Below the pieces are notes generated by a model. That model was not told where the DNA came from and did no database searches. It saw only the letters and a program-made list of their open reading frames with translations. A stretch of DNA of 64,000 nt. It comes from Herpetosiphon giganteus. Lineage in GTDB: Bacteria > Chloroflexota > Chloroflexia > Chloroflexales > Herpetosiphonaceae. The DNA is taken from the NCBI RefSeq assembly GCF_016907925.1, contig NZ_JAFBCZ010000005.1, forward strand, positions 186,001 through 250,000. The letters run 5' to 3'. The translations under genes and the position numbers were made by a program. Below, piece after piece: positions 1 through 64,000 of the stretch (positions are counted from its first letter, which is position 1; every line of letters begins with the position of its first letter).

Positions 1-125
1 TGTATATGCTCGTGATTGGCAATCCAACCAGTGAAAAAATCACACGGATGGAGGAGTTTGGTGTCACCTATCTGCGGAATTTCTATGATGTTAACATTCC
101 GTGTGCGCAACTCGAAGCAGAATAA
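1..125 (+). CDS. C-terminal fragment of an unidentified protein
   Basis: An open frame enters from the left edge (reading from base 3) and stops with TAA at 123-125, giving the last 40 residues of a protein that ends in QLEAE. The fragment has no recognisable motif and I do not assign a function. No strong terminator hairpin is visible immediately after it. Confidence 0.6.
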   Translation, partial: YMLVIGNPTSEKITRMEEFGVTYLRNFYDVNIPCAQLEAE

Positions 126-582
126 CGATAGCAGGTCGTCGTGAGCAGGCATACTCATTTTGATAGCCAAGTGCAGTTGTACAGGGCTGCATAGGTGTCA
201 TGTCCGATCGATGGTTGATTGGTCATCCAAATGGATACACTACGATTAACCCAATAATCACCCCTTAATCAGTTCTTCATCAAAGAGAGAGTGTGTTATA
301 ATACAGCGCATCATATCGACAATCACCAATTAGTCCCGCTTTTTTAGTCCCAATCAGCGCCATATAGGCGTGAAATTTCAAGCTCTCCCCACATCGGTTG
401 TACTATTTTCAGCCACGGGGTTCTCTCTGCAATCATCTGCCAAACTCTGTTTTAGATGGGTTTGGTTCAGGCTATAGATTGATATGCGAATTAAGGCACT
501 GTCGATAAGGAGGTTGATTTTCGTCGTTGTATTCCCAACTCGCCCAGGTCTGAATTCGATATAGCTGAAGGAGTAACTGGTA
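126..582 (+). other. Long intergenic region / leader before the S8 protease
   Basis: There is no plausible gene here. A TATAAT hexamer at 297-302 is a possible -10 element, but the bases around 274-279 (TCTTCA) are a poor -35. If it is used, the protease mRNA has a leader of about 270 nt. I see no recognisable riboswitch in that leader. Confidence 0.4.
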
Positions 583-3500
583 GTGAAACATCGTTACACT
601 CGTTTAGCAACGGTCTTAGCGTTGTTAACCATGTTAGCGGGCAATTTAAGCGCTAACAACGTCACGCGGGCAGCAGAACCCCTCAAGCCCAGTGTCGAAA
701 CGGCAACTGATTCGCTGCAAGTGAATCAAAGCACTGCTAACCGTTCAAACAAACCCACTCTTGCCCCATTGTATGGTGAATTTGCCAAGTCTGGCTCGGT
801 TAAAGTTATTGTTCAGTTCCATGAAGCTCCGTTGGCAACCTATGCTGGCGACGTTAATGGTTTGAAGGCCACTGCCAATGCGCAAACTGGCCGTAACAAA
901 CTCGATGTCAAGACGGCTGATTCCCAAGCCTACTTGAAGTATCTCGATGGCAAGCATGCAAGCTTCCTGAAAGATGTCCAAGCCAAATCAAACCAAATCA
1001 AGCAACTTGCCGATTATCAAGTAGCCTTGAACGGGATGTTCTTGGAAGTTGATGTTTCAGCAATTACCGTATTGCGCAATCACCCTGAAGTTGCTTCGGT
1101 TGAAGTTGCTCCAGTCGAAAAGCTCGATACCGATAGCAGCAACCAATTTATTGGCACTGTTAGCTTTTGGCAAAATCTTGGCGGTGGCAACACTGGCACC
1201 AATGCTGGTGAAAACATTGTGATTGGGGTTATCGATAGCGGTATCTACAACCCTTCAAGCACCTTTACCACTACTGGTATCCACCCATCATTGCGCGACC
1301 CATCACCAGTTGGTGGCGATTACAGCGCATGGCCAGGTGGCTACAAAGGGATTTGTGCTACCAATCCTCCTGCGAATCAAGTATCACCAGACAACAGCTT
1401 TGGCGCTTGTAACGACAAGCTGATTGGGGCTTGGTGGTACAACGGCGGTGGGATTGCTAACCCTGGTGAAGCGAAATCACCAATGGACCAAAGCGGTCAC
1501 GGCACCCACACCGCTACAACTGCTGGCGGTAACGGTGGCACCGTTTCACCATTCGGCACCGTTTCAGGTGTTGCACCTCGCGCCCGCATTATCGCCTACA
1601 AAGTCTGTTGGGAAGAAGATCCAACCGATACTGAAGACGGCGGTTGTAACGGTGGCGACTCAGTTTCAGCTATCAACCAAGCCTTGATCGACGGCGTTGA
1701 TGTGTTGAACTACTCGATCAGCGGCGGCAACTCACCATGGACTGATGGCGTTGAAGTTGCGTTCCGTAACGCCAACGCTGCTGGCGTGGTTGTTAGCGCC
1801 TCAGCTGGTAACGCTGGTACCGTTGGTAGTGTTGCTCACAACTCACCATGGTTGATCACCGTTGCTGCTAGCACCCAAGCTCGCGAATTCAAAGGCTATA
1901 TTAGCAACTTAAGCGGTGGCACTGGTGCTGCTCCAACCCCATTGGTTGGTGCGTCACTCTACCCAGGCTCAGTTACTGGCCAAATCAAATTGGCTCCACC
2001 CCAAGCAGGTGAAACTGTTGCCCCAAGTTTGTGTGTATCGCCCTATGCCCCAGGCACCTTCCAAGCAACCGATATTGTGATTTGTCGCCGTGGTAACAAT
2101 GCCCGCGTGCTCAAATACGCCAACGTGTTTGCTGGCGGCGCTGGTGGCGGGATTATCGTTAACGCTACCGACAACCAAGGGATTGTTGCTGACTACTGCG
2201 CCAAAGTCTGTGTTCACCTCGAAAAGAACGCAACCTTGGAAAGTGCAGCTGGCGAAGCTTTGGTAACCTACGTTCAATCAGGCACCGTCACCGGTAAAGC
2301 CGATGGTGGGGTCAAAGTTACTGGCCCTGGCGATAAGATGGCTGGCTTCAGCTCAATGGGTCCTTCGCCAGTCAAAAACTTGATCAAACCAGACGTAACC
2401 TTGATTGGGGTTGATGTTAACGCAGGCCATACTGCTGATGTTTGGGACAACGATTTCGTCGATGGCGAATTGTTCCAAGTTATCGGTGGTACCTCAATGT
2501 CAAGCCCGCACAACGCTGGCGTGACCGCCTTGATGCGCCAAAAATACCCAACTTGGACTCCATTTGAAATCAAATCGGCCTTGATGACGACTGCTAAGAC
2601 CAGCGTTGTCAAGCCAGATGGCGTAACCCCAGCTGATCCATTCAACATGGGTGCTGGTCGCGTCGATTTGACCAAAGTATTCAGCGCTGGTTTGGTGCTG
2701 AACGAAACTGTTTCAAACTTCGTTGCAGCAAATCCATCAGCTGGTGGCAACCCTGCAACCTTGAACATTGCCAGCGCCGCCAACGACGCATGTGCAATTG
2801 AATGTACGTGGACGCGGACTGTCAAGAATACCTTGAGTGTTGCAACAACCTGGACGGTTAGCGGTTCAACCTCGCCAGTCACGGTTACTGCAACTCCTGC
2901 GAGCTTGAACTTGGCTCCAGGTGCAACCGGAACCATCACGATCAAGGCTAATGTTGCTGGCCGCCCAATCAATGGCAACTGGATCTTTGGTGAATTGCGC
3001 TTGACTGAATCAGCCAACCGCGCACCAGCCGTCCACTTCCCAATTGCAGTCAAGGCAACTTCAGGTGGCGTGCCCGCTAACGCTTCGGCAACCACCCGCC
3101 GCGATAGTGGCAAGGTGACTGTTGGTGGCTATAACGCTATCAATGTTACCAACTTGACCATCCGCGAATTTGGTTTGACCAAAGGTCTGCAGGTTACTGA
3201 AGTTATCACTGGTGACAGCGATGACGGTTCAGTCTATGATGACATCAATGATGGTACCTTCTACGAATCGTTTGTGATTCCTGCTGGCGCAAGCAAATTT
3301 GCCGCCCGCATCGCTGAAACGACCTCAGAAGATGTCGACATGTACATTTTCCGCGATACCAACGGCGATGGCATTCCTCAAGAAAGCGAAGAAATTGGTA
3401 CCGCAACGACCCCATCAGCCTTAGAAACCTTCACGTTGGCTAACCCAGCTGCAGGAACCTATATTATCTTGGTGCAAAACTGGGCCGAATCAGTCAATGC

Positions 3501-4812
3501 TCCAGATCCAATTACGCTCGAAGCCTACTATATTCCAACCACCAACCTTGGTAACTGGGATGTTGTTGGCCCAGCCAACGTTTCAGGCAGCGCTCCATTC
3601 AGCGTTGATATTTACTGGGACGAGCCAGCTCTCGAAGCTGGTGATGTTTGGTTCGGCGAATTTGACCTTGGCACCAGCCCAGCCAACCCAGGTAGCATTG
3701 GCCGCACCACCTTCCGGCTCGAAGTCTTGGAGCCAGAAGTGAGCGTCAATGTGAGCGATACAACGGTTGATGTTGGCGAATACGTCACCTATACCTTGAC
3801 GATTTCCAACGCTGCCGCGATGGACGATACCTTCTACATTACCAACACCTTGCCTGTCGGCTTGGAATTAGATGCAAGCAGCTTGCCTGCTGGCGCTAGC
3901 TACAACGCTGCAACCCGCACCATCACTTGGAGCGGCGTGGTCGAAGGTGCTGAAACAGGCTATACCTTCAGCGATAGCCGCAACGGTGGCATAGCATTCG
4001 ATAACTTCGATGTTTCAGCCGATGCGAACGCTACCGCCGTTTGTGCCGAAGCTCCATTCGCCTCATGTGATGAAGCACTCATTGGCTTTGATATTGCACC
4101 ATTCAATATTCGCGCCTTTGATGTCAATCACAGCGACGTGCTGATTAGCTCAAATGGTACCTTGCACCTTGCCGAGGTTGGGGCCAACGATGAGCTGTTC
4201 ACCGCACAGCAAATGCCTGATCCAACCGCTCCTAACGGAACGTACTCAGGTTTGTGGACTGACTTGGACTTGAACGGTACCTCAGCATCCGATCCAGGCG
4301 CAGGCGAGTTCTATGTCTTGATTGTTGATGGGGTCAATCCAAACGAGCCTACCGCACCTTATGTCGCAATCGAATACCAAGGTGCTCAACAATTTGGTTC
4401 AGCCACTTCGAACCTTAACTTTACCAATTATGCCCGCGCTGATGGTGAAGTATCAGAGTTCTGTACCGTCTATGGTACGCTCACTGGCAACTTAACCACC
4501 TTCCCTGATGGTGTTGCAGTTGGGATCGAAAATAACGATGGTACGTTGGGTGCAACTTACTACCATAGTGATGATAGCTCAACCAGCGCTCGCGTTCCAA
4601 CCGCAGGCACAACCATCTGTACTTCGGTTGGCGCTGGCGAACCAGGTACTGTAACCATCAGCTACCGCGCTCGCGCAACCCAAGCTGGCACCTTGACCAA
4701 CAGCTTTGAATATAGCTCGGCTTCAGATCGCAACACTGGTAGTGTTGAAGTCGCAATCGAAGCAGTTCAAGCAGTGTTCAAGATGTTCTTGCCATTGGTT
4801 AGCAAGTCGTAA
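583..4812 (+). CDS. Secreted subtilisin-like (S8) serine protease, multidomain
   Basis: This is a 1,409-residue extracellular serine protease. It starts at GTG 583, with a GAAGGAG ribosome site at 567-573. A signal peptide covers about residues 1-24, followed by an inhibitor I9-type propeptide (about 70-180). The S8 domain has its catalytic triad at Asp218 (VIDSG), His306 (GHGTH) and Ser638 (GGTSMSSPH), and a protease-associated insert lies roughly between 480 and 590. Downstream are a fibronectin-like segment (about 725-830), a pre-peptidase-type beta domain (about 870-1000) and a DUF11-like repeat (about 1050-1125). The protein ends in MFLPLVSKS, a tail resembling that of the propeller proteins later in the window. 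Its family suggests degradation of extracellular protein for nutrition or predation. It is not linked to the type VII-like locus, so I do not regard it as a mycosin. Confidence 0.93.
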   Translation: MKHRYTRLATVLALLTMLAGNLSANNVTRAAEPLKPSVETATDSLQVNQSTANRSNKPTLAPLYGEFAKSGSVKVIVQFHEAPLATYAGDVNGLKATANAQTGRNKLDVKTADSQAYLKYLDGKHASFLKDVQAKSNQIKQLADYQVALNGMFLEVDVSAITVLRNHPEVASVEVAPVEKLDTDSSNQFIGTVSFWQNLGGGNTGTNAGENIVIGVIDSGIYNPSSTFTTTGIHPSLRDPSPVGGDYSAWPGGYKGICATNPPANQVSPDNSFGACNDKLIGAWWYNGGGIANPGEAKSPMDQSGHGTHTATTAGGNGGTVSPFGTVSGVAPRARIIAYKVCWEEDPTDTEDGGCNGGDSVSAINQALIDGVDVLNYSISGGNSPWTDGVEVAFRNANAAGVVVSASAGNAGTVGSVAHNSPWLITVAASTQAREFKGYISNLSGGTGAAPTPLVGASLYPGSVTGQIKLAPPQAGETVAPSLCVSPYAPGTFQATDIVICRRGNNARVLKYANVFAGGAGGGIIVNATDNQGIVADYCAKVCVHLEKNATLESAAGEALVTYVQSGTVTGKADGGVKVTGPGDKMAGFSSMGPSPVKNLIKPDVTLIGVDVNAGHTADVWDNDFVDGELFQVIGGTSMSSPHNAGVTALMRQKYPTWTPFEIKSALMTTAKTSVVKPDGVTPADPFNMGAGRVDLTKVFSAGLVLNETVSNFVAANPSAGGNPATLNIASAANDACAIECTWTRTVKNTLSVATTWTVSGSTSPVTVTATPASLNLAPGATGTITIKANVAGRPINGNWIFGELRLTESANRAPAVHFPIAVKATSGGVPANASATTRRDSGKVTVGGYNAINVTNLTIREFGLTKGLQVTEVITGDSDDGSVYDDINDGTFYESFVIPAGASKFAARIAETTSEDVDMYIFRDTNGDGIPQESEEIGTATTPSALETFTLANPAAGTYIILVQNWAESVNAPDPITLEAYYIPTTNLGNWDVVGPANVSGSAPFSVDIYWDEPALEAGDVWFGEFDLGTSPANPGSIGRTTFRLEVLEPEVSVNVSDTTVDVGEYVTYTLTISNAAAMDDTFYITNTLPVGLELDASSLPAGASYNAATRTITWSGVVEGAETGYTFSDSRNGGIAFDNFDVSADANATAVCAEAPFASCDEALIGFDIAPFNIRAFDVNHSDVLISSNGTLHLAEVGANDELFTAQQMPDPTAPNGTYSGLWTDLDLNGTSASDPGAGEFYVLIVDGVNPNEPTAPYVAIEYQGAQQFGSATSNLNFTNYARADGEVSEFCTVYGTLTGNLTTFPDGVAVGIENNDGTLGATYYHSDDSSTSARVPTAGTTICTSVGAGEPGTVTISYRARATQAGTLTNSFEYSSASDRNTGSVEVAIEAVQAVFKMFLPLVSKS

Positions 4813-4835
4813 GCTTTGACCAATTGTCGGTTACA

Positions 4836-4870
4836 ATGCCCTCACTCCTTGCGAGTGAGGGCATTTTTTT
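4836..4870 (+). terminator. Intrinsic terminator of the protease gene
   Basis: A perfect 12-bp stem (4836-4847 with 4853-4864) and a 5-nt loop are followed by a run of T. It lies 24 bases after the protease stop codon and just before the CCA-adding enzyme gene. Confidence 0.92.
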
Positions 4871-4885
4871 ATTTGAGATCGCTCA

Positions 4886-6100
4886 ATGTTGTATGATCTT
4901 ACAGCGTTTTTCAGCCAAGCTACCGCCCCATTGCAGCAACGCATCGTCTGGCTGATGTACTATGCAGCCGAGCAGCGTTTGGCCTGCTATGTGGTTGGTG
5001 GCTGCGTTCGCGATTGGCTGCTGGCGCGTCCAGTTGGCGATATAGACATTGTGGTCGAGGGCGATGCGATTGCGTTGGCCGAGGCTTGGGCCGCAGTCTG
5101 GCCTGATCAGCTGCATACTCACCCGCCATTTGGTACCGCAACCCTGAGTTGGCTGGATGCTGGCGCGCTGGTCAGCTTGGATCTGATTTCTGCCCGCCGT
5201 GAGCACTATCCCCAACCTGCGGCCTTGCCAGTTGTGAGCTTTGCTAGCTTGGCTGACGATCTGGCGCGGCGCGATTTTAGCATCAACTGTTTGGCCTTGC
5301 AGCTGGTCAACCAGCCGACAAGCGTGATTGATCCACACAATGGTTTGGTTGATCTTCAGCATGGTTTGATTCGGGTCTTGCATGAGCGCAGTTTTATCGA
5401 TGACCCAACCAGAATCTTGCGGGCCGTGCGTTTTGCAGCCCGCTTAGAATTTACACTTGAGCCAACCACCGCCGAGCTGTTGCAACAAGGCTTGCCATGG
5501 CTTGATCAGACCACGCCCGCCCGTTTGTGGAATGAATTGGGCTTGCTTTTAAGCGAGCCAAGTGCGCTCAAAGCGTTAAGTTTGGCTGATGAATGGGGCG
5601 TGTTGCAACAACTATTTGGCTGTGCTTGGCCACCTGCCTTCAATCAACAAGCGCAACGCTTGCTTACAAATTTGCCAAACGAGCAATTGGCAATTGGCTG
5701 GTTGCTGTTGATGAGCCAACTTGAACCAAGTGTTGCCCAAGCCCAAACCAAGCGCTTTGGTCTGCCCAAGCCGATTCGTCAAGCAGTTGTGCAATGGCAT
5801 GAATTGGCGAATACTGCTGCTCCGCTGCTAAACACCACGCTCTCAGCGGGCAAGCTTGATCGCTGGCTTAGCCCGTTTGAGCCGTTGGTTTTGCAGGTTT
5901 GGGCCAGTGCCCAAACGCCCCTCGTTCAACAACAGTTTGGCTATTACTTGCAGGTGTTGCGGCCAATTGCCAGCCAGCTAAGTGGGCATGATTTGCAAGC
6001 CCAAGGCATTAAGCCAGGCCCAGAGTATAAAACGCTGCTTGCCGCTGCGCGCGAGCGCCAACTTGATCAATTTGCAGCTGAAAATCCGAATCTTTGCTAA
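4886..6100 (+). CDS. cca: CCA tRNA nucleotidyltransferase / poly(A) polymerase family protein
   Basis: A 404-residue class II nucleotidyltransferase. The signature GGCVRD is at residues 38-43 and the metal-binding pair DID at 52-54. These are followed by the conserved RRDFSINCLA and DPTRILRAVRFAARLE blocks of the PolyA_pol head and RNA-binding neck. Family members add or repair the 3' CCA of tRNA, or add A only, in the cytoplasm. There is no HD phosphohydrolase motif in the C-terminal part. It begins immediately after the protease terminator and has no strong ribosome site, so the start is the least certain part. Bacteria with separate CC- and A-adding enzymes exist, so full CCA activity is inferred rather than shown. 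Confidence 0.88.
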   Translation: MLYDLTAFFSQATAPLQQRIVWLMYYAAEQRLACYVVGGCVRDWLLARPVGDIDIVVEGDAIALAEAWAAVWPDQLHTHPPFGTATLSWLDAGALVSLDLISARREHYPQPAALPVVSFASLADDLARRDFSINCLALQLVNQPTSVIDPHNGLVDLQHGLIRVLHERSFIDDPTRILRAVRFAARLEFTLEPTTAELLQQGLPWLDQTTPARLWNELGLLLSEPSALKALSLADEWGVLQQLFGCAWPPAFNQQAQRLLTNLPNEQLAIGWLLLMSQLEPSVAQAQTKRFGLPKPIRQAVVQWHELANTAAPLLNTTLSAGKLDRWLSPFEPLVLQVWASAQTPLVQQQFGYYLQVLRPIASQLSGHDLQAQGIKPGPEYKTLLAAARERQLDQFAAENPNLC

Positions 6101-6178
6101 GATAGATGTGGATGAGCCAAGGCGATTGGCAGCTGTTTCGGCCCAAGTAGAATCGCCCTTGAACTAGGAGTAATGCCA

Positions 6179-6952
6179 ATGACGACATTCGATTTAAGTG
6201 GCAAGGTGGCAATCGTAACTGGTGCATCACGGGGAATTGGTGAGGCAATTGCCCACCATTTTGCCCAAGCAGGAGCCAAGGTTGTGGTTTGCGCGCGCAA
6301 ATTAGAAAGCCTGCAAACCGTCGCCGATAGCATTAATCAAGCTGGTGGCACGGCGCTGGCCTTAGCTTGCCACACTGGCAAGCGCGAGCAAGTGCAAGCG
6401 GTGGTCGCCCAAACCTTGGCCGAATGGGGCCGAATCGATATTGTGGTCAATAATGCAGCAACTAATCCGCATTTTGGCCCGTTGCTCAACTCCGATGCTG
6501 CCCAATGGGATAAAACCTACGAAGTCAATGTTAAGGGCTATTTTTGGCTGATCCAAGCGGCGGCTGAGGCCATGCAAGCCCAAGGCGGCGGCTCGATTAT
6601 CAATGTGGCTTCGGTGGCAGGCCTGCAACCAGCGACCGCAATGGGAATTTACAGCATCTCCAAGGCAGCAGTGATTGCCATGACCAAGCAGTTGGCTCAA
6701 GAACTCGGCCCGTTCAATATTCGGGTTAATGCGTTGGCTCCAGGCTTGATCAAAACCAAATTTAGCTCAGCGCTGTGGGATAACGAGGATCTGAATCAGA
6801 AAATTGTGGCTGGCACACCCCTAGGCCGCATTGGCACGGTCGATGAAGTTGCCGCCGCTGCCTTATATCTGGCCAGCGATGCCGCCGCCTTTACCAGCGG
6901 CACTGTACTGACTATGGATGGCGGCAGCCTTGTTGGCGGGATTTTGGGCTAA
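6179..6952 (+). CDS. SDR-family NAD(P)-dependent oxidoreductase (FabG-like)
   Basis: A classical short-chain dehydrogenase of 257 residues. The Rossmann nucleotide loop TGASRGIG is at residues 14-21 and NNAA at 91-94, with the catalytic set Ser145, Tyr158 and Lys162 (YSISK). I chose the ATG at 6179 because AGGAG at 6166-6170 is 8 bases away; the in-frame ATG at 6173 would leave only 2 bases. The nearest relatives are 3-oxoacyl-ACP reductases and glucose/alcohol dehydrogenases. The substrate cannot be read from the sequence, and the gene is not in a fatty-acid operon. It lies 78 bases after the cca gene and could be cotranscribed with it. Confidence 0.9.
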   Translation: MTTFDLSGKVAIVTGASRGIGEAIAHHFAQAGAKVVVCARKLESLQTVADSINQAGGTALALACHTGKREQVQAVVAQTLAEWGRIDIVVNNAATNPHFGPLLNSDAAQWDKTYEVNVKGYFWLIQAAAEAMQAQGGGSIINVASVAGLQPATAMGIYSISKAAVIAMTKQLAQELGPFNIRVNALAPGLIKTKFSSALWDNEDLNQKIVAGTPLGRIGTVDEVAAAALYLASDAAAFTSGTVLTMDGGSLVGGILG

Positions 6953-7049
6953 TAGAGAACAGAGAACAGAGAGCATAGAACATAGGGCAGAGATCAGGGG
7001 GTTGGGATAATATTTCAACCACGAAGGACACGAAGAGTACGAAGAAAAT
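6953..7049. repeat. Degenerate tandem repeats (AGAGAACA / CACGAAGA types)
   Basis: Short imperfect repeats directly follow the SDR gene: AGAGAACA and AGCATAGAACATAG units, then an ACCACGAAGGACACGAAG string. The same two repeat types occur in inverted orientation at 11,600-11,670. They are non-coding. Confidence 0.7.
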
Positions 7050-7138
7050 GCGGGCGAGGGGCTTTAATCGTGCGGTTCTGTCGCGATGCGTGATACAAAA
7101 CGCCAGCTCCCCCTCGCCCGCGTTCAGTGGGCGAGGGG
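7050..7138. repeat. Partial copy of palindromic GC-rich element
   Basis: The 41 bases at 7050-7090 recur exactly at 7192-7232, and the following 48 bases recur with few differences at 7233-7280. This looks like a truncated copy of the complete element lying next to it. Confidence 0.8.
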
Positions 7139-7140
7139 TG

Positions 7141-7348
7141 CTTACAAGGGTAGGTTGTTAAGATCCCCTCACCCCAACCCCTCTCCCGTGCGCGGGCGAG
7201 GGGCTTTAATCGTGCGGTTCTGTCGCGATGCGCGATATAAAACGACGGCTCCCCCTCGCCCGCGTTCAGTGGGAGAGGGGGCTGGGGGGTGAGGGGATCT
7301 TAACCATGGCGTATTCTTTCACAGTTGTTAAAAACCTACCCTTGTAAG
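7141..7348. repeat. Nested inverted-repeat (MITE- or BIME-like) element
   Basis: Perfect 18-bp inverted repeats at 7158-7175 and 7286-7303 enclose two GC-rich hairpins of the CCCTCACCCC...GGGGTGAGGG type. Outside them, a second perfect 16-bp inverted pair lies at 7141-7156 and 7333-7348. The element has no coding capacity. A related copy lies at 9959-10092 and a single hairpin of the same sort at 39644-39683. Confidence 0.85.
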
Positions 7349-7590
7349 GTTGGGGGGTGAGGGAACATGATTGCCACTCCAATGGATCAATACACATAGC
7401 CCCTAACCCCTACTTCAATCCTTCATCCTTCATCCCTCTGCCTTTACTCTTCGCCCCTAACCCCTACTTCATCCTTTATACCTCGTAATTCGGTCACTCT
7501 GCGCCGCTGCGTTTAAAGCTACTCTTTTGGCTTTTGATTTGTTCTCTGTTCTGTGAACCTTCATCCCTCGTCCTTCATCCTTCATCCTTA
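7349..7590. repeat. Repeat-rich spacer (CTTCATCCTTCATCC type)
   Basis: This spacer carries several TTCATCCTTCATCC and CCCCTAACCCCTACTTCA units and no credible gene. The same GATGAAGGATGAA repeat appears on the other strand at 11,395-11,467. Confidence 0.65.
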
Positions 7591-8331
7591 CTAAATATCG
7601 GGCATTGGTTCTGGCTCGCCGAGCGCATCGCCATACCAGCGTTCGAGCCAGGCCAAGGCTTCGCTAAGCCGAGCTTGGGGCATGCGGCGGTAGGTTGTAA
7701 TACCCCATTGGCGATACAAGCCATCGAAAATCGCCGGATATTCGTTGCGGCGCGAGCGTTCGCCCACCACTTGGGCTACCCGCCGCACCGTTCGGGCCAA
7801 TAACACTGCGTTGGCCTCGATTTCGGCGCTCATGCCGCCCATTTCGCGGGCTTCAACATCGGCGCTGAGCTGACGCTCAAGCAACATCTGCTCGCGGGTT
7901 AGGTTGGCGACGGCCAGCGCGCCACGATAGGCCACTTCGGCTTGGGTTTGCTCCCAACGGTTGGGCAATAGTTGGTCGTTGGTTTCAAAGCCTTGCGGGC
8001 GAAAGCTCTGCCACAGCACCGATGCCATTTCGCTGCTCAAGGCCTGCACAATTGGCGCAGCCTCAGCACTCACGCTCTTGGGATCAAGCCCTGCCACCCA
8101 CAAGGGAATCAGATCGATGCGTAAACATGGCTGGCGCTCATCCTCGCCATCGAGATTGGGTACACTCAGTTGGCGTAAGCCCGTTGCCAAGGTGGCATGC
8201 GCTTTGATTCGCTTGAGTTGTGGCGCATGCGGAATCTCCAGCATGGCACAAACCACCGGAATCGAAGCATAGGTTTGGTTGGGATCAAGCGCGAGAATCT
8301 GGCCTAGCTCGCTATTATAAAAATGTTGCAT
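7591..8331 (-). CDS. Phage antirepressor-like protein (P22_AR_N type)
   Basis: A 246-residue protein. Its first ~110 residues resemble the P22 antirepressor N-terminal domain: an early Y/F-rich strand, then IPVVCAMLEI, QLKRIKAH and a GEDERQPCLRIDLIPLWVAGLDP block. The C-terminal part (about 185-235, with a W...TTYRRMP...A..WLERW pattern) resembles the phage ORF6C domain. In phages such proteins bind repressors, and chromosomal homologues are mostly uncharacterised. AAAGGA lies 6 bases before the ATG. It starts 14 bases after gatD on the same strand and is probably cotranscribed. No other phage gene is nearby. The family match is by eye; the function is unknown. Confidence 0.7.
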   Translation of the reverse strand: MQHFYNSELGQILALDPNQTYASIPVVCAMLEIPHAPQLKRIKAHATLATGLRQLSVPNLDGEDERQPCLRIDLIPLWVAGLDPKSVSAEAAPIVQALSSEMASVLWQSFRPQGFETNDQLLPNRWEQTQAEVAYRGALAVANLTREQMLLERQLSADVEAREMGGMSAEIEANAVLLARTVRRVAQVVGERSRRNEYPAIFDGLYRQWGITTYRRMPQARLSEALAWLERWYGDALGEPEPMPDI

Positions 8332-8345
8332 ATTAATCCTTTTAG

Positions 8346-9083
8346 CTAGCCCTTGAGGCGTTCGAGCATGGTGTTGTGTGCGGCTAGTTCCAACTGGTCA
8401 TCAAGTGGCTTGAGGGTGGCGTTTGAGCCATAGCGCCGTTGCAGCGCTAGCTCAAGCAAATGGTCGGCAAAATGGGGATTTTTGGGCAGCAACGAGCCAT
8501 GCATATAGCAGCCAATCACATTTTGCCAAACCGCGCCTTCGCTGCCATCTTTGCCATTGTTGCCATGGCCAGCCAGCACCTTGCCCAAGGGCTTAACCCC
8601 CGATCCAAGGAAGGTGCCGCCGCTATGGTTTTCGAAGCCAACTAGCGTTTGGCTGCCAGTGCCCCAATTGGCCTCGATCAGCAAATTGCCAATCAGGCGT
8701 TGGGTGCTGCCCACGGTATGCACATCCAACAAGCCGATGCCTGGTAATTTCTCGCCAGTATGGGTTAAAAAATAATGGCCGAGCAGTTGATAGCCACCGC
8801 AAATCGCCAACAACACCATGCCAGTTTCGGCAGCGCGGCGCAATGGCTCTGCTTGTTGCTCAACAAAATCAGCAGCGATTAATGCTTGGCCACTATCTTG
8901 GCCCCCGCCAAAAAATGCCAAATCGACACTTTGCCAATCGATGCTGCTGCCAGGCATCACCGGAATCAGGGTTGTTGTAATATCGCGCCATGCACAGCGC
9001 TGGCGTAAGGTGATAATATTGCCACGATCACCATAAATATTCATCTGTTCAGGGTAAAGATGAGCAATTGTCAGGTTGTACAT
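8346..9083 (-). CDS. gatD: Lipid II isoglutaminyl synthase, glutaminase subunit GatD (CobQ-like GATase)
   Basis: A class I glutamine amidotransferase of 245 residues. The nucleophile is Cys95 in LLAICGGYQLLG and the catalytic His is His195 in GCYMHGSLLP. The N-terminal IAHLYPEQMNIYGDRGN block is typical of GatD. With MurT it amidates the D-Glu of the lipid II stem peptide at the inner face of the membrane. I chose the ATG at 9083 because GGAGG sits 5 bases before it; the upstream in-frame GTG at 9095 overlaps that ribosome site. murT, normally adjacent, is not next to it here; the neighbour is the antirepressor-like gene. Confidence 0.85.
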   Translation of the reverse strand: MYNLTIAHLYPEQMNIYGDRGNIITLRQRCAWRDITTTLIPVMPGSSIDWQSVDLAFFGGGQDSGQALIAADFVEQQAEPLRRAAETGMVLLAICGGYQLLGHYFLTHTGEKLPGIGLLDVHTVGSTQRLIGNLLIEANWGTGSQTLVGFENHSGGTFLGSGVKPLGKVLAGHGNNGKDGSEGAVWQNVIGCYMHGSLLPKNPHFADHLLELALQRRYGSNATLKPLDDQLELAAHNTMLERLKG

Positions 9084-9200
9084 CGCATCCTCCACGTATT
9101 CGTGCTCATTGTACTACGCTCGGCTGCTTAACAAAACCTTGATACTCATCGCGTATAACTGTTACCTGCGTTTGATGTTGTACTGTTCAAAGGATAATTT

Positions 9201-9950
9201 ATGCACCCATTTTTACTTAATCCCAAGAATGCCGCTGTTGTGACGCGCCAAAAACCCTATGGCAGCGGTAAATTTGTTTGGTTTATGTTGCTGTTTAGTC
9301 TGCCGTTTTTGCTGGTTGGTTGTATCGCTTTGGGCTTTTTGCTGCGTGATGTTGGCGCTACTCAAGCGCTGATCAATGGCGATGATACCCAAGCAACGAT
9401 CACCCAGCTGAGGATCGAGAATAGTGGCGATGATCCAAGCTATTTTGTCGCTTATCGCTTTGAGGCTCCGTTCAATGGAGCTAGTCGTACCATTGAATCA
9501 AGCCATATCATCAATCAAGAAACCTATAACACGTTGAGCGAAGGTGCTGCGGTTGCAGTTCGCTATGACCCTGCCAATCCAGAGGTTTCCAAATTAAGCG
9601 CGCTGGTGAATTGGAATAATGTGTTGATGCAGCTGGCGTTTGCAGTGATGTTTAGTTTGTTTGGTGGGCTTGCGTTAATCTTCTTTGTGATTCGGCCATG
9701 GCGTTTGACTAAGGCATTGCGTGCACGGGGCCAAATGCTGCCTGGGCAAATTATTAATGCTAGCGCTGAAAAAGATGGCGATGGCGATTGGAATTTAGAA
9801 GTTAAATATTATTTTGTTTCGCCTTATGGCGTAGGAATAACCAAAACCCAAAGTGCGATTCGCAACGATTTACGCAACACAGCGCCGCCGCCAGCCAACA
9901 CGCCAATTGTGGTGATGTTTGCTGATGAGCGGAATTTCACGCTGTTGTAA
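9201..9950 (+). CDS. DUF3592-type membrane protein
   Basis: A 249-residue protein with membrane segments at about 25-48 and 141-164. Between them lies an extracytoplasmic beta domain (VAYRFEAPFNG and AVAVRYDPANPEVSKL), the usual DUF3592 pattern, and a second similar soluble segment follows residue 170 (YYFVSPYG, ending in VVMFADERNFTLL). AAAGGA lies 6 bases before the ATG. No biochemical role is established for the family. It is divergent from gatD and stands alone. Confidence 0.75.
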   Translation: MHPFLLNPKNAAVVTRQKPYGSGKFVWFMLLFSLPFLLVGCIALGFLLRDVGATQALINGDDTQATITQLRIENSGDDPSYFVAYRFEAPFNGASRTIESSHIINQETYNTLSEGAAVAVRYDPANPEVSKLSALVNWNNVLMQLAFAVMFSLFGGLALIFFVIRPWRLTKALRARGQMLPGQIINASAEKDGDGDWNLEVKYYFVSPYGVGITKTQSAIRNDLRNTAPPPANTPIVVMFADERNFTLL

Positions 9951-9958
9951 ATTGGGTT

Positions 9959-10092
9959 CCCCTCACCCCAACCCCGCTCCCACGTGGCGGGCGAGGGGCT
10001 TTTTTATGGCGGTTCTGCCGCAATGCGTGGTTAAAAACGGCTGCTCCTCCTCGCCCGCGTTTTCGTGGGAGCGGGGGCTGGGGGGTGAGGGG
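9959..10092. repeat. Palindromic GC-rich element (second copy)
   Basis: It opens with CCCCTCACCCCAACCCCGCT at 9959 and closes with its near-exact inverse ending at 10092. Two internal hairpins are separated by a spacer sharing GCGGTTCTG and CGCAATGCG with the copy at 7192-7280. It begins 8 bases after the DUF3592 gene stop codon, so it may serve as an mRNA 3' end structure. Confidence 0.82.
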
Positions 10093-10201
10093 ATTCCACT
10101 GCAAGCGTGATAAATCAGTTCCAAAGCCTGATGCCAACGCCCTGATCTGCTATATACTTATCCTAATATGCGGGAAATTTCATAGGCGCTTTGGAGGCTG
10201 C

Positions 10202-11389
10202 ATGGCAACGCGGACAAGTGGGCAGGCTGTCGCTCTGACAGGCCTTTCGGTCATGGTGATGATGACATTTTCACACGCCATGAATGATATGTGGACTTCA
10301 TTGCTCTCACCATTGCTGCCAAGCATTAGCGATACTTATCAGGTGTCGATTGGCCAAACTGGGATTTTGGTGGCGATTTTATCGTTTGCTGGCTCGATGC
10401 TTCAGCCATTGCTTGGCGCAGTTGGCGATTATGTTGATCGGCGCTGGTTGGCGGCGTTTGGCCCGGTGCTGACGGCAGTTGGCCTAACTTTGATTGGCTA
10501 TATGCCCAACTTTTTTATGCTTGGTGCGTTGATTATGCTTGGCGGTTTGGGCAGCGCAATTTTTCACCCTGCTGGCGCGGCCTACATCGCTATGGGCGCG
10601 AATCCTAATCAACGTGGTTTGTTTGTTTCGATCTTCTCTGCTGGTGGAACGTTGGGCATGGCCTTTGGTCCCTTGATTGTTGCCCAGTTTGATTTGAATA
10701 GCTTGCCCTATTTGCTGCCAGCTGGCATTCTGATTGGGGTTATAACCTTTTTGATTATTCCTTCGGCGGCCCAAAATCGCAGCCAACCAAAAACGCTACG
10801 CGATTATATCAGCGTGTTTCAAGGGCCATTGCGTTGGCTCTGGTTTATGAGTGTGCTACGTTCGCTTTCGAGCGTTTCATATAGCAGTTTGTTGGGCTTT
10901 ATGCTGCGGGATAGGTTTGATCAGGGAATGGCCGATGCCCATGTTGGCCCAACCTTGGCGGTATTCAATATTGCTTCGGCGGTTGGTGGCATTGTGGGCG
11001 GGCGAATTTCAGATCGAATTGGGCGCACGGTGGTGCTGCGTTCCAGCATTTTGAGCACGATTCCCCTCTTTATTGGCTTAGTCTTGTCGTCGCCCTTGGA
11101 TTGGTGGTATTACCCCTTGACGGCGGTGGTTGGGGCGATGGTGATGGCGAATATTCCGGTTTCGATTGTGACCGCCCAAGAATATGCGCCGCAGCATATT
11201 GCAACCGCAAGCGCCATGATGATGGGCTTTGCTTGGGGAACCTCGGGTGTGCTGTACCCAATTATTGGTAGCCTCGCCGACTTAGCCTCGCCAACGTGGG
11301 CGATGATTGCAGCAATTGGCTTGCTCTTGCCTGCCTTCTTTATTACGGTGCGCTTGCCAGAGCCTGAACGTACAACGACGATTGGCTAG
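10202..11389 (+). CDS. MFS transporter (fosmidomycin-resistance-like)
   Basis: A 395-residue polytopic protein with about 12 hydrophobic segments. The first segment has the FSHAMNDMWTSLLSPLLP pattern of the Fsr-like branch of the major facilitator superfamily, and GDYVDRRW and GRISDRIGR loops fit MFS motif A positions. The ATG at 10202 has GGAGG at 10193-10197; the frame is open further upstream but lacks a ribosome site. It is probably a proton-driven exporter of a small molecule. Substrate assignment from this branch is unreliable. Confidence 0.85.
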   Translation: MATRTSGQAVALTGLSVMVMMTFSHAMNDMWTSLLSPLLPSISDTYQVSIGQTGILVAILSFAGSMLQPLLGAVGDYVDRRWLAAFGPVLTAVGLTLIGYMPNFFMLGALIMLGGLGSAIFHPAGAAYIAMGANPNQRGLFVSIFSAGGTLGMAFGPLIVAQFDLNSLPYLLPAGILIGVITFLIIPSAAQNRSQPKTLRDYISVFQGPLRWLWFMSVLRSLSSVSYSSLLGFMLRDRFDQGMADAHVGPTLAVFNIASAVGGIVGGRISDRIGRTVVLRSSILSTIPLFIGLVLSSPLDWWYYPLTAVVGAMVMANIPVSIVTAQEYAPQHIATASAMMMGFAWGTSGVLYPIIGSLADLASPTWAMIAAIGLLLPAFFITVRLPEPERTTTIG

Positions 11390-11645
11390 GGGAAAAGGAT
11401 GAATTATGAGGGATGAAGGATGAATCGAAAGGATGAAGGATGAATTATGAGGGATGAAGGATGAATTGAACGTGGAGGAGATCAAACAGACATTGGTTTA
11501 ACGCAGAGGCGCAGAGTATTTAGGATGGCTATTGGCTAGAGGCTATTGACTATCGGAGATTGATTTGAATCCTAACCAATGTTCCGATAGCCAATAGCCT
11601 CTGGCCTTCGTGCTCTTCGTGCTCTTCGTGGTTAAAAAATATGCT
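11390..11645. repeat. Degenerate tandem repeats
   Basis: Several GATGAAGGATGAA units (11,395-11,467) are followed by a GCGCAGAG-type string, an imperfect inverted pair built from GGCTATTGGCTAGAGGCTAT, CTTCGTGCTCTTCGTGGTT repeats, and triplicate ATGCTCT units running into the glycosyltransferase stop codon. The set matches, mostly inverted, the repeats around 6,953-7,590. Confidence 0.7.
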
Positions 11646-12431
11646 CTATGCTCTATGCTCTATGTTCTTATTTTTCACATCGCGATACTGACCAGAGAGT
11701 GCATTCCAGCGCACTTTGATCACATCGCGCAGGTTGCGCCACGAATCGCGAATATTATCGACCTTGGTTTCCTCGCCATAACGCCATGTGACGGGCACTT
11801 CGGCAATTTTATAGCCACGGCGCAACGCCAAATACAACACCTCAACATCAAAGGCAGTGACGGCAGCACCTTTGGGCGCTTCGGTCGTATCGTCATATAA
11901 GCGCATGCGGCCAAAAACATCGTGCGAGGCTTCGCGGCTGAAAACCTTAAAGCCACATTGGGTATCTTGAAACTTGCCAATGCCCAAAATTCGCACAATC
12001 AGGTTGAACACTCGCCCCATCAGGTGGCGCATAAATGGCTCGTCGATGCGGCTGGCCCCTGCGCCCTCGCGCGAGGCAATTACAATATCATACTGTTGTT
12101 GCAGTTTGGCTTCAAGTTTGGGCCATTCCTGCATCGGTACTGCCAAATCGGCATCGGAAAAGAGCACATACTCGCCGCTGGCTTGGGTCATGCCAGTGCG
12201 CACGGTGTAGCCTTTGCCGCGATGTGGATTTTGAATCACCCGTGCTTGGGCATAGGCGCTGCATGCCGCTTCTGCAACTGCCACGGTTTGATCGCTACTG
12301 CCATCATCAACCACCAATAACTCCCATGACCATGGTTGGGCGTTGAGAAATTGCAAAACTACAGGAAGGGTTTGCGGTAGTCGGCGGGCTTCGTTATAGG
12401 CCGGAATTACCACCGAAAGATACGGGGCCAT
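11646..12431 (-). CDS. Glycosyltransferase family 2 (dolichyl-phosphate glucosyltransferase-like)
   Basis: A 261-residue GT-A fold enzyme with VVIPAYNEA at residues 7-15, VDDGSSD at 41-47 and the metal-binding DAD at 93-95. These features, with the RGKGYTVRTGM block and a late QCGFKVF motif, resemble polyprenyl/dolichyl-phosphate sugar transferases that act at the membrane. AGGAG 5 bases before the ATG at 12431 supports this start and leaves an 8-base gap from the preceding gene. It is the last gene of the leftward rmlD-GT2-GT2 group, which fits surface glycan synthesis. Confidence 0.88.
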   Translation of the reverse strand: MAPYLSVVIPAYNEARRLPQTLPVVLQFLNAQPWSWELLVVDDGSSDQTVAVAEAACSAYAQARVIQNPHRGKGYTVRTGMTQASGEYVLFSDADLAVPMQEWPKLEAKLQQQYDIVIASREGAGASRIDEPFMRHLMGRVFNLIVRILGIGKFQDTQCGFKVFSREASHDVFGRMRLYDDTTEAPKGAAVTAFDVEVLYLALRRGYKIAEVPVTWRYGEETKVDNIRDSWRNLRDVIKVRWNALSGQYRDVKNKNIEHRA

Positions 12432-12439
12432 GGGGACTC

Positions 12440-13387
12440 CTATCGTCCAAGCCAAGCAAGCAGCCGCTGTGCTTCTGCTGTGGCTAGCTTTCGTTCACGC
12501 CAAATGCGCGGAATGAGCCGCAACCCAGCCCATTGCCCACGTAAGCGAGCGCGGGCGGCCTCTCCCCTCCAGTGGCGGAGTGCTTGCCCAAAAATCGTGA
12601 GTTGCGACCAGAGAAAGGCAGGAAGGGCATGCGGCCAAGCTTGAATTGGCATATGTCGCAGCCAAAGCACAATAAAATTACGGCCACAATAATAGCTGGC
12701 TCGCACGCCACCACCAGTTGCGCTCAGGTGGTGCAAGACGCGCGCTTGGGGCACAAACAGCGTACGCATCCCAGCCCGCCGCGCGCGTAAATTAAGATCG
12801 ACATCCTCGCAATACATCACCAACAATGGGTCGAGCAAGTTGCCAGCGGTATCGACAAGTTGTTGCAAACTGCTGCGTTTGTAGGCTGCTGCGCCAGCGC
12901 AGGGGCCAAAAACCTCGCTGATTGCATCATACTGGCCATGATCTGGCTGCCAAACCCCACGACTCCATGGCACGCCATTCCAATCGTAGCCATCGCCAGT
13001 CGTGTGCAAATGGTCTGGTTGGCTGTAGAGCAGCATTTTGGCGGCGGCAAAATCGTAGGCTGGAAAACGCTCAAGCGTATCGATTAATGCAGCAACAAAA
13101 TCTGGCCCAACTTCGGTATCGTTGTTGAGCAAAATGACCCACGGCGCATTGGTGGCCTGAAACCCACGATTGACTGCGGCCACAAACCCTTGGTTGCTCG
13201 GCTGAATTAGCCAATTAACCTCAGGATAGGCAACCTGCAAAGCGGGAACGCTCCCATCTGGCGAGGCATCGTCAATCACCGTGATTAGAAAATCGCTGCG
13301 GGTTTGTTGGCGTAAGCTATCGAGGCAGGCTACTAATAACTGCGCGCCGTTATAATTGGGTATCAGAATGTCGATGTTGTGGCTCAT
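12440..13387 (-). CDS. Glycosyltransferase family 2 (rhamnosyltransferase-like)
   Basis: A 315-residue GT2 enzyme with ILIPNYNG near the N-terminus, VIDDASPDGS at 37-46 and LLNNDTEVG (87-95) in the metal/nucleotide site. The EDVDLNLRARRAG segment is typical of the WbbL/rhamnosyltransferase branch. It overlaps the RmlD-like gene by 4 bases (ATGA), so the two are translationally coupled. dTDP-rhamnose is a plausible donor given that neighbour, but this is inference. Confidence 0.88.
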   Translation of the reverse strand: MSHNIDILIPNYNGAQLLVACLDSLRQQTRSDFLITVIDDASPDGSVPALQVAYPEVNWLIQPSNQGFVAAVNRGFQATNAPWVILLNNDTEVGPDFVAALIDTLERFPAYDFAAAKMLLYSQPDHLHTTGDGYDWNGVPWSRGVWQPDHGQYDAISEVFGPCAGAAAYKRSSLQQLVDTAGNLLDPLLVMYCEDVDLNLRARRAGMRTLFVPQARVLHHLSATGGGVRASYYCGRNFIVLWLRHMPIQAWPHALPAFLWSQLTIFGQALRHWRGEAARARLRGQWAGLRLIPRIWRERKLATAEAQRLLAWLGR

Positions 13388-14235
13388 TCAGTTGGCTCGT
13401 CGATGGCTGCGACTGCGGCAATAACCGCTGCTTGCCAGCGTCGCAAGCGAATGCCCATGGCTGCTGCTGCATTATTGCTGAGCGCAGAAAAAGGCGGCGG
13501 GCTGCTTGGGCGACTAAATTCTGCTGAGCTAATTGGCTCAACTGGCAGGTCGATGCCTGCTGCTGCCAAGACGGCACAAGCCAGTTCATGGCGCGAACAA
13601 GCACCCTCATTGACGACGTGATAAATCCCAGGAATATTGCTATCGACCAATTGGCGAATTGCCCACGCGGCCTCGGCGGCATGGGTTGGCGTGCCAACCT
13701 CGTCGGTCACAACCCGCAATGGTTCACCGGTTTGCAGTCGTTCGCGGCCTAAACGGGCGATGGTACGCACAAAGTTGCGTTGGCCGCCAAACAACCAAGC
13801 AACCCGCGTGATAAAAACATTCGGCGCATGCTGCAAAACTGCCTGTTCGCCGCCCCATTTTGAGCGCCCATAGGCATTAATTGGCGCTGGCTGATCGTAC
13901 TCGCTATAGGCTTGTTGGCTATTGCCACTAAATACTTCGTTGGTGCTGACATAGACCAACGGAATATCGCGATCGCGGCAGGCAAGGGCTGCATATTTTG
14001 GCCCCAGCGTATTTTCGCGAAAGGCCCGCGCAGGATCAAGCGCACAGCCATCGACATTAGTGAAGGCTGCTGGCAACAAGACCAAATCTGGCGCAAGCTG
14101 ATTAATCGCTGCCCGCGCTGCTGGCTGGCTTAAATCAAGTTCTTGGTGGCTGGGTACGAATAATTGATGGTCGGCAAACGTTTTGGTCAGCTCGCTGCCA
14201 AGTTGGCCGCTTGCCCCAAGGATCAACACACGCAT
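13384..14235 (-). CDS. rfbD: dTDP-4-dehydrorhamnose reductase family protein
   Basis: A 283-residue RmlD/SDR-extended protein with the nucleotide loop GASGQLG (7-13), the FTNVDGCALDP block, VYVSTNEVFSG and the catalytic Tyr122-x3-Lys126 (YGRSK). It catalyses the last step of dTDP-L-rhamnose synthesis with NAD(P)H in the cytoplasm. AAAGGAG lies 5 bases before the ATG at 14235. rfbA, rfbB and rfbC are not in this window. A related nucleotide-sugar reductase is possible. Confidence 0.85.
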   Translation of the reverse strand: MRVLILGASGQLGSELTKTFADHQLFVPSHQELDLSQPAARAAINQLAPDLVLLPAAFTNVDGCALDPARAFRENTLGPKYAALACRDRDIPLVYVSTNEVFSGNSQQAYSEYDQPAPINAYGRSKWGGEQAVLQHAPNVFITRVAWLFGGQRNFVRTIARLGRERLQTGEPLRVVTDEVGTPTHAAEAAWAIRQLVDSNIPGIYHVVNEGACSRHELACAVLAAAGIDLPVEPISSAEFSRPSSPPPFSALSNNAAAAMGIRLRRWQAAVIAAVAAIDEPTE

Positions 14236-14300
14236 ATAAACTCCTTTGCGCGGCGCATGGTAGAACAAGCCCTCGCATTCGTCAATTAAATTGGGCTTGT

Positions 14301-14798
14301 TTAGGCGCTTGGGGTGATACGATTGGCAGTTTCACCAAAATAATAGTGCTCGACCAAGCGTTTGAGTTCGGCGGTATCTAAGGCATCGTAGGGTGTTAGC
14401 CGCGGCTCAGACCAACGGCTCAAAAACTCGCGGACGCGCCCAAAGTGGTAGCTTTCGCCTTCTTCTAAAACGCTGGTATCTTGCGAGCACAGCAATTGGC
14501 CGCGACTGTTGTAGATAAAAATATGCGGTACGCCATCGAAGCCTGGCAAATGTTCTAAAAAGGTTTTATTTTTTTGCTCATCATCGCCAACTAAAACTTT
14601 GACCGCAACATAATGGATGTCACGCAAATAGCGCAATTGGGGATGGGCATTGATAAACGCATCTAAGCGATGACACCAAATACACCAATCGCCACCAAGC
14701 TCGACTAAAATATTTTTCCGTTCACGTTGCGCAGTTTCTAAAGCGTTGCGCATATCGGCAAACGGATCACGTTCTGCATCAAAGAGCGAATCTGTCAT
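14301..14798 (-). CDS. Thioredoxin-fold protein with CxxC
   Basis: A 165-residue soluble protein with an N-terminal helix, then LVELGGDWCIWCHRLD, with the redox pair Cys39-Cys42 in a CIWC motif. The thioredoxin-7/DsbD-gamma-like pattern continues with VPHIFIYNSRGQLL (the cis-Pro region). There is no signal peptide, so it is likely a cytoplasmic disulfide reductase or thiol-handling protein. GAGGA is 8 bases before the ATG. It lies 65 bases upstream of rfbD on the same strand. It may be cotranscribed, but there is no functional link that I can see. Confidence 0.82.
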   Translation of the reverse strand: MTDSLFDAERDPFADMRNALETAQRERKNILVELGGDWCIWCHRLDAFINAHPQLRYLRDIHYVAVKVLVGDDEQKNKTFLEHLPGFDGVPHIFIYNSRGQLLCSQDTSVLEEGESYHFGRVREFLSRWSEPRLTPYDALDTAELKRLVEHYYFGETANRITPSA

Positions 14799-15158
14799 GT
14801 ATTAATTCCTCAACGGTTGTGATTTTATGCTTGCTTCGAGCTTGCTCTCGGGACGCAACAATCAACAGTACTTTAAAGCTGCCCTTATTATAGCGGTTTC
14901 TTTTGAATTTGCAGCGCCATGCTCCACCCAAACTCACCCATAGATTGGGGTAACCCTAACCTGCTGATACACCTTTTGACCCATTGTTGCTTTAGCCTAA
15001 AGTTGCTATGCTTAAACGTGAGAGATTTCCCCTAAACTATAATCTCTTTGCATTGTCGCGCGCAAACTGAACTTAACCAGCGGCCTGCTGGTTTAGCCTA
15101 GTGGTCTAAACCAACCCGTTGCTAATGGCTACCTTTATGCAGTTATATGGAGATGGAG
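14799..15158. other. Divergent intergenic region
   Basis: This region separates the thioredoxin-like gene (leftward) from the propeller array (rightward). TATAAT-like hexamers occur on the minus strand near 14,890 and on the plus strand at 15038-15043, but neither has a good -35. No gene or structured RNA is recognised. Confidence 0.4.
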
Positions 15159-17798
15159 ATGAACCTGAAGCGTTTGATCGTTGGATTATGTTTAGGATTA
15201 TGTACGATTGTCCCTGCGGCGACCGCCCAACAACCTCAGATTCCGCAATCAACCAATCAACCACAAATTGAAGGCACTTGGAGCGATGAATTTGCGGTCT
15301 ATGACCGCTCCGAGATGAATGATTATCCGCTACGCCCAATCGAATGGAATAACAGCCTGTATTCAGGCATGTATAACCATGGTGTGGCTGCGTGGAATGG
15401 CAAGCAATGGCTCCAAATCGGCAACCTCGAAGGCCGCGCGATTGCCATAACTTGGCATCAAAATAAGCTTTACGCCTATGGCAAATTGAATTTAGCAGGT
15501 ACGCCAATCAGTATGGCCTATTGGGATGGAACCACTTGGACGGCCATGCCCAACCAGATTTCTTATAGCCTATCCGTGACGCTTGCAAGCTATAACAACC
15601 AACTATATCTCGCGAGTGGCAATCCATTTACGCTTGATGGGCAAGCGATTGAGCATTTGGCGCGTTGGGATGGCACACAATGGCACGATGTCGATGTTGG
15701 CGTGCAGGGCATGATCCTCACAACACTTGTGCGCCCCGATGGCTTGTATGTTGGTGGAACACTATTTTCTGAGAATGGCCAACGCCAAAGTGTGATGCGT
15801 TGGGATGGCAGCCAATGGCACGAGGTTGGTAGCCCATTAACGGGTTTAGTGATTGATCTCGAATGGGCCAATGATCAGCTGTATGTTGGCGGCATGTTTA
15901 CCTCAACGCTTAATCCTGCAATCAACAATATTGCGGCCTGGAATGGCAGCGGTTGGGATAGCTTTGGTAATGGAATTAGCAACCAAGTGCATAGTATTGC
16001 ATTCTTAGATGATACGCTGTATACGATTAGCCGAACGCATGATACGAGCGCTGGACATCGACTGCAACGCTGGAATGGCAGCGCTTGGGAGAGCCTTGCA
16101 ACCACGACTGTAGGAATATCGGCAATAGACATGCTTCGTTATCCTGATGTTGGGTTATTGAGCTATCAAGATCAACTGTTAGCTTTTGGCTCGATCACAT
16201 TTCCTTATCCTAGCCCTACTCAATTGAGCCAAGGTTCGATGGCATTAGCGTGGAATGGTGAGCATTGGGAATCGATGACTCCCAATGGACTACTGGTTAA
16301 GGATCGTGACCAACAGCCGACTATGCTCGCCACGAGCGGCGAAACGGTCTACACCGCGGCCACGAATCTTTATTGGGGCAATGGCCAAGCAACATTGGCG
16401 ACATTTGTAGCTGGGCAAACTTGGCAAACCGTATTGCCGCCCAATTCGCTGGGAGGGTATCGTGCTTTTGAGGCTGAAACTTACCAAACAGAACTATTTG
16501 CAAACATCGAAAGTGGACTTTTTCGGGTTGTTAGTGGTACGGCTGAGTTGCTTGCACCTGTTGAAATTCATTCGCTGGCCCAAGCCAATAACCGCTTATA
16601 TGTGGCTGGCGATTTTGAGCAATTCAATGCTGTGACCGCTCACAACCTTGTAGTTTGGGATGGCACAACATGGCAAGCCTTGAATGCGCCAGCAGCGTTT
16701 GATCGAGTCACAATCGTCGAGGCCTACGGCAACCATGTCTATATTAGCGATGGCTCACAACTGGCTCGTTGGGATGGCACGCAATGGCAAACGCTGGCAA
16801 CTGGAGTTAATCAGATTACCCAAATTGAGCCAAGCGCAAGCGGCGTGTATGTTGCTGGCACATTTAGCAGCATCGCTGGGGTGAATGCAGCAAAAATCGC
16901 TGCTTGGAATGGCTCGCAATGGTCAGCTTTAACTGGTGTAATCAATGGCCCAATCAACGATCTTGAGCTTGGGCATGATGGCTTGTATGTGGCAGGCTCG
17001 TTTAGCGGCATTACCGATGGCGTAGTTAGCCCAGGCATTCTGCGCTGGAATGGCGTTTGGCAGAGTGTTGGCGGTGGCGTGCAATATCGCTATACGCCAC
17101 AAATTCCAATCAACGTGACCCACTTAGCCGCCACGCCAAGCAGAATGTATGCGGTTGGTAGCTTCGATAGCGTTGGCAAGCGCTATGAATCAGCCAAGAT
17201 TGCTGCTTGGAACTATGGCTCTACGCAGCCAATTATAGCTGCGCCTGATCATGCCACTACCTATCGGCCACAGCCGGTCAGCGTTGATGTGCTGGCCAAT
17301 GACTGGACGATTGATAATGGGCCATTACAGCTTGCATTAGTTACCGCAAGTAGCGATGGTACAGCTACGATTAGCGGAACCAAACTGCTTTTTACGCCAA
17401 ACGTCGATTTTCAGGGGACAACGACCGTGAGCTATCACGTGCGTAATCCATTGCGTGGCATTACTACCACTGGCTATCTAACGATTGAAGTGCAGAATCA
17501 TATGCCAACCCCTAGCCCAATTACGATCAGCGTGCAACCACAGAGCACAACCACGATTGATGTTTTGGCAGGGCTGGTTGATTTGAATAACGATCAATTG
17601 ACGATTACTAACGCAAGTGCTACTGCTGGTATAGTCGACATAATCGATAATCAACTGCGCTATCGTGCGCCAGATCGCGCACTATCAAACGCGACGATCA
17701 GCTATAGCATTAGCGATGGCCATGGCGGTTCAGGTGTGGCAACGATTGTGGTCCAAAGTGGCAACTATCAGCTCTATTTGCCCTATACCAGCAAATAA
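15159..17798 (+). CDS. Secreted beta-propeller protein, array copy 1 (two Ig-like domains)
   Basis: An 879-residue exported protein. The signal peptide starts MNLKRLIVGLCLGL and is probably cut after PAATA. From about 40 to 690 it consists of many imperfect repeats of 40-50 residues with the pattern W-D/N-G-x-x-W followed by LYVGG or VYVAG, typical of delta-60/kelch-like propellers. Two cadherin/Big_9-like domains (VDVLANDW...FQGTTTVSY and IDVLAGLVDLN...ISYSISDGHGG) and the tail LYLPYTSK follow. The ATG at 15159 is favoured over those at 15147 and 15153 by ribosome-site spacing. It is the first of five tandem paralogues. A role in adhesion, surface coat or polymer binding is inferred only. 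Confidence 0.85.
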   Translation: MNLKRLIVGLCLGLCTIVPAATAQQPQIPQSTNQPQIEGTWSDEFAVYDRSEMNDYPLRPIEWNNSLYSGMYNHGVAAWNGKQWLQIGNLEGRAIAITWHQNKLYAYGKLNLAGTPISMAYWDGTTWTAMPNQISYSLSVTLASYNNQLYLASGNPFTLDGQAIEHLARWDGTQWHDVDVGVQGMILTTLVRPDGLYVGGTLFSENGQRQSVMRWDGSQWHEVGSPLTGLVIDLEWANDQLYVGGMFTSTLNPAINNIAAWNGSGWDSFGNGISNQVHSIAFLDDTLYTISRTHDTSAGHRLQRWNGSAWESLATTTVGISAIDMLRYPDVGLLSYQDQLLAFGSITFPYPSPTQLSQGSMALAWNGEHWESMTPNGLLVKDRDQQPTMLATSGETVYTAATNLYWGNGQATLATFVAGQTWQTVLPPNSLGGYRAFEAETYQTELFANIESGLFRVVSGTAELLAPVEIHSLAQANNRLYVAGDFEQFNAVTAHNLVVWDGTTWQALNAPAAFDRVTIVEAYGNHVYISDGSQLARWDGTQWQTLATGVNQITQIEPSASGVYVAGTFSSIAGVNAAKIAAWNGSQWSALTGVINGPINDLELGHDGLYVAGSFSGITDGVVSPGILRWNGVWQSVGGGVQYRYTPQIPINVTHLAATPSRMYAVGSFDSVGKRYESAKIAAWNYGSTQPIIAAPDHATTYRPQPVSVDVLANDWTIDNGPLQLALVTASSDGTATISGTKLLFTPNVDFQGTTTVSYHVRNPLRGITTTGYLTIEVQNHMPTPSPITISVQPQSTTTIDVLAGLVDLNNDQLTITNASATAGIVDIIDNQLRYRAPDRALSNATISYSISDGHGGSGVATIVVQSGNYQLYLPYTSK

Positions 17799-17810
17799 TC
17801 AATTCAGATC

Positions 17811-17839
17811 GAGCGGTAGGCGCACGTTGCTTGCCGCTC
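17811..17839 (+). promoter_or_regulatory. Intergenic stem-loop between propeller copies 1 and 2
   Basis: An 11-bp RNA stem (17811-17821 with 17829-17839). Two positions differ from the stem between copies 2 and 3, but both remain paired as G-U wobbles. It ends 11 bases before the AAGGAG of the next gene and has no T-run, so it is more likely an mRNA processing or stabilising element than a terminator. Confidence 0.75.
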
Positions 17840-17865
17840 AGCATAAACCTAAGGAGAGAATGCAG

Positions 17866-20800
17866 ATGTCGAAACTACAAAAAATAGCCAGCCTGTGTAT
17901 GCTGATCGTGCTTGGCTTGAGCATAATTCAACAACCAGTTACACCCGTTGCTGCCGTCGAACCGCAACAACCTGTTGCACCCGTTGCCGCCGTTGAACCA
18001 CAACAATCAAGCAGTGCTGGTTCATGGAGTGCAGCCTTTTCCTCGCCCTTGAAAAGCAATTATGGTTATATGCCAGGCCGTCCAATTGAATGGAACGGCA
18101 CGTTGTATGCAAACATTCTCTCGCTTGCCAATAACGCTAGTGATGCAGGCGTTGGCTACTGGAACGGCCAGCAATGGTTGAAAATTGATGGATTAACCGG
18201 TTTGGTTGATTCGGTTGCGGTACACCAAAACCGCCTTTATGCTGTGGGACGTTTGAAGCTTGGCGGCAAAGACATCAACCTTGCCTATTGGGATGGCAAC
18301 ATGTGGACGGCGATGCCCCATCGATTTAACGGCGCTGCCTACTTAAATTTAGCCAGCTACAATAGTCAACTCTATGTTGGTGGTGATAATCTGGTGATCG
18401 ACGGCCAAGCCTATGGAGCCTTAGCACTCTGGGATGGTCTGCAGTGGCACGCTGCGGCTGCGGGCATCGACGGCGTTGTGTTCAATATGCTGGTGCGGCC
18501 CGATGGTTTATATTTAGGTGGTTCGTTCTTATTCAATGGCCAAGGCACTGGTTTGCTCTATTGGAACGGGAGCCAATGGCAGAATGTGGGCGGCGGAGTT
18601 TATGGCTTAGTCTTTGATTTGGAATGGGCCAATAGCCAACTCTATATCAGTGGTCAATTTACCTCAACGCTTGTGCCCACCATGAAGAATATCGCCGCAT
18701 GGAATGGTACCAGTTGGAATACCTTTGGTACGGGGATTGTCAGCGCGACACACAATCTTGCGCTGGTTGATGGCGAGTTGTATGCGCTCAGCAAAAAATC
18801 ATACAATTATCCTAATCCTGCGCGGTTTCAGTTGCATCGTTGGGATGCAACCCAGTGGACAACCCTCTCAACCATGCAAGAACAAAGCCTTAATGGGAGT
18901 TGGTTGCGCTTACCCGATGCGGTGTTGCTCAATTACAATCAGCAATTGTTTGCTTTTGGGCCGTTCATGTCATCGCAAGCTATTGCCAATTCCAGCCTGT
19001 ATACGTGGGGCGATTGGGCCTTGCGTTGGGATGGTGCATACTGGCTATCAATGACCCCAAGCGGGATTGTTTCTAATGGGAATGAGGGACCAAGTGTCGT
19101 TCTCACCACGGATAACGAAGATCTCTATGCCCTCGCCAACAAGATGCATTGGAATATTGCGTGGGCCACTTTAGCCCATTTGAATGCGCAAAATCACTGG
19201 CAATCGTTGGTTGCATATACCTATCAACCAGCTTTGGGTAATCCTCAAGCGCTGCAAAAGTATCAACAAAGCTTTTTCAGTATTTATAACAATAACTTGT
19301 ATCAAGCGGGCAACAATACATGGAACTCCGCTGGTAATGCCTATGTTACGAGTTTAGCCCAAGCCAATAATCTGTTGTATGTCGCTGGTAGTTTTGAGCA
19401 ATTCAATGGGGTAACGGCGCATAACTTGGTCACCTGGAATGGCACGCAATGGCAAGCCTTGAATACACCTGCCAGTTTTGATCGGGTCACGATCGTCGAA
19501 GCGCATGGGAATGCGGTCTATATCAGCGATGGTACGCAACTCGCCCGTTGGGATGGGACGCAGTGGACGACGCTTGCGACCAATGTGGTTAATATTGGTG
19601 AGATTGAGCCAACTGCCAACGGCGTGTATATCGCTGGCACATTTAGCAGTGTCGGCGGAGTGAGCGCCCCGAAAATTGCCTATTGGAATGGCAGCACATG
19701 GGCGGGCTTAACGGGCGAGATCAATGGCACGATTCATGACCTTGAAATGGGCGCTGATGGGTTGTATGTGGCTGGTAATTTTCGTGGTTTGACCAACGGG
19801 ATTGTGAGCGGTGGCATTCTGCGCTGGGATGGGGCTGCCTGGCATGGTCTCGCTGGTGGGGTGCAAGCGAGCATAGTGTCTACCTATCCTGGCAAAGTTT
19901 ATAGCCTCGCTGCAACTCCAACCCGCATGCTGATGCAGGGGAGTTTCAGCCATGTTGGCAATCAATATGAATCCTTCCAGATTGCGGCGTGGGAATATGG
20001 CAACGAACCCTTGATCAAAGCCAAAGCTGATTATGCGATTACCTATCGGCCACAGTCGGTTGCGCTTGCTGTGCTGGATAATGATTGGAGCGATCAGCCC
20101 ACTCAATTGCAGCTGATGAGCGTGACCACGCCCAGCCATGGCACAGTAGCGATCAACGGGTCTAGCATTGTCTATACGCCTGCTGCCCAATTCCAAGGAA
20201 CTGATACCTTCACCTATACCGTGCGCGACCCGATCCATGCGGTCACGGCGCAGGCACCGGTGCGCGTGCATGTTTGGAATGGTTTTCCAACGCTTAGTGA
20301 TCAGGAGCGAGAAATTCTGCCATTTACTGATACGCTGCTTGATCCATTGCGTGATGTATTTGATCCAAATAACGATAATTTAACCATTACCCAAGCAAGC
20401 GTGCTGAGTGGCACGGTGACAATTGTTAATAACAACCTGCGCTACACGCCACCAAATCAACAATATTTTAGCGATGTGGTGACCTATACGGTGAGTGATG
20501 GCCATGGCTGGCAGCAAACCGCCCGGATGACGCTGCGCAGCCTTGACGTTATCATTTTCCCCCATGCCGATCACGCCACGACCTATCGTCCCCATGCGGT
20601 AACTGTCGATGTAGTGGCCAATGATTGGTCGTTATATAACGAGCCACTCGAACTGATTGATGTGCATGCTGTATATGGCACAGCAACAATTAGCGCTAAC
20701 CAAGTGCATTATCAACCAACCACCACCTTACAGGACAGCGCTATTTTGGAATATACCGTGCGCAACCCCACCCGTGGCGTAACTGCAACTGGAACGTTGA

Positions 20801-21120
20801 TCATCGAGGTGCAGAATCATGTGCCTACGGTTGCTCCACTAACGCTGACGGTTGCACCCAATAGCACAACAATTGTCGATGTGTTGGCGCATGCTATCGA
20901 TCTGAATGGTGATCCATTAGTCATTTTAAATCCAAGTGCCGAGCTTGGAACAGTGGCGGTGGTCAATAATCAACTGCGCTATACAGCGCCAATCAATTAT
21001 CCATTTACCGACACAATTAGCTATGTCGTAATGGATGATCATAGTGGTTCGCGCACAGGAACGATTACCGTCAATAGTGGAACCTATCAGCGAGTATTCT
21101 TGCCCTATACCAGCAAATAA
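17866..21120 (+). CDS. Secreted beta-propeller protein, array copy 2 (four Ig-like domains)
   Basis: A 1,084-residue paralogue of copy 1. The signal peptide begins MSKLQKIASLCMLIVLGLS, and the PVxPVAAVEPQQ stretch that follows is duplicated only in this copy. The W-D-G-x-x-W repeats occupy about 45-715, followed by four cadherin/Big_9-like domains (each with a VL.NDW or DVL start and a YTV.D/YTVRNP end), then VFLPYTSK. AAGGAG at 17851-17856 is 9 bases from the ATG at 17866 and only 3 from the in-frame ATG at 17860, so 17866 is chosen. Although the frame is open back to 17665, it overlaps copy 1 there and is not used. Confidence 0.85.
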   Translation: MSKLQKIASLCMLIVLGLSIIQQPVTPVAAVEPQQPVAPVAAVEPQQSSSAGSWSAAFSSPLKSNYGYMPGRPIEWNGTLYANILSLANNASDAGVGYWNGQQWLKIDGLTGLVDSVAVHQNRLYAVGRLKLGGKDINLAYWDGNMWTAMPHRFNGAAYLNLASYNSQLYVGGDNLVIDGQAYGALALWDGLQWHAAAAGIDGVVFNMLVRPDGLYLGGSFLFNGQGTGLLYWNGSQWQNVGGGVYGLVFDLEWANSQLYISGQFTSTLVPTMKNIAAWNGTSWNTFGTGIVSATHNLALVDGELYALSKKSYNYPNPARFQLHRWDATQWTTLSTMQEQSLNGSWLRLPDAVLLNYNQQLFAFGPFMSSQAIANSSLYTWGDWALRWDGAYWLSMTPSGIVSNGNEGPSVVLTTDNEDLYALANKMHWNIAWATLAHLNAQNHWQSLVAYTYQPALGNPQALQKYQQSFFSIYNNNLYQAGNNTWNSAGNAYVTSLAQANNLLYVAGSFEQFNGVTAHNLVTWNGTQWQALNTPASFDRVTIVEAHGNAVYISDGTQLARWDGTQWTTLATNVVNIGEIEPTANGVYIAGTFSSVGGVSAPKIAYWNGSTWAGLTGEINGTIHDLEMGADGLYVAGNFRGLTNGIVSGGILRWDGAAWHGLAGGVQASIVSTYPGKVYSLAATPTRMLMQGSFSHVGNQYESFQIAAWEYGNEPLIKAKADYAITYRPQSVALAVLDNDWSDQPTQLQLMSVTTPSHGTVAINGSSIVYTPAAQFQGTDTFTYTVRDPIHAVTAQAPVRVHVWNGFPTLSDQEREILPFTDTLLDPLRDVFDPNNDNLTITQASVLSGTVTIVNNNLRYTPPNQQYFSDVVTYTVSDGHGWQQTARMTLRSLDVIIFPHADHATTYRPHAVTVDVVANDWSLYNEPLELIDVHAVYGTATISANQVHYQPTTTLQDSAILEYTVRNPTRGVTATGTLIIEVQNHVPTVAPLTLTVAPNSTTIVDVLAHAIDLNGDPLVILNPSAELGTVAVVNNQLRYTAPINYPFTDTISYVVMDDHSGSRTGTITVNSGTYQRVFLPYTSK

Positions 21121-21127
21121 CTCCAGC

Positions 21128-21156
21128 GAGCGGCAAGCATCCGTTGCTTGCCGCTC
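21128..21156 (+). promoter_or_regulatory. Intergenic stem-loop between propeller copies 2 and 3
   Basis: A perfect 12-bp stem (21128-21139 with 21145-21156) with a 5-nt loop, followed by the same AGCATAAACCTAAGGAGAGA leader as copy 2. No T-run follows. Confidence 0.8.
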
Positions 21157-21182
21157 AGCATAAACCTAAGGAGAGAATGTCG

Positions 21183-24100
21183 ATGTCGAAACTACAAAAA
21201 ATAGCCAGCCTGTGTATGCTGATCGTGCTTGGCTTGAGCATAATTCAACAACCAGTTACACCCGTTGCCGCCGTTGAACCGCAACAACCAAGCAGCCCTG
21301 GCACATGGAGCCAAGCCTTTGCCTCACCATGGAAAGAGGAGTCTGGCTATATGCCGGGCCGTCCAATTGAATGGAATGGCACGCTGTATGCTGGAATTCT
21401 CGCTACCACGAATTATAGGACTGATACAGGGGTTGGCTACTGGAATGGCCAGCAATGGTTGAAACTCGCTGGCCTTGATGGGTTCGTTGATTCGGTAACG
21501 GTGCATCAAAATAAGCTGTATGCTGCTGGGCGCTTGAAGCTTGGCGGCAAAGATGTCAATATTGCCTATTGGGATGGCAACGTGTGGACAGCCTTGCCCT
21601 ATCAATTTAATCTTGGGACTTACTTAAATTTAGCCAGCCACGAGAATCAACTCTATGTTGGTGGTTATTTGTTAACGATTGATGGCCAAGCCCATGGCAT
21701 TGCTGCCCGTTGGGATGGAACCACATGGCAGACTGTTATTGACAATATGCAAGGCATGGTGCTTGGGTTCTTATCCCGCCCTGATGGCCTCTATATCCAT
21801 GGTGTATTTGCCATGAATGGCCAACGAAGTGGTGTCTTGCGGCTAACCGATACCCAACTAGACGTGGTTGGGGCAGACCTCTATGGTTGGGTTTTCGATC
21901 TCAAAGAGTTCAATGACCAGCTCTATATCAGCGGTCAATTTACCTCGACGCTCCAACCATCAATCAAAAATGTCGCAACTTGGAATGGGACTGCTTGGAA
22001 TAGCATTGGGAATGGAATTAGTAACCCAACCCATAATTTGGCGATGGTCGATGGCGAATTATATGCGCTGAGCAAGGTTGGCAATTTTCAGTTGCATCGT
22101 TGGGATACAACCCAGTGGACAACCCTCTCAACCCTGACTGCACGAACCAATTGGACATATAATTGGAACCGTTTTCCTGATGCGGTGCTGTTGAATTACA
22201 ACCAAGAATTATTGATATTTGGGCCACTGGGTTCGGTGCAAGCTATTCCCAATTCCAACCAGCAAACGCGAGTCGATTCGGCTTTGCGCTGGAATGGTGA
22301 GCGCTGGCTATCGATGACTCCCAATGGATTGATTGCGCCGCATGTAGCCTTAACCACAGTTGATGAAACGCTGTATGCTGCCTCCGATAGAATGCATTGG
22401 GAGACAGGTTGGTCGACCTTAGCTCATTTGGATGCCAGCAATCACTGGCAATCGTTGGTTGCGCATAGCTATCAACCATATCTTTCTAATGTTGAGGCGC
22501 TTCAGAAGTATCAGCAAACCTTTTTTGGTCTCTACCAATCGACGCTGTATCAAGCTGACAACAACACGTGGACGCAAGCGGTCACGGCAACAGTTCATTC
22601 GCTGGCGCAAGCCAATAATCTGTTGTACGTTGCTGGCGATTTCGAGCAATTCAATGGCGTAACGGCACGCAACCTTGTGACGTGGAATGGCAGCCAATGG
22701 CAAGCCTTGAATACACCTGCTAGTTTTGATCGGGTTGTGATTGTCGAAGCGCATGGCAATGCGGTCTATATCAGTGATGGCTTCCAAATTGCCCGTTGGA
22801 ATGGGACGCAGTGGACGACCCTCGCTACCAATGTGGTCAATATTGGCGAGATTGAGCCAACCGCTGATGGGGTGTACATCGCTGGTACATTTAGCAGCGT
22901 CGCTGGCGTAAGCGCGCCCAAAATCGCCTATTGGAATGGCAGCACGTGGTCAGGGTTAACCGGCGTGGTCAATGGCTCGATCTACGATCTCGAAATGGGG
23001 GCCGATGGGTTGTATGTCGCTGGTAATTTGAGTGGGATAACTAATGGGATTGTGAGCCAAGGCATTCTGCGCTGGGATGGCGCGACGTGGTATGGCGTTG
23101 GCGGTGGTGTTCAAGTTGATTCGGTGTCGAATCAAGCTGGTACCGTGTATCAGCTTGCTGCAACCCCAACCCGCATGTTTCTCTATGGGGATTTCCGACG
23201 GGTTGGCAATCAATATGAATCAAGCATGATTGCAGCGTGGGAATATGGCAACGCACCCTTGATCAAGGCCAAAGCTGATTATGCGATTACCTATCGGCCA
23301 CAGCCGGTTACGGTCAATGTACTGGCCAATGATTGGAGCGATCAGCCGAGCCAATTGCAACTGGTAAGTGTGACCACGCCCAGCCATGGCACAGTAGCGA
23401 TCAACGGGTCTAGCATTGTCTATACGCCTGCTGCCCAATTCCAAGGCACCGATACCCTGACCTACACCGTGCGCGACCCGCGCAATGCGGTTACGGCGCA
23501 GGCACCGGTGCGGGTACATGTCTGGAACCACTTCCCAACCTTGGTTGATCAAGAGCGCCAAGTGCCACCATTCACCACAACGGTGCTTAATCCGTTGGCA
23601 AATCTCGTCGATGCGAATGGCGATAGTTTGACGATCACGCACGCCAGTGTTGTTAGTGGCACAGTAGCAATTGTCAATAATCAATTGCGTTACATGCCGC
23701 CAAATCAACAGCATTTTAGCGATGTGGTGACCTATACCGTGAGTGATGGCCATGGTTGGCAGCAAACCGCTCGGATGACGCTGCGCAGTACCGCAATTGC
23801 CGTCACAACCACTGCCGATCAGGCGACAACTTATCGTCCGCATGCGGTGAGCGTGGCAGTGTTAGCCAATGATTGGACGGTTAACAACGAGCCATTAGAA
23901 CTGATTGCGGTAAGTACAGCTGTCAATGGCACGGCCACGATCAGCGGCAATCAAGTCCACTATCTGCCAGCAACGAATTTTCAAGGCACTGAAGCAGTAA
24001 CGTATACCGTCCGCAACCCGCTGCGTGGGATTAACGCCACGGGTACGCTGACAATGACGGTGCAGAATCATATGCCAACCCCGAACCCACTGATGGCGAC

Positions 24101-24368
24101 CCTTAAACCCAATAGCACGGCGGTATTTGACGTGTTGGCAGGGCTAGTCGATTTAAATGGCGATGGATTGACGATCACCAATGCCACTACGACCTATGGT
24201 CAGGTTGCAATTATTAATAACCAGCTACGTTATACCATGCCAAGTATGTATCCATTCTCTGAAACAATAGCCTATAGCATTAGCGATGGTCATGGTGGCT
24301 CTCAAGTCGGAACGATTGTCGTCAATGGCGCACCATATCATTTCTATTTGCCCTATACCAGCAAATAA
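21183..24368 (+). CDS. Secreted beta-propeller protein, array copy 3 (four Ig-like domains)
   Basis: A 1,061-residue paralogue with the same order: signal peptide, W-D/N-G repeats (to about 700), four cadherin/Big_9-like domains, tail FYLPYTSK. Its leader and first ~80 coding bases are nearly identical to copy 2, and a 77-base stretch at 23370-23446 is identical to 20122-20198, pointing to recent duplication or gene conversion. The start at 21183 is chosen on the same ribosome-site logic as copy 2. Function unknown; surface-exposed or secreted. Confidence 0.85.
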   Translation: MSKLQKIASLCMLIVLGLSIIQQPVTPVAAVEPQQPSSPGTWSQAFASPWKEESGYMPGRPIEWNGTLYAGILATTNYRTDTGVGYWNGQQWLKLAGLDGFVDSVTVHQNKLYAAGRLKLGGKDVNIAYWDGNVWTALPYQFNLGTYLNLASHENQLYVGGYLLTIDGQAHGIAARWDGTTWQTVIDNMQGMVLGFLSRPDGLYIHGVFAMNGQRSGVLRLTDTQLDVVGADLYGWVFDLKEFNDQLYISGQFTSTLQPSIKNVATWNGTAWNSIGNGISNPTHNLAMVDGELYALSKVGNFQLHRWDTTQWTTLSTLTARTNWTYNWNRFPDAVLLNYNQELLIFGPLGSVQAIPNSNQQTRVDSALRWNGERWLSMTPNGLIAPHVALTTVDETLYAASDRMHWETGWSTLAHLDASNHWQSLVAHSYQPYLSNVEALQKYQQTFFGLYQSTLYQADNNTWTQAVTATVHSLAQANNLLYVAGDFEQFNGVTARNLVTWNGSQWQALNTPASFDRVVIVEAHGNAVYISDGFQIARWNGTQWTTLATNVVNIGEIEPTADGVYIAGTFSSVAGVSAPKIAYWNGSTWSGLTGVVNGSIYDLEMGADGLYVAGNLSGITNGIVSQGILRWDGATWYGVGGGVQVDSVSNQAGTVYQLAATPTRMFLYGDFRRVGNQYESSMIAAWEYGNAPLIKAKADYAITYRPQPVTVNVLANDWSDQPSQLQLVSVTTPSHGTVAINGSSIVYTPAAQFQGTDTLTYTVRDPRNAVTAQAPVRVHVWNHFPTLVDQERQVPPFTTTVLNPLANLVDANGDSLTITHASVVSGTVAIVNNQLRYMPPNQQHFSDVVTYTVSDGHGWQQTARMTLRSTAIAVTTTADQATTYRPHAVSVAVLANDWTVNNEPLELIAVSTAVNGTATISGNQVHYLPATNFQGTEAVTYTVRNPLRGINATGTLTMTVQNHMPTPNPLMATLKPNSTAVFDVLAGLVDLNGDGLTITNATTTYGQVAIINNQLRYTMPSMYPFSETIAYSISDGHGGSQVGTIVVNGAPYHFYLPYTSK

Positions 24369-24376
24369 CCAAAGCG

Positions 24377-24403
24377 AGCGGCAAGCAACAGATGCTTGCC
24401 GCT
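24377..24403 (+). promoter_or_regulatory. Intergenic stem-loop between propeller copies 3 and 4
   Basis: An 11-bp perfect stem (24377-24387 with 24393-24403) with loop ACAGA. Stem sequence is conserved with the two preceding spacers while the loop differs. AAGGAGAGA follows it. Confidence 0.78.
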
Positions 24404-24430
24404 GCGCATCCAACCAAGGAGAGAATGTCG

Positions 24431-27400
24431 ATGTCGAAGCTGCAAAAAATGGCCAGTCTGTATATGCTGATTGTACTTGGTGTGAGCATGACCCAACAAC
24501 CAGCAGCACCCGTTGCTGCCGTCGAACCGCAACAATCAAGCAGCCCTGGTACATGGAGCCAAGCCTTTGCTGGGCCGTTTAAAGAACAAACTGGCACTAT
24601 TCCGATTCGCCCAATTGAATGGAATAACACCCTCTATTCAGCATTTTTTGATCTCAATAGCACACAAGTGGGCGTTGCAGCTTGGAATGGTGAACAATGG
24701 GTAAAGCTTGAGGGCTTAAAGGGTCTAGCTGATTCCTTGGTTGGCTATGCTGGTCGGCTGTATGTCGCAGGCAATTTTACTCTTGGTGGTAAAAGTATTC
24801 GCATGGCCTATTGGGATGGCAACGTATGGACGGCCTTGCCCTATCAATTTAACCAAAATACCTTTTTGAATATGGTTGTGCACGCCGATCAGCTCTATGT
24901 TGGCGGTTCGAGCTTGCTGATTGATGGTCAAGCCTATGGCTCGTTGGCGCGCTGGGATGGTGTGCAGTGGCATGCTGCTGCCGCTGGTGTGCAAGGTGCG
25001 CCTTTTAGCGTGCTCTCAACCCCTGATGGCTTGTATTTGGGTGGTGTATTCAGCTTGAATGGCCAAAATACGAGCCTCATTCATTGGAATGGCAGCCAGT
25101 GGCAAAGCGTTGGTGGCGGGTTGCGTGGCTTGGTGCTCGATTTGGAATGGGCCAATAATCAACTGTATGTGAGCGGCGAATTTACCGCGACGCTTGAGCC
25201 AACGCTGAAGAATGTTGCTGCCTGGGATGGCACGAGCTGGGATACCTTTGGTACGGGGATTAATAACCCAACCCATAGTGTTGCCATGGTTGATGGCGAG
25301 TTGTATGCCCTGAGTAAATCATCGAATTATCAAGGCTCTCCACATTTTCATTTGCAGCGCTGGGATACAAACCAGTGGACAACCCTCGCAAATATGCGCA
25401 CATGGAATACTTCATTGGTCCGCTATCCCGATGCAGTTTTGGTTAATTACCAGCAACGCTTATTGGCGTTCGGCCCAATGACTTTCGTGAATGGGCCAGC
25501 AACAAGCTTTGCGTGGGGCGATGCGGCCATGGTTTGGGACGATAATCGTTGGCAATCGCTGACTCCCAATGGCCTTGCAGTGACAAGTTATGGAGCGTTG
25601 GCAACCGCTGGCGAAGATCTCTATGTTGCATCGAACCAACTATATTGGGGTACTGGCGCAGCGAAGTTGGCCCATTTGAATGCCCAAAATCAATGGCAAT
25701 CGCTGATTGAATTCTCAAATGAAATCCCAAATAGTCCTTTTGAAGAGCTTGAAAAATATCAGCAAACTTTTTTTGGGGTTTCAAATCGGCAACTGTTTCA
25801 GACAGTCAGTACTGCTTGGAACCCTGTTAGCCCAATCACGACTTCTGTTTATAGTTTGGCCCAAGCCAATAATCTGTTGTATGCTGCTGGCGATTTTGAG
25901 CAATTCAATGGGGTGACGGCGCGCAACCTTGTAACATGGAATGGTACGCACTGGCAAGCCCTGAATACGCCTGCTAGCTTCGATTGGGTCACGATCGTCG
26001 AAGCCGATGCCAATGCTGTGTATATTAGCGATGGCAGCCAACTCGCCCGTTGGGATGGGACGCAGTGGACAACCATCGCCACCAATGTGACGAATATTAG
26101 CGAGATTGAGCCAACCATTGATGGCGTATACATCGCTGGCACATTTAGCAGCGTCGCTGGGGTGAATGCCGCCAAAATAGCCTATTGGAATGGCAGCGTA
26201 TGGTCTAGCTTGCCCGCTATGATCGATGGTCCAATCAATGACCTTGAAATGGGAGTCGATGGCCTGTATGTAGGCGGCAAGTTCCATGGCTTGACCAATG
26301 GGATTGTGAGCATAGGCATTCTACGCTGGGATGGCAGCGCATGGCATGGGCTTAATGGTGGTGTTCAATCGGGCTATGTTATGCAGCTTGCCGCAACCCC
26401 AACCCGTATGCTGCTGCATGGCCCAATCAAGCAAGTTGGCAACGAATATGAATCAAGTTTGATTGCGGCTTGGGAGTATGGCAATGAACCCTTGATTCGC
26501 GCCAAAACCGATTATGCGATTACCTATCGCCCACAGCCGGTCACGGTCAATGTGCTGGCCAATGATTGGAGCGATCAGCCAAGCCAATTGCAATTGGTGA
26601 GTGTTGCCACATCAAGCAATGGGACGGCGGTAATCAGCGGCACGCAACTGTTCTACACGCCTGCCACCCAATTTCAAGGCACTGATACCCTGACCTACAC
26701 CGTGCGCGACCCGATTAATGCGGTCACGACCACCGCCCAAGTGCGGGTGCAGGTCTGGAACCACTTTCCCTTCATTGCCGACAAAGAGCGGCAGGTGCAG
26801 CCAGCTGCTGAAACGATCTTTTTCCCCCTGAATGGGCTGGTTGATTTAAATGGTGATACCTTGACAATCACCCAAGCCAGCGCTGTGAGCGGTACCGTGC
26901 GGATTGAGGCTGATATGTTGCGCTATCTCCCTCCTGCGCAACAGCAATATTTTACCGATACGCTGACCTATACGGTGAGTGATGGCCATGGCGGCCAACA
27001 AACTGCGCGGATTAAGCTATACAGCACCAATGCAAGTGTGATTGCGGTGAATGACAACGCCACCACCTATCGCCCGCATGCGGTCAACATTGATGTCTTG
27101 ACCAATGATTGGGCAGTCAATAACGAGCCGCTGCAACTGGTCTCAGTCAACAGACCTGCCCATGGCACGGCCACGATTAGCGGCAACCAAGTGCATTATC
27201 TGCCAGCATCTAACTTTCAAGGTGTCGTATCAGTAGCGTATACGGTGCGCAATGTGACCCGCGGGACTATAGCCTCAGGCTTCGTGTTGGTTAATGTCCT
27301 GAATCATGTGCCAACCGTTAGCCCAATGACGCTGACTGTACAACCACAGAGCACAACCACGATTGATGTTTTGACGCAGGCCAACGATTTAAATGGCGAT

Positions 27401-27604
27401 GCGTTAATAATTACTGATGCGAGTGCTACGGCTGGTGAAGTCGACATAATCGCTAATCAACTACGCTATCGTGCGCCAAATAGCTATCCATTTACCGCCA
27501 CCATTAACTATACCCTCAATGATGGTCATGGTGGGGTGGTACAGGGAACGATTACCATCAATAGTGCCCGCTATCAACTTTTCTTGCCCTATACCAGCAA
27601 ATAA
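24431..27604 (+). CDS. Secreted beta-propeller protein, array copy 4 (four Ig-like domains)
   Basis: A 1,057-residue paralogue with a signal peptide of the MSKLQKMASLYMLIVLGVS type, W-D/N-G-x-x-W propeller repeats, four cadherin/Big_9-like domains and the tail LFLPYTSK. It is more diverged than copies 2 and 3 are from each other. AAGGAGAGA precedes the ATG at 24431. It is the last member with the shared stem-loop leader. Confidence 0.85.
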   Translation: MSKLQKMASLYMLIVLGVSMTQQPAAPVAAVEPQQSSSPGTWSQAFAGPFKEQTGTIPIRPIEWNNTLYSAFFDLNSTQVGVAAWNGEQWVKLEGLKGLADSLVGYAGRLYVAGNFTLGGKSIRMAYWDGNVWTALPYQFNQNTFLNMVVHADQLYVGGSSLLIDGQAYGSLARWDGVQWHAAAAGVQGAPFSVLSTPDGLYLGGVFSLNGQNTSLIHWNGSQWQSVGGGLRGLVLDLEWANNQLYVSGEFTATLEPTLKNVAAWDGTSWDTFGTGINNPTHSVAMVDGELYALSKSSNYQGSPHFHLQRWDTNQWTTLANMRTWNTSLVRYPDAVLVNYQQRLLAFGPMTFVNGPATSFAWGDAAMVWDDNRWQSLTPNGLAVTSYGALATAGEDLYVASNQLYWGTGAAKLAHLNAQNQWQSLIEFSNEIPNSPFEELEKYQQTFFGVSNRQLFQTVSTAWNPVSPITTSVYSLAQANNLLYAAGDFEQFNGVTARNLVTWNGTHWQALNTPASFDWVTIVEADANAVYISDGSQLARWDGTQWTTIATNVTNISEIEPTIDGVYIAGTFSSVAGVNAAKIAYWNGSVWSSLPAMIDGPINDLEMGVDGLYVGGKFHGLTNGIVSIGILRWDGSAWHGLNGGVQSGYVMQLAATPTRMLLHGPIKQVGNEYESSLIAAWEYGNEPLIRAKTDYAITYRPQPVTVNVLANDWSDQPSQLQLVSVATSSNGTAVISGTQLFYTPATQFQGTDTLTYTVRDPINAVTTTAQVRVQVWNHFPFIADKERQVQPAAETIFFPLNGLVDLNGDTLTITQASAVSGTVRIEADMLRYLPPAQQQYFTDTLTYTVSDGHGGQQTARIKLYSTNASVIAVNDNATTYRPHAVNIDVLTNDWAVNNEPLQLVSVNRPAHGTATISGNQVHYLPASNFQGVVSVAYTVRNVTRGTIASGFVLVNVLNHVPTVSPMTLTVQPQSTTTIDVLTQANDLNGDALIITDASATAGEVDIIANQLRYRAPNSYPFTATINYTLNDGHGGVVQGTITINSARYQLFLPYTSK

Positions 27605-27737
27605 CCGGGATCTAGCGTCAAGCACTCGCTGATGGGTGCTCATCTATTGGCCTGCGGTGAGCCGCTGATCCTGCTATGGGTGCTGAAGCAGCGAGTTTCA
27701 GCACCGGGTTAATACTTATAATCGAGAGGAGCTACTG
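27605..27737 (+). promoter_or_regulatory. Spacer and possible promoter before propeller copy 5
   Basis: This spacer differs from the others in the array. It holds a 9-bp hairpin (GGTGCTGAA paired with TTCAGCACC) and a TATAAT at 27717-27722, then GAGAGGAG as ribosome site for copy 5. A -10 this close to the ATG would give an almost leaderless mRNA, so I rate the promoter as weak. Confidence 0.35.
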
Positions 27738-29855
27738 ATGCGAACTATTCGACGTTGGGGAAGTGTTTTGGGCATTTTGGCCTTATGTAGTTGGTTGATG
27801 AGCGCCCAAAGCAGCCCAGCCCAAGCCATGCAACCAAGCGAAGCCGACAATGGCGGCTCGTGGAGCAACGAATTTGCTGGCTTTGGCGCTCACCCATATG
27901 ATCTTGCACTGACCAGACCAGTGGTGTGGAATGATACGCTCTATGCTTCGTCCGTTCATGGCAGTATCAATGCGATAACCGATACCAGTGGCGTTGTCTA
28001 TTGGGATGGCCGTCAATGGTTGAAGTTAGGGACTCTTGGTGGCTACGTTGAGTCTATGACGGGGCATCAAGGTAAACTGTATGTAGCTGGCATGTTGAAA
28101 CTTGCTGGCCAAGACGTTGATTTGGCTTATTGGGATGGCACGACTTGGACTGCATTAGCCACGGTGGTCAATGAGTACAGCCGTATAACCTTGGCGAGTT
28201 ATCAGAATGAGCTGTATTTAGGCGGCTATCCCTTGGTCATTGATGGCCAAGCCTACCACAATATTGCCCGTTGGAATGGCACCCAATGGAATGAAGTTGG
28301 CACTGGTTTCGATGGGGTTGCCTTCAATTTGCTCAGCGCTGCTGATGGCTTATATGCTGGTGGCTCAATTAAGCCAATTAACGCTCAACATCAAGGTGGA
28401 ATTGTGCGTTGGGATGGCAGCCAATGGCACGATGTTGGTGGCGGGGTAACTGGTCCTGTGATGGATTTCCAGCTTGTTAATAATCAATTGATAATTGGTG
28501 GCGCATTTACCTCAACCACCAACCTCAACATGCACAATGTTGCCGCCTGGAATGGCACAACCTGGAACACCTTTGGCAATGGAATTAGTAATCAGATTGA
28601 AAGTGTGCTCATGCGCGGTGATGGTCTGTATGCCTTGGGTCGCCCAATCGGTACGGGTGTGTCATTGTTTGCTTGGAATGGGACAAGTTGGACGGTTGCA
28701 GCTGAAGCAGTTAATCAAAATTATAGCTGGATCGAGTTACCAAAATATACCTTGATTGAATTTGACGCTGAAATGTACGTTTTAGGCGATATTGCAATCA
28801 ATAACCCGTACCTTGGTACAAATCGATTGGTCTGGCGGACTGATCATTGGGAAGCGATGTCTCAGAATGGATTGTATAGTAGTCCACTAACCCTCAGTAA
28901 CGTTAATGAAACCATCTATGCCTACTCATCATCGAACGCAATATGGAGTGGTGGGGCTAGCCGTTTATTGCGTTTTGATACTTCAACTGGTTGGCAATCG
29001 CTGCTTAATGATCCAGTCGGGCAAAGTCCTTGGTCTGCGCAACAATTGGAAGTGCTCAGCGATACGATGTTCTTACGGCAATTGACCGATCTTTATCGCA
29101 TTAATCCAATTTCAATGACGTGGGCACGAGTTAGCAATCAGTCTGTCTCATCAATTGTACGTGACCAAAACAAGCTCTACGTGGCTGGCGATTTTAGTCA
29201 ATTCGCTGGCGTAGATAGCGCTAATCTGGTTGTTTGGAACAATAGCCAATGGCAAGCCTTTGCTGCGCCAGCCTCATTTGATCAAGTGACTGTGGTTGAA
29301 GCCTTGAATGGTGTTGTCTATATTAGCGACGGCGCGCAAGTGGCCCGCTGGGATGGCACCCAATGGCAAACGATCGTTACTGGGGCAAGCGGTATTCAAA
29401 AGCTTGAAGCTAGTGATGAGGGCGTGTACGTGGCGGGCACATTTAGCAGCATTGCTGGCATAACTGCCCATAAAATCGCTTATTGGAATGGCTCACACTG
29501 GTCAGCTTTAGCTGGATTCATTGATGGCCCAATCAATGACCTTGAAATGGGCGCTGATGGTTTATATGTTGCTGGCGCATTCAATGGCATAACTGGTGGT
29601 GTGGTTAGCCGCGGCATCCTGCGCTGGAATGGCGTTTGGAATAGCGTCGGTGGCGGGGTGCAAAAGCAATATGATTATTCAGACTATAGCTCTGTCGATA
29701 CCTTGGTTGCTACGCCAAGCCGTATGTACTTGAGCGGCGTGTTTGATACGGTTGGCAATACCTATGAATCATCAGCAATTGCGGCGTGGAATTATGGCGA
29801 GCCAGGCTGGGTTGCGCCAACCTATGCAGTCTATGCGCCATTTGCTATGCGCTAA
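27738..29855 (+). CDS. Secreted beta-propeller protein, array copy 5 (no Ig-like domains)
   Basis: A 705-residue paralogue that has only the signal peptide (MRTIRRWGSVLGILALCS...) and the W-D/N-G-x-x-W/LYVAG repeats. It stops where the other copies enter their Ig-like domains and ends YAPFAMR, a diverged form of the LPYTSK tail. GAGAGGAG lies upstream of the ATG. It has its own different leader and closes the array at a strong terminator. It may be an ancestral short form or a product of domain loss. Confidence 0.83.
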   Translation: MRTIRRWGSVLGILALCSWLMSAQSSPAQAMQPSEADNGGSWSNEFAGFGAHPYDLALTRPVVWNDTLYASSVHGSINAITDTSGVVYWDGRQWLKLGTLGGYVESMTGHQGKLYVAGMLKLAGQDVDLAYWDGTTWTALATVVNEYSRITLASYQNELYLGGYPLVIDGQAYHNIARWNGTQWNEVGTGFDGVAFNLLSAADGLYAGGSIKPINAQHQGGIVRWDGSQWHDVGGGVTGPVMDFQLVNNQLIIGGAFTSTTNLNMHNVAAWNGTTWNTFGNGISNQIESVLMRGDGLYALGRPIGTGVSLFAWNGTSWTVAAEAVNQNYSWIELPKYTLIEFDAEMYVLGDIAINNPYLGTNRLVWRTDHWEAMSQNGLYSSPLTLSNVNETIYAYSSSNAIWSGGASRLLRFDTSTGWQSLLNDPVGQSPWSAQQLEVLSDTMFLRQLTDLYRINPISMTWARVSNQSVSSIVRDQNKLYVAGDFSQFAGVDSANLVVWNNSQWQAFAAPASFDQVTVVEALNGVVYISDGAQVARWDGTQWQTIVTGASGIQKLEASDEGVYVAGTFSSIAGITAHKIAYWNGSHWSALAGFIDGPINDLEMGADGLYVAGAFNGITGGVVSRGILRWNGVWNSVGGGVQKQYDYSDYSSVDTLVATPSRMYLSGVFDTVGNTYESSAIAAWNYGEPGWVAPTYAVYAPFAMR

Positions 29856-29870
29856 GCTTAACGATTAAAG

Positions 29871-29912
29871 CAACAGGCCGTTCGTTAGCGAACGGCCTGT
29901 TGCTCATTTTTT
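29871..29912. terminator. Bidirectional intrinsic terminator
   Basis: A perfect 14-bp stem (29871-29884 with 29889-29902) with loop TTAG, followed by a T-rich run. It sits between the convergent propeller array and pyk. Confidence 0.93.
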
Positions 29913-31326
29913 AGATCGAAAGAATCTTGAGGAAGTTGGTTGTGCCACGTACCGCCAAGGGGTGTCCACCAGTGATCACCACCGAATCGCCTGGCTTGAT
30001 CACTTGGCGCTCGATCATAATCGCGCGCGCCAAGTTGCTCAAATCGTCAAGTCGCGTGACGAATGGGCAAAGCAACGCTTCAACGCCCCATAGCAAGGCC
30101 AAACGATGATAGACATCGTATTCGTGGGTCATGGCAATAATCGGCACTCGTGGCCGGTCGCGCGCAACCAAATGCGCGGTAAAGCCCGACGATGTGAAGG
30201 CCACAATCGCCGCAATATCGATCGATTCGGCAATTGCGCAGGCAGCATGGCTAATCGCATGCGAATAGGTTTCTGGCGCATCCGAAGCGTTGCGTTGTAG
30301 AGCATCACGTGGTGGTGCGCCACGCTCAGTCACTTCGGCAATCCGCGCCATAATCGTCACCGCTTCAACTGGATACGCGCCATTCGCGGTTTCGCCACTC
30401 AACATAACTGCATCAGTGCCGTCGAGAATTGCATTCGCCACGTCGCTGGCTTCAGCGCGGGTTGGCCGTGGATTAACAATCATTGATTCGAGCATCTGGG
30501 TTGCGGTGATCACCGGAATCCCCACCCGATTGGCGGCGGCAATAATGCGTTTTTGAATCAATGGCACTTCTTCTGGCGGCATTTCCACGCCCAAGTCGCC
30601 GCGAGCAACCATGATCCCATCGGCAACGGCCACAATCGATTCAATATTATCGACAGCTTCGGGCTTTTCGATCTTGGCGATGACTGGCGTGTGATAGCCA
30701 GCGCCAGTAATTTCTTGCTTGACTAATTGCACATCTTCGGCGCGGCGCACAAACGAAATCGCAACGTAATCGACTCCTTCGTGCAAGCCAAAGATCAAAT
30801 CTTCACGATCTTTTTCAGTCATGGCAGGGGCGCTGACATCGACCCCAGGCAAGTTGATGCCTTGGTTTTCGCGCAACATCCCACCAGTTACCACCTCGGT
30901 AATGACTTCAGTGGTGGTACACTCTTGCACTCGCAGTTCAATCAAACCATCGGAAAGCAAAATTCGATCGCCTGGCTTACAGTCGCTGGGGAGGTTTTTG
31001 TAGGTGGTGTTGACCCGCCCAACGCGCCCAACTTCATTTTCAATCGTAATCACAAAGCTTTCGCCAGTTGTGAGTTTGATCGGTTGTTTATCAACTAATT
31101 TGCCAGTCCGAATTTTTGGCCCTTGCAAGTCTTGCAAGACTGCAATTGGGCGATTGAGCTTAATTGAAATTTGACGCAACAGCCGAATGCGTTCTGAATG
31201 GTCGTTATGAGTACCATGGGAGAAATTTAAGCGAGCAACATTCATTCCCGCTAATGCCAACGCTGTTATTTTTTCCTCAGTGTCGCAGGCAGGCCCTAGC
31301 GTGGCAACAATCTTGGTTCGGCGCAT
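29911..31326 (-). CDS. pyk: Pyruvate kinase
   Basis: A 471-residue glycolytic enzyme making pyruvate and ATP from PEP and ADP in the cytoplasm. It has RRTKIVATLGPA at the N-terminus, the MNVARLNFSHG and LQDLQGPKIR blocks, the signature around the catalytic lysine (VIAKIEKPEA), MVARGDLGVEMP, and the ATQMLESMI and DAVMLSGETANGAYP motifs. GAGG 7 bases upstream supports the ATG at 31326 and gives the normal family length, while the open frame extends further. It is single-copy in this window and has no obvious operon partner. Confidence 0.96.
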   Translation of the reverse strand: MRRTKIVATLGPACDTEEKITALALAGMNVARLNFSHGTHNDHSERIRLLRQISIKLNRPIAVLQDLQGPKIRTGKLVDKQPIKLTTGESFVITIENEVGRVGRVNTTYKNLPSDCKPGDRILLSDGLIELRVQECTTTEVITEVVTGGMLRENQGINLPGVDVSAPAMTEKDREDLIFGLHEGVDYVAISFVRRAEDVQLVKQEITGAGYHTPVIAKIEKPEAVDNIESIVAVADGIMVARGDLGVEMPPEEVPLIQKRIIAAANRVGIPVITATQMLESMIVNPRPTRAEASDVANAILDGTDAVMLSGETANGAYPVEAVTIMARIAEVTERGAPPRDALQRNASDAPETYSHAISHAACAIAESIDIAAIVAFTSSGFTAHLVARDRPRVPIIAMTHEYDVYHRLALLWGVEALLCPFVTRLDDLSNLARAIMIERQVIKPGDSVVITGGHPLAVRGTTNFLKILSI

Positions 31327-31430
31327 TGATGACCTCGTGTAAGTGCGGAACACCGCGTCGGCATCTTTGGCGAAACAGTGACCTAAAGTTCTCAAGTGAT
31401 GACTAATTCAATTCACTTCAATTATAAACG

Positions 31431-31458
31431 AAAACGCATCCACAGGGGATGCGTTTTT
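31431..31458 (-). terminator. Terminator of the wecB transcript
   Basis: An 11-bp stem (31431-31441 with 31447-31457) flanked by A-run and T-run, so it could act in both directions. For the leftward wecB mRNA it lies about 53 bases after the stop. Confidence 0.85.
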
Positions 31459-31510
31459 AGCCGATTCTAGCAAGCTATTTTGTGATGCGCTGCGTCAAAT
31501 TTACTAAATT

Positions 31511-32569
31511 TTAGTAATCTGACCAGCTGCGAAAATGCTCTTGCAAGCATGCAACGATCCGTTGGCCAACCCCACGCTCGCCATAGACTGCCGCAAATTG
31601 CTGGCCTTTTTTGGCGCGCTGGTTACGCACCGCAGCCACAATTGCCTCAGGCGCAAAGCCAGTTACCACATTCGCGCCCGATTCGATGGTTTCTGGGCGC
31701 TCGGTGTTGTCGCGCACGGTCACACACGGCACACCAAAAATGTAGGCTTCTTCTTGAATACAGCCGCTATCGGTGATGATAATGTTGGCGTATTTTTCAT
31801 AGGCCAACGACTCAAATGGCTCAACCGGATCAATCACCTGCACCCGATTCAGCAATTCCATGCTCAACCCATACTGTTCCATCGCCGCTCGCGTGCGTGG
31901 ATGCATTGGGAAAATCATGGCATCGAATTCAAGCGCTAGCTCGTTGATTGTGCTGAAAACGCTGTGCATCATCTCGCGGCTATCGGTAAATTCTTTGCGA
32001 TGCAAGGTGATGTAGGCATAGTTATCGTTGCGGCGTGGCGTAAGTTCATGGGCAAAATCGTGAATCAAATCAACAGTCGTGTTGCCAATGTTGAAAATGC
32101 GCCCGCGCAAATCGGGAATTTTGGCCAAATAATCGGCCTGATATTGGGTATACGAGAACAAATAATGGGCTGCGCCATCGACCATAATCCGGTTGCGCTC
32201 TTCGTACATGCGTTTATCGAAGGCTCGCAAGCCAGCCTCAACATGGGCCAAACCAACATCAGAATAGACCGCCACAATCGCCCCAACCAAGGCCGCCGCC
32301 GTATCGCCATTGACCAAAATAAGGTTGATTGCATGACGTTGAATTTGGCCGCGTACCCAGTCAATTGCTGCGCCAATGCTGTAATCGCCAGGAAAAATCT
32401 CGTCGGGCGTGTAGCCCATTTGGCCAAAAATCGCTGCTTGCAACAAATGATCGTGATGTTGGTTGGTGTGCAGCACCACAAATGGCACTTCTGCTGCCCG
32501 TAGCGCTTGCACAATCGCATAATTCTTCATCACTTCAGGCCGCGTGCCAAGCACAATCCCAATTTTCAT
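31511..32569 (-). CDS. wecB: UDP-N-acetylglucosamine 2-epimerase (non-hydrolysing)
   Basis: A 352-residue GT-B-fold epimerase that interconverts UDP-GlcNAc and UDP-ManNAc for surface polysaccharide synthesis. It has LGTRPE at residues 7-12, VNGDTAAA, HVEAGLRAFD, ITLHRKE and the UDP-binding block TDSGCIQEEAYIFGVPCVTVRDNTERPE. Its ATG overlaps the stop of the SGNH hydrolase gene (ATGA), so the two are translationally coupled. The epimerase family is certain; the exact N-acetylhexosamine substrate is likely but not proven. Confidence 0.92.
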   Translation of the reverse strand: MKIGIVLGTRPEVMKNYAIVQALRAAEVPFVVLHTNQHHDHLLQAAIFGQMGYTPDEIFPGDYSIGAAIDWVRGQIQRHAINLILVNGDTAAALVGAIVAVYSDVGLAHVEAGLRAFDKRMYEERNRIMVDGAAHYLFSYTQYQADYLAKIPDLRGRIFNIGNTTVDLIHDFAHELTPRRNDNYAYITLHRKEFTDSREMMHSVFSTINELALEFDAMIFPMHPRTRAAMEQYGLSMELLNRVQVIDPVEPFESLAYEKYANIIITDSGCIQEEAYIFGVPCVTVRDNTERPETIESGANVVTGFAPEAIVAAVRNQRAKKGQQFAAVYGERGVGQRIVACLQEHFRSWSDY

Positions 32570-33129
32570 AAATTTACAATCACCTCACAGAACGATTCTG
32601 CTACCCGCCGATTGCCATCTTCGTTGAAGTGAACTGGGTCGACATAACATTCGCGGTTCAAGCCAACCATTGGCACCCAGATCGCCTTGCTAAATTCGGC
32701 CACCACTTTGCCGATTACGCTATTGTATTGCTTGCGCCGTTCGACGGTTTCTTTGGTAAAGAAAATATGCCCATCAGCATAAATTGGCGGAATCTCGCCA
32801 CAAAATACTGCTTTATGGCCTTTAATCACTAATGTGCGAATAATTTGGCGATAATATTCTTCAAAAAGATCGATTGGGGTATTATTGCCGACATCATTGG
32901 TGCCAATTAATAAACATGATTGAAAGGTATCGTTAATCGTATCAATTTCTTCATTCAATTTAAACCACAGGTTGCGCGCAGTATAGCCATTAACGCTGCG
33001 ATTAATTGTGCGCCATTGATAGGGCGTGCGCTGGGTTAACATTTGGGCCAAATGTAATGGATAACAACCATACGAACGGGCACCAAAGGTTTGGCTATCG
33101 CCAATACATAACATATTTTGGTAATGCAT
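32566..33129 (-). CDS. SGNH/GDSL-family hydrolase
   Basis: A 187-residue esterase-like protein. The nucleophile block is LCIGDSQTFG (Ser12), LLIGTNDVGNN fits the oxyanion-hole block with its catalytic Asn, and DPVHFNEDG near the C-terminus carries the Asp-x2-His pair. There is no signal peptide. The start at 33129 has only a weak AGGT site; the internal ATG at 33114 is an alternative. Coupling to wecB suggests a role in deacylating or modifying a sugar precursor or glycan, but the substrate is unknown. Confidence 0.82.
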   Translation of the reverse strand: MHYQNMLCIGDSQTFGARSYGCYPLHLAQMLTQRTPYQWRTINRSVNGYTARNLWFKLNEEIDTINDTFQSCLLIGTNDVGNNTPIDLFEEYYRQIIRTLVIKGHKAVFCGEIPPIYADGHIFFTKETVERRKQYNSVIGKVVAEFSKAIWVPMVGLNRECYVDPVHFNEDGNRRVAESFCEVIVNL

Positions 33130-33495
33130 ACAAATAAACCTAATAATTAAAGAATAATTCCAGCTGCGATCAGGTTTACGGCATCCAAGCAAGATTGGAC
33201 TGATCGTGCATGCCTCCCTCCGTCAACACACCCAAACGTTATCCAGCTAGCCAGATATTAAATTTTTTATTAAAAAAGCTCAGCTATCTTCAATCTTGTG
33301 GAGCGTCGTTGATTATAGGCCAACATGGCTAGAAATAAAAGGGCTAATTTAGCTATTGATTAAATCGATCGTGCTGGATTTTGCTGGCACTAGGAGTGCT
33401 TTGGGCTTGCATGTCACAGATGATCATAAAATTGCTCGCAACAGCCCAATATTCCTATGGTATGGTTAAGCCAGCTTATTTGCCAAGGAGTCGCT
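33130..33495. other. AT-rich divergent intergenic region
   Basis: This region separates the SGNH gene (leftward) from the ABC transporter (rightward). It is AT-rich around 33,255-33,280 and contains TTGCTC and TATGGT about 18 bases apart just before the ABC gene, a weak promoter candidate. No gene is seen. Confidence 0.4.
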
Positions 33496-34215
33496 ATGGG
33501 TCAATCCACCTCGTTAATTCGAACTACCAAGCTCCAACGCACCTATCAAATGGGAAAAAATACTGTCCAAGCGTTGGCAGGCGTTGATCTGGAAATTGAA
33601 CGCGGCACCTTTGTGGCGCTGGTTGGGCCGTCTGGCTCAGGAAAATCAACCTTATTGAATGTGATTGGTGGCCTCGACCGCCCAAGTTCAGGCGAGGTTT
33701 GGGTCAGTGATTTGGAGCTTGGCCAAGCCCCAGATAAAAAATTGGTCAGCTTTCGCCGCGATCGGGTTGGCTTTATTTTTCAAAGCTTTAATCTCTTGCC
33801 AACCAACCAAGCGTGGGAAAATGTAGCTTTGCCGCTAATGTTGGCTGGCCGTAGCCGCAGCGAACGTCGCCAACGAGCAGAAAGCCTGCTAGAGCAAGTT
33901 GGGCTTGGCGATCGCGCCGATCACCGTCCAGCTGAGCTTTCTGGTGGCCAGCAACAACGGGTGGCAATTGCCCGCGCCTTAGCCAATGATCCAGTATTGA
34001 TTTTGGCCGACGAGCCAACCGGCAACCTCGATTCGCGCACTGGCCGCGATGTGCTGCTGCTACTGCAACGGCTTGTCCGCGAGCAAAATGTAACCTTGTT
34101 GATGGTTACTCACGATATGAATGCAGCCTCGTATGCTGATCGGATTGTGCATATGCGCGATGGCAAGATTGAACAAATTGAAACGATTGAACGAACGGCG
34201 GAGGCTGTAGCATGA
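33496..34215 (+). CDS. ABC transporter ATP-binding protein (MacB/LolD type)
   Basis: A 239-residue ATPase with Walker A GPSGSGKS at 44-51, signature LSGGQ at 148-152 and Walker B LILADE ending at Glu173. The length and the QSFNLLP and EPTGNLDS motifs place it in the MacB/LolD/FtsE-type exporter branch. AAGGAG lies 5 bases before the ATG. Its stop overlaps the start of the permease gene by 4 bases, so they form a pair at the cytoplasmic membrane that works by mechanotransmission rather than classical substrate passage. There is no MFP/TolC-type partner nearby. Confidence 0.94.
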
Positions 34216-35474
34216 CATTTGGCGATATTTTACGCACTGCTTGGAGCAACTTAACCCGCCGCAAAGTTCGCACTTCATTGACCTCGCTCGGCGTGACGGT
34301 TGGCATTTTCACGATTGTGGTGATGCTTTCGCTTGGGGTTGGCGTGCAGCGCGTCATCCAACAACAATTCGATGCGATTGGGCTAGAAAATGTGGTGGTT
34401 CAGCCGCGCGATGCAGAGCGCAACCCCTACACGCGCTATGTGCGGCCCGAACGCGAGGTCGTGATTTCGCCCGCCAAAATTGCCGAGTGGCAACAAATGG
34501 ACGATATTGTCAGCGTTACGCCGATTGTCGATGTTAACGAATCGATCTCCAAGCGCTTAGTGTTGCCCGGTGATGCAGCAGCAACTATCGCTGTTGGCGT
34601 TGATCCTGGCATTGGAATCAATAATCCGTTTGAAACGCCGCCAACCGCTTTGGCCGGAGTGTTGCGCCCAACCAAAGATGGCGAAATTGTGATTTCGCAG
34701 CGGGCCTTGCGCCGTTTGGGCCTGACCGCCGAAGTTAATAATTTGATTGGTCAAAAAGTCCAGTTAATTATGGAAACGCCACGCGGCGAGTCGCAAAGCT
34801 TCGACTATACCTTGGTTGGGGTTTCGAGCGTCGATAATAACTTGGTTGCATTAACTCCCAACGATAGCATTGCACTCAAGGCTTGGTGGTTTAACGAGCC
34901 TGATCTGCTCGACAAAGAAGGCTACGATTATGCCCTGATTCGAGCCAAAGATTTGAATGTAGCCCGTCAATTGACCACCCAGTTGCGCGCCGAACGCTTT
35001 CGAGTGCAATCGGTCGAAACCGTGCTTGAATTGGCCTCGAAAATCTTCTTGGTGATCAATATTATGCTTGGCTCGGTTGGTGGCTTGGCGCTGTTTGTCG
35101 CTACCATCGGGATTATGAACACCATGATTATGGCGATTTACGAACGGACGCGCGAAATTGGTACACTCAAAGCCATCGGTGCGTCGCGCGGCAATATTCG
35201 CACGCTCTTTATGACCGAGGCTGGCCTGATTGGCCTCTTTGGTGGGATTGTGGGCTTGCTTGGCGGTTGGGGCGTTGGCCGCATCCTGAATCGGGTTGCG
35301 CTTGCTTACCTCGAACGCGAAGAAGTGCCAATTCGCGGCGATTTCTTCTACATTCCACCATGGTTGATTGGCTTGGCAATTGGCTTTGGTTTGGTGGTGG
35401 GGATTGTAGCTGGCTTGTATCCCGCTGCCCGTGCTGCCCGCCTTGATCCAATCAAAGCGCTGCGCCACGAATAA
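34212..35474 (+). CDS. ABC transporter permease (MacB/FtsX type)
   Basis: A 420-residue MacB-type permease. One membrane segment is at about 20-42 (SLGVTVGIFTIVVMLSLGVGV), then a long extracytoplasmic MacB_PCD domain (about 45-270), then three segments in the C-terminal FtsX domain (about 275-300, 325-350 and 385-405), with YERTREIGTLKAIGAS between the second and third. The C-terminus PAARAARLDPIKALRHE is characteristic. It pairs with the ATPase immediately upstream. The cargo (lipoprotein, peptide or signal) cannot be read from the sequence. Confidence 0.93.
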   Translation: MTFGDILRTAWSNLTRRKVRTSLTSLGVTVGIFTIVVMLSLGVGVQRVIQQQFDAIGLENVVVQPRDAERNPYTRYVRPEREVVISPAKIAEWQQMDDIVSVTPIVDVNESISKRLVLPGDAAATIAVGVDPGIGINNPFETPPTALAGVLRPTKDGEIVISQRALRRLGLTAEVNNLIGQKVQLIMETPRGESQSFDYTLVGVSSVDNNLVALTPNDSIALKAWWFNEPDLLDKEGYDYALIRAKDLNVARQLTTQLRAERFRVQSVETVLELASKIFLVINIMLGSVGGLALFVATIGIMNTMIMAIYERTREIGTLKAIGASRGNIRTLFMTEAGLIGLFGGIVGLLGGWGVGRILNRVALAYLEREEVPIRGDFFYIPPWLIGLAIGFGLVVGIVAGLYPAARAARLDPIKALRHE

Positions 35475-35497
35475 ACTAAATCAATGTGGCAACTAAG

Positions 35498-35531
35498 AAT
35501 CCCCTCGCTAATCAAAAGCGAGGGGATTGTT
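35498..35531. terminator. Bidirectional terminator between ABC permease and phosphodiesterase
   Basis: A perfect 12-bp stem (35498-35509 with 35517-35528), loop of 7, followed by GTTGTTT. The flanking genes are convergent. Confidence 0.85.
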
Positions 35532-35533
35532 GT

Positions 35534-36040
35534 TTAATCAGCATTTTTGATAAATTCGGCCATTTTGAGCGGAATTAGCTCGGCCTTAAATTCGCCATTA
35601 TCCTGAATATCTAAAAATACAACGGTTGGCTCGCCAAGTTGGCCGCGTGGCTGCGAAGCCGAACCAGGATTGATGAACAGCACTCCTTGATATTCCTCGA
35701 TCAAGGCAATATGGCTATGGCCACAAATGGCGATCTGCGGCATGGGCTGGGGCAATTGACGCTGCCAGCGCTTGGGAATATCACCAATGTGTTGCAGCAT
35801 AATCCGAATGCCTTGGACTTCGATGGTTGTGTTAATCGGGTAAATATCGAGCGCCGTATTCCAATCGACGTTGCCAGTAACCGCCGTAACTGGGGCAATC
35901 GCGCTCAAGCGATCGATGATTGGCGGTTGCGCCCGCCCAATATCGCCTGCATGCAAAATGCGGCTTGCGCCAACAAACAGCTGTTCAACCCGTGGGTCTA
36001 ATTTGCCATGAGTATCCGAAATAATACAGATTCGTTGCAT
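35534..36040 (-). CDS. Metallophosphoesterase (YfcE/MJ0936 type)
   Basis: A 168-residue calcineurin-like phosphodiesterase with the metal ligands Asp9 and His11 (ISDTHG), Asp33 (HAGDIG), GNVD (56-59) and a later CGHSHIA and NPGSASQPRG block. Such proteins hydrolyse phosphodiesters in vitro; the cellular substrate is unknown. GAGG lies 7-8 bases before the ATG at 36040. Confidence 0.9.
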   Translation of the reverse strand: MQRICIISDTHGKLDPRVEQLFVGASRILHAGDIGRAQPPIIDRLSAIAPVTAVTGNVDWNTALDIYPINTTIEVQGIRIMLQHIGDIPKRWQRQLPQPMPQIAICGHSHIALIEEYQGVLFINPGSASQPRGQLGEPTVVFLDIQDNGEFKAELIPLKMAEFIKNAD

Positions 36041-36111
36041 CGCGTACCTCACCACAATCCACAAGAATTATGGCTCATCATACCATAGCTAAAAACTGTT
36101 CATCAGAATCG

Positions 36112-36152
36112 AAATGACAGATATTGACATCTGTCATTTAATACTTTATACT
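36112..36152 (+). promoter_or_regulatory. Promoter with overlapping palindromic operator for the aldo/keto reductase gene
   Basis: A perfect inverted repeat of 11-bp arms (36112-36122 and 36129-36139) with a 6-bp spacer overlaps the -35 box TTGACA (36124-36129). The -10 box TATACT follows at 36147-36152 with exactly 17 bp spacing. The arrangement fits repression by a dimeric regulator; the TetR gene downstream is the obvious candidate. Confidence 0.85.
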
Positions 36153-36189
36153 CAAACTTAGTTACTGATTATTTGATGGAGTTGTGGCG

Positions 36190-37185
36190 ATGCAAACGCG
36201 TCAATTAGGCCAAGATGGTTTGGTGGTTTCGGCAGCAGGTTTGGGGTGTATGGCAATGTCAGGCATGTATGGCCCGTCGGATCGGGCTGAGAGCATCGCC
36301 ACGATTCATGCAGCGCTCGATGCTGGCATCAATTTGCTCGATACTGGCGATTTTTATGGCATTGGGCATAACGAACTTCTCATTAGCGAAGCCTTGCGCG
36401 AACGCTCACGCGCCGATGTGGTTTTGAGTGTTAAGTTTGGGGCTTTGCGCGGGCCAGATGGCTCGTGGCTTGGCTACGATTCACGGCCTGCTGCGGTCAA
36501 AAATTCCTTGGCCCACACCCTAACCCGCTTAAACACTGATTACATTGACATTTATCGGCCTTCGCGGCTTGATCCTGATGTGCCAATCGAAGAAACCATT
36601 GGCGCAATCGCCGAGATGATTGAAAAAGGCTATGTGCGGCATATCGGCTTATCGGAAGTTGGGGTGGAGACGATTCGGCGGGCGGCGGCAGTGCATCCAA
36701 TCGTCGATTTGCAAATTGAATATTCGCTGCTTTCACGGGGCATTGAGGCTGAGATTCTGCCAGCTTGTCGCGAACTAGGCATTGGCATCACCGCCTATGG
36801 TGTGCTTTCACGTGGCTTGCTGAGCGGTGCTTGGTCGAAAGAACGGGTTTTGGCTGGCTCAGATTTCCGTGCTCATGGCCCACGCTTTACTGGCGAAAAC
36901 CTTGATCGCAACTTAGATCTCGTGGCAGCCTTGCAAACGATTGCCGATGCCAAGGGCGCAAGCATTTCGCAAATTGCCAGCGCATGGGTTGTGGCTCAAG
37001 GAGCAGATATTATTCCCTTGTTTGGGGCGCGGCGCTTACATCAATTGCACGATTCGTTGGCCAGCCTTGAAATTGGCTTGAACGCCGATGAATTGGCCTC
37101 GATTGAGCGCGCGATTCCCAAAGATGCTGCGGCAGGCGAGCGCTATAACAGTTCGTTGATGCAACATCTCGATAGCGAACGCTAA
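36190..37185 (+). CDS. Aldo/keto reductase with substituted catalytic His
   Basis: A 331-residue (alpha/beta)8-barrel oxidoreductase that would use NADPH to reduce a carbonyl. It has the catalytic Asp and Tyr in LLDTGDFYGIG and the Lys in VVLSVKFG. Where most relatives have the catalytic His (DLYYLHRVD) this protein has DIYRPSRLD, so His is replaced by Ser; similar RPA/RPS variants are known in a subfamily. GGAG at 36178-36181 is 8 bases before the ATG at 36190 and only 2 from the GTG at 36184, so ATG is used. It is likely controlled by the operator just upstream. Confidence 0.88.
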   Translation: MQTRQLGQDGLVVSAAGLGCMAMSGMYGPSDRAESIATIHAALDAGINLLDTGDFYGIGHNELLISEALRERSRADVVLSVKFGALRGPDGSWLGYDSRPAAVKNSLAHTLTRLNTDYIDIYRPSRLDPDVPIEETIGAIAEMIEKGYVRHIGLSEVGVETIRRAAAVHPIVDLQIEYSLLSRGIEAEILPACRELGIGITAYGVLSRGLLSGAWSKERVLAGSDFRAHGPRFTGENLDRNLDLVAALQTIADAKGASISQIASAWVVAQGADIIPLFGARRLHQLHDSLASLEIGLNADELASIERAIPKDAAAGERYNSSLMQHLDSER

Positions 37186-37251
37186 ACCACTTGCGATGCT
37201 GTAGCAATCGCTTAAAATGAAACAAACCGCTTTGCTACAGGATGGACTCGT

Positions 37252-37836
37252 ATGAACACTGAAATGCTGACCCCTGAACGAATTTTGAATGCTACCGTCG
37301 ATGTGCTGCGGCGCTACGGCCCCAATAAGGCCACGGTGGTCGATGTTGCGCGTGAACTGGGGGTCAGCCATGGCAGCGTCTATCGCCATTTTGCCAGCAA
37401 ATCAGCCTTGCTTGATGCAGTTGCCGAACGCTGGCTGGCTGAAATCTCGAATCCTTTAGCGCAAGTATTGCAACGCCAAGAGCCGAGCGTCGCCAAACTA
37501 CGGGCTTGGCTGGAATGTTTGATGCAAACTAAACAACAGCGGGCGCGTCAAGATCCGCAGCTTTTTGCAACCTATAGTGGTTTGGTCCAAGGGTTGCGCG
37601 AAGTGACCGACCAGCATGTGGCCCATTTGATTGCGCAGATCGAGCAATTAGTCAATGAAGGGGTTGCAAATGCTGAGTTTGTGGTCAATGATGCCCATGC
37701 GACTGCAACCGCAATTTTGCATGCGACTGCCCGTTTTCACAACCCGCTCTTTGTGGCTGCGTGGAATGAGCCAAGCCTTGCAGCTGAATTTGAGGCAATC
37801 TGGGAATTGTTGATTAAGGGCTTGCTTGTGCGCTAA
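37252..37836 (+). CDS. TetR/AcrR-family transcriptional regulator
   Basis: A 194-residue regulator with an N-terminal helix-turn-helix (about 28-47: TVVDVARELGVSHGSVYRHF), followed by the usual KSALL segment and an all-helical ligand-binding domain. It lies 66 bases after the aldo/keto reductase gene on the same strand and is probably cotranscribed. I infer that it represses that gene through the palindrome at 36112-36139. The spacer between the two genes also has a 9-bp inverted pair (CTGTAGCAA and TTGCTACAG). Confidence 0.9.
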   Translation: MNTEMLTPERILNATVDVLRRYGPNKATVVDVARELGVSHGSVYRHFASKSALLDAVAERWLAEISNPLAQVLQRQEPSVAKLRAWLECLMQTKQQRARQDPQLFATYSGLVQGLREVTDQHVAHLIAQIEQLVNEGVANAEFVVNDAHATATAILHATARFHNPLFVAAWNEPSLAAEFEAIWELLIKGLLVR

Positions 37837-37854
37837 GCATCAACGTTAATAACG

Positions 37855-37894
37855 AATGCAGGATGAGCTTTTGCGCACCATCCTGCATTTTTGG
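37855..37894 (+). terminator. Terminator after the TetR gene
   Basis: An 11-bp stem (37855-37865 with 37879-37889) with a 13-nt loop, followed by TTTT. It ends the reductase-regulator unit. Confidence 0.82.
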
Positions 37895-37926
37895 TTAAAC
37901 AATTTTTGTTGATACGAGCGACCAGC

Positions 37927-38142
37927 CTATTTCTTTGAGGCAGCTAGACCTGCAATTGCTTGGGCGATCAAGATAACTTTGTGTTCTGCTAACTGGCGAA
38001 TTGTTTTGATTCCAAGGGCTTGTTTGAGGGCTTCGGCATCGCTTTTGCTAATTCCGGCGAGGGCATCGACTGGGGCTTCAGCAAGCTCTTCAAAGCTGGA
38101 ATTCTCGAAGGCTTTGTCAAGAAAGGCTGAGAGATCGGCCAT
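37927..38142 (-). CDS. Small helix-hairpin-helix-like protein
   Basis: A 71-residue acidic helical protein. The stretch from about 29 to 55, with the pattern L-x-GIS..D...L..ALGI.T...LAEHK, resembles a helix-hairpin-helix repeat of the DUF4332 kind, which could bind DNA or act as a small adaptor. GGAGG lies 9 bases before the ATG. It is encoded between the TetR terminator and the dehydrogenase operon terminator and stands alone. Function unknown. Confidence 0.7.
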   Translation of the reverse strand: MADLSAFLDKAFENSSFEELAEAPVDALAGISKSDAEALKQALGIKTIRQLAEHKVILIAQAIAGLAASKK

Positions 38143-38227
38143 GAGCAGCGTCCTCCAAATCAAAGGCGTATCGTGTCTATCATAGCAGGCTAGCTAGCTA
38201 GTGTAAATGATTTTTTGCTTTAAACTC

Positions 38228-38265
38228 AAAGACGCTGCTGATAACCATGAGCAGCGTCTTTGGCT
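38228..38265 (-). terminator. Terminator of the E1-E2 dehydrogenase operon
   Basis: A perfect 12-bp stem (38228-38239 with 38250-38261) lies 14 bases after the E2 stop codon on the leftward strand, with a moderately T-rich tail. Confidence 0.72.
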
Positions 38266-38274
38266 AATTTTGAT

Positions 38275-39591
38275 TTAGGCGAACTGCTCAAGCTGCTGCT
38301 TGACCGTGGCCAAGAATTTATCGGCGGTTGCGCCATCGATCAAGCGATGATCGAAGGTGAAACTGAGATAACACATTGGCCGAATTGCAATGGCATCAGC
38401 GCCATTCAGCGTAACCACAACTGGGCGCTTTTGAATTGCGCCAATGCCCAAAATTCCCGATTGCGGCTGATTGATGATTGGCATGGCAAATAACGAACCG
38501 CTCACCCCGTGATTGGTAATCGTGAAGGTGCCATCTTTGACCTCATCGGCAGTCAGGCGGCGGGTTCGGGCGCGTTCGGCCAAATCGTTGACCGTGCGCG
38601 AAAGCCCAAGCAAGCTCTTTTCATCGGCGTTATGCAGCACTGGCACAATCAAGCCATCGGGAATTGCGACCGCCATGCCAACATTAACCGCTTTGTGTAG
38701 CAAAATGCCTTCATCGGTGTAGGTTGCATTGACAATTGGCACTGCTCGCAGCCCAGCCACAGTTGCTTGCACAAAATACGGCGTAAAGGTTAATTTTACC
38801 CCTTGGCGCTCGAAATCAGCCTTGTGCTGCTCGCGATGGGCGATGATCGTGCTGAGATCAACTTCCATCACCGTGGTAACGTGGGGCGAAGTTGCCTTAG
38901 AACGCACCATATGCTCGGCAATTGCCCGCCGCATGCCGCTCAACGGTTGCAACTCATCGCCAGCAAATTGCTCGATGCTTGGAGCTGCGGCTGGTGGCGT
39001 ATAAGCCACTGGTTTAGCCAGCAAACTGCCAGTGATCGTTGGCATGGGCGCTGGAGTTGCGCTTGGCTTAATCACGGGCATTGGGGCTGGCGTTGCGCTT
39101 GGCGTTGGCGTTGGCATTGGTGCTGGCGTTGGCTTCGCCGCATCACGTTGAGCCACAAAGCGCTCAACATCTTGCTTAGTTACGCGGCCATCTTTGCCAG
39201 TGCCAGCAATTTGCTTAATATCGAGGTTGTGTTGGCTAACCAAGCGCGCAACCACTGGCGACATAAAGCTATTGCTGCCGCCATTGTTGCTGCTGGTTGG
39301 GGTTGCTACCGCTGGAGCGGCAGGCGCTGCATCGGCGGCAACCGTGGCGCTGCTACTATCTTCCAACACCGCAATCACCGTGCCAACTGGGACAGTATCG
39401 CCTTCGTTGACCCGAATTTCGAGCAAGCGGCCATTAACTGGCGCAGGAATTTCGGTATCAACTTTATCGGTAGTAACTTCGAGCATTGGCTCGTACAGTT
39501 CAAGGGTATCGCCTGGCTGCTTCAGCCAGCGGCCAACCGTTCCCTCGGTGACGCTCTCACCAAGTTTTGGCATCTTAAATTCGACGGACAT
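38275..39591 (-). CDS. Dihydrolipoamide acyltransferase (E2) of a 2-oxoacid dehydrogenase complex
   Basis: A 438-residue E2. The N-terminal lipoyl domain has the lipoate-accepting Lys43 (TTDKVD). A peripheral subunit-binding domain follows (about 108-145: SPVVARLVSQHNLDI...GTGKDGRVTKQDV), then a Pro/Ala/Met-rich flexible linker of APMPT/PSAT repeats (about 155-205). The catalytic domain ends in DHRLIDG with His415 and Asp419. It transfers acyl groups to CoA in the cytoplasmic complex. The E3 gene is absent here. Whether the substrate is pyruvate or a branched-chain oxoacid cannot be decided from sequence. Confidence 0.93.
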   Translation of the reverse strand: MSVEFKMPKLGESVTEGTVGRWLKQPGDTLELYEPMLEVTTDKVDTEIPAPVNGRLLEIRVNEGDTVPVGTVIAVLEDSSSATVAADAAPAAPAVATPTSSNNGGSNSFMSPVVARLVSQHNLDIKQIAGTGKDGRVTKQDVERFVAQRDAAKPTPAPMPTPTPSATPAPMPVIKPSATPAPMPTITGSLLAKPVAYTPPAAAPSIEQFAGDELQPLSGMRRAIAEHMVRSKATSPHVTTVMEVDLSTIIAHREQHKADFERQGVKLTFTPYFVQATVAGLRAVPIVNATYTDEGILLHKAVNVGMAVAIPDGLIVPVLHNADEKSLLGLSRTVNDLAERARTRRLTADEVKDGTFTITNHGVSGSLFAMPIINQPQSGILGIGAIQKRPVVVTLNGADAIAIRPMCYLSFTFDHRLIDGATADKFLATVKQQLEQFA

Positions 39592-39643
39592 TCCAGTCCT
39601 TTCTATGCTAGCGAAGGCTATGGACTCTAATGATTTATTGACT

Positions 39644-39683
39644 CCCCTCGCCCGCTCTGTGGGAGAGGGGTTGGGGGTGAGGG
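39644..39683. repeat. GC-rich hairpin repeat inside the dehydrogenase operon
   Basis: A single CCCCTCGCCCGC...GTGGGAGAGGGG hairpin followed by TTGGGGGTGAGGG. It belongs to the palindromic family at 7141-7348 and 9959-10092. It lies in the 106-base gap between E1 beta and E2. Confidence 0.8.
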
Positions 39684-39697
39684 CAATAGAGCGCTAC

Positions 39698-40681
39698 CTA
39701 ATAATTCACTAAATCGCGCAGCGTATCGGCAATTTTGCTGGGCGTTGGCAAAAACTCATTTTCGAGCGGCGTGCTGTAGGGCATTGCTGGAATATCCAAG
39801 CCAGCCAAGCGTTGCACTGGCGCATCGAGATATTCAAAGCCATCTTGGGCGATAATTGCTGCTACTTCTGCGCCATAGCCGCCGAACAAATTATCTTCGT
39901 AGAGCACCAGCACTTTGCTAGTTTTCTTGACCGAATTGATAATTGTTTCGCGATCAAGTGGCACGAGCGAGCGCAAATCGACGACTTCGACGTTAATATC
40001 TTCGCCAGCCAGCATTTCGGCGGCTTCGACTGCGTAGTGGCGCATCATGCCATAGGTGATGACCGAAACATCGCTGCCTTCGCGGGCAATATCGGCTTTG
40101 CCAATTGGCACCGTGTAGTGCTCATCGGGCACATAGCCTTTGATCAAACGATAGCATTTTTTGTGCTCCAAAAAGAGCACCGGATCGGGATCATCGATTG
40201 CGGCCAAGAGCATGGCTTTGGCATCGTAGGGCGTTGATGGGGCAACAACTTTGAGGCCTGGAATGTGAGTAAAAAAGGCCTCGATGCTTTGCGAATGATA
40301 CAGTGCGCCGTGAATCCCGCCACCATACGGTGCGCGAATGACCAGCGGCACTTCCCAAGTATTGTTTGAGCGATAGCGCATGCGGGCTGCTTCGCTAATA
40401 ATTTGGTTGAAAGCTGGGAAGATAAAATCGGCAAATTGAATTTCGGCAATTGGCCGCATGCCATACATTGCAGCGCCGATAGATGAACCAATAATAATTG
40501 ATTCAGCGAGTGGCGCGTCGATCACCCGTTTTTCGCCATATTTGGCGTGCAACCCATCGGTAACCCGAAACACCCCGCCGCGTTGACCGACATCTTCCCC
40601 GATGATATAGACGCGCTCGTCGTTGGCCATTGCTTGGTCAAGCGCTTGGTTGATCGCTTCTAAAAGATTTAATTCTGCCAC
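39698..40681 (-). CDS. 2-oxoacid dehydrogenase E1 component, beta subunit
   Basis: A 327-residue transketolase-like Pyr/C-terminal protein. It begins LLEAINQALDQAMANDERVYIIGEDVG and contains GVFRVTDGLHAKYGEKRVIDAPLAE, EIQFADFIFPAFNQI and RAPYGGGIHGALYHSQSIE, all hallmark blocks. It starts with GTG, with GAGG 7 bases upstream. With E1 alpha it decarboxylates a 2-oxoacid using thiamine diphosphate and passes the acyl group to E2. It is the middle gene of the leftward E1 alpha-E1 beta-E2 operon. Confidence 0.95.
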   Translation of the reverse strand: MAELNLLEAINQALDQAMANDERVYIIGEDVGQRGGVFRVTDGLHAKYGEKRVIDAPLAESIIIGSSIGAAMYGMRPIAEIQFADFIFPAFNQIISEAARMRYRSNNTWEVPLVIRAPYGGGIHGALYHSQSIEAFFTHIPGLKVVAPSTPYDAKAMLLAAIDDPDPVLFLEHKKCYRLIKGYVPDEHYTVPIGKADIAREGSDVSVITYGMMRHYAVEAAEMLAGEDINVEVVDLRSLVPLDRETIINSVKKTSKVLVLYEDNLFGGYGAEVAAIIAQDGFEYLDAPVQRLAGLDIPAMPYSTPLENEFLPTPSKIADTLRDLVNY

Positions 40682-40730
40682 GTGATACCTCTATGATACA
40701 GAGCGAAACTGCCTGCTTGCAACCGCCACC

Positions 40731-41705
40731 TTATTCTGCAAAGACATATTTTTGGACGGTGCTTGGGTCGGGCAAGGGTGCTGCTTCAGCATAGGCTGTT
40801 GCATCATTGACCACTTCTTTGATTTCGGCCCGAATTGCCGCAACTTTGGCATCATCGAGCATGCCTTCATCGCGCAAGAAATGCTCGAAGCTGGCGATTG
40901 GGTCGCGAGTTCGCATGGCCTTAATATCTTCAGGTGAGCGATAGGTGCGATCGTTATCATCAGAGGAGTGGGCGGTCAAACGCACACATTTGGCCTCGAT
41001 TAAGGTTGGGCCATCGCCGCGGCGTGCCCGTTCGACCGCAGCAGTCATTGCTTCGTAGACTTCGAGCACATTGGTGCCATCGACGGTAATGCCAGGGAAA
41101 CCATAGCCTGGGCCGCGATCGGAGACATTTTCAACGCCCATTTGTTTGTGCTGGGGCACTGAAATGGCGTAGCCATTGTTTTGGCAGAAGAAAATGACTG
41201 GCAATTTCATCACGCCAGCCAAGTTCATGGCTTCGTGGACATCGCCCTGTGATGAGGTACCTTCGCCGAAGGCTGTCCAAACCACAATATCATCGCCGCG
41301 CATTTGAGCGCCCATGGCGATGCCAACAGCGTGGGGGACTTGAGTGCCGGTTGGCGAAGAATGCGAAACGATATTCAAGGCGCGATGGCTATAGTGGGCT
41401 GGCATTTGGCGACCGCCGCTGCTGGGATCTTCAGCTTTGGCCAATAAGCCAAGCATTACTTCGCGCGGAGTCATGCCCATGGCCAACATCATTGCTAAAT
41501 CACGATAGTATGGCACGATCCAGTCGTGTTTGGGGCGCATTGCAAAGGCTGCGCCTACTTGAGCAGCCTCGTGACCTTGGCATGAAATAACAAACGGGGC
41601 TTTGCCTTGACGATTCAATTGCCACATTCGCTCATCAAGCGAACGAGCCAAAACCATCGTGTGATACATTGCTAACAATCGCGATTGATCGCGTTCTTGC
41701 TCCAT
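40731..41705 (-). CDS. 2-oxoacid dehydrogenase E1 component, alpha subunit
   Basis: A 324-residue thiamine-diphosphate subunit. The TPP/metal motif runs from GEGTSSQGDVHEAMN (147-161) to NN at 176-177. Upstream is the GRQMPAHYSHR region and downstream the RLTAHSSDDNDRTYRS loop, typical of branched-chain and pyruvate E1 alpha. GAGGAG lies 8 bases before the ATG. It is the first gene of the operon; its leader contains a terminator-like hairpin at 41763-41787. Confidence 0.95.
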   Translation of the reverse strand: MEQERDQSRLLAMYHTMVLARSLDERMWQLNRQGKAPFVISCQGHEAAQVGAAFAMRPKHDWIVPYYRDLAMMLAMGMTPREVMLGLLAKAEDPSSGGRQMPAHYSHRALNIVSHSSPTGTQVPHAVGIAMGAQMRGDDIVVWTAFGEGTSSQGDVHEAMNLAGVMKLPVIFFCQNNGYAISVPQHKQMGVENVSDRGPGYGFPGITVDGTNVLEVYEAMTAAVERARRGDGPTLIEAKCVRLTAHSSDDNDRTYRSPEDIKAMRTRDPIASFEHFLRDEGMLDDAKVAAIRAEIKEVVNDATAYAEAAPLPDPSTVQKYVFAE

Positions 41706-41762
41706 GAAGGCAACTCCTCATATGAAGGATTACTTTGTTCGTCCGTCGAACCCTGTTAAGTT

Positions 41763-41787
41763 AAAAACCCCGGTATAACGACCGAGG
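41763..41787 (-). promoter_or_regulatory. Terminator-like hairpin in the E1 alpha leader
   Basis: Read leftward, a 6-bp stem (41782-41787 with 41768-41773, one G-U pair) is followed directly by five T and lies about 60 bases before the E1 alpha ATG. It is placed as an attenuator would be, but the stem is short. A TATACT-like -10 lies further upstream near 41,840-41,850. Confidence 0.4.
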
Positions 41788-41901
41788 CAAGGGCAAGCAA
41801 GGAAAAACTGGCGTTGTCCTCGTTGACACGGCCTATATGACAAGTATAGCATAAAGCCTCGCTTGCGCTGTCACCACTGTTGAGTGTTGGCACTAGCTCC
41901 A

Positions 41902-41930
41902 ATCAAAAAGGGTAGCATTGCTGCTACCCT
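41902..41930 (-). terminator. Terminator of the VWA-FHA gene
   Basis: Read leftward, a perfect 9-bp stem (41922-41930 with 41909-41917) and loop of 4 are followed by a run of five T. It lies 22 bases after the VWA-FHA stop codon and marks one end of the type VII-like locus. Confidence 0.92.
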
Positions 41931-41951
41931 CGTTGCTGAAACTGCCCTTGG

Positions 41952-44303
41952 TTATTGGCTTAACTCAATATAGGTATCTTGACCAAGCCGAATGGTCGTA
42001 GGCAAGCGCAATTGAATTGGCGTATTAGCTTGCTGGCGTTGTTCGTTGATAAACAAGCCGTTCTTGCTTAAGTCGGCCACATAGAATTGCCCGCCGATCA
42101 AGCTAATTTCCACATGTTGGCGTGAGAGCAACTTATCGCCGGTGATGATCACGCTGGCTTCGCTGCGCCCGATGGTACATGGGAACATGCTAATTGTTTG
42201 ATTTTGCAATTGGCTACGCTCTGGTGTTTGCACAACCCGCACATTCAATTGCTGCTGGCGGCCTTGCGACACTGGCGGCGTATAAATCATGGTTGCGCCG
42301 TTATCGGGCATGCCACCATCGAAATGGGCGGTTGGAATGCTGGCGTTCGTACTTGACGCAGGGCTGTTATAGCGTGCTGGCTGATTTGCTGCTGAATTTG
42401 GCGCTGGCCGAACAGCCGATTGTTGCTGTTGTTGCTGCTGTTGGTTGGGATTTTGGCGCGCTGCTGGGTTTACGCCAGGCAAATCAATCCGATTAAAGGC
42501 TTGGGTTGGTGGGTTGTATGGCATTGGCACATTGCCAGCCTTGGGCTTGCGATTGCGCCACAGATACCAGAAGCCTGCGGCGATCGCTATAATCACCAAC
42601 GCGATCAGCACATAGATACCATAGCGCTTGAGGAATGGCTCTTTTGGTTTGACGGGAAACAAGAAACTCTTGATCGGCGATTCGATTGGCCGAACGTTTG
42701 ATGTTTCCAAGATAATCTGCATGTTGAGCGTCGTTTGTTGCTCGGTTGGAATTAATTCTTGCGGAATAGTCGCAAGAGGAATCGAAATTTTAGGATTGGT
42801 TGGGTCAAGCGGAAAGCGATCTGATTCGAACACTTGCAGATTTTCGCGTAACAGGCGCACGCGATAAAAAGTGAATTTTGGATCGATAATTTCTTGTTCG
42901 TCGCCAATTTCAACGTCATCGATCCGAATTGCGTCTTGGGTATAATCGACGACGGGGTTAGAGCGAATCTCAAAGGTAATTGGAATTGGCACGTGGTTAA
43001 AGGCTTCGGTTGCCAGCAGCTCGGTTTTACCTTCTTGGCTGGTAAATAAGAAGCCCTCGCTACTGTAGGCAAACACTTGCAATGTATACTTACCTGCATC
43101 TTTCAACGCAGTATCGCTCATCTGCAAAGCAATATCTTGGGTTCCTTGTGATGGGATGCTCACACTGATCGTTTCGGTATGGGCAATAATCCCATTCGGA
43201 TTTGAGGCTTTAACCTCAATTTTATTCATTTCAACCGGGCTATTGTTAGTAACCGTGAAATTGAATGAATATTTTTGCTCAAGTGGTAGCGCTTGAATAT
43301 TGCTAATTTTGGCTTTGCTGGCAATCGGCAAATAACACTTGGTTTGGCCCAAGGAAATCGTATTTGCAACCTCGGTGCCATCAACCAGTTCGACGCGCAA
43401 GGTAGCTTGGGTATCGCCACAAGGTCGCAAATCACCCCGCGCCATCTTCTGGTTTTTGATGCTATTCATGATTCGAAAGAAGCCATCGGCCATTTGATCG
43501 GGAGCGCCTTGGAACGAAATGGCATAGGTTTCTTTGGAAATTTGGTCAAGAATTTCCGGATTGATCCGGGCACAATTACCAGCGGCACACAGCCCAATGG
43601 TGTAAATTGGCGTAATCGTTCCAGGCCGTGGGTTTGCCTTAGTCGTCACGTCAATCACGTTCTTGTCGCTGCATTGATTGCCTTGGCGATCTTCGTCTTT
43701 GCCATCGGTAAAGAGGATGACCGCGCGTCGTTCGTCTCGTTGCAAGCGATTGAGCATAAAGTTGGTTGTCAGATAGGCGGCGGTATACAAACAGGTTTCG
43801 CCACCTGGTTCTGAAATGTAGCTATCACGGATGTAATTCTTTACATCATTGCGGTTCTCAGTAAAATCAACTTTAGGCAGATATTCATCGTTGCTCCCGA
43901 TGCGGGTGAAGGTAAATAACCCAATCAGCGCGCCTGCAGGAGCCTCATCAACCGCACGCATTGCAGCTTCTTTGACGATGCCAACATAGTCGGCCATGCT
44001 ACCGCTTTGATCAAGCACAATCGCAATTTTGATGGGGGTAGTTGGGTCGATTGGAGTTGCCGGGATAGTTTGCTGACTCACCGGCAAAACGATATTGGTT
44101 GCCGCAATCTTATCGACTGTGACAGCCTCGCCATTTGGAAACCGGACACTAAAGTAGGTCTCAACCTTAAGCGTCGCTTCTTCCTTAACCACGGTGTGAT
44201 TAATCACGACTTCAGGTTTATCGTCTTGGGAGTGGGCAGGCGCAGGCACAACCCACAAGAGGCTGAGCAATGCGATGATGGTGAACCAACTATGCTTTCT
44301 CAT
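41952..44303 (-). CDS. Membrane-anchored VWA and FHA domain protein
   Basis: A 783-residue protein in order: signal peptide (1-24), von Willebrand A domain with an intact MIDAS start Asp98-x-Ser100-x-Ser102 (LDQSGSMAD), beta-rich segments, a membrane segment at about 561-583 (VLIALVIIAIAAGFWYLW), a Pro/Gln-rich cytoplasmic linker with a poly-Gln run, and a C-terminal FHA domain (about 705-783: IGRSEASVII, LSRQHVEI, LSKNGLFIN). The VWA domain would lie outside and the FHA domain inside, a layout suited to passing a signal across the membrane. It sits at the end of the type VII-like locus, all on one strand. A role in assembling or gating the secretion machine is inferred. An in-frame GTG at 44312 is an alternative start. 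Confidence 0.85.
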   Translation of the reverse strand: MRKHSWFTIIALLSLLWVVPAPAHSQDDKPEVVINHTVVKEEATLKVETYFSVRFPNGEAVTVDKIAATNIVLPVSQQTIPATPIDPTTPIKIAIVLDQSGSMADYVGIVKEAAMRAVDEAPAGALIGLFTFTRIGSNDEYLPKVDFTENRNDVKNYIRDSYISEPGGETCLYTAAYLTTNFMLNRLQRDERRAVILFTDGKDEDRQGNQCSDKNVIDVTTKANPRPGTITPIYTIGLCAAGNCARINPEILDQISKETYAISFQGAPDQMADGFFRIMNSIKNQKMARGDLRPCGDTQATLRVELVDGTEVANTISLGQTKCYLPIASKAKISNIQALPLEQKYSFNFTVTNNSPVEMNKIEVKASNPNGIIAHTETISVSIPSQGTQDIALQMSDTALKDAGKYTLQVFAYSSEGFLFTSQEGKTELLATEAFNHVPIPITFEIRSNPVVDYTQDAIRIDDVEIGDEQEIIDPKFTFYRVRLLRENLQVFESDRFPLDPTNPKISIPLATIPQELIPTEQQTTLNMQIILETSNVRPIESPIKSFLFPVKPKEPFLKRYGIYVLIALVIIAIAAGFWYLWRNRKPKAGNVPMPYNPPTQAFNRIDLPGVNPAARQNPNQQQQQQQQSAVRPAPNSAANQPARYNSPASSTNASIPTAHFDGGMPDNGATMIYTPPVSQGRQQQLNVRVVQTPERSQLQNQTISMFPCTIGRSEASVIITGDKLLSRQHVEISLIGGQFYVADLSKNGLFINEQRQQANTPIQLRLPTTIRLGQDTYIELSQ

Positions 44304-44388
44304 GGTTAACACTCATTCCAGCAACTAAAAACGGCTTGACCAATTAAGGATACGGCGCAGTATACCATCCCTTAGTACTGTAGGCTAA

Positions 44389-45078
44389 TTAGGATGGGGG
44401 TTGAACAAGATGCGCCCTGATTGTTGTATGTAACAGGTCGCTTAACATCGCTTGATCAATCTGCTGCGCTGGTGTTGTTTCTGGTTTGGCAGCTTGTGGG
44501 TTGGCCAACCACAGTGCGGCGTGGGCCATCAACCATGAAAGGCTGGTTGGTTGGCTGGTTGCGGCGGCTGGCTCCTTGATGATCAGCAGTAAAGCGGCTT
44601 TATCAGCCTCGGGCATTAATGCGGTGAGTTCGGCGGTGGATGGTAGATTGTTGGCATTGCCCATGGTTGGCTGAGTTGTTAGTTCGATAATCTGTTTAAT
44701 GACATGATCGAGTGTACCCAATTCGAGAAAGGTTTGCAAGCCTTGTGAGTCGACATAATTGAGCACGATTAATTCATCGGTAAAGCTAAAGTATTTGGGT
44801 AAACCTGTGCCTTCACGCTCGGTAATGCTCAAAATTGCCAGCGTGCTTGGCTGGAGGGTTGCCTCCAAAATGAGCGCTAATTCCCCCGTGATCGTGAGTT
44901 GGTTGCTATAGGGATCGCGCAGTAAAATTCCACGATCATACAGCTCATCTTCGGCAGTTTGCAGCTGTTCAGCACTAACCGCCAGATCATTGGTTGTATT
45001 ATGAATGGCGAGTGCTTCGCCAACCAGATAATGGAGGATAATCGCTAATTCTGCCTGGGTGAGTACAAAACGATTCAT
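44389..45078 (-). CDS. EspG-like candidate (type VII locus protein)
   Basis: A 229-residue soluble alpha/beta protein. GAGG 8 bases upstream favours the ATG at 45078 over the GTG at 45087. The N-terminal layout (VLTQAELAIILHYL, then AEDELYDRGILL, then TITGELALILEA..PSTLAILSI) resembles the first half of EspG, the cytosolic chaperone of ESX substrates, and parallels the product of 47791-48588. I see no catalytic motif. The family assignment is a judgement by pattern and needs a structure-level comparison; an immunity role is the alternative. Confidence 0.5.
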   Translation of the reverse strand: MNRFVLTQAELAIILHYLVGEALAIHNTTNDLAVSAEQLQTAEDELYDRGILLRDPYSNQLTITGELALILEATLQPSTLAILSITEREGTGLPKYFSFTDELIVLNYVDSQGLQTFLELGTLDHVIKQIIELTTQPTMGNANNLPSTAELTALMPEADKAALLLIIKEPAAATSQPTSLSWLMAHAALWLANPQAAKPETTPAQQIDQAMLSDLLHTTIRAHLVQPPS

Positions 45079-45281
45079 TCGGGCCACCTCGATACTAGTT
45101 CAGACAACTCACTCAGGAATTCGCGCTAGACGTGATGATGATGCGACCAGCTCTTCGGTAAAATGACCATCCTCATGAATTGTCATGGGCTGCTTAACGC
45201 TACGAGATTGGTTTTGATGATGTGCTCCAATGCTTGGCATGCATGTGCAATCGTAGCCTTGCTGGAATAGCCATGATCATC
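45079..45281. other. Spacer within the effector region
   Basis: The spacer holds the leader of the EspG-like gene. No gene, hairpin with T-run or known RNA is recognised. Confidence 0.4.
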
Positions 45282-45689
45282 TTAGTTAAAGAGCGTTATA
45301 AGTTGGGCGAGCTTTCCATCAAGTTGCTTTGCCACCCATGCAAGATCATTGGATTTATGGCGATTGAAGCTGTGCCATAAGCGTTGCAATTGGTTTGCCT
45401 GACGATCAAGCAAATCGAGTACATTGTACCAACCTTGGGAGCCATCGAGTTTAAGGTGTTGGTTGGTCAGAAACGGGGCAGTATGTCGACCAAGCGCAAC
45501 GCTGTACTCGCCATCAGAAAGCATGAGCAAGGCATTACACATGGGCGAATGGTATAAAACCAGACATTCTCTGCCACCATGCTGGGCATCGCACTGTTGG
45601 CGCACAAATTGATGGGCTTGCAAATGGCGCTGGAGACAGCGTTCCGCGTAGTTGATAAAGCCCTGACATGCTGCACAATGCGAATCCAT
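45282..45689 (-). CDS. Cys-rich putative immunity/accessory protein, paralogue B
   Basis: A 135-residue protein starting MDSHCAACQG, with GAGGA 7 bases before the ATG. It is clearly paralogous to the gene just upstream (45757-46242): both share CxxCQG at the N-terminus, an R/V-QCDAQ..G.EC block, LYHSP.C, LG...APFLT and DGSQGW.N. Four or more conserved cysteines suggest a zinc site. The frame remains open for 77 codons upstream, but that part overlaps the paralogue and has no ribosome site. Its place behind a WXG100-effector gene suggests immunity. Confidence 0.65.
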   Translation of the reverse strand: MDSHCAACQGFINYAERCLQRHLQAHQFVRQQCDAQHGGRECLVLYHSPMCNALLMLSDGEYSVALGRHTAPFLTNQHLKLDGSQGWYNVLDLLDRQANQLQRLWHSFNRHKSNDLAWVAKQLDGKLAQLITLFN

Positions 45690-45756
45690 CGATGTTCCTC
45701 TACCGAACGCTTGCTGGCCCACAACCGCTTGCTTGGTTTGCAGGCCAGCAAGCCGT

Positions 45757-46242
45757 TTATGCGCCGTAGTAGCGCTGCCGCTGCATAAATTGAATATAAT
45801 CAGCGAGCCATGTGGCTGGTGCGCCAGGCGCGAACATCGCCAACAGCTGCTCAAATTGGCCTGCGAGCAATTGGGCCAGCCATTGATGATAATCGAGGCT
45901 GCCATCCCAAAATTGTTCAATTACCCGCTGGGTCATGATTTTTTTGTTGGCTCGATACTCCAACAAATAGACCAGATTGAACCAGCCTTGCGAGCCATCA
46001 ACGTCGAGAATTTGATCGGTCAAAAATGGCGCATCAAATGTGCCTAAAGCGCAATAATCAGCGCCATCGGTGCGTTGAATCAACAGTTGGCAGCTTGGCG
46101 AATGATACAAGGCCAAGCATTCCAAGCCGTTGTTTTGGGCATCACATTGGACGCGGCGAAATTGACCAAACTCCAAATAGCTGCTCAATTGTTGCTCAAC
46201 ATAGCTGATATAGCCTTGGCACTGGCCACAATCGTTGCTCAC
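45757..46242 (-). CDS. Cys-rich putative immunity protein, paralogue A
   Basis: A 161-residue protein beginning at GTG with GAGG 6 bases upstream. It has CGQCQGYISY, then VQCDAQNNGLECLALYHSPSC, a TDGADYCALG strand and DGSQGWFNLVYLLE, the blocks shared with paralogue B, plus a C-terminal extension absent from B. It starts 10 bases after the WXG100-effector gene stop codon, the position expected of a cognate immunity gene in a polymorphic toxin locus. I do not recognise a named family. Confidence 0.68.
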   Translation of the reverse strand: MSNDCGQCQGYISYVEQQLSSYLEFGQFRRVQCDAQNNGLECLALYHSPSCQLLIQRTDGADYCALGTFDAPFLTDQILDVDGSQGWFNLVYLLEYRANKKIMTQRVIEQFWDGSLDYHQWLAQLLAGQFEQLLAMFAPGAPATWLADYIQFMQRQRYYGA

Positions 46243-46252
46243 AGAAAACCTC

Positions 46253-47521
46253 TTAATCGTTCAAGGATTGGCTGGTTTGCAAAACTTCGCCGCCTGGGCC
46301 TATGCTGCCGCCAGCCACCCGTCCGCCAGTGCTTGCGCGCCAGTCGCCAGTCTTGATCCAGCTATCGCCAATTTGGCGGTAGCCATATTGGTAGGCTTGG
46401 CTTTGCATAAAGCGCACTTCCATCGCGCTATACGATTGAGGGCGCTTGGTCAAAATATCGTCAATCGAGCTGCCCTTAATATCGATTCGGCTAATGCCGC
46501 TTTCAAGCTGCGATTGCAAGAATTCGCGGTTGACTGGCCAGATGCGATTATTGCCGCCTTCAGCAATTGGCTTGAGCGCATCCCAAACTTCGGCGGTGGT
46601 GCTGAAATAGCGTCCGCCATGCGCATTCGCTTCGCCGATATAGCCAAGGAAGCCTGACGCTGGGTCAGCTTTGAATGCCCCTAATACTACTCGATCAGTC
46701 AAGGCTGTGCCTGTGCCAACATGGCTTGATTGATTGGCAATATAGCGAGCCATGGCGGTTTCTGCGCTGCCGCCTTTGGCCAGTGCGCCAATATCGCCAG
46801 CTGCTTGGAGCGGAGTGCTGACACGGGCAATATCAGCGGCTGCATCGGTAACGGTCGCTGCTTTGCTGAGCTTAGCTGCTTTACCAACCTTATCAGCGCC
46901 TTTGGTGCCGATTAAGATCGAGCCGATAAACATCGTGCCACGGCCAATTGCTTCCCATGGGCGGCCATTCTCCCAAGCTTCGACATAGGGCGCTTTGAAT
47001 GCTTCCCAGAACTCACTTGGATGGGTTACTGCGTGCCAAATACCTTTAACCGTTTCGACTGGATTGGTGACCATATTCCAAACGCCGACCACCATATCCT
47101 TGAGTTCTTTGCCTGCGCCAACGAAGAAATCTTTGACCCCATTGCCAACGCTGCTGAAGAACCCGCCAACGCTATCGAGCCAACTACCGCCGCCCTTGCC
47201 ACCTTCAGCATTGCCGAGCAACGAGCCTTTGAATAAACCAGCAGCTTCTTCTTCGGCTTGACTAAAGATTTTTTGGATTTCGAGGGTAACTTGTTGGGCT
47301 GTTTGGAACGCGTTGATCAAGCGATTGAAGGTTGGGAAGATTTCGTCGTTGAGTTCTTTGGCAAAGGCAACGCTGGCATCGCCTTTCCAGCTGTCGTTCA
47401 ATTGTTGGCCGGTATTGCGAATTGTCGTTTGCAATTGCTCAACGTTTTGCTTGAGGCGACCGAAACGCTGAGCCACCTGTGCGGTTTGCTCATACTGTAT
47501 CTGAACAACTTCCTTGCTCAT
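46253..47521 (-). CDS. WXG100-effector fusion (polymorphic toxin candidate)
   Basis: A 422-residue protein. Residues 1-100 form a WXG100 helical hairpin with the motif Trp45-Lys-Gly47 (SWKGDAS) and end in the hinge FSQAEEEAAGLFKGSLLG. A hydrophobic/glycine pre-toxin region follows (about 112-200, with GVKDFFVGAGKELKDMV and VETVKGIWHAVTHP). A variable C-terminal domain occupies about 280-422, with RVVLGAF, GYIGEANAHGGRYF, WPVNREFLQSQ and a YGYRQIGDSWIKTGDW segment. I do not identify the C-terminal activity. AGGAG lies before the ATG. It is probably exported by the adjacent FtsK-type machine to act on competing cells. Confidence 0.8.
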   Translation of the reverse strand: MSKEVVQIQYEQTAQVAQRFGRLKQNVEQLQTTIRNTGQQLNDSWKGDASVAFAKELNDEIFPTFNRLINAFQTAQQVTLEIQKIFSQAEEEAAGLFKGSLLGNAEGGKGGGSWLDSVGGFFSSVGNGVKDFFVGAGKELKDMVVGVWNMVTNPVETVKGIWHAVTHPSEFWEAFKAPYVEAWENGRPWEAIGRGTMFIGSILIGTKGADKVGKAAKLSKAATVTDAAADIARVSTPLQAAGDIGALAKGGSAETAMARYIANQSSHVGTGTALTDRVVLGAFKADPASGFLGYIGEANAHGGRYFSTTAEVWDALKPIAEGGNNRIWPVNREFLQSQLESGISRIDIKGSSIDDILTKRPQSYSAMEVRFMQSQAYQYGYRQIGDSWIKTGDWRASTGGRVAGGSIGPGGEVLQTSQSLND

Positions 47522-47705
47522 GACACTGCTCCTAGGTTGTAATGGGGTTGATAGTCGATTTAGAGTGCTAGGGTGGGCTGCTCATGAGCTTGGGAGCCAA
47601 TAAAAAGACCAAATTGATTAAAGAGAAAATAACCCATGAGGCGTAGCAACACTCCAATACTCCAATTTCAGTATACCAAAATCCTACCTTTTGAACAACG
47701 ATCAA

Positions 47706-47756
47706 AATTAAAAACCATCCACAAACTGGCTACGAGCGCTAGTTTGTGGATGGTTT
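47706..47756 (-). terminator. Strong terminator upstream of the WXG100-effector gene
   Basis: A 16-bp perfect stem (47712-47727 with 47741-47756), extendable to 19 bp with one G-U pair, followed leftward by TTTTTAATTTT. It ends the transcript of 47791-49573 and makes the following effector unit (47521 leftward) separately transcribed. Confidence 0.9.
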
Positions 47757-47790
47757 GTTGGTTTGCTAGAATAGCTTCATGAAGGCCAAT

Positions 47791-48588
47791 TTATAACGCT
47801 GCGGTGGCCAATTGTTCAAACCAACGCTGAATATGCTCGCGCAACCATGCTTGATCAATTGACTGCACTTCAAACACTTCAGGGTTAGTTTCGTCGAGCT
47901 GAATTGCCCAAGCGCTACTTGGCCCTTGCAGAATTGCTGGATTAATCGCATCGACGATTTCGGTATCTTCGCAACGCACAATTGCCAACGAAGCACTGAA
48001 CACTGGCGCTTGAATTGCCTCGATCAGGCTTTGGGCAGCTTGTTGCTCAAGCCCAGCCGCAGTTAAGCGGTTCAAGGCTTGGGCATCAGCGCGATCTTCT
48101 GCCAAGCCTTTGATCGCCAAGAATTCGTCTTGGCTGAGGCGCATGCTGGCTTCGAAGGCTTTGCTTGGTTGCACTTCCAACAAAAACGCCAAACGATCAA
48201 ACAGCACCAGCATATCAGGCAAAAACGCCAAGCGATGTTGATTCTCGGTTGGCAGAGTTTGCTCAACAATGCCTAATTGGTTGACATAGTGCAAAAAGAG
48301 CTGGCCACCAGTATCGGGCGTTTCGCGGGTCGTGATAAAGGCAACATCGGGAAACGCCACAATTTGTGAGAATTCTAAGATTTCGCGTTCGATCATGACG
48401 GTTTCATCGTCGCTGATCGTCGCTAATTCTTTGGCAACCAAACCTTGAACCCCTTGATTCAAGGCGGCCAGATGGCTTGCTTGATCGTGGGGAATCAAGC
48501 TTTCATTATCTAAGCCAATAATTTTATTGGTGCGGGCAGCTTCGAGTAAGACCAAAAACTCGTTGCGCTCCAGAATAAGTCCATCCAT
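47791..48588 (-). CDS. EspG-like or immunity candidate
   Basis: A 265-residue soluble protein. Its first half follows the same spacing as the protein at 44389-45078: LERNEFLVLLEA, a LNQGVQGLVAKEL segment, then TVMIEREILEFSQIVAFPDVAFITTRET and a HYVNQLGIVEQ strand. This is also the general layout of EspG chaperones. It begins 19 bases after the glycine-rich WXG100-effector gene and is likely cotranscribed with it. It may therefore be a dedicated chaperone or an immunity protein. No catalytic residues are recognised. Confidence 0.5.
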   Translation of the reverse strand: MDGLILERNEFLVLLEAARTNKIIGLDNESLIPHDQASHLAALNQGVQGLVAKELATISDDETVMIEREILEFSQIVAFPDVAFITTRETPDTGGQLFLHYVNQLGIVEQTLPTENQHRLAFLPDMLVLFDRLAFLLEVQPSKAFEASMRLSQDEFLAIKGLAEDRADAQALNRLTAAGLEQQAAQSLIEAIQAPVFSASLAIVRCEDTEIVDAINPAILQGPSSAWAIQLDETNPEVFEVQSIDQAWLREHIQRWFEQLATAAL

Positions 48589-48607
48589 CGGTTAAAACCC
48601 CTCTATG

Positions 48608-49573
48608 TTACTTCGCTCCGCCAAACGAGATGCCAAATGAAACAAATGGCAACTTGACTTTGGTGGTTTTGCCAATGCTAAAGCCAAGCTCAGCCTTGAG
48701 GCCAACTTCGGCACTCACCCCAACATTAACCCCAGCGACGTTTACGCCTTTGCTTCCGGTAACCGAAACCAAGGTGCCACCAACGGTTGCGCCAAGTGAG
48801 CCATCTTTGATGCCAGCGAAACCTTCAACTGAAAGCGCTTTGCCTTCGAGGGTTTCGGTATAGCCTAAGTTTTTGTTGCCATAGACATTAGTTAATTCGC
48901 CTTTAGCAACGGTTGCTTCGCCGTATGGCCCAATGGTGAATTTTTTCTCGCCATTCATGCCTAAGCCAATCCCAACTTCGCCATAGCCAACTTGGTATTT
49001 GCCTTTGAGGGTATAGGGAATTGGGCCGTCGACTTTAAGTAAATCGCCTTTGCCTTCGAGCAACGCGCCACTTACCCCAAGCTTCAATTGTGGCTTGGTT
49101 TCGCCGGTTTTGGTTTTGTAATCGTAGGTATGGATTTTAACTTTGCCCTTGACGGTTGGGCCGCTGCCTTGTTTGTCGCCATTGCCGGCTTGGCCACTGC
49201 CATCACCTGCTTGGCCGCTGCCGCTGCCATTGCCGCTACCATTGCCGTTGCCGTTGCCACCGCCCATCAATGAGCCTTTGAACAACCCAGCAGCTTCTTC
49301 TTCTGCTTGTTGGAAGATTTTTTTGATTTCAACGGTTGTGCTTTGGGCTTGGTTAAACAACGTGGTCAAGCGCGTGAAGGCAGGTTGAACTTCGCCCCGA
49401 AATTCAGCGCTAAATGCCTTTTGCGCATCACCTTGCCATTCACCAGCTTCTAAGCGGGCTGCAATACTTTCAATCGATTTGAAAATAGCAGTTGTTGTAT
49501 CAGCAGCCTTGCCAAAACGGCTGGCAACCTGATCCAACACATCGTACTTCGCCTGAACGGTTTCTTGAGGCAT
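48608..49573 (-). CDS. WXG100-effector fusion with glycine-rich linker and beta-rich C-terminus
   Basis: A 321-residue protein whose ATG at 49573 has GGAG 8 bases upstream. Residues 1-100 are a WXG100 module (Trp46-Gln-Gly48, EWQGDA) that ends in the hinge FQQAEEEAAGLFKGSLMG, almost the same as in the other fusion. A GNGNGSG/GQAG linker (about 104-138) joins it to a C-terminal domain rich in alternating hydrophobic and glycine residues (VGYGEVGIGLG, GTLVSV, GVNVGVSAEVGLKAELGFSIG), suggesting a beta sheet or barrel-like domain. There is no cysteine in the C-terminal domain. Its activity is unknown. Confidence 0.78.
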   Translation of the reverse strand: MPQETVQAKYDVLDQVASRFGKAADTTTAIFKSIESIAARLEAGEWQGDAQKAFSAEFRGEVQPAFTRLTTLFNQAQSTTVEIKKIFQQAEEEAAGLFKGSLMGGGNGNGNGSGNGSGSGQAGDGSGQAGNGDKQGSGPTVKGKVKIHTYDYKTKTGETKPQLKLGVSGALLEGKGDLLKVDGPIPYTLKGKYQVGYGEVGIGLGMNGEKKFTIGPYGEATVAKGELTNVYGNKNLGYTETLEGKALSVEGFAGIKDGSLGATVGGTLVSVTGSKGVNVAGVNVGVSAEVGLKAELGFSIGKTTKVKLPFVSFGISFGGAK

Positions 49574-49878
49574 GACACAAACTCCATCGGGTATAAAAAG
49601 AACAGAAGTTTTATCATTGCTAGCAATACTAGCCAATGATTATGCTTGATGCTTAATCAGGTTAAACCTTGGTTAAGCACCTATTCTTCTCAGTTAAGAC
49701 TACAATAAAAGGCGCAGCCTTACCAAGGAAATACAATTGACTCTGCAAGCATACTCGATGGATTGCTGGTTTACAAGAGGGGCTTTTGATGGATTTTTTA
49801 ACTCATTTGCGGCCTTGAAATGCTCAAACGAGATGCAACTAGCAATAGTCGGAATATCTCGTTTGAGCTAGTTGTGGT
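49574..49878. other. Intergenic region with 13-bp inverted repeat
   Basis: There is no gene here. A 13-bp perfect inverted repeat (49822-49834 with 49856-49868, spacer 21) begins 10 bases beyond the DUF3467-like stop codon. It lacks a T-run, so it may protect the mRNA 3' end rather than terminate. The rest may hold the promoter for the 49573 unit, but I see no clear one. Confidence 0.5.
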
Positions 49879-50142
49879 TTAGCGTCCGTGGATTTGGTCG
49901 AGGGTTGCTACGGTTTCACCAGTTTGTTGTTCATAGGCTGCAATCATGGCCAAAAGCCCTTGGCCAAGCGTTTTGGCAACTGGCAATGACATATTGACGA
50001 CGGCAACCGCGCGGCCATTGGTTTGTAACACGGTATAGGCATCGGTTGAACCTAGACCATTGATAAAACCATTGGTATACATTAATGGTGCTTCCATAAA
50101 TGCGTCTTCAACCAAACTTTGTAGGTGTTCTAAATCGCTCAT
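49879..50142 (-). CDS. Small DUF3467-like protein
   Basis: An 87-residue protein with the DUF3467-type arrangement: APLMYTNGFINGLGSTDAYTVLQTNG, a VAVVNMSLPVAKTLGQGL strand-helix and AYEQQTGE at the end. AGGAGG lies 4 bases before the ATG. It is the third gene of the leftward unit that starts with the giant ATPase, 91 bases after the ubiquitin-FHA gene. The family has no settled function; the operon suggests a small accessory of the secretion machine. Confidence 0.68.
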   Translation of the reverse strand: MSDLEHLQSLVEDAFMEAPLMYTNGFINGLGSTDAYTVLQTNGRAVAVVNMSLPVAKTLGQGLLAMIAAYEQQTGETVATLDQIHGR

Positions 50143-50233
50143 ACATCCTCCTGAGTATTAATTTGCGCAGAGAAATAGCGCTGGTGTGAACCAAGCGCTA
50201 TTTTAACTGCATATTGATTTTTCGGCGAATAGT

Positions 50234-50863
50234 TTAATCCGAAATAATGACTTTAAAGGTAATTTGGCTCCGATCCAGCGTGATCAAGTCGCCATGCTGT
50301 AAGACTTGGCGGCGATCAACCTGAATGGGCCGACCCGTCGAATCGGTAATCGTCGTTGGGTTTGGCGAGAGGCTTTCAATATAGAAATGACCGCCAGTTT
50401 CGGTAATTTCAAATTGCCGCCGTGAAACCCGCAACCCATTAGGGTGGCTGCCCAAATCAACTGCCAATAGATCGTTGCTTGCTTGATTGTCGAAGCGGCC
50501 AACGATTGCTGGTTGCCAGTGGAGGCGATAACTATTGCCCGTTGGATGCTCACGTAAGTAAATCCGACGTGCCATTGGCTGGCCATCTTCTGGCATATTT
50601 GGCATTGCTTCACTAAATATCAAGCGTTCTTTATTCGAAACTTGTTTATCGAGTGTGCGATTATTGCTTAAGACGCTGCCATCTTGCTTCATCAAGCAAT
50701 AGGCATCGGGATTTTGACCAAGAAAATCGAAGTCACGCCGAAATTCCTTCAAAATCGATTCAACAAGCTCTCCGGTAGGAATGTTGGTGAGTGTTTGAGC
50801 AACTTGTTGCTTCTTTTCATAGACATCGATAAAAAGTTCAAAGCGGGCTTGTTTGGCACCCAT
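50234..50863 (-). CDS. Ubiquitin-like (YukD/EsaB type) plus FHA protein
   Basis: A 209-residue cytosolic protein. Residues about 8-86 have the beta-grasp pattern of YukD/EsaB (FELFIDVYEKKQQVAQTLTNIPTGELVESIL...LMKQDGSVLSNNRTLDKQVSNKERLIF). Residues about 115-207 form an FHA phosphothreonine-binding domain with GR at 122-123, SRRQFEI at 147-153 (Gln where His is usual) and LSPNPTTI. Firmicute systems carry FHA on the ATPase and YukD as a separate gene; here the two are fused. It lies 68 bases after the ATPase gene and is presumably a regulator or docking factor. Confidence 0.78.
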   Translation of the reverse strand: MGAKQARFELFIDVYEKKQQVAQTLTNIPTGELVESILKEFRRDFDFLGQNPDAYCLMKQDGSVLSNNRTLDKQVSNKERLIFSEAMPNMPEDGQPMARRIYLREHPTGNSYRLHWQPAIVGRFDNQASNDLLAVDLGSHPNGLRVSRRQFEITETGGHFYIESLSPNPTTITDSTGRPIQVDRRQVLQHGDLITLDRSQITFKVIISD

Positions 50864-50931
50864 GAAAGTAACTCCTCACACGGTACTATGCTTGGGGAGC
50901 GAGCCAACAGCGTCGATCGCTCCCCATTACT

Positions 50932-53900
50932 TTAGCTTTCTAAGGTTCCTTCGAAGGTCAAAATCAACGATTCATCATCGCTGCTGGTCATGTCGGCCAT
51001 CATTGTCGCGGTTTCGAGATCGAGGCCATCGTGCATATGCTGATCGACCAACATTTGGTGCAGCATCGATCGCAGGCGCTCGGAGCTATTCCAGCTTGCA
51101 AAATCCATTGAAATATAGTTTTGCATAATCGCTTCAGCAATATTGCTATCGCCGTTTGCCTCTTTGATGCGTGGCATCAAGCGTTGGATACCTTGGCGAA
51201 TCAGCGCCGACATTCGAGCAACTGTCGGGTCTTGTTCCATGCTGACTGGTTTATCGCCAATCGTAATCGCCCCACTTGACCAGGCTGCCCGTTCTGGGTA
51301 GCGTTCGCTGATGGTTTCAACCCAGCCGTCAAGGGCTGTGATGATCCGTTCGGCTTCATCGCTGGCATCTTCGGTGACAATATGGCTGCCATCGGTATAC
51401 GGGCTGGCCACTTGGATCAAGGTTGTTTGACCTGCTTTGACCATAAAGCCCCGACCCATTGGCAATTCTTTGCCCCGAACTTCGCTTGGGGTGCGCATAA
51501 CCCGTAATGATTCCACCGCTTGGGCTGTCCGTAGACCAATCCCAAAGTTGGCGCTCATAACGCGGCGGCGCAGATCATTGACCCCACCATCGAGCGTGCC
51601 TGCAATAATGACAAACACACCTTCGCCACCGTAGCGCCGAGTCAGCACTGCCATATCGTTCATCACTGAACGCTTGCTTTCTGCTTCGTCGCTGAAATCT
51701 TCAAAGTTATCGATGAAGATATAGACTGGGCGGTTAATCGCTTGCTGGGCGAATGCCTGACACTCGATTTGTAGATTTTCCAACAATGGACCCATTTGAT
51801 CGATTTCGCTGACGGTTTGCAAGACGTGCGGCAAATCAGCAAGGCTGCGTTTGCCACCATACTTGAAGAAGCGTCCGCGGGTATCAATCAAGACCATCGC
51901 CACCTGTTCAGGCGTGTAGCGATCGGCCAGCGAAAGCACCCAGTTGTAGAGCAAGGTGGTTTTACCAGAGATTGGTGGCCCAGCAATCGCTGCGTGTGGC
52001 CCAATCTTTTTGAGATCGTACATGGCTGGCATCAGGTTGTTGCTTTGGCCAACGACGCTCCAAATGACTTTGCCTTCAGCAACTTTATTGGTTTCATCGA
52101 GCATTTCGCGCAATGGCACAATTTGCGGCAGAATTTGAATTGGATCAGGTGTGGTGCGCATGCCACCAAGTTGTTCAACCTTGGCCTGCATCATCATCCC
52201 CATCAAATCAAGTTCTTCAGCTTCGTTGCGATGGTCGCGGCCATCAGGCCCAACTAAGCCCACTGGCAAGGTTGCTTGGAAGAGCAATGGCCGTTTTCCA
52301 ACCCGAATATAGCCGCGGCCCGGCACATCGCCAAATTCAATTGCGCCCCGCCCAACAATATCCATATAGCGATCTTGTTGGCCTTGCTTGAAGGTAATCC
52401 GTTCGCCAAATAAGCTGTTAAAGCGGCTTGACATATTGGTTGGGAAGTTGGCCGTAACGATAAAGGCAATCCCAACGCTCAGTGAGCGCCGAACCAATGG
52501 AATCAAGACCGATTCTTCAACCGCGTCGTAATTCTCGTGGATGATGGCAATGTTATCGATTGCAACCACAATCGCTGGCAAGGCTTGATCTGGAAACTGC
52601 TTATTGTATTCATAGATGGTGTTGACCCCTGCATCGCTGAAGATTTGTTGGCGTTCGCGGGTCAAACGTTCCATCTTGCTGAATAAACGCAGCATTTGTT
52701 CTTCAAAGGTCTCGTCGTCGGCGTAAATTAATGCTCCGACGTGCGGCAAGTTGCGCAAGCTACGGAAGTTGCGCCCACCCAAATCGACCACATAGGCGTG
52801 GAGTTCATCGGGGCTGTGGCTCGCTGCCAAACCGGCGATGATCGAGCGTAACAACGAAGTTTTGCCCCAACCAGAATCACCATAAATTGCCAAGTGATTG
52901 GTGCTGAAATCAAAGACAAATGGCAATTGGGTTGCTTCATTTGGATCATCAACCAACAAGGCTGCGGTGCGCATGGCCTCGGTTTCCCAATCGACCCCTG
53001 GCCAGAGATGTTCAGTGTCACCGTTGATCCAATCGGTTACGGCTGGCTGGAAGACAATAATGCTATTGTCTTTGGCATTGATAATCGGCGATTGCAAACT
53101 TACGCGCTCGGGTAAGAAATTTGGCCATGGTTTTGGCGTTGGTTGGAAATTGACCAACTCACGTGAAATTTGCACCACGGTATCAAACAATTTCGGTGTA
53201 TCTTCGCTGGTTGAAACTGGTTCTGGCTCACGTTCTGGCCAGAGCACAGCCACTTCGCGATCGTCGATTTGGCTTTCGCCAGTGTATGAAACCTGAATCA
53301 GTTCAAGATTTTCGTTGCCAATTTGCAAGTAGCCACGGCCTGGCATGCCGTTGGGCAAGAAGGCTGCGTCTGGTTTGCGCAAGAGTTCACGGCTGGTATC
53401 TGGCTGTTCAACCCGTAGACAGAGCCGCAACTTGATATTGGCGCGCATTTGGTCGGTAACACCCTTTGGTTGTTGCGAAGCGAGCAAGAGGTTGACCCCT
53501 TGGGCACGACCAACCCGGGTGATACTTTCCAACGATGGGAGATATTCAGGGTTCGAATCGAACATTTCGGCGTATTCGTCGATGATGATGAACAAGTGTG
53601 GGTATGCGCCAAACTCTGGTTTCTTGTGGAAGCCACGTTCGCGATATTCCACAATATCCTTCGTGCCAGTCATGGCGTTGAGTGCTTGACGGCGACGAAT
53701 TTCAGCATCAATCGAGGTGAACATACGATCAACTGCCGACTTGTTCAAGTTGGTCACGATGTCCACACAATGCGGCATGTTTTCGAATGGCTTGAAGGCA
53801 CCGCCACCTTTGAAGTCGACCAAGACAAAGTTGAGAATATCAGGCGAGTAATTCAGCGCTAGACCCACAATCAAGGTCATCAGCAATTCCGATTTACCAG

Positions 53901-56900
53901 CACCAGTACCCCCTGCAACCATCCCGTGAACACCGTCACGCTTGGCTTCGAGTTGCAGCGTGCGTGGCCGATTGCCTGAGACAATCCCCAAACATGCAGC
54001 CAACCAGCCAGCTTGTTTGCCAGTGCCTGCGTTGTATTCCCAGGTTTTGGCGGTTGCTTCTTTGAGTTCTTCGACAAATGGCCGGTCGCCACGGCCAATG
54101 TTGTGCATTTCTTGCAGCACTTGGCGATACGACGAACTCTTGGGCAAGGCGGCAATCCCCAACGGTGGTTGGTATTTGCCAGGATTATTGGCGATATGCG
54201 CATTCATATGCTTGCCGATAACCCGAATTTGGCCAGCTTCACCGCGAATTTGCAGTTTTTCGGTCACTTGTGGTTGGCCGTCAGCGCCCAAGACATCGGC
54301 TTTGCCAATCGTGCCTGGTGGTAAGGCAATGTGATAGCTCAGCGCATCGCGGCCAACTTTGACCGCACCACGCCCAGGAATTTCTTCAACTTCTAAGAGC
54401 CGTGCGCCAACAATGGCCGAATAGTCGCCTGAATCAGAAATCTTGAAGGTCAAGCGTTCGGTAAAGAGGCTATACAGCTTACTTGACAGAATATTCAAGC
54501 GGCTGGCAGTGATCAGAATATGCAAGCCATAGGCTTTCGCTTGGCGTGCCAAGGCTACAAAGACCTCAAGCAAGTTATTGGCATCATTATTCTTATCATC
54601 GCCAAAGGTTTCGATATATTCGCCGAAGTTATCGATTGCCACCAAAATTGCTGGCTTTGGATTGGCAGCGTTTTGGCTGTTGTACTCAGAAAGGGTTGAA
54701 ACCCCGGCATCGCTGAACAGTTTCTTGCGTTCATCAACAACGTTATTCAATTCACGCCAAAGCTGCTGAATGCGCTCTTCATAGCCTTGTTCGTCTGGCA
54801 GAATCACCGTCCCGACGTGCGGGATGGAGCGCAAGACTTCAAGGTTACGGCCACCAAGATCGAGCACATGGGCATTGAATTCGTTGGGCGAGTGGGTTGC
54901 TGCCAAACTCAACACCAACGAGCGAATCATGGTGGTTTTACCCCAACCAGAAGCGCCGAAAACCACTACGTGACCTTTGTTGAAGTCGAGCACCAATGGC
55001 ATTTGGCGGGCATTACCTGGATCGTCGAGCACCCCAACGACCGCGCGCATTGCCACGTGATTCCAATCGACTCCAAACCACTGACCTTTATTCTCAAACC
55101 AATCGCCAACAAAGGCATTGATTGCGATTCGTTGCGAACGGCCAAGGGTCATCAATGGTAGATAAGTTTTATCAACATACCGTGGGTTGAGCGGTTGTTC
55201 GTAGGTAATTGCATCGGGCAATGGCGCTGGCCATGGCGTTTGAGGCCGTGGTCGTGGATGGAGTAAATTTTGCGCCATCGTCACGATTAATTCATAGAAC
55301 TTGGCTTTAGTGCCGTCGGCAGCCACTGCATAATCGTATGATTCACCAGTGTACGAAACTTGAATCAGGTCAAGATTTTCGTTGCCAACTTGGAGATAAC
55401 CCCGACCAGGCATGCCGCTTGGCAAGAAGGCTGCATCCGAGCGGCGCAACATTTCGCGGCTGGTTTCAATATCTTCAACCCGCAAACAGATCCGATACTT
55501 GATGTTGGCGCGCATTTGGTCGGTAACCCCGATTGGCCGTTGTGAGGCCAGCAAGAGGTTGACCCCAATTGAACGTCCAACCCGAGTTATACTTTCCAAC
55601 TCATCGCGGAACTCAGGCGTATCGCTGATCATTTCCGCATATTCGTCGATGATGATAAATAGATGCGGGAATGGCCCCCATTGTGGGTCAAGGTGGAAGC
55701 CCTTGGCACGATATTCCACAATATCTTTGGTGCCAGTACGCGCATTCAGCGCTTGGCGACGGCCCATTTCTGCATTGATTGCCGTAAACATCCGGCGCAC
55801 GCGCGATTTATTCAAGTTGGTCACCAAATCAACGGTGTGTGGCATATCCTTGAAGGGATCAAACGCACCACCACCCTTGTAGTCGACCAAAATGAAGTTA
55901 AGGATACTGGGGTCGTAGCGCACGGCCAAACCGATGATCAAGCTCATCAGCAATTCCGATTTACCAGCACCAGTACCGCCTGCAATCATCCCGTGAACAC
56001 CATCTTTTTTGGCTTCGAGTTGCAGCGTGCGTGGCCGATTGCCCGACATCACCCCAATCGTCACTTTGAGCCAATCGGCGTTTTCTGGTTTGATGCTATT
56101 TTCCCATGCTTCGCTCATCAGGCTATTCAATTGAGGCCGTAGATCGGCATCGAAGCGAATTTCGCGCTGGAGCATGGTGGCATACATTTCGGGCAACATC
56201 GATTTGAAGAGAATCGCCTTGGGCATTGCGTCAACCCGCCGTGGCTTGAGATAGTTTTTGCCACTGGTGCGGGCATAATCAGTCATAAATTGGGCCAACT
56301 GATCGATTTCTTTCATTTCGATCGTTGGGTCAAGCGAGCCATCGCTGCTGATGCCAGCTGCGACCGCCACTTGGAAGCTGAGCGGCTGTGGGCCAACTTT
56401 GGTATAGCCACGGCCAGGAATATCATTAATATCGTCAACCCGACCGCCAACGATCGACCGATATTCGGTGTTATCGCTGAGTTTCAAGGTGTAACGCTCG
56501 GTAAATAAGCTAAAGACTTGGTTCGATAGCTCGGCCAGGCTGCCAATGGTAATGATGAAGTGAATTGCATACGGCTTGGCTTGGCGCGCAATCGAAATCA
56601 GCTTATCGAGCACGCTTTCGACGTTGCTATCTGGGCCTTCGCCAAAGGTTTCGGTAAATTCGGCAAAGTTATCGATTGCAACCAAAATTGCTGGCTGGGT
56701 ATTGGTTGGATTAACCGCATTGTATTGGTAAATATCGGCAATCCCTGCATCGTTGAGCAGCAGTTTGCGTGCATCGACAATATCGTTGATTTCGCGCAGC
56801 AATTGTTCGACCCGTTCTTCGTAGCCTTCACCGTCAGGAATAATCACCGCACCTGAGTGAGGCAATTTATCCAGCACGCTAAAGTTCCGCCCACCCAAAT

Positions 56901-59772
56901 CGAGAATATACATATGCATCTGATTTGGCGAGTGGGTTGCGGCTAAGCTCATCAGCATCGAGCGCAGGAAGGTGGTTTTACCCCAACCAGAGCCACCAAA
57001 GACGACTGCATGGCCGCGTGGGAAGTCCACGGTCAAGGGTAATTGCTTCGCTGCATAGGGATTATCGATCAAGCCAAGCACTGGCCGCATTGCATAATCA
57101 CGCCAGTTCAGATCTTCGACCCAGCCCGAAGTCCCATTGATCCATTTGTTCAAGGCAGGGTTCAAGGTCAGATCGTGCTCGCGGGGCAAGCCAACCATAA
57201 TTTCGTCGATGCCCAACAGATATTCTTCAAAAGTAACTGCATTGACATTCGGATCTTCTGAGATCAAGTGTTGGGTCAAGGCCAGTTCGCGTGGCAAGAA
57301 GTTTGGCCATGGTGCCCGTTGAATTGGCACGTTATTATCACGTGACAAAGCATCGAGCGTGCTGACGATGACCTTGTACAGTTCTGGTGGGCTTTGATCT
57401 TGGGTATCAATCCCTGGGTCAACGCCTTCAGCGCGGCGGCGATCTGGCCAAATAACTTTTTCTTGCGAAACTGAATTGGGGTCAACATAGGGATCGCCAG
57501 TGTAGGCCACTTGAATCAATTCAATTTCTTCGTTACCAACTTGCAGATAGCCCCGACCTGGAATCCCAGTTGGCAAGAAGGCTGCATCCGAGCGGCGCAA
57601 CATTTCGCGGCTTTCGCCTTGGGTCTCCACCCGCAAGCTAATCCGGAACTTGATGTTCGAACGCATTTGGTCGGTGATCCCGCTAGGCCGTTGTGCGGCG
57701 AGAATCAGCGAAACCCCGAGCGAACGCCCAATCCGCGTGATACTTTCCAACTCGCCCCGATACTCAGCCCGATCGGCGATCATTTCGGCGAATTCGTCGA
57801 TGATGATAAACAGATAGGGATAGGGATAGTGGGTATTGTGGAAGTTCTTCTTGCGATATTCAACGATATTTTTGGTATCAGTTTCGTTGTTTAAGACTTG
57901 GCGGCGTTGCATTTCCGACTTAATTGCCGTAAACATGCGGGTTACGCCATCGCCAGCCAAGTTGGTGATGATGTCAACACAGTGGGGCAGGCGTTCGAAT
58001 TCTTTGAATGCGCCACCGCCCTTGTAGTCGACCAACACAAAGTTAATCACCGAAGGATCGTAGGTAACCGCCATCACCGCAATCAGCGAGATTAGCAACT
58101 CCGATTTACCAGAACCGGTACTGCCTGCGACCATCCCGTGAACACCATCACGTTTGGATGAGAAAACCAAAGTCCGGGTTTTATTCCCCGACATGCGACC
58201 AACCTTGGCGCGCAGCCAGTTGGCATATTTAGGTTGCGTGCTGCGTTGCCAATTCTTAATCGCATCGACCTTGAGTTCATCAAGTGAGCCATAGCCCATC
58301 AGGTCGAAGAAGGCAACGCCATCGGCAAGGTTGGCCCCAGCGCTTTGGCGCAAATTGAGGGTTGATAGTTCTTCGGCCAATTTGCGCGATTCTTCGCGAT
58401 TAACAATATTATCAGCAGCCCCGATATAGCGGAAGGTGTTGACCCCCTGCTCGGCGTAGCGGAAGAATAATTGTTGATGTTGGGCTTGCTTACTGTTGGT
58501 TGCTGGCGTGGTTCGTTCAATTTCGATCACCGACTTACAGCCGCCAGGCACTTTGCTGCGTTCTGGCACGAGGAAGATCACCGCAGCGCCAAGCTGTGGG
58601 CCTTCTTCGATCAAGATTGAGAGTGCTGCATCCGATTCAATATCGCGCAACCGCTCGCCAGCTTTTTCATACATATCGAGCAGGTCAACTACCAGCAACA
58701 TAAATGGTAAGCCTGGGTTGCCACGGCCCGAATTATTATTATTTTCTTCGTTATCTTCCATGCGCATTTTGCGTTGCGATAGAATTTTACGAATGCCTTC
58801 CATGTATTGATCTAATTCATCGCCTTCTTCATCGGCATCATCAGCAACTTCTTTAATTTCGCTGACGAAACAAAGTTGCTCATATTCGCCTGGCTGACAG
58901 TGGGGCAAGGTTTCGACCCAATCCCATTCGTTATATTTTGAGGCCAAAACATACAAACGTGAATCGGACGGTGAGTGGAAAACCGCATAATGCGCCAAAA
59001 TCGAGCGAATCGATTCATAGACAGCATCCCGATCGCCTGCAATCCCCAAGGCATGGGTGGTTGGCGTAATCGGCGTTGCCTTTTCTTTCGAGCCGCCTTC
59101 GTCTTCTGGCTTGTAGCGCAAGGTGATAATAATCGGAATATCAGAGACATAGCGCGAATCGGCATCAAGCTTCATGGCTTCACGAGCGAGTGGGCTACTG
59201 AAATTGCCACCGCTCTTAACCTCGTAAACCACGGTTGATGGCAATGTGCCCATGCCAAGCCGCACCGAGCCGAAGTCATCATCAGAAACCCGTCGTTCCC
59301 AAATGCGCGCATTTGAGCGCAGGGTGCGTTCAGGCTTTTCTAAATCTTGTTTGGCATCGGTAATAACCTTGATCGTATTTGGCGTATCAGGATAGTTATA
59401 GCGATAAAAACGGCGCTGCAAATCGTGATAGCCGTGCATATCTTTATTTAATTCAACGATCTGTTCATGATATTGGCGTTCACGTTCTAAACGTTGGTTT
59501 TTCTCACGAATAAACGAATAGATTGAGAAGCCTGTGGAGGCCAACACCGATAATGCCATCGGGATGAGAATCAAAGCGCCGCCGCCGCCGCGCCCTCCAA
59601 ACATTGTTACGAAGACATAACCCACAATCATCGTCATCGGCAGAGCCAACTGAATCAGTTTCGAAATCGCATCCTCAGGATTTTCTGGCGGGGATGGGAT
59701 TTCAAACTTATTGAAAGGTAGCTCTGGTTGAATCCGTGGAGGACGATCTATCATCTGGATAGAGTTTTTCAT
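50932..59772 (-). CDS. Giant FtsK/SpoIIIE-type ATPase of the type VII-like system (EccC/EssC-like, seven ATPase modules)
   Basis: A 2,946-residue membrane ATPase. Two membrane segments lie at about 40-58 and 66-88, then a coiled region. Seven P-loop modules follow, with Walker A lysines at 556, 932, 1271, 1612, 1960, 2304 and 2604. Modules 1, 3 and 5 have G-GTGAGKSELL-type loops (GSTGSGKS in module 1) and a full Walker B (FIIIDEFAEM or FIIIDEYAEM). Modules 2, 4 and 6 have SGWGKT loops and a Walker B ending in Asp-Asn (VAIDNF or VAIDNI). Module 7 has GPPISGKTT and FIDNFEDF. Canonical EccC/EssC has three modules and 1,300-1,500 residues. There is no N-terminal FHA. GGAG lies 8 bases before the ATG. 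It is the likely motor and substrate-recognition platform for WXG100 export. Confidence 0.92.
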   Translation of the reverse strand: MKNSIQMIDRPPRIQPELPFNKFEIPSPPENPEDAISKLIQLALPMTMIVGYVFVTMFGGRGGGGALILIPMALSVLASTGFSIYSFIREKNQRLERERQYHEQIVELNKDMHGYHDLQRRFYRYNYPDTPNTIKVITDAKQDLEKPERTLRSNARIWERRVSDDDFGSVRLGMGTLPSTVVYEVKSGGNFSSPLAREAMKLDADSRYVSDIPIIITLRYKPEDEGGSKEKATPITPTTHALGIAGDRDAVYESIRSILAHYAVFHSPSDSRLYVLASKYNEWDWVETLPHCQPGEYEQLCFVSEIKEVADDADEEGDELDQYMEGIRKILSQRKMRMEDNEENNNNSGRGNPGLPFMLLVVDLLDMYEKAGERLRDIESDAALSILIEEGPQLGAAVIFLVPERSKVPGGCKSVIEIERTTPATNSKQAQHQQLFFRYAEQGVNTFRYIGAADNIVNREESRKLAEELSTLNLRQSAGANLADGVAFFDLMGYGSLDELKVDAIKNWQRSTQPKYANWLRAKVGRMSGNKTRTLVFSSKRDGVHGMVAGSTGSGKSELLISLIAVMAVTYDPSVINFVLVDYKGGGAFKEFERLPHCVDIITNLAGDGVTRMFTAIKSEMQRRQVLNNETDTKNIVEYRKKNFHNTHYPYPYLFIIIDEFAEMIADRAEYRGELESITRIGRSLGVSLILAAQRPSGITDQMRSNIKFRISLRVETQGESREMLRRSDAAFLPTGIPGRGYLQVGNEEIELIQVAYTGDPYVDPNSVSQEKVIWPDRRRAEGVDPGIDTQDQSPPELYKVIVSTLDALSRDNNVPIQRAPWPNFLPRELALTQHLISEDPNVNAVTFEEYLLGIDEIMVGLPREHDLTLNPALNKWINGTSGWVEDLNWRDYAMRPVLGLIDNPYAAKQLPLTVDFPRGHAVVFGGSGWGKTTFLRSMLMSLAATHSPNQMHMYILDLGGRNFSVLDKLPHSGAVIIPDGEGYEERVEQLLREINDIVDARKLLLNDAGIADIYQYNAVNPTNTQPAILVAIDNFAEFTETFGEGPDSNVESVLDKLISIARQAKPYAIHFIITIGSLAELSNQVFSLFTERYTLKLSDNTEYRSIVGGRVDDINDIPGRGYTKVGPQPLSFQVAVAAGISSDGSLDPTIEMKEIDQLAQFMTDYARTSGKNYLKPRRVDAMPKAILFKSMLPEMYATMLQREIRFDADLRPQLNSLMSEAWENSIKPENADWLKVTIGVMSGNRPRTLQLEAKKDGVHGMIAGGTGAGKSELLMSLIIGLAVRYDPSILNFILVDYKGGGAFDPFKDMPHTVDLVTNLNKSRVRRMFTAINAEMGRRQALNARTGTKDIVEYRAKGFHLDPQWGPFPHLFIIIDEYAEMISDTPEFRDELESITRVGRSIGVNLLLASQRPIGVTDQMRANIKYRICLRVEDIETSREMLRRSDAAFLPSGMPGRGYLQVGNENLDLIQVSYTGESYDYAVAADGTKAKFYELIVTMAQNLLHPRPRPQTPWPAPLPDAITYEQPLNPRYVDKTYLPLMTLGRSQRIAINAFVGDWFENKGQWFGVDWNHVAMRAVVGVLDDPGNARQMPLVLDFNKGHVVVFGASGWGKTTMIRSLVLSLAATHSPNEFNAHVLDLGGRNLEVLRSIPHVGTVILPDEQGYEERIQQLWRELNNVVDERKKLFSDAGVSTLSEYNSQNAANPKPAILVAIDNFGEYIETFGDDKNNDANNLLEVFVALARQAKAYGLHILITASRLNILSSKLYSLFTERLTFKISDSGDYSAIVGARLLEVEEIPGRGAVKVGRDALSYHIALPPGTIGKADVLGADGQPQVTEKLQIRGEAGQIRVIGKHMNAHIANNPGKYQPPLGIAALPKSSSYRQVLQEMHNIGRGDRPFVEELKEATAKTWEYNAGTGKQAGWLAACLGIVSGNRPRTLQLEAKRDGVHGMVAGGTGAGKSELLMTLIVGLALNYSPDILNFVLVDFKGGGAFKPFENMPHCVDIVTNLNKSAVDRMFTSIDAEIRRRQALNAMTGTKDIVEYRERGFHKKPEFGAYPHLFIIIDEYAEMFDSNPEYLPSLESITRVGRAQGVNLLLASQQPKGVTDQMRANIKLRLCLRVEQPDTSRELLRKPDAAFLPNGMPGRGYLQIGNENLELIQVSYTGESQIDDREVAVLWPEREPEPVSTSEDTPKLFDTVVQISRELVNFQPTPKPWPNFLPERVSLQSPIINAKDNSIIVFQPAVTDWINGDTEHLWPGVDWETEAMRTAALLVDDPNEATQLPFVFDFSTNHLAIYGDSGWGKTSLLRSIIAGLAASHSPDELHAYVVDLGGRNFRSLRNLPHVGALIYADDETFEEQMLRLFSKMERLTRERQQIFSDAGVNTIYEYNKQFPDQALPAIVVAIDNIAIIHENYDAVEESVLIPLVRRSLSVGIAFIVTANFPTNMSSRFNSLFGERITFKQGQQDRYMDIVGRGAIEFGDVPGRGYIRVGKRPLLFQATLPVGLVGPDGRDHRNEAEELDLMGMMMQAKVEQLGGMRTTPDPIQILPQIVPLREMLDETNKVAEGKVIWSVVGQSNNLMPAMYDLKKIGPHAAIAGPPISGKTTLLYNWVLSLADRYTPEQVAMVLIDTRGRFFKYGGKRSLADLPHVLQTVSEIDQMGPLLENLQIECQAFAQQAINRPVYIFIDNFEDFSDEAESKRSVMNDMAVLTRRYGGEGVFVIIAGTLDGGVNDLRRRVMSANFGIGLRTAQAVESLRVMRTPSEVRGKELPMGRGFMVKAGQTTLIQVASPYTDGSHIVTEDASDEAERIITALDGWVETISERYPERAAWSSGAITIGDKPVSMEQDPTVARMSALIRQGIQRLMPRIKEANGDSNIAEAIMQNYISMDFASWNSSERLRSMLHQMLVDQHMHDGLDLETATMMADMTSSDDESLILTFEGTLES

Positions 59773-59798
59773 CGGTGCATCTCCAAAATTCCGCCCAT

Positions 59799-59815
59799 CG
59801 ATCAGTCACTGATCG
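59799..59815. promoter_or_regulatory. Palindrome in the giant ATPase leader
   Basis: A perfect 8-1-8 inverted repeat centred on 59807, 26 bases upstream of the ATPase ATG. It could be an operator or a short RNA hairpin that overlaps the ribosome-binding region. Confidence 0.5.
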
Positions 59816-59919
59816 GATCTGATGTGAACACACGCTAAAAAGTGGCACGAGGAGAGAAATTGCGCATTGCTGGTGTAACGCGTCAACTATACCATATAAA
59901 CCTCTATTTCGGCTAGTGG

Positions 59920-59948
59920 TTGACAGCTTTTGAATAAATGAGTAGAGT
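59920..59948 (+). promoter_or_regulatory. Promoter of the pseudokinase gene
   Basis: TTGACA (59920-59925) and TAGAGT (59943-59948) are separated by exactly 17 bases, about 95 bases upstream of the pseudokinase ATG, in the gap between the divergent ATPase and pseudokinase genes. Confidence 0.7.
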
Positions 59949-60042
59949 AGTGCCAACAATCCTCGCCTAGCAATCCAGATTACGGTACGATAGAGCCATA
60001 ATCTGGTTTCCCATGACTACCCATGGAACGGAGTAAGCGCCC

Positions 60043-61146
60043 ATGAAACAGGTATGTCTGTTATGTGAACGAACATCGTTTGATAATAATTTGTATTGTC
60101 AAGAAGTTTATTGTCAAGCTGAAAAATCGCCAACAATTCTTGGATATGGAAAATGGCTGGGCGATATTGAAATCGTGCGGCCCGTTGTTGTACTACGCTC
60201 TTCAGTTTTATACGAAGCCAGCCATCAAAAAGAGCGCGTATTTCTTAAAGTAGCCCACGTTGGCAGCGAAAATACTGAACGCTTAAAACGTGAAGCCGAA
60301 TTTCTAAAAACTATTCGGGTTTCGAACGAACGCAATACGTTCTTGCCAAATTGGCGGCCACCCTATGCCAATGCCACCGTAAGTGCCCAGACTGAGGCCT
60401 ACGGGCGGGCGATGCTCGGCGAACACCTTTTTTACTATTACTTGTCAGATTTCTTTGCTGGCGAATCGTTGCGCGACGCGCTGACCAAAAATCCGCAAAT
60501 GTGGGTCAACCATATTGGTTGGTTGGTCATGCGTTTGTCATCATCAATTGCGCTCTTGCAAAGCAAAGGTGTGTTGCATTTCGGGATCAACCCCGAATCG
60601 CTGTTGGTGCATTTTGAAGATAATCCTTCAGTGCCAACCATTCACTTGCTCGATTTGGGTATTGCCAGCACGCCGCAAAATATCAACAACGATTGGTATT
60701 CGTTTATGGTTCCGCCAGCCTATACTGCACCAGAAATTATGCAGCCGCACCTGCAAAAACCAAGCTATGCAACCGATGTCTATGGCCTCGGCTTGATTTT
60801 GTATGAAATGCTGGTTGGCGTTCCGGCCTATCCCTTCAAGCTCAAAAGCGACGAAGAGGTCTATCAGGCAGTCTTGAAAAACCATCATGTTAATATGAAC
60901 CGAACTGCTGACGTGCGGGCAATTGCTGAGCTGGCAGTGCGCATGGTCGATGTTCAAGTTGCGAATCGGCCTCAAAACGCAGCTCAAGTCGTCCAGGAAT
61001 TACTTAAGCTGTTTGGTGAAGTTCCAACTGCCAAAAAGAGCCGCTGGCCCAGCCTCAACACGATCCTGATTATTGTGATTAGTTTATTGACCGTCGCCTT
61101 TTTGATTACCTTCTTTGTAACCTTGAACCAGTTGAATATTATTTAG
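60043..61146 (+). CDS. Zinc-ribbon pseudokinase with C-terminal membrane anchor (EssB/YukC-like candidate)
   Basis: A 367-residue protein in order: an N-terminal Cys set (Cys5, Cys8, Cys19, Cys24) resembling a zinc ribbon, a protein kinase fold (about 40-325), and one membrane segment (about 340-360) with a 7-residue tail. The kinase keeps the ATP-lysine candidate Lys69, Glu84, the DFG-position Asp204 (DLG) and APE (229-231). The catalytic loop, however, reads H-F-G-I-N-P-E-S-L-L (179-188), so the catalytic Asp, the following Lys and the metal-binding Asn are all replaced. EssB/YukC of Firmicute type VII systems is also a membrane-bound pseudokinase, which supports the parallel. It is divergent from the giant ATPase. 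Confidence 0.82.
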   Translation: MKQVCLLCERTSFDNNLYCQEVYCQAEKSPTILGYGKWLGDIEIVRPVVVLRSSVLYEASHQKERVFLKVAHVGSENTERLKREAEFLKTIRVSNERNTFLPNWRPPYANATVSAQTEAYGRAMLGEHLFYYYLSDFFAGESLRDALTKNPQMWVNHIGWLVMRLSSSIALLQSKGVLHFGINPESLLVHFEDNPSVPTIHLLDLGIASTPQNINNDWYSFMVPPAYTAPEIMQPHLQKPSYATDVYGLGLILYEMLVGVPAYPFKLKSDEEVYQAVLKNHHVNMNRTADVRAIAELAVRMVDVQVANRPQNAAQVVQELLKLFGEVPTAKKSRWPSLNTILIIVISLLTVAFLITFFVTLNQLNII

Positions 61147-61161
61147 GCTTGGTTGTGGTTG

Positions 61162-61191
61162 AAGAGCAGGGTTTGCGCCCTGCTCTTTTTT
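61162..61191 (+). terminator. Terminator of the pseudokinase gene
   Basis: A 10-bp stem (61162-61171 with 61178-61187) and 6-nt loop, followed by a T-run, 15 bases after the stop codon. Confidence 0.92.
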
Positions 61192-61226
61192 ATGCCTGAA
61201 AATTTAAGGCCTTTTCGTGCTTAAAC

Positions 61227-61260
61227 TCAAACCGACCATGCAAGCGCATGATCGGTTTGA
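61227..61260 (-). terminator. Terminator-like hairpin of the small helical protein operon
   Basis: A 15-bp stem (61227-61241 with 61246-61260, one G-U pair) with a 4-nt loop, 30 bases after the last small gene on the leftward strand. The T-run is short (GTTT). Confidence 0.68.
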
Positions 61261-61290
61261 AATACTGGGTAAAATGACTTGAATAGGGAA

Positions 61291-61593
61291 CTAGCCGAAG
61301 CGGCCTGATGCCGAGAAGTCTTGGTTTTGGAAGTTCTTAATAGCGGTATTGACATCTTGAGTGATTTCAACACATTTTTCAGCCATCTTTTCGATTTGTG
61401 GACGGAACTGATCGATGTAGTTTGCTACAGCTGCGCCACCAACCAAACCGATGAATGCAGTTGCTTTAAGGGTGGTTGAAAGGACTTCCAAGACTTTAGC
61501 AACGGTTTTCAAAACTTGCCCAACCGTATTGATAGTCTTAGCGATTTTGGCGACATCGCCAACCTGCATATAAATTTCTGATGCTTGTGCCAT
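61291..61593 (-). CDS. Small helical protein of the WXG100 operon
   Basis: A 100-residue protein that is almost entirely helical, with a hydrophobic stretch in the middle (about 44-59: AFIGLVGGAAVANYI) flanked by amphipathic helices. It has no W-x-G. AAGGAG lies 8 bases before the ATG. As the last gene of a four-gene leftward unit it is probably a secreted partner or a small membrane-associated component. No family is recognised. Confidence 0.75.
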   Translation of the reverse strand: MAQASEIYMQVGDVAKIAKTINTVGQVLKTVAKVLEVLSTTLKATAFIGLVGGAAVANYIDQFRPQIEKMAEKCVEITQDVNTAIKNFQNQDFSASGRFG

Positions 61594-61638
61594 GAGCTGG
61601 ACTCCTTAAGATCTATTTTTAAGAATTCAAGGTCAAAA

Positions 61639-61968
61639 CTAGTAGAACTTAGCAATGCTGCGCAATTTTGAGTTAACCAAGTTGCGAGCGGTGCTATCAG
61701 CGCGGTCGATCAAATCGCGAGCTTTGCCCAAGTTGCTGTGGTAGCTGGTGATGCCAGTCCCGATGCGGGTAACTTGGGGGGTCATCAAGTTGGTCAATTC
61801 TTCGCGGAACTGATCAGCACCTACACCACGCCATACTTGTGGTGATGATGCAATGATTTGCTTGATTGGAGCCAAAGCTTGTTCTTGAATGACATTGAAT
61901 TGTTGCATCAATTGTTGCAAAACGCTTTCCAAAACTTTGCGAGCCAAGCGCATCAAGAAACTTTTCAT
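61639..61968 (-). CDS. WXG100-like protein with basic N-terminal helix
   Basis: A 109-residue helical protein with the turn motif Trp46-Arg-Gly48 (VWRGVGADQF) between two long helices, which fits a WXG100 hairpin. Its first helix is basic and hydrophobic (MKSFLMRLARKVLESVL), which is unusual for the family. GAGGAG lies 7 bases before the ATG at 61968. It probably forms heterodimers with a neighbour and is exported by the adjacent ATPase. Confidence 0.75.
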   Translation of the reverse strand: MKSFLMRLARKVLESVLQQLMQQFNVIQEQALAPIKQIIASSPQVWRGVGADQFREELTNLMTPQVTRIGTGITSYHSNLGKARDLIDRADSTARNLVNSKLRSIAKFY

Positions 61969-62009
61969 GGATAAACTCCTCAATTAGGTATACAAAGAGC
62001 CAATTACGA

Positions 62010-62300
62010 TTAGAAGCTGCTTTTCGCGCTGCCGTCTGCTGCATCCATTGCGGCCATAGCGTTCTTGATGTCGCCTTGGATTTCGGTCATCTTGGCAGCT
62101 AATTTAGCCAATGATGGAGCCATCATGCCGGTCAAAACATCAACGAATTCGCTACCAGCGTCGCCTTTGAGGGCTTCGTCGATGGTGCTCGCAATTGACA
62201 AAACTTCTTGGGTTACATCTTGAACTTGTTCGTGCGCTTTGCCAAAGGTTGCTTGAGCTTGTTCCATAGCCGCACGATTATACTTCATTTTCTCTGCCAT
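62010..62300 (-). CDS. WXG100-like protein (degenerate motif)
   Basis: A 96-residue, Met/Ala-rich helical hairpin protein. The turn reads Leu44-Lys-Gly46 (ALKGDAGSEF), that is, the Trp of W-x-G is Leu, while the following GDAGSEFVDVL matches the family. AAGGAGG lies 8 bases before the ATG. It sits between two other members of the family in one operon, so it may form a mixed dimer. Confidence 0.78.
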   Translation of the reverse strand: MAEKMKYNRAAMEQAQATFGKAHEQVQDVTQEVLSIASTIDEALKGDAGSEFVDVLTGMMAPSLAKLAAKMTEIQGDIKNAMAAMDAADGSAKSSF

Positions 62301-62331
62301 GAGAGGGCCTCCTTATTAAAAATAGCTAAAT

Positions 62332-62640
62332 TTAGATTTTCCAAGCTTTGAAGATTGCCGCAGCTTCATCTTCATGTTGTTGGAAGGTTTGCTTGATTTC
62401 GTTGCTGGTTGATTGGAAGGTGTTGAAAGCTTGAATCAAGCGATTGAAGGCTGGGGTCATTTCGCCTTGCCATTCTGCTTGATACTTAGCTGCTGCATCC
62501 CCGACCCAATCTTGTTGCATTTTTTGGGCAAGTTGGTTGAGGGTTTGGAACAATTGTTGTACGTTTTGCTCGAGCTTGCCGAAGCGTTGCGCAACTTGTG
62601 CCATCACTTCTTTGTCGATTTGTACTGTTTCTGCTGCCAT
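62332..62640 (-). CDS. WXG100 family protein (EsxA-like)
   Basis: A 102-residue protein with a canonical Trp45-Val-Gly47 turn (DWVGDAA) between two helices. It is strikingly similar to the N-terminal modules of the two effector fusions (MAQVAQRFGKLEQNVQQL; F.RLIQAF....EIKQTFQQHEDEAAAIF). AAGGAGG lies 9 bases before the ATG at 62640. It is the first gene of the four-gene unit and probably the general secreted substrate or partner of the machine. Confidence 0.9.
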   Translation of the reverse strand: MAAETVQIDKEVMAQVAQRFGKLEQNVQQLFQTLNQLAQKMQQDWVGDAAAKYQAEWQGEMTPAFNRLIQAFNTFQSTSNEIKQTFQQHEDEAAAIFKAWKI

Positions 62641-63498
62641 TGAAGAAATCCTCCTTGTGTGTTCGGAGCCAAATTGGCTGCACTGTGGCACACAACCGTA
62701 GTGCTTGCTGGTTATATCAATCTGACGAAAGTAGTTAGCCGAAGCTTTCCTTTTAGGTTTGAGTGATATGACGAGCGACCGAGATTGCTAATAGTTGAAT
62801 TGTCCTTGGCTGCCAAACGTTATTTGTGTTCCGCAAGAGCTTGCTTCTAACACCACCAGCCCAACACTACCGCTTTTGTATAAAAAGACCAAATAGGGGT
62901 TTATCGATTGTTATTGCCACCAAAGCGATAGGTTGTTACAAAAACTGGCCTAATGAGCGAAATTCGCATCCGTCGAGAAACGAGTTTGTTCAATTAGTGG
63001 TTTTTGCGCTTACTGAATGTGCCTGCTTTAACCAAATACATTCTCTCACCCCATGTATTTAGCTATTGCAACGTTGTAATGCTATTTGCTTCACATAAAC
63101 ATCGATTGCCAATTGCGGTTAATTCGTACTCAGAGTGTACAAAACCAAATTGCACTTGTCAAGAGCTTTTTTTGGGGTTTTTCCCACCAATATCGCAATT
63201 GGTTAGGAGTCTTGTACTATCCCTCGTCTATTAAGCGTGCTCGGTTGTTAATCAAATCGCCTCAGCGACCCTTGAGAATGGTCTTGGCTCAGTTTTATTC
63301 TGTCATTTCAATGTATTCGGCTCTCTGAGCTACCCTGCTAGCTAGCTAATGGCCTACCCTGAGTACTAGGACTTGCGGAATTAAGCGGCAATTTGCTTGA
63401 TTATCGGCTACTTTGCAACTCAATTTTGAACTTGATTAACCAGATTTAGCGCGTTGGAATCAGGCAATCAGCTGGTTTGGTTAAGTAACGAGGCTTGA
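62641..63498. other. Long intergenic region
   Basis: About 860 bases with no convincing gene on either strand; the short open frames lack ribosome sites and protein-like composition. It must contain the promoter of the WXG100 operon, but I could not pick a clear -35/-10 pair. It is AT-rich, with a poly-T tract near 63,165-63,185. Confidence 0.5.
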
Positions 63499-63527
63499 TT
63501 GACGGTTGATCTGGCATCTGCTACAGT
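63499..63527 (+). promoter_or_regulatory. Promoter ahead of the cobalamin riboswitch
   Basis: TTGACG (63499-63504) and TACAGT (63522-63527) are separated by 17 bases, placing transcription start roughly at 63,534, just before the aptamer. Confidence 0.7.
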
Positions 63528-63550
63528 ATTGGCTACAATTTTTTATTCGT

Positions 63551-63658
63551 CTGAGGCCAAGTTGTCATAGCTTGGCTGCAAATTGGGGAAAGCCCGGTGA
63601 GATTCCGGCACTGTCGCGCAACGGTATGGCTCAATGCTAAGTCCGAATGCCCACTCAG
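63551..63658 (+). ncRNA. Cobalamin riboswitch aptamer
   Basis: The closing stem P1 is CTGAG (63551-63555) with CTCAG (63654-63658). Inside it are the conserved core blocks GGGGAAAGCCCGGTGAGATT, then CGCAACGGTATGGC and, as B12 box, AAGTCCGAATGCCCAC. Together these are diagnostic of the AdoCbl-type aptamer. The downstream intrinsic terminator suggests control by premature termination when cobalamin is abundant. Confidence 0.88.
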
Positions 63659-63756
63659 TTCGAAATGATCGAGATGTCCCTTCGCGTCAAAGGGGGTGAT
63701 CATTGCCGCTTGCAATTGATGCCCATGGGCTGCTGCCTATGGTTTGGTAATGGTTT

Positions 63757-63790
63757 ATGCCTGTTCCGCTAAGGAGCAGGCATTTTTTTA
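63757..63790 (+). terminator. Riboswitch-controlled intrinsic terminator
   Basis: An 11-bp stem (63757-63767 with 63773-63783, one G-U pair) and loop GCTAA are followed by seven T, between the aptamer and the ATG at 63813. Confidence 0.88.
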
Positions 63791-63812
63791 TTTAGCCCAC
63801 AAAGGATGCTCT

Positions 63813-64000
63813 ATGAATGTGATCGAGGTTGAGCCACGAGCGACTAGTGAGCAGGCTACTTGGCTTTTGCAACTACTTGCTGAGGCTTGTAGCGCTTATC
63901 CCCAAACAACCGACGCGAATCAGCTCTGGCAGACTGCCAACTTGGGCTTTTATCCCAATATGACTGCTGGCGAACAACTCCAAGCCTGTATTTTGACCGC
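63813..64000 (+). CDS. N-terminal fragment of a cobalamin-riboswitch-controlled gene
   Basis: The first 62 codons of a protein beginning MNVIEVEPRATSEQATWLL, cut by the window edge. AAAGGA is 7 bases before the ATG. It has no signal peptide. I do not recognise the family from this fragment; the riboswitch implies a role in cobalamin synthesis, uptake or a cobalamin-independent alternative route. Confidence 0.75.
   Translation, partial: MNVIEVEPRATSEQATWLLQLLAEACSAYPQTTDANQLWQTANLGFYPNMTAGEQLQACILT

What the first reader, a model, noticed from the sequence alone, without database searches (positions are those of the whole stretch)
50932..59772. EccC/EssC-like secretion ATPase with seven P-loop modules instead of three
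Seven Walker A lysines (556, 932, 1271, 1612, 1960, 2304, 2604) are visible in one uninterrupted 2,946-residue frame. The spacing (376, 339, 341, 348, 344, 300) and alternating motif types point to tandem duplication of a two-module unit of about 690-715 residues, three times, plus a terminal module. Type VII ATPases of Actinobacteria and Firmicutes have three. If they assemble as hexamers, this would be a very different, much taller motor.
Basis: partly seen in the sequence, partly recalled or inferred. Interest (0 to 1): 0.93.

Follow-up and report, generated by a model that had tools for sequence, protein, structure and literature searches.

The report
Seven-module type VII secretion motor
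Filamentous bacteria of the genus Herpetosiphon and their relatives carry a protein-export motor in which the usual single ATP-burning module appears three times in one giant protein, an old, conserved variant of the type VII secretion ATPase that gives a natural way to ask how such motors work.

Summary
Window 50932-59772 (-) is one intact 2,946-residue frame with seven FtsK/SpoIIIE modules ordered D1-D2-D1-D2-D1-D2-D3. It belongs to the EccC/EssC family of type VII secretion (T7SS) ATPases. The N-terminus carries the EccC membrane-stalk-DUF block, itself a degenerate ATPase fold, so the count is eight folds against four in described EccC/EssC. In all 12 distinct full-length homologues aligned, all three D1 copies keep Walker A and the catalytic Walker B Glu, whereas D2 and D3 lack that Glu. 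That predicts three hydrolysing modules per chain instead of one. It is not an assembly artefact: the same protein lies in the complete H. aurantiacus genome, in all six Herpetosiphon genomes held and in related Chloroflexota genera, always with three D1s. It sits in a conserved cluster (pseudokinase-TM, UbL-FHA, WXG100 proteins, often VWA-FHA). Genomes with it mostly carry WXG100-headed enzymes of 340-530 aa; genomes with only canonical EccC do not. Best explanation: a stacked multi-ring export motor with three active rings. That it is a T7SS ATPase is near certain; stacking and triple hydrolysis are inferred.

The parts
50932..59772 (-). Long EccC/EssC-family ATPase, 2,946 aa
   Evidence: TIGR03928 1527 bits, TIGR03924 1015 bits, TIGR03925 799 bits, all over cut-off
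59503..59676 (-). Two predicted transmembrane helices (residues 33-58 and about 66-90)
   Evidence: hydropathy, AF2 helices, alignment to ESX-3 EccC3 6umm_E Z 25
58348..59280 (-). DUF/D0, degenerate ATPase fold (residues about 165-475)
   Evidence: AF2 model matches EccC5 DUF crystal structure 8rin Z 20.2 and ESX-3/ESX-5 EccC; phmmer to T. curvata EccC
57460..58320 (-). D1.1 (residues 485-771), Walker A GSTGSGKS, Walker B FIIIDE
56332..57186 (-). D2.1 (residues 863-1147), Walker A GGSGWGKT, Walker B AIDN
55315..56163 (-). D1.2 (residues 1204-1486), Walker A GGTGAGKS, Walker B FIIIDE
54292..55143 (-). D2.2 (residues 1544-1827), Walker A GASGWGKT, Walker B AIDN
53245..54102 (-). D1.3 (residues 1891-2176), Walker A GGTGAGKS, Walker B FIIIDE
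52234..53073 (-). D2.3 (residues 2234-2513), Walker A GDSGWGKT, Walker B AIDN
51316..52170 (-). D3 (residues 2535-2819), Walker A GPPISGKT, Walker B FIDN
   Evidence: residues 2266-2789 match EccCb (TIGR03925)
50935..51315 (-). C-terminal tail of about 127 aa; 109-139 aa in all long forms, 13-29 aa in four canonical Chloroflexota EccCs
60043..61146 (+). Pseudokinase with N-terminal Cys cluster and C-terminal TM helix; found next to long EccC in 12 of 13 loci
   Evidence: HRD Asp and the following Asn missing in all
50234..50863 (-). FHA protein with YukD-like ubiquitin-like N-terminus; directly downstream in 13 of 13 loci
48608..49636 (-). WXG100-headed protein, 342 aa, candidate substrate
46253..47521 (-). 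WXG100-headed protein, 422 aa, candidate substrate
62332..62691 (-). Short WXG100 protein, 119 aa
62010..62300 (-). Short WXG100-like protein, 96 aa (41.7 bits, just under TIGR03930 cut-off)
61639..61983 (-). Small WXG100-cluster protein, 114 aa, no Pfam match of its own
   Evidence: clusters with the WXG100 set by BLAST; no Pfam hit
61291..61593 (-). Small WXG100-cluster protein, 100 aa
   Evidence: no NCBIfam hit
41952..44312 (-). VWA protein with FHA domain, 786 aa, hydrophobic stretch between them; near long EccC in 7 of 13 loci

Best explanation
The protein is the motor of a Chloroflexota type VII secretion system. Shown: it is an EccC/EssC homologue with the membrane, stalk and D0 block of EccC, followed by D1-D2-D1-D2-D1-D2-D3, and all three D1s keep the hydrolysis motifs. 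Inferred: six chains assemble round the pore as canonical EccC is thought to do; D0 sits at the membrane, D3 at the far end takes up the signal of WXG100-headed substrates, and the three D1 rings, separated by three D2 rings that bind but do not hydrolyse ATP, hand the substrate along a roughly doubled cytosolic channel. Three hydrolysing rings in series would give more grip or processivity on long substrates, namely the WXG100-headed enzymes of 340-530 residues that co-occur with this form. The form arose by two internal tandem duplications before the diversification of the order, the later one probably of a [D2-D1] unit.
For: Family: NCBIfam EssC/EccCa/EccCb models far over cut-off; T. curvata EccC best PDB match, E 8e-77; model of residues 1-500 aligns to ESX-3 EccC3 with Z 25 over 314 residues. 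Three catalytic modules: Walker A Lys and Walker B Glu kept in 36 of 36 D1s of 12 homologues, Asn or another residue instead of Glu in all D2s and D3s; in T. curvata EccC D1 is an active ATPase and D2/D3 of EccC/EssC are degenerate (PMC11154593). Serial arrangement: AF2 model of D1.2-D2.2-D1.3 aligns with D1-D2-D3 of T. curvata EccC (4nh0), 813 of 861 residues, Z 32.5, rmsd 7.6; linker lengths are nearly fixed across lineages. Old and conserved. T7SS context. Substrates: 18 WXG100 domains in this genome, most heading frames of 337-472 aa, with VgrG3-like/chitosanase, calpain, glutaminase and lipase-like tails; no other EccC-type D1 in this genome. WXG100-headed frames of 300 aa or more in 13 of 16 long-EccC genomes and 0 of 13 others with a WXG100 match, Fisher p 1e-5; by genus 6/8 against 0/9, p 0.002.
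Against: No experiment shows secretion, hexamers or hydrolysis by D1.2 or D1.3. The three-module model has only moderate confidence between domains (pTM 0.64, rmsd 7.6 over the match), so stacking is suggested, not shown. In G250 the D1.2 arginine-finger stretch has drifted (MRANMSLKVALHVD), so not every copy need be active everywhere. The link with WXG100-headed proteins is confounded by shared ancestry, and three long-EccC genomes show no such frame. The match list was cut at weak E-values.
Confidence: 0.55

Rival explanations
1. Only D1.1, next to the membrane, drives transport as in canonical EccC; the extra D1-D2 modules are nucleotide-gated scaffold or regulatory rings that lengthen the entry chamber and add docking sites for substrates or for the FHA and pseudokinase partners.
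For: In canonical EccC only one ATPase module is clearly active and the others are proposed to regulate (PMC11154593). D1.1 is the outgroup of the other D1s, as expected if it kept the old role.
Against: The catalytic Glu stays intact in D1.2 and D1.3 of every homologue, and the arginine-finger stretch in all but a few drifted copies, while D2 and D3 in the same chains lack the Glu; selection keeps hydrolysis motifs at all three places.
Confidence: 0.22
2. One chain folds into a covalent pseudo-hexameric ring of three D1-D2 pairs, with catalytic and non-catalytic modules alternating as in F1-ATPase or dynein, and D3 and the membrane part hang from it.
For: There are exactly six D1/D2 modules per chain, strictly alternating catalytic and non-catalytic, and the number never varies in complete members. 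D2s mostly carry Arg at the place aligned with the D1 arginine-finger stretch.
Against: D0 of known EccCs sits in a sixfold pore complex (PMC11154593), which needs six chains. The AF2 model puts D1.2-D2.2-D1.3 in the serial order of T. curvata EccC, with moderate confidence. Linkers are like canonical ones.
Confidence: 0.1
3. Assembly or gene-model artefact: repeated modules falsely joined into one frame.
For: Long near-repeats are a usual cause of misassembly, and most of the genomes used are drafts.
Against: Same frame length (2,956-2,958 aa stop to stop) in six independent Herpetosiphon assemblies, including the complete H. aurantiacus genome; copies are only 68-70% identical in DNA and near synonymous saturation.
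Confidence: 0.01
4. A DNA translocase (FtsK/HerA/conjugation type) rather than a protein secretion motor.
For: The modules share the FtsK fold.
Against: EccC/EssC models win by a wide margin; the EccC-specific membrane-stalk-DUF block is present; neighbours are WXG100, FHA, UbL and pseudokinase; an FtsK-like 844-aa frame lies elsewhere in the genome.
Confidence: 0.02

Closest known systems
EccC of T7SSa (ESX) systems, e.g. Thermomonospora curvata EccC (4nh0), mycobacterial EccC3 and EccC5
   Same: Two TM helices, stalk, degenerate D0/DUF, catalytic D1, degenerate D2 and D3 in the same order; WXG100 partners
   Different: Two extra D1-D2 pairs, three catalytic modules instead of one, extra C-terminal tail of about 125 aa; the cluster has pseudokinase, UbL-FHA and VWA-FHA genes, and no EccB, EccD or EccE gene was recognised in it
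EssC/YukB of T7SSb (Bacillota)
   Same: Best NCBIfam model (TIGR03928) and D0-D1-D2-D3 layout; FHA, YukD-like UbL and pseudokinase functions also occur in T7SSb (EssC FHA domains, EsaB, EssB)
   Different: FHA is on a separate UbL-FHA protein, not on the EssC N-terminus; the pseudokinase is not recognised by the YukC model; eight folds instead of four
T7SSc-T7SSj variants (PMC11217815)
   Same: EssC plus WXG100, often with FHA, phosphatase and ubiquitin-like genes
   Different: Described only for Bacillota and Actinomycetota; that paper does not mention Chloroflexota and calls its ATPase canonical
WXG100-calpain proteins of H. aurantiacus (PMC4631099)
   Same: Same kind of WXG100-headed enzymes as found here
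   Different: The paper notes the domain pairing only; the passages found do not deal with the motor

Membership tests
EccC/EssC T7SS ATPases | Scores over curated EssC/EccCa/EccCb model cut-offs | tested here: met
EccC/EssC T7SS ATPases | N-terminal TM pair, stalk and ATPase-like DUF/D0 | tested here: met
   AF2 model against PDB, 6umm_E Z 25, 8rin_A Z 20.2
EccC/EssC T7SS ATPases | Catalytic D1 (Walker A, Walker B hhhhDE), D2 and D3 without the Glu | tested here: met
EccC/EssC T7SS ATPases | WXG100 proteins encoded nearby | tested here: met
   in 12 of 13 loci
EccC/EssC T7SS ATPases | Forms hexamers and exports WXG100 proteins | not testable with these tools
   needs biochemistry
Canonical EccC/EssC layout | Four ATPase folds D0-D1-D2-D3 with a single D1 | tested here: not met
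   Eight folds, three D1; hence filed as a variant, not as a canonical member
T7SSb (Bacillota) | EssB/YukC pseudokinase | tested here: not met
   No PF10140 match in the genome, while the B. subtilis control rang; a different TM-anchored pseudokinase is present instead
T7SSb (Bacillota) | EsaB/YukD ubiquitin-like protein | tested here: inconclusive
   YukD model matches 6 of 11 UbL-FHA proteins at E up to 1, best E 8e-4; below Pfam cut-off in the window protein
T7SSa (ESX) | EccB | tested here: inconclusive
   No TIGR03919 match, but no control genome rang either
T7SSa (ESX) | EccD, EccE, mycosin | not tested
   None recognised among the neighbours scanned with Pfam and NCBIfam; no genome-wide search made

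The most novel reading that the evidence does not exclude
Six alternating catalytic and non-catalytic modules in one chain form a covalent pseudo-hexameric ring, so that a secretion ATPase has become a single-chain motor like dynein, with the order of firing fixed in the polypeptide.
Probability: 0.1. Interest if true: 0.92.

Novelty: new variant of a known kind. Interest (0 to 1): 0.72.

Why it matters
How EccC/EssC uses ATP is an open question: D1 is the active module and the part beyond D0 is flexible in solved complexes. This natural variant has three apparently active D1s in one chain in a stable, conserved arrangement, which lets the roles of D1 and D2 be tested by knocking out modules one by one. 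It also points to an undescribed Chloroflexota type VII system with a large set of WXG100-headed enzymes that may serve predation or competition (inference).

Tried and rejected
A viral-contig scan with the D1 alignment found no relative. Plasmid records gave only canonical-sized EccC/EssC among the 30 best: matched spans of about 1.7-2.6 kb, against about 5 kb for the long form. Five-module intermediates were sought in 82 genomes of the order and 400 of the phylum: none complete; G024, G427, G410 and G008 show fewer D1s per frame on short contigs that end inside or near the gene. PADLOC hits (SspH, Mad8, HerA; PD-T4-6 for the kinase) reflect shared FtsK and kinase folds. Papers: no description of a long EccC or of a Herpetosiphon T7SS was found in the held library. 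The structure match of the UbL-FHA protein by sequence found only FHA domains.

Full report
Check of the observation. The minus-strand frame 50932-59772 encodes 2,946 residues from an ATG, without an internal stop. Pfam FtsK_SpoIIIE matches seven times. Pairwise comparison sorts the modules into three kinds: 1, 3 and 5 (55-63% identical), 2, 4 and 6 (40-44%), and 7, which is about equally far from all. The curated models EssC, EccCa and EccCb all score well over cut-off, and T. curvata EccC is the best solved relative. The order is D1-D2-D1-D2-D1-D2-D3.

An eighth fold. Residues 1-500 were modelled from 17 sequences (pLDDT 75) and match the membrane, stalk and DUF parts of EccC3 (6umm, Z 25), EccC5 and B. 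subtilis YukB, and the EccC5 DUF crystal structure (Z 20). That DUF is a degenerate ATPase (PMC11154593), and a review counts four ATPase domains in EccC and EssC (PMC10765036). The fair comparison is therefore eight folds against four.

Catalytic state. In 12 distinct full-length homologues, every D1 (36 of 36) keeps the Walker A lysine and the Walker B Asp-Glu, and nearly all keep the stretch that holds the arginine finger; one D1.2, in G250, has drifted there. D2 and D3 mostly read Asp-Asn, never Asp-Glu. In T. curvata EccC D1 is the active ATPase, and Walker motifs are degenerate in D2 and D3 of EccC/EssC from M. tuberculosis and S. aureus too (PMC11154593). The sequence thus predicts three hydrolysing modules in one chain. 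This is a prediction from motifs; no activity was measured.

Not an artefact, and old. All six Herpetosiphon genomes held have the same frame with three D1s, including complete H. aurantiacus DSM 785. In the order, nine further genomes have a complete long frame and four have fragments on short contigs or split over contigs. One genome outside the order, G060, has it too; its D1.1 nests beside those of G020 and G426 (97/97), so transfer or bin contamination (5% listed) is possible. No complete frame has two, four or more D1s. Canonical frames of about 1,309-1,581 aa with one D1 occur elsewhere in the phylum and in some of the same genomes. The copies are near synonymous saturation.

History. 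In the D1 tree all long-form D1s form one group (100/100) apart from canonical ones; copies 2 and 3 group together (99/100) and copy 1 stands apart. In the D2 tree copies 1 and 2 group (92/95, G250 aside) and copy 3 stands apart; the alternatives cost about 11 log units but are not rejected (AU p 0.16). Together this favours a five-module ancestor D1-[D2-D1]-D2-D3 whose inner [D2-D1] unit was doubled. Copies 2 and 3 of D1 are mixed in G426 and G060, which suggests gene conversion. Position-specific constraint on the outer modules cannot be excluded as the cause of the same pattern.

Arrangement of modules. A model of D1.2-D2.2-D1.3 (991 residues, pLDDT 81, pTM 0.64) aligns with D1-D2-D3 of T. 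curvata EccC over 813 of its 861 residues (Z 32.5, rmsd 7.6). A D1 can therefore follow a D2 where D3 sits in canonical EccC. The fit between domains is loose, so this supports a serial string of modules but does not prove stacked rings. Linker lengths are nearly constant across lineages, and a tail of 109-139 residues follows D3 in all long forms.

Surroundings. Long EccC has a UbL-FHA protein directly downstream in 13 of 13 loci and, in 12 of 13, a TM-anchored pseudokinase next to it (catalytic Asp and Asn gone in all). WXG100 proteins are near in 12 of 13 and a VWA-FHA protein in 7. The YukC/EssB model finds nothing in the genome though its control rang; the EccB search is inconclusive because no control rang. 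The pseudokinase may do EssB's work; that is inference.

Substrates. This genome has no other EccC-type D1 but 18 WXG100 domains, most of them heading frames of 337-472 residues scattered over many contigs. Ten were scanned: tails match VgrG3-like C-terminal/chitosanase, calpain (two), glutaminase, PGAP1-like hydrolase and DUF6973. WXG100-calpain pairs in H. aurantiacus were noted before (PMC4631099). In the order, WXG100-headed frames of 300 residues or more occur in 13 of 16 genomes with the long EccC and in none of 13 with a listed WXG100 match but without the long form; by genus 6 of 8 against 0 of 9. Shared ancestry weakens these p values, but two genera (g7, g229) hold both states with the same direction. 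This is the only functional correlate found, and it fits a motor for long substrates.

Mechanism. Best reading: six chains round the pore, D0 at the membrane, D3 taking up the substrate signal, three D1 rings hydrolysing in series between D2 rings that bind but do not split ATP. Shown: family, order of modules, conserved motifs, T7SS surroundings. Inferred: hexamer, stacking, direction of passage, benefit for long substrates. Rivals are an extra-long regulatory scaffold with one working D1, and a single-chain pseudo-hexamer of three D1-D2 pairs.

Novelty. The held library has no paper on such a form; most subscription journals are not in it, and other phyla were not surveyed genome by genome. 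It is a new variant of a known kind.

Noticed in passing
G000 contigs C1, C5, C7, C8, C11, C20, C21, C24 (loci L096-L106): A scattered arsenal of WXG100-headed enzymes (VgrG3-like/chitosanase, calpain, glutaminase, PGAP1-like hydrolase, DUF6973), with four in a row on C11 at 89.7-98.6 kb.
   Followed up: partly
window 60043-61146 (+): Pseudokinase with a conserved N-terminal Cys cluster (CxxC...C...C) and a C-terminal TM helix, near-constant partner of the long EccC and possible stand-in for EssB.
   Followed up: partly
window 45282-46242 (-): Two tandem paralogous small proteins (161 aa, and one of about 145-212 aa), the first without Pfam match, directly next to a WXG100-headed protein: candidate immunity proteins.
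   Followed up: no
window 15147-29855 (+): Adjacent large proteins with bacterial Ig/cadherin-like repeats (four frames) and Rax2-like propellers; frames 15147-17798 and 17665-21120 overlap by 134 bases.
   Followed up: no
L082 (G426) and L076 (G060): D1.2 and D1.3 of the same protein resemble each other more than their positional counterparts, as if by gene conversion within the gene.
   Followed up: partly
L085 (G101): A canonical-length Chloroflexota EccC whose N-terminus, by eye, carries a ubiquitin-like (YukD-like) stretch fused before the membrane part.
   Followed up: no

What the first reader, a model, noticed from the sequence alone, without database searches (positions are those of the whole stretch)
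50932..59772. Alternating intact and degenerate Walker B sites in the giant ATPase
Modules 1, 3 and 5 carry Asp-Glu in Walker B (FIIIDE) with a KSELL P-loop. Modules 2, 4, 6 and 7 carry Asp-Asn (VAIDN, FIDN), with SGWGKT loops in 2, 4 and 6. So three putatively active and four putatively inactive sites alternate along the chain. This suggests a division of labour, for example power modules and substrate-gated regulatory modules that might each receive a different WXG100 substrate.
Basis: partly seen in the sequence, partly recalled or inferred. Interest (0 to 1): 0.8.

Follow-up and report, generated by a model that had tools for sequence, protein, structure and literature searches.

The report
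Type VII motor with tripled ATPase pair

Summary
The 2946-aa protein (window 50932-59772, minus strand) has seven FtsK/EccC-type P-loop modules. Modules 1, 3 and 5 have Walker B Asp-Glu; modules 2, 4, 6 and 7 have Asp-Asn at the same alignment column.

The alternation did not arise on its own. Modules 1/3/5 group with EccC/EssC ATPase D1, 2/4/6 with D2 and 7 with D3, and Asp-Asn is what solved EccC/EssC D2 domains carry. So the protein is a type VII secretion motor, D0-(D1-D2)x3-D3.

All 18 complete giants recovered from Chloroflexota genomes, 6 of them Herpetosiphon, have this exact order. Glu is present in 54 of 54 odd modules and 0 of 72 others.

New here: four tandem small WXG100 genes, four orthologous types, lie upstream of the giant in 17 of 17 loci with enough flank; 28 ordinary EccC loci have 0-3.

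'Power modules' is well supported by homology. 'One WXG100 per degenerate module' is untested: the count fits (4:4), but module-specific conservation is weak. Best label: new variant of EccC/EssC.

The parts
50932..59772 (-). Giant EccC/EssC-type ATPase, 2946 aa, D0-(D1-D2)x3-D3
   Evidence: ORF; NCBIfam TIGR03928, TIGR03924, TIGR03925; PDB EccC/YukB/EssC hits
59518..59658 (-). Two likely membrane helices near the N-terminus (aa ~39-85)
   Evidence: Hydropathy peaks, (no dedicated TM predictor was run)
58567..59055 (-). Degenerate D0 domain (aa ~240-402), no Walker A
   Evidence: Weak D2-HMM match in 4 of 18 giants incl. this one
57463..58206 (-). Module 1, D1 type: KSE P-loop, Walker B D659-E660
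56353..57084 (-). Module 2, D2 type: SGWGKT, Walker B D1034-N1035
55318..56061 (-). Module 3, D1 type: KSE P-loop, Walker B D1376-E1377
54313..55044 (-). Module 4, D2 type: SGWGKT, Walker B D1714-N1715
53245..53994 (-). Module 5, D1 type: KSE P-loop, Walker B D2065-E2066
52258..52968 (-). Module 6, D2 type: SGWGKT, Walker B D-N (N about aa 2407)
51373..52062 (-). Module 7, D3 type: PISGKT, Walker B D2688-N2689
50234..50863 (-). FHA protein with a possible YukD/ubiquitin-like N-terminus, 209 aa
   Evidence: FHA E 4.4e-6; YukD only E 0.02, below cut-off
60043..61146 (+). Protein kinase, 367 aa; a similar-sized gene lies between the WXG100 genes and the giant in most relatives inspected
   Evidence: neighbours
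61291..61593 (-). Small WXG100-like gene, type D (EspC/WXG100-like)
61639..61983 (-). Small WXG100-like gene, type C
62010..62300 (-). Small WXG100 gene, type B
62332..62691 (-). Small WXG100 gene, type A
48608..49636 (-). WXG100 domain fused to a long C-terminal region, 342 aa (candidate substrate)
46253..47521 (-). WXG100 domain fused to a long C-terminal region, 422 aa (candidate effector)

Best explanation
This is the motor ATPase of a type VII secretion system in which the D1-D2 unit of EccC/EssC has been tandemly multiplied to three copies, keeping one D0 at the start and one D3 at the end. Modules 1, 3 and 5 (D1) are the ATP-hydrolysing motors. Modules 2, 4, 6 (D2) and 7 (D3) probably bind ATP without hydrolysing it and act as assembly, clamp and substrate-reading modules, as their counterparts do in ordinary EccC/EssC. 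The chain probably assembles through its membrane helices as EccC does, so three motor tiers act on one substrate path. Shown here: the domain types, the order, the conservation of catalytic residues and the conserved gene cassette. Inferred: hydrolysis by each odd module, ATP binding by the others, the oligomer, and export of the neighbouring WXG100 proteins.
For: NCBIfam EssC/EccCa/EccCb models match far above cut-off (repeats inflate the summed score). PDB matches are TcEccC, YukB, EccC5 and GtEssC. Tree of 133 module rows: odd with canonical D1 (SH-aLRT 100), even with D2 (88), M7 with D3 (96). Lys of P-loop and Glu of Walker B in 54 of 54 odd modules; P-loop Lys or Arg in 72 of 72 even plus M7, Glu in 0 of 72. 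Asp-Asn occurs in D2 of TcEccC, EccC5 and GtEssC. Published tests: D1 motifs needed, D2 motifs not, in Streptococcus EssC; ATP bound in GtEssC D2. The giant is the only EccC-sized protein among 14 PF01580 matches in this genome, which holds 18 WXG100 matches, 16 of them in ORFs of 337 aa or more.
Against: No experiment on any giant. In S. aureus, D2 Walker substitutions did abolish secretion (PMC9436818), so D2 is not dispensable everywhere. The arginine at the aligned finger position is R in 54 of 54 odd modules but also in 7 of 18 M2 and 5 of 18 M4, so loss of the finger is not complete in even modules. No EssB/YukC homologue found; the EccB search gave no signal in the controls either. AlphaFold models were too poor (mean pLDDT 47 and 42) to show how the modules pack.
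Confidence: 0.78

Rival explanations
1. Covalent ring: the three D1-D2 pairs lie side by side rather than in stacked tiers, so that two chains form one six-fold motor ring. The giant is then a linked trimer of an ordinary motor rather than a taller one.
For: The multiplied unit is exactly D1-D2 and never changes number in 18 complete giants, as a fixed ring count would require; M3 and M5 have no orthologue-conserved difference (132 same, 0 different).
Against: There is only one D0 and one pair of likely membrane helices per chain, whereas ordinary EccC brings six of each to the pore (PMC11217815 passage). G414 appears to carry a fourth D1-D2 pair at a contig edge, which does not divide into six.
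Confidence: 0.2
2. Division of labour by substrate: each degenerate module (2, 4, 6, 7) docks the tail of one of the four neighbouring WXG100 types and gates the motor module next to it.
For: Four conserved WXG100 types, same order, 17 of 17 giant loci with flank, against 0-3 in 28 canonical loci. D3-type modules do bind WXG100 tails (PMC6954902).
Against: Tail binding is known for D3 only; few orthologue-conserved differences between M2, M4 and M6 (44 same, 5 different); four WXG100 proteins could simply be two heterodimers.
Confidence: 0.12
3. Only one odd module works; the other D1-D2 pairs are a structural extension of the motor.
For: In ordinary EssC one D1 per chain suffices.
Against: Every catalytic residue checked (P-loop Lys, Walker B Asp and Glu, finger Arg) is retained in 18 of 18 of M1, M3 and M5 alike, and odd modules are the most conserved part (72-75% mean identity against 46-58%).
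Confidence: 0.12

Closest known systems
EccC (type VIIa secretion motor; TcEccC 4NH0, EccC5 7NP7)
   Same: N-terminal membrane part, D0, D1 with Asp-Glu, D2 with Asp-Asn, D3 last; odd modules align with D1 and even with D2
   Different: One D1-D2 pair instead of three; TcEccC D3 reads Asp-Asp, module 7 here Asp-Asn; no EccB homologue detected (inconclusive)
EssC/YukB (type VIIb secretion motor; GtEssC 5FV0/4LYA, YukB 9QKS)
   Same: Best NCBIfam score (TIGR03928); D2 of GtEssC has the same Asp-Asn, described as unusual in PMC4925161
   Different: Three D1-D2 pairs; FHA domain on a separate gene; no YukC/EssB homologue found although the control genome rang
T7SSc-T7SSj variants (PMC11217815)
   Same: Loci with kinase, FHA and WXG100 genes around the ATPase
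   Different: [quoted passage not shown] here eight including D0, in Chloroflexota

Membership tests
EccC/EssC type VII motor ATPase | Matches EccC/EssC family models above curated cut-off | tested here: met
   TIGR03928 1527 bits vs 778; TIGR03924 1015 vs 509; TIGR03925 799 vs 347; repeats inflate totals
EccC/EssC type VII motor ATPase | D1 with complete Walker A/B; D2 and D3 with altered Walker B | tested here: met
EccC/EssC type VII motor ATPase | Order D0-D1-D2-D3, one of each | tested here: not met
   D0-(D1-D2)x3-D3; module order in 18 of 18 complete giants; D0 itself recognised in 4 of 18
EccC/EssC type VII motor ATPase | Two N-terminal membrane helices | tested here: inconclusive
   Two hydropathy peaks, 19-residue windows starting at aa 39-42 and 64-67; no TM predictor available
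EccC/EssC type VII motor ATPase | Linked WXG100 genes | tested here: met
Type VIIb secretion system | EssB/YukC membrane partner | tested here: not met
   PF10140: 0 matches in own genome, control B. subtilis rang
Type VIIa secretion system | EccB membrane partner | tested here: inconclusive
   PF05108: 0 matches, but no control genome rang
EccC/EssC type VII motor ATPase | ATP hydrolysis and export of WXG100 proteins | not testable with these tools
   needs protein and cells

The most novel reading that the evidence does not exclude
A seven-stage secretion motor with a built-in substrate code: three hydrolysing tiers alternate with ATP-locked docking tiers, and the four docking modules (2, 4, 6, 7) each read one of the four linked WXG100 types, so that one chain checks or hands on a four-part substrate complex before or during export.
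Probability: 0.12. Interest if true: 0.9.

Novelty: new variant of a known kind. Interest (0 to 1): 0.62.

Why it matters
In ordinary EccC/EssC it is hard to separate the role of D1 from those of D2 and D3 because there is one of each. A natural motor with three D1-D2 pairs and one D3, conserved across several Chloroflexota families, lets one ask directly whether motor pairs act in series, how many are needed and whether D2 reads substrates. The fixed set of four WXG100 proteins gives defined candidates to test. It also extends a secretion system described almost only in Actinomycetota and Bacillota to a phylum where the papers I could search barely mention it.

Tried and rejected
Chance or misaligned Asn: rejected; one column in all alignments.

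Independent decay of every second module: rejected as the origin; the tree puts odd, even and last modules with canonical D1, D2, D3.

Order of duplication: the large tree puts M2 with M4 (97) and M3 with M5 (96), suggesting that a D2-D1 unit was copied second. In the separate trees this was weaker (M2/M4 branch 72/0, M3/M5 branch 83/86), so I leave it open. M3 and M5 of the same protein pair in G430 (100/99), G038 (91/81) and G238 (89), which looks like gene conversion.

Rows dropped: c231, the fifteenth canonical protein chosen, gave no module match, so canonical counts are of 14. The tree used 14 of 18 giants (four near-identical Herpetosiphon left out) and dropped 7 rows with short or odd domains (6 canonical D3, 1 canonical D2). 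One search used 12 of 18 giants and 8 of 14 canonical proteins; one search used 13 of 18 giants (G238, the most divergent, left out of both).

Substrate pocket: compared by eye the region between motif 1 and Walker B; no clear module-specific pocket, not pursued.

Structure: two AlphaFold jobs, mean pLDDT 47 and 42; the first was used only for a fold search that returned TcEccC first. Not used for packing.

Giants outside Chloroflexota: not properly searched. Plasmid search: 609 records matched; the 30 best places span at most about 3.9 kb, ordinary EccC/EssC size; the other 579 records were not inspected.

Literature: searches in the open PMC library found no description of an EccC/EssC with repeated D1-D2 pairs. 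I saw listings and passages, not whole papers. The TcEccC paper (PMC4409929) is not held; E593 and R616 as its catalytic and finger residues are recalled, and the finger column rests on that recall.

Full report
OBSERVATION. The minus-strand ORF at 50932-59772 encodes 2946 aa with seven P-loops at aa 550, 926, 1265, 1606, 1954, 2298 and 2598. A module alignment puts Walker B Asp-Glu in modules 1, 3, 5 and Asp-Asn in 2, 4, 6, 7, in one column. The alternation ends in two degenerate modules (6, 7), and an eighth, degenerate D0 region lies at aa ~240-402.

WHAT IT IS. NCBIfam calls it EssC/EccC well above the cut-offs. Sequence search of solved structures finds TcEccC, YukB, EccC5 and GtEssC. Module 1 aligns best with D1 of those proteins, module 2 with D2; module 7 gives weak matches to several domains including D3 of EccCb1 and EccC3, and its D3 identity rests mainly on the tree and its last position. 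In these alignments D2 of TcEccC, EccC5 and GtEssC reads Asp-Asn, as in modules 2, 4, 6 here. The GtEssC paper describes Asp1105-Asn1106 with ATP bound and calls the change unusual (passages of PMC4925161). So the intact/degenerate pattern belongs to the ordinary EccC/EssC plan.

RELATIVES. A TIGR03924 search of 400 phylum genomes and a protein search of 158 class genomes gave the giants. Complete ones: G000 plus 17 others, 18 in all; 17 lie in this class and one (G038) in another class. Six are Herpetosiphon (6 of 6 same-genus genomes). Four further genomes hold only pieces on short contigs (G401, G406, G414, G431). HMMs built from the window modules gave the same order D1-D2-D1-D2-D1-D2-D3 in all 18. 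Ordinary 1250-1600 aa EccCs occur in many Chloroflexota, sometimes in the same genome as the giant (for example G070, G274, G052, G238, G442). In the window's own genome no other PF01580 match lies in an ORF longer than 844 aa.

RESIDUES. Across 18 giants: P-loop Lys 54 of 54 in odd modules; Walker B Asp 126 of 126; Glu 54 of 54 odd, 0 of 72 in M2, M4, M6, M7, where it is Asn in 65, and Gly, His, Thr or Ser in 7. The arginine at the column that I take for the finger (recalled from TcEccC R616) is 54 of 54 in odd modules, 7 of 18 M2, 5 of 18 M4, 0 of 18 M6 and 0 of 18 M7. Of 14 canonical Chloroflexota proteins, D1 has Glu in 14 of 14; D2 has Asn 8, Lys 5, Asp 1.

TREE. 133 rows: odd modules form one group with support 100 inside a D1 group of 56 rows (100); even modules group together (92) among canonical D2; M7 with canonical D3 (96), one canonical D3 row (c274) falling outside. 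Separate trees keep M4 and M6 as firm clades (100/98, 100/99) but leave the order of duplication open. Within one protein M3 and M5 share 72% identity on average, M1/M3 64%, M2/M4 52%, M4/M6 42% (13 giants). Between orthologues, odd modules average 72-75%, even 55-58%, M7 46%.

NEIGHBOURS. Upstream of the giant lie four small WXG100-like genes in a row: window 62332, 62010, 61639, 61291. The same four, in the same order, occur in 17 of 17 giant loci with enough upstream sequence; the eighteenth (G430) has 754 bases of contig upstream. In a tree of 13 representative loci each of the four types is one group (supports A 83/82, B 73/82, C 59/78, D 100/99). With the same model, 28 ordinary EccC loci show 0 to 3 small WXG100 genes within 5 kb of the EccC gene, none four. 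That model was seeded with the window's proteins, some canonical loci are cut by contig ends, and divergent canonical members may be missed, so the contrast may be somewhat overstated. A kinase-sized gene sits between the WXG100 genes and the giant, and a 210-236 aa gene follows the giant, in most of the 13 loci inspected (their identity as kinase and FHA was tested by family search only in the window). The window's genome has 18 WXG100 matches, 16 in ORFs of 337 aa or more, so one motor may serve many fusion proteins.

HOW IT PROBABLY WORKS. Odd modules: hydrolysing motors (residues shown, activity inferred from D1 of EssC, PMC13355648 passages). Even modules and 7: ATP-binding, non-hydrolysing (residues shown, function inferred). 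S. aureus results differ: D2 Walker substitutions stopped secretion and assembly (PMC9436818 passages). D3 is where WXG100 tails bind in solved complexes (PMC6954902 passages), so module 7 is the first candidate for tail binding. The idea that modules 2, 4, 6 also read tails rests on the 4:4 count. Against it, few columns conserved in every even orthologue set differ between them (5 of 49), and none of 132 differ between M3 and M5.

VARIANT. G414 shows an extra D1-D2 pair before module 1 at a contig edge, in which the D1-like module has Ser-Glu in place of Asp-Glu (Pfam sees five FtsK stretches). Whether this is a nine-module chain is unproved.

NOVELTY. The parts are known; the tripled D1-D2 arrangement and the fixed four-WXG100 cassette were not found in the papers searched. 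Papers seen in passages mention Chloroflexi/Chloroflexota only for a few WXG100 sequences.

Noticed in passing
L096 3-5303 minus and L097 3-4331 plus (G414): Possible nine-module relative: an extra D1-D2 pair before module 1, its D1-like Walker B reading Ser-Glu; the stretch before it at the contig edge has no Pfam match of its own among those listed.
   Followed up: partly
G430, G038, G238 modules 3 and 5 (L095, L076, L075): Modules 3 and 5 of the same protein are closest to each other, which looks like gene conversion within the gene.
   Followed up: partly
window 45282-46242: Two similar small proteins (a 161-aa ORF and a paralogue beside it) follow the 422-aa WXG100 fusion; they look like duplicated immunity genes. 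No Pfam match for the 161-aa one.
   Followed up: no
window 47791-48588 and 44389-45087: Two proteins of 265 and 232 aa without convincing Pfam match near the WXG100 fusions; perhaps EspG-like chaperones (a guess, not tested).
   Followed up: no
window 41952-44312: VWA plus FHA domain protein near the secretion locus.
   Followed up: no
window 50234-50863: A possible ubiquitin-like (YukD) domain and an FHA domain in one small protein directly after the giant; EssC carries FHA on the ATPase itself.
   Followed up: partly
own genome: 16 of 18 WXG100 matches lie in ORFs of 337 aa or more, scattered over many contigs, although only one EccC-type motor was found.
   Followed up: partly
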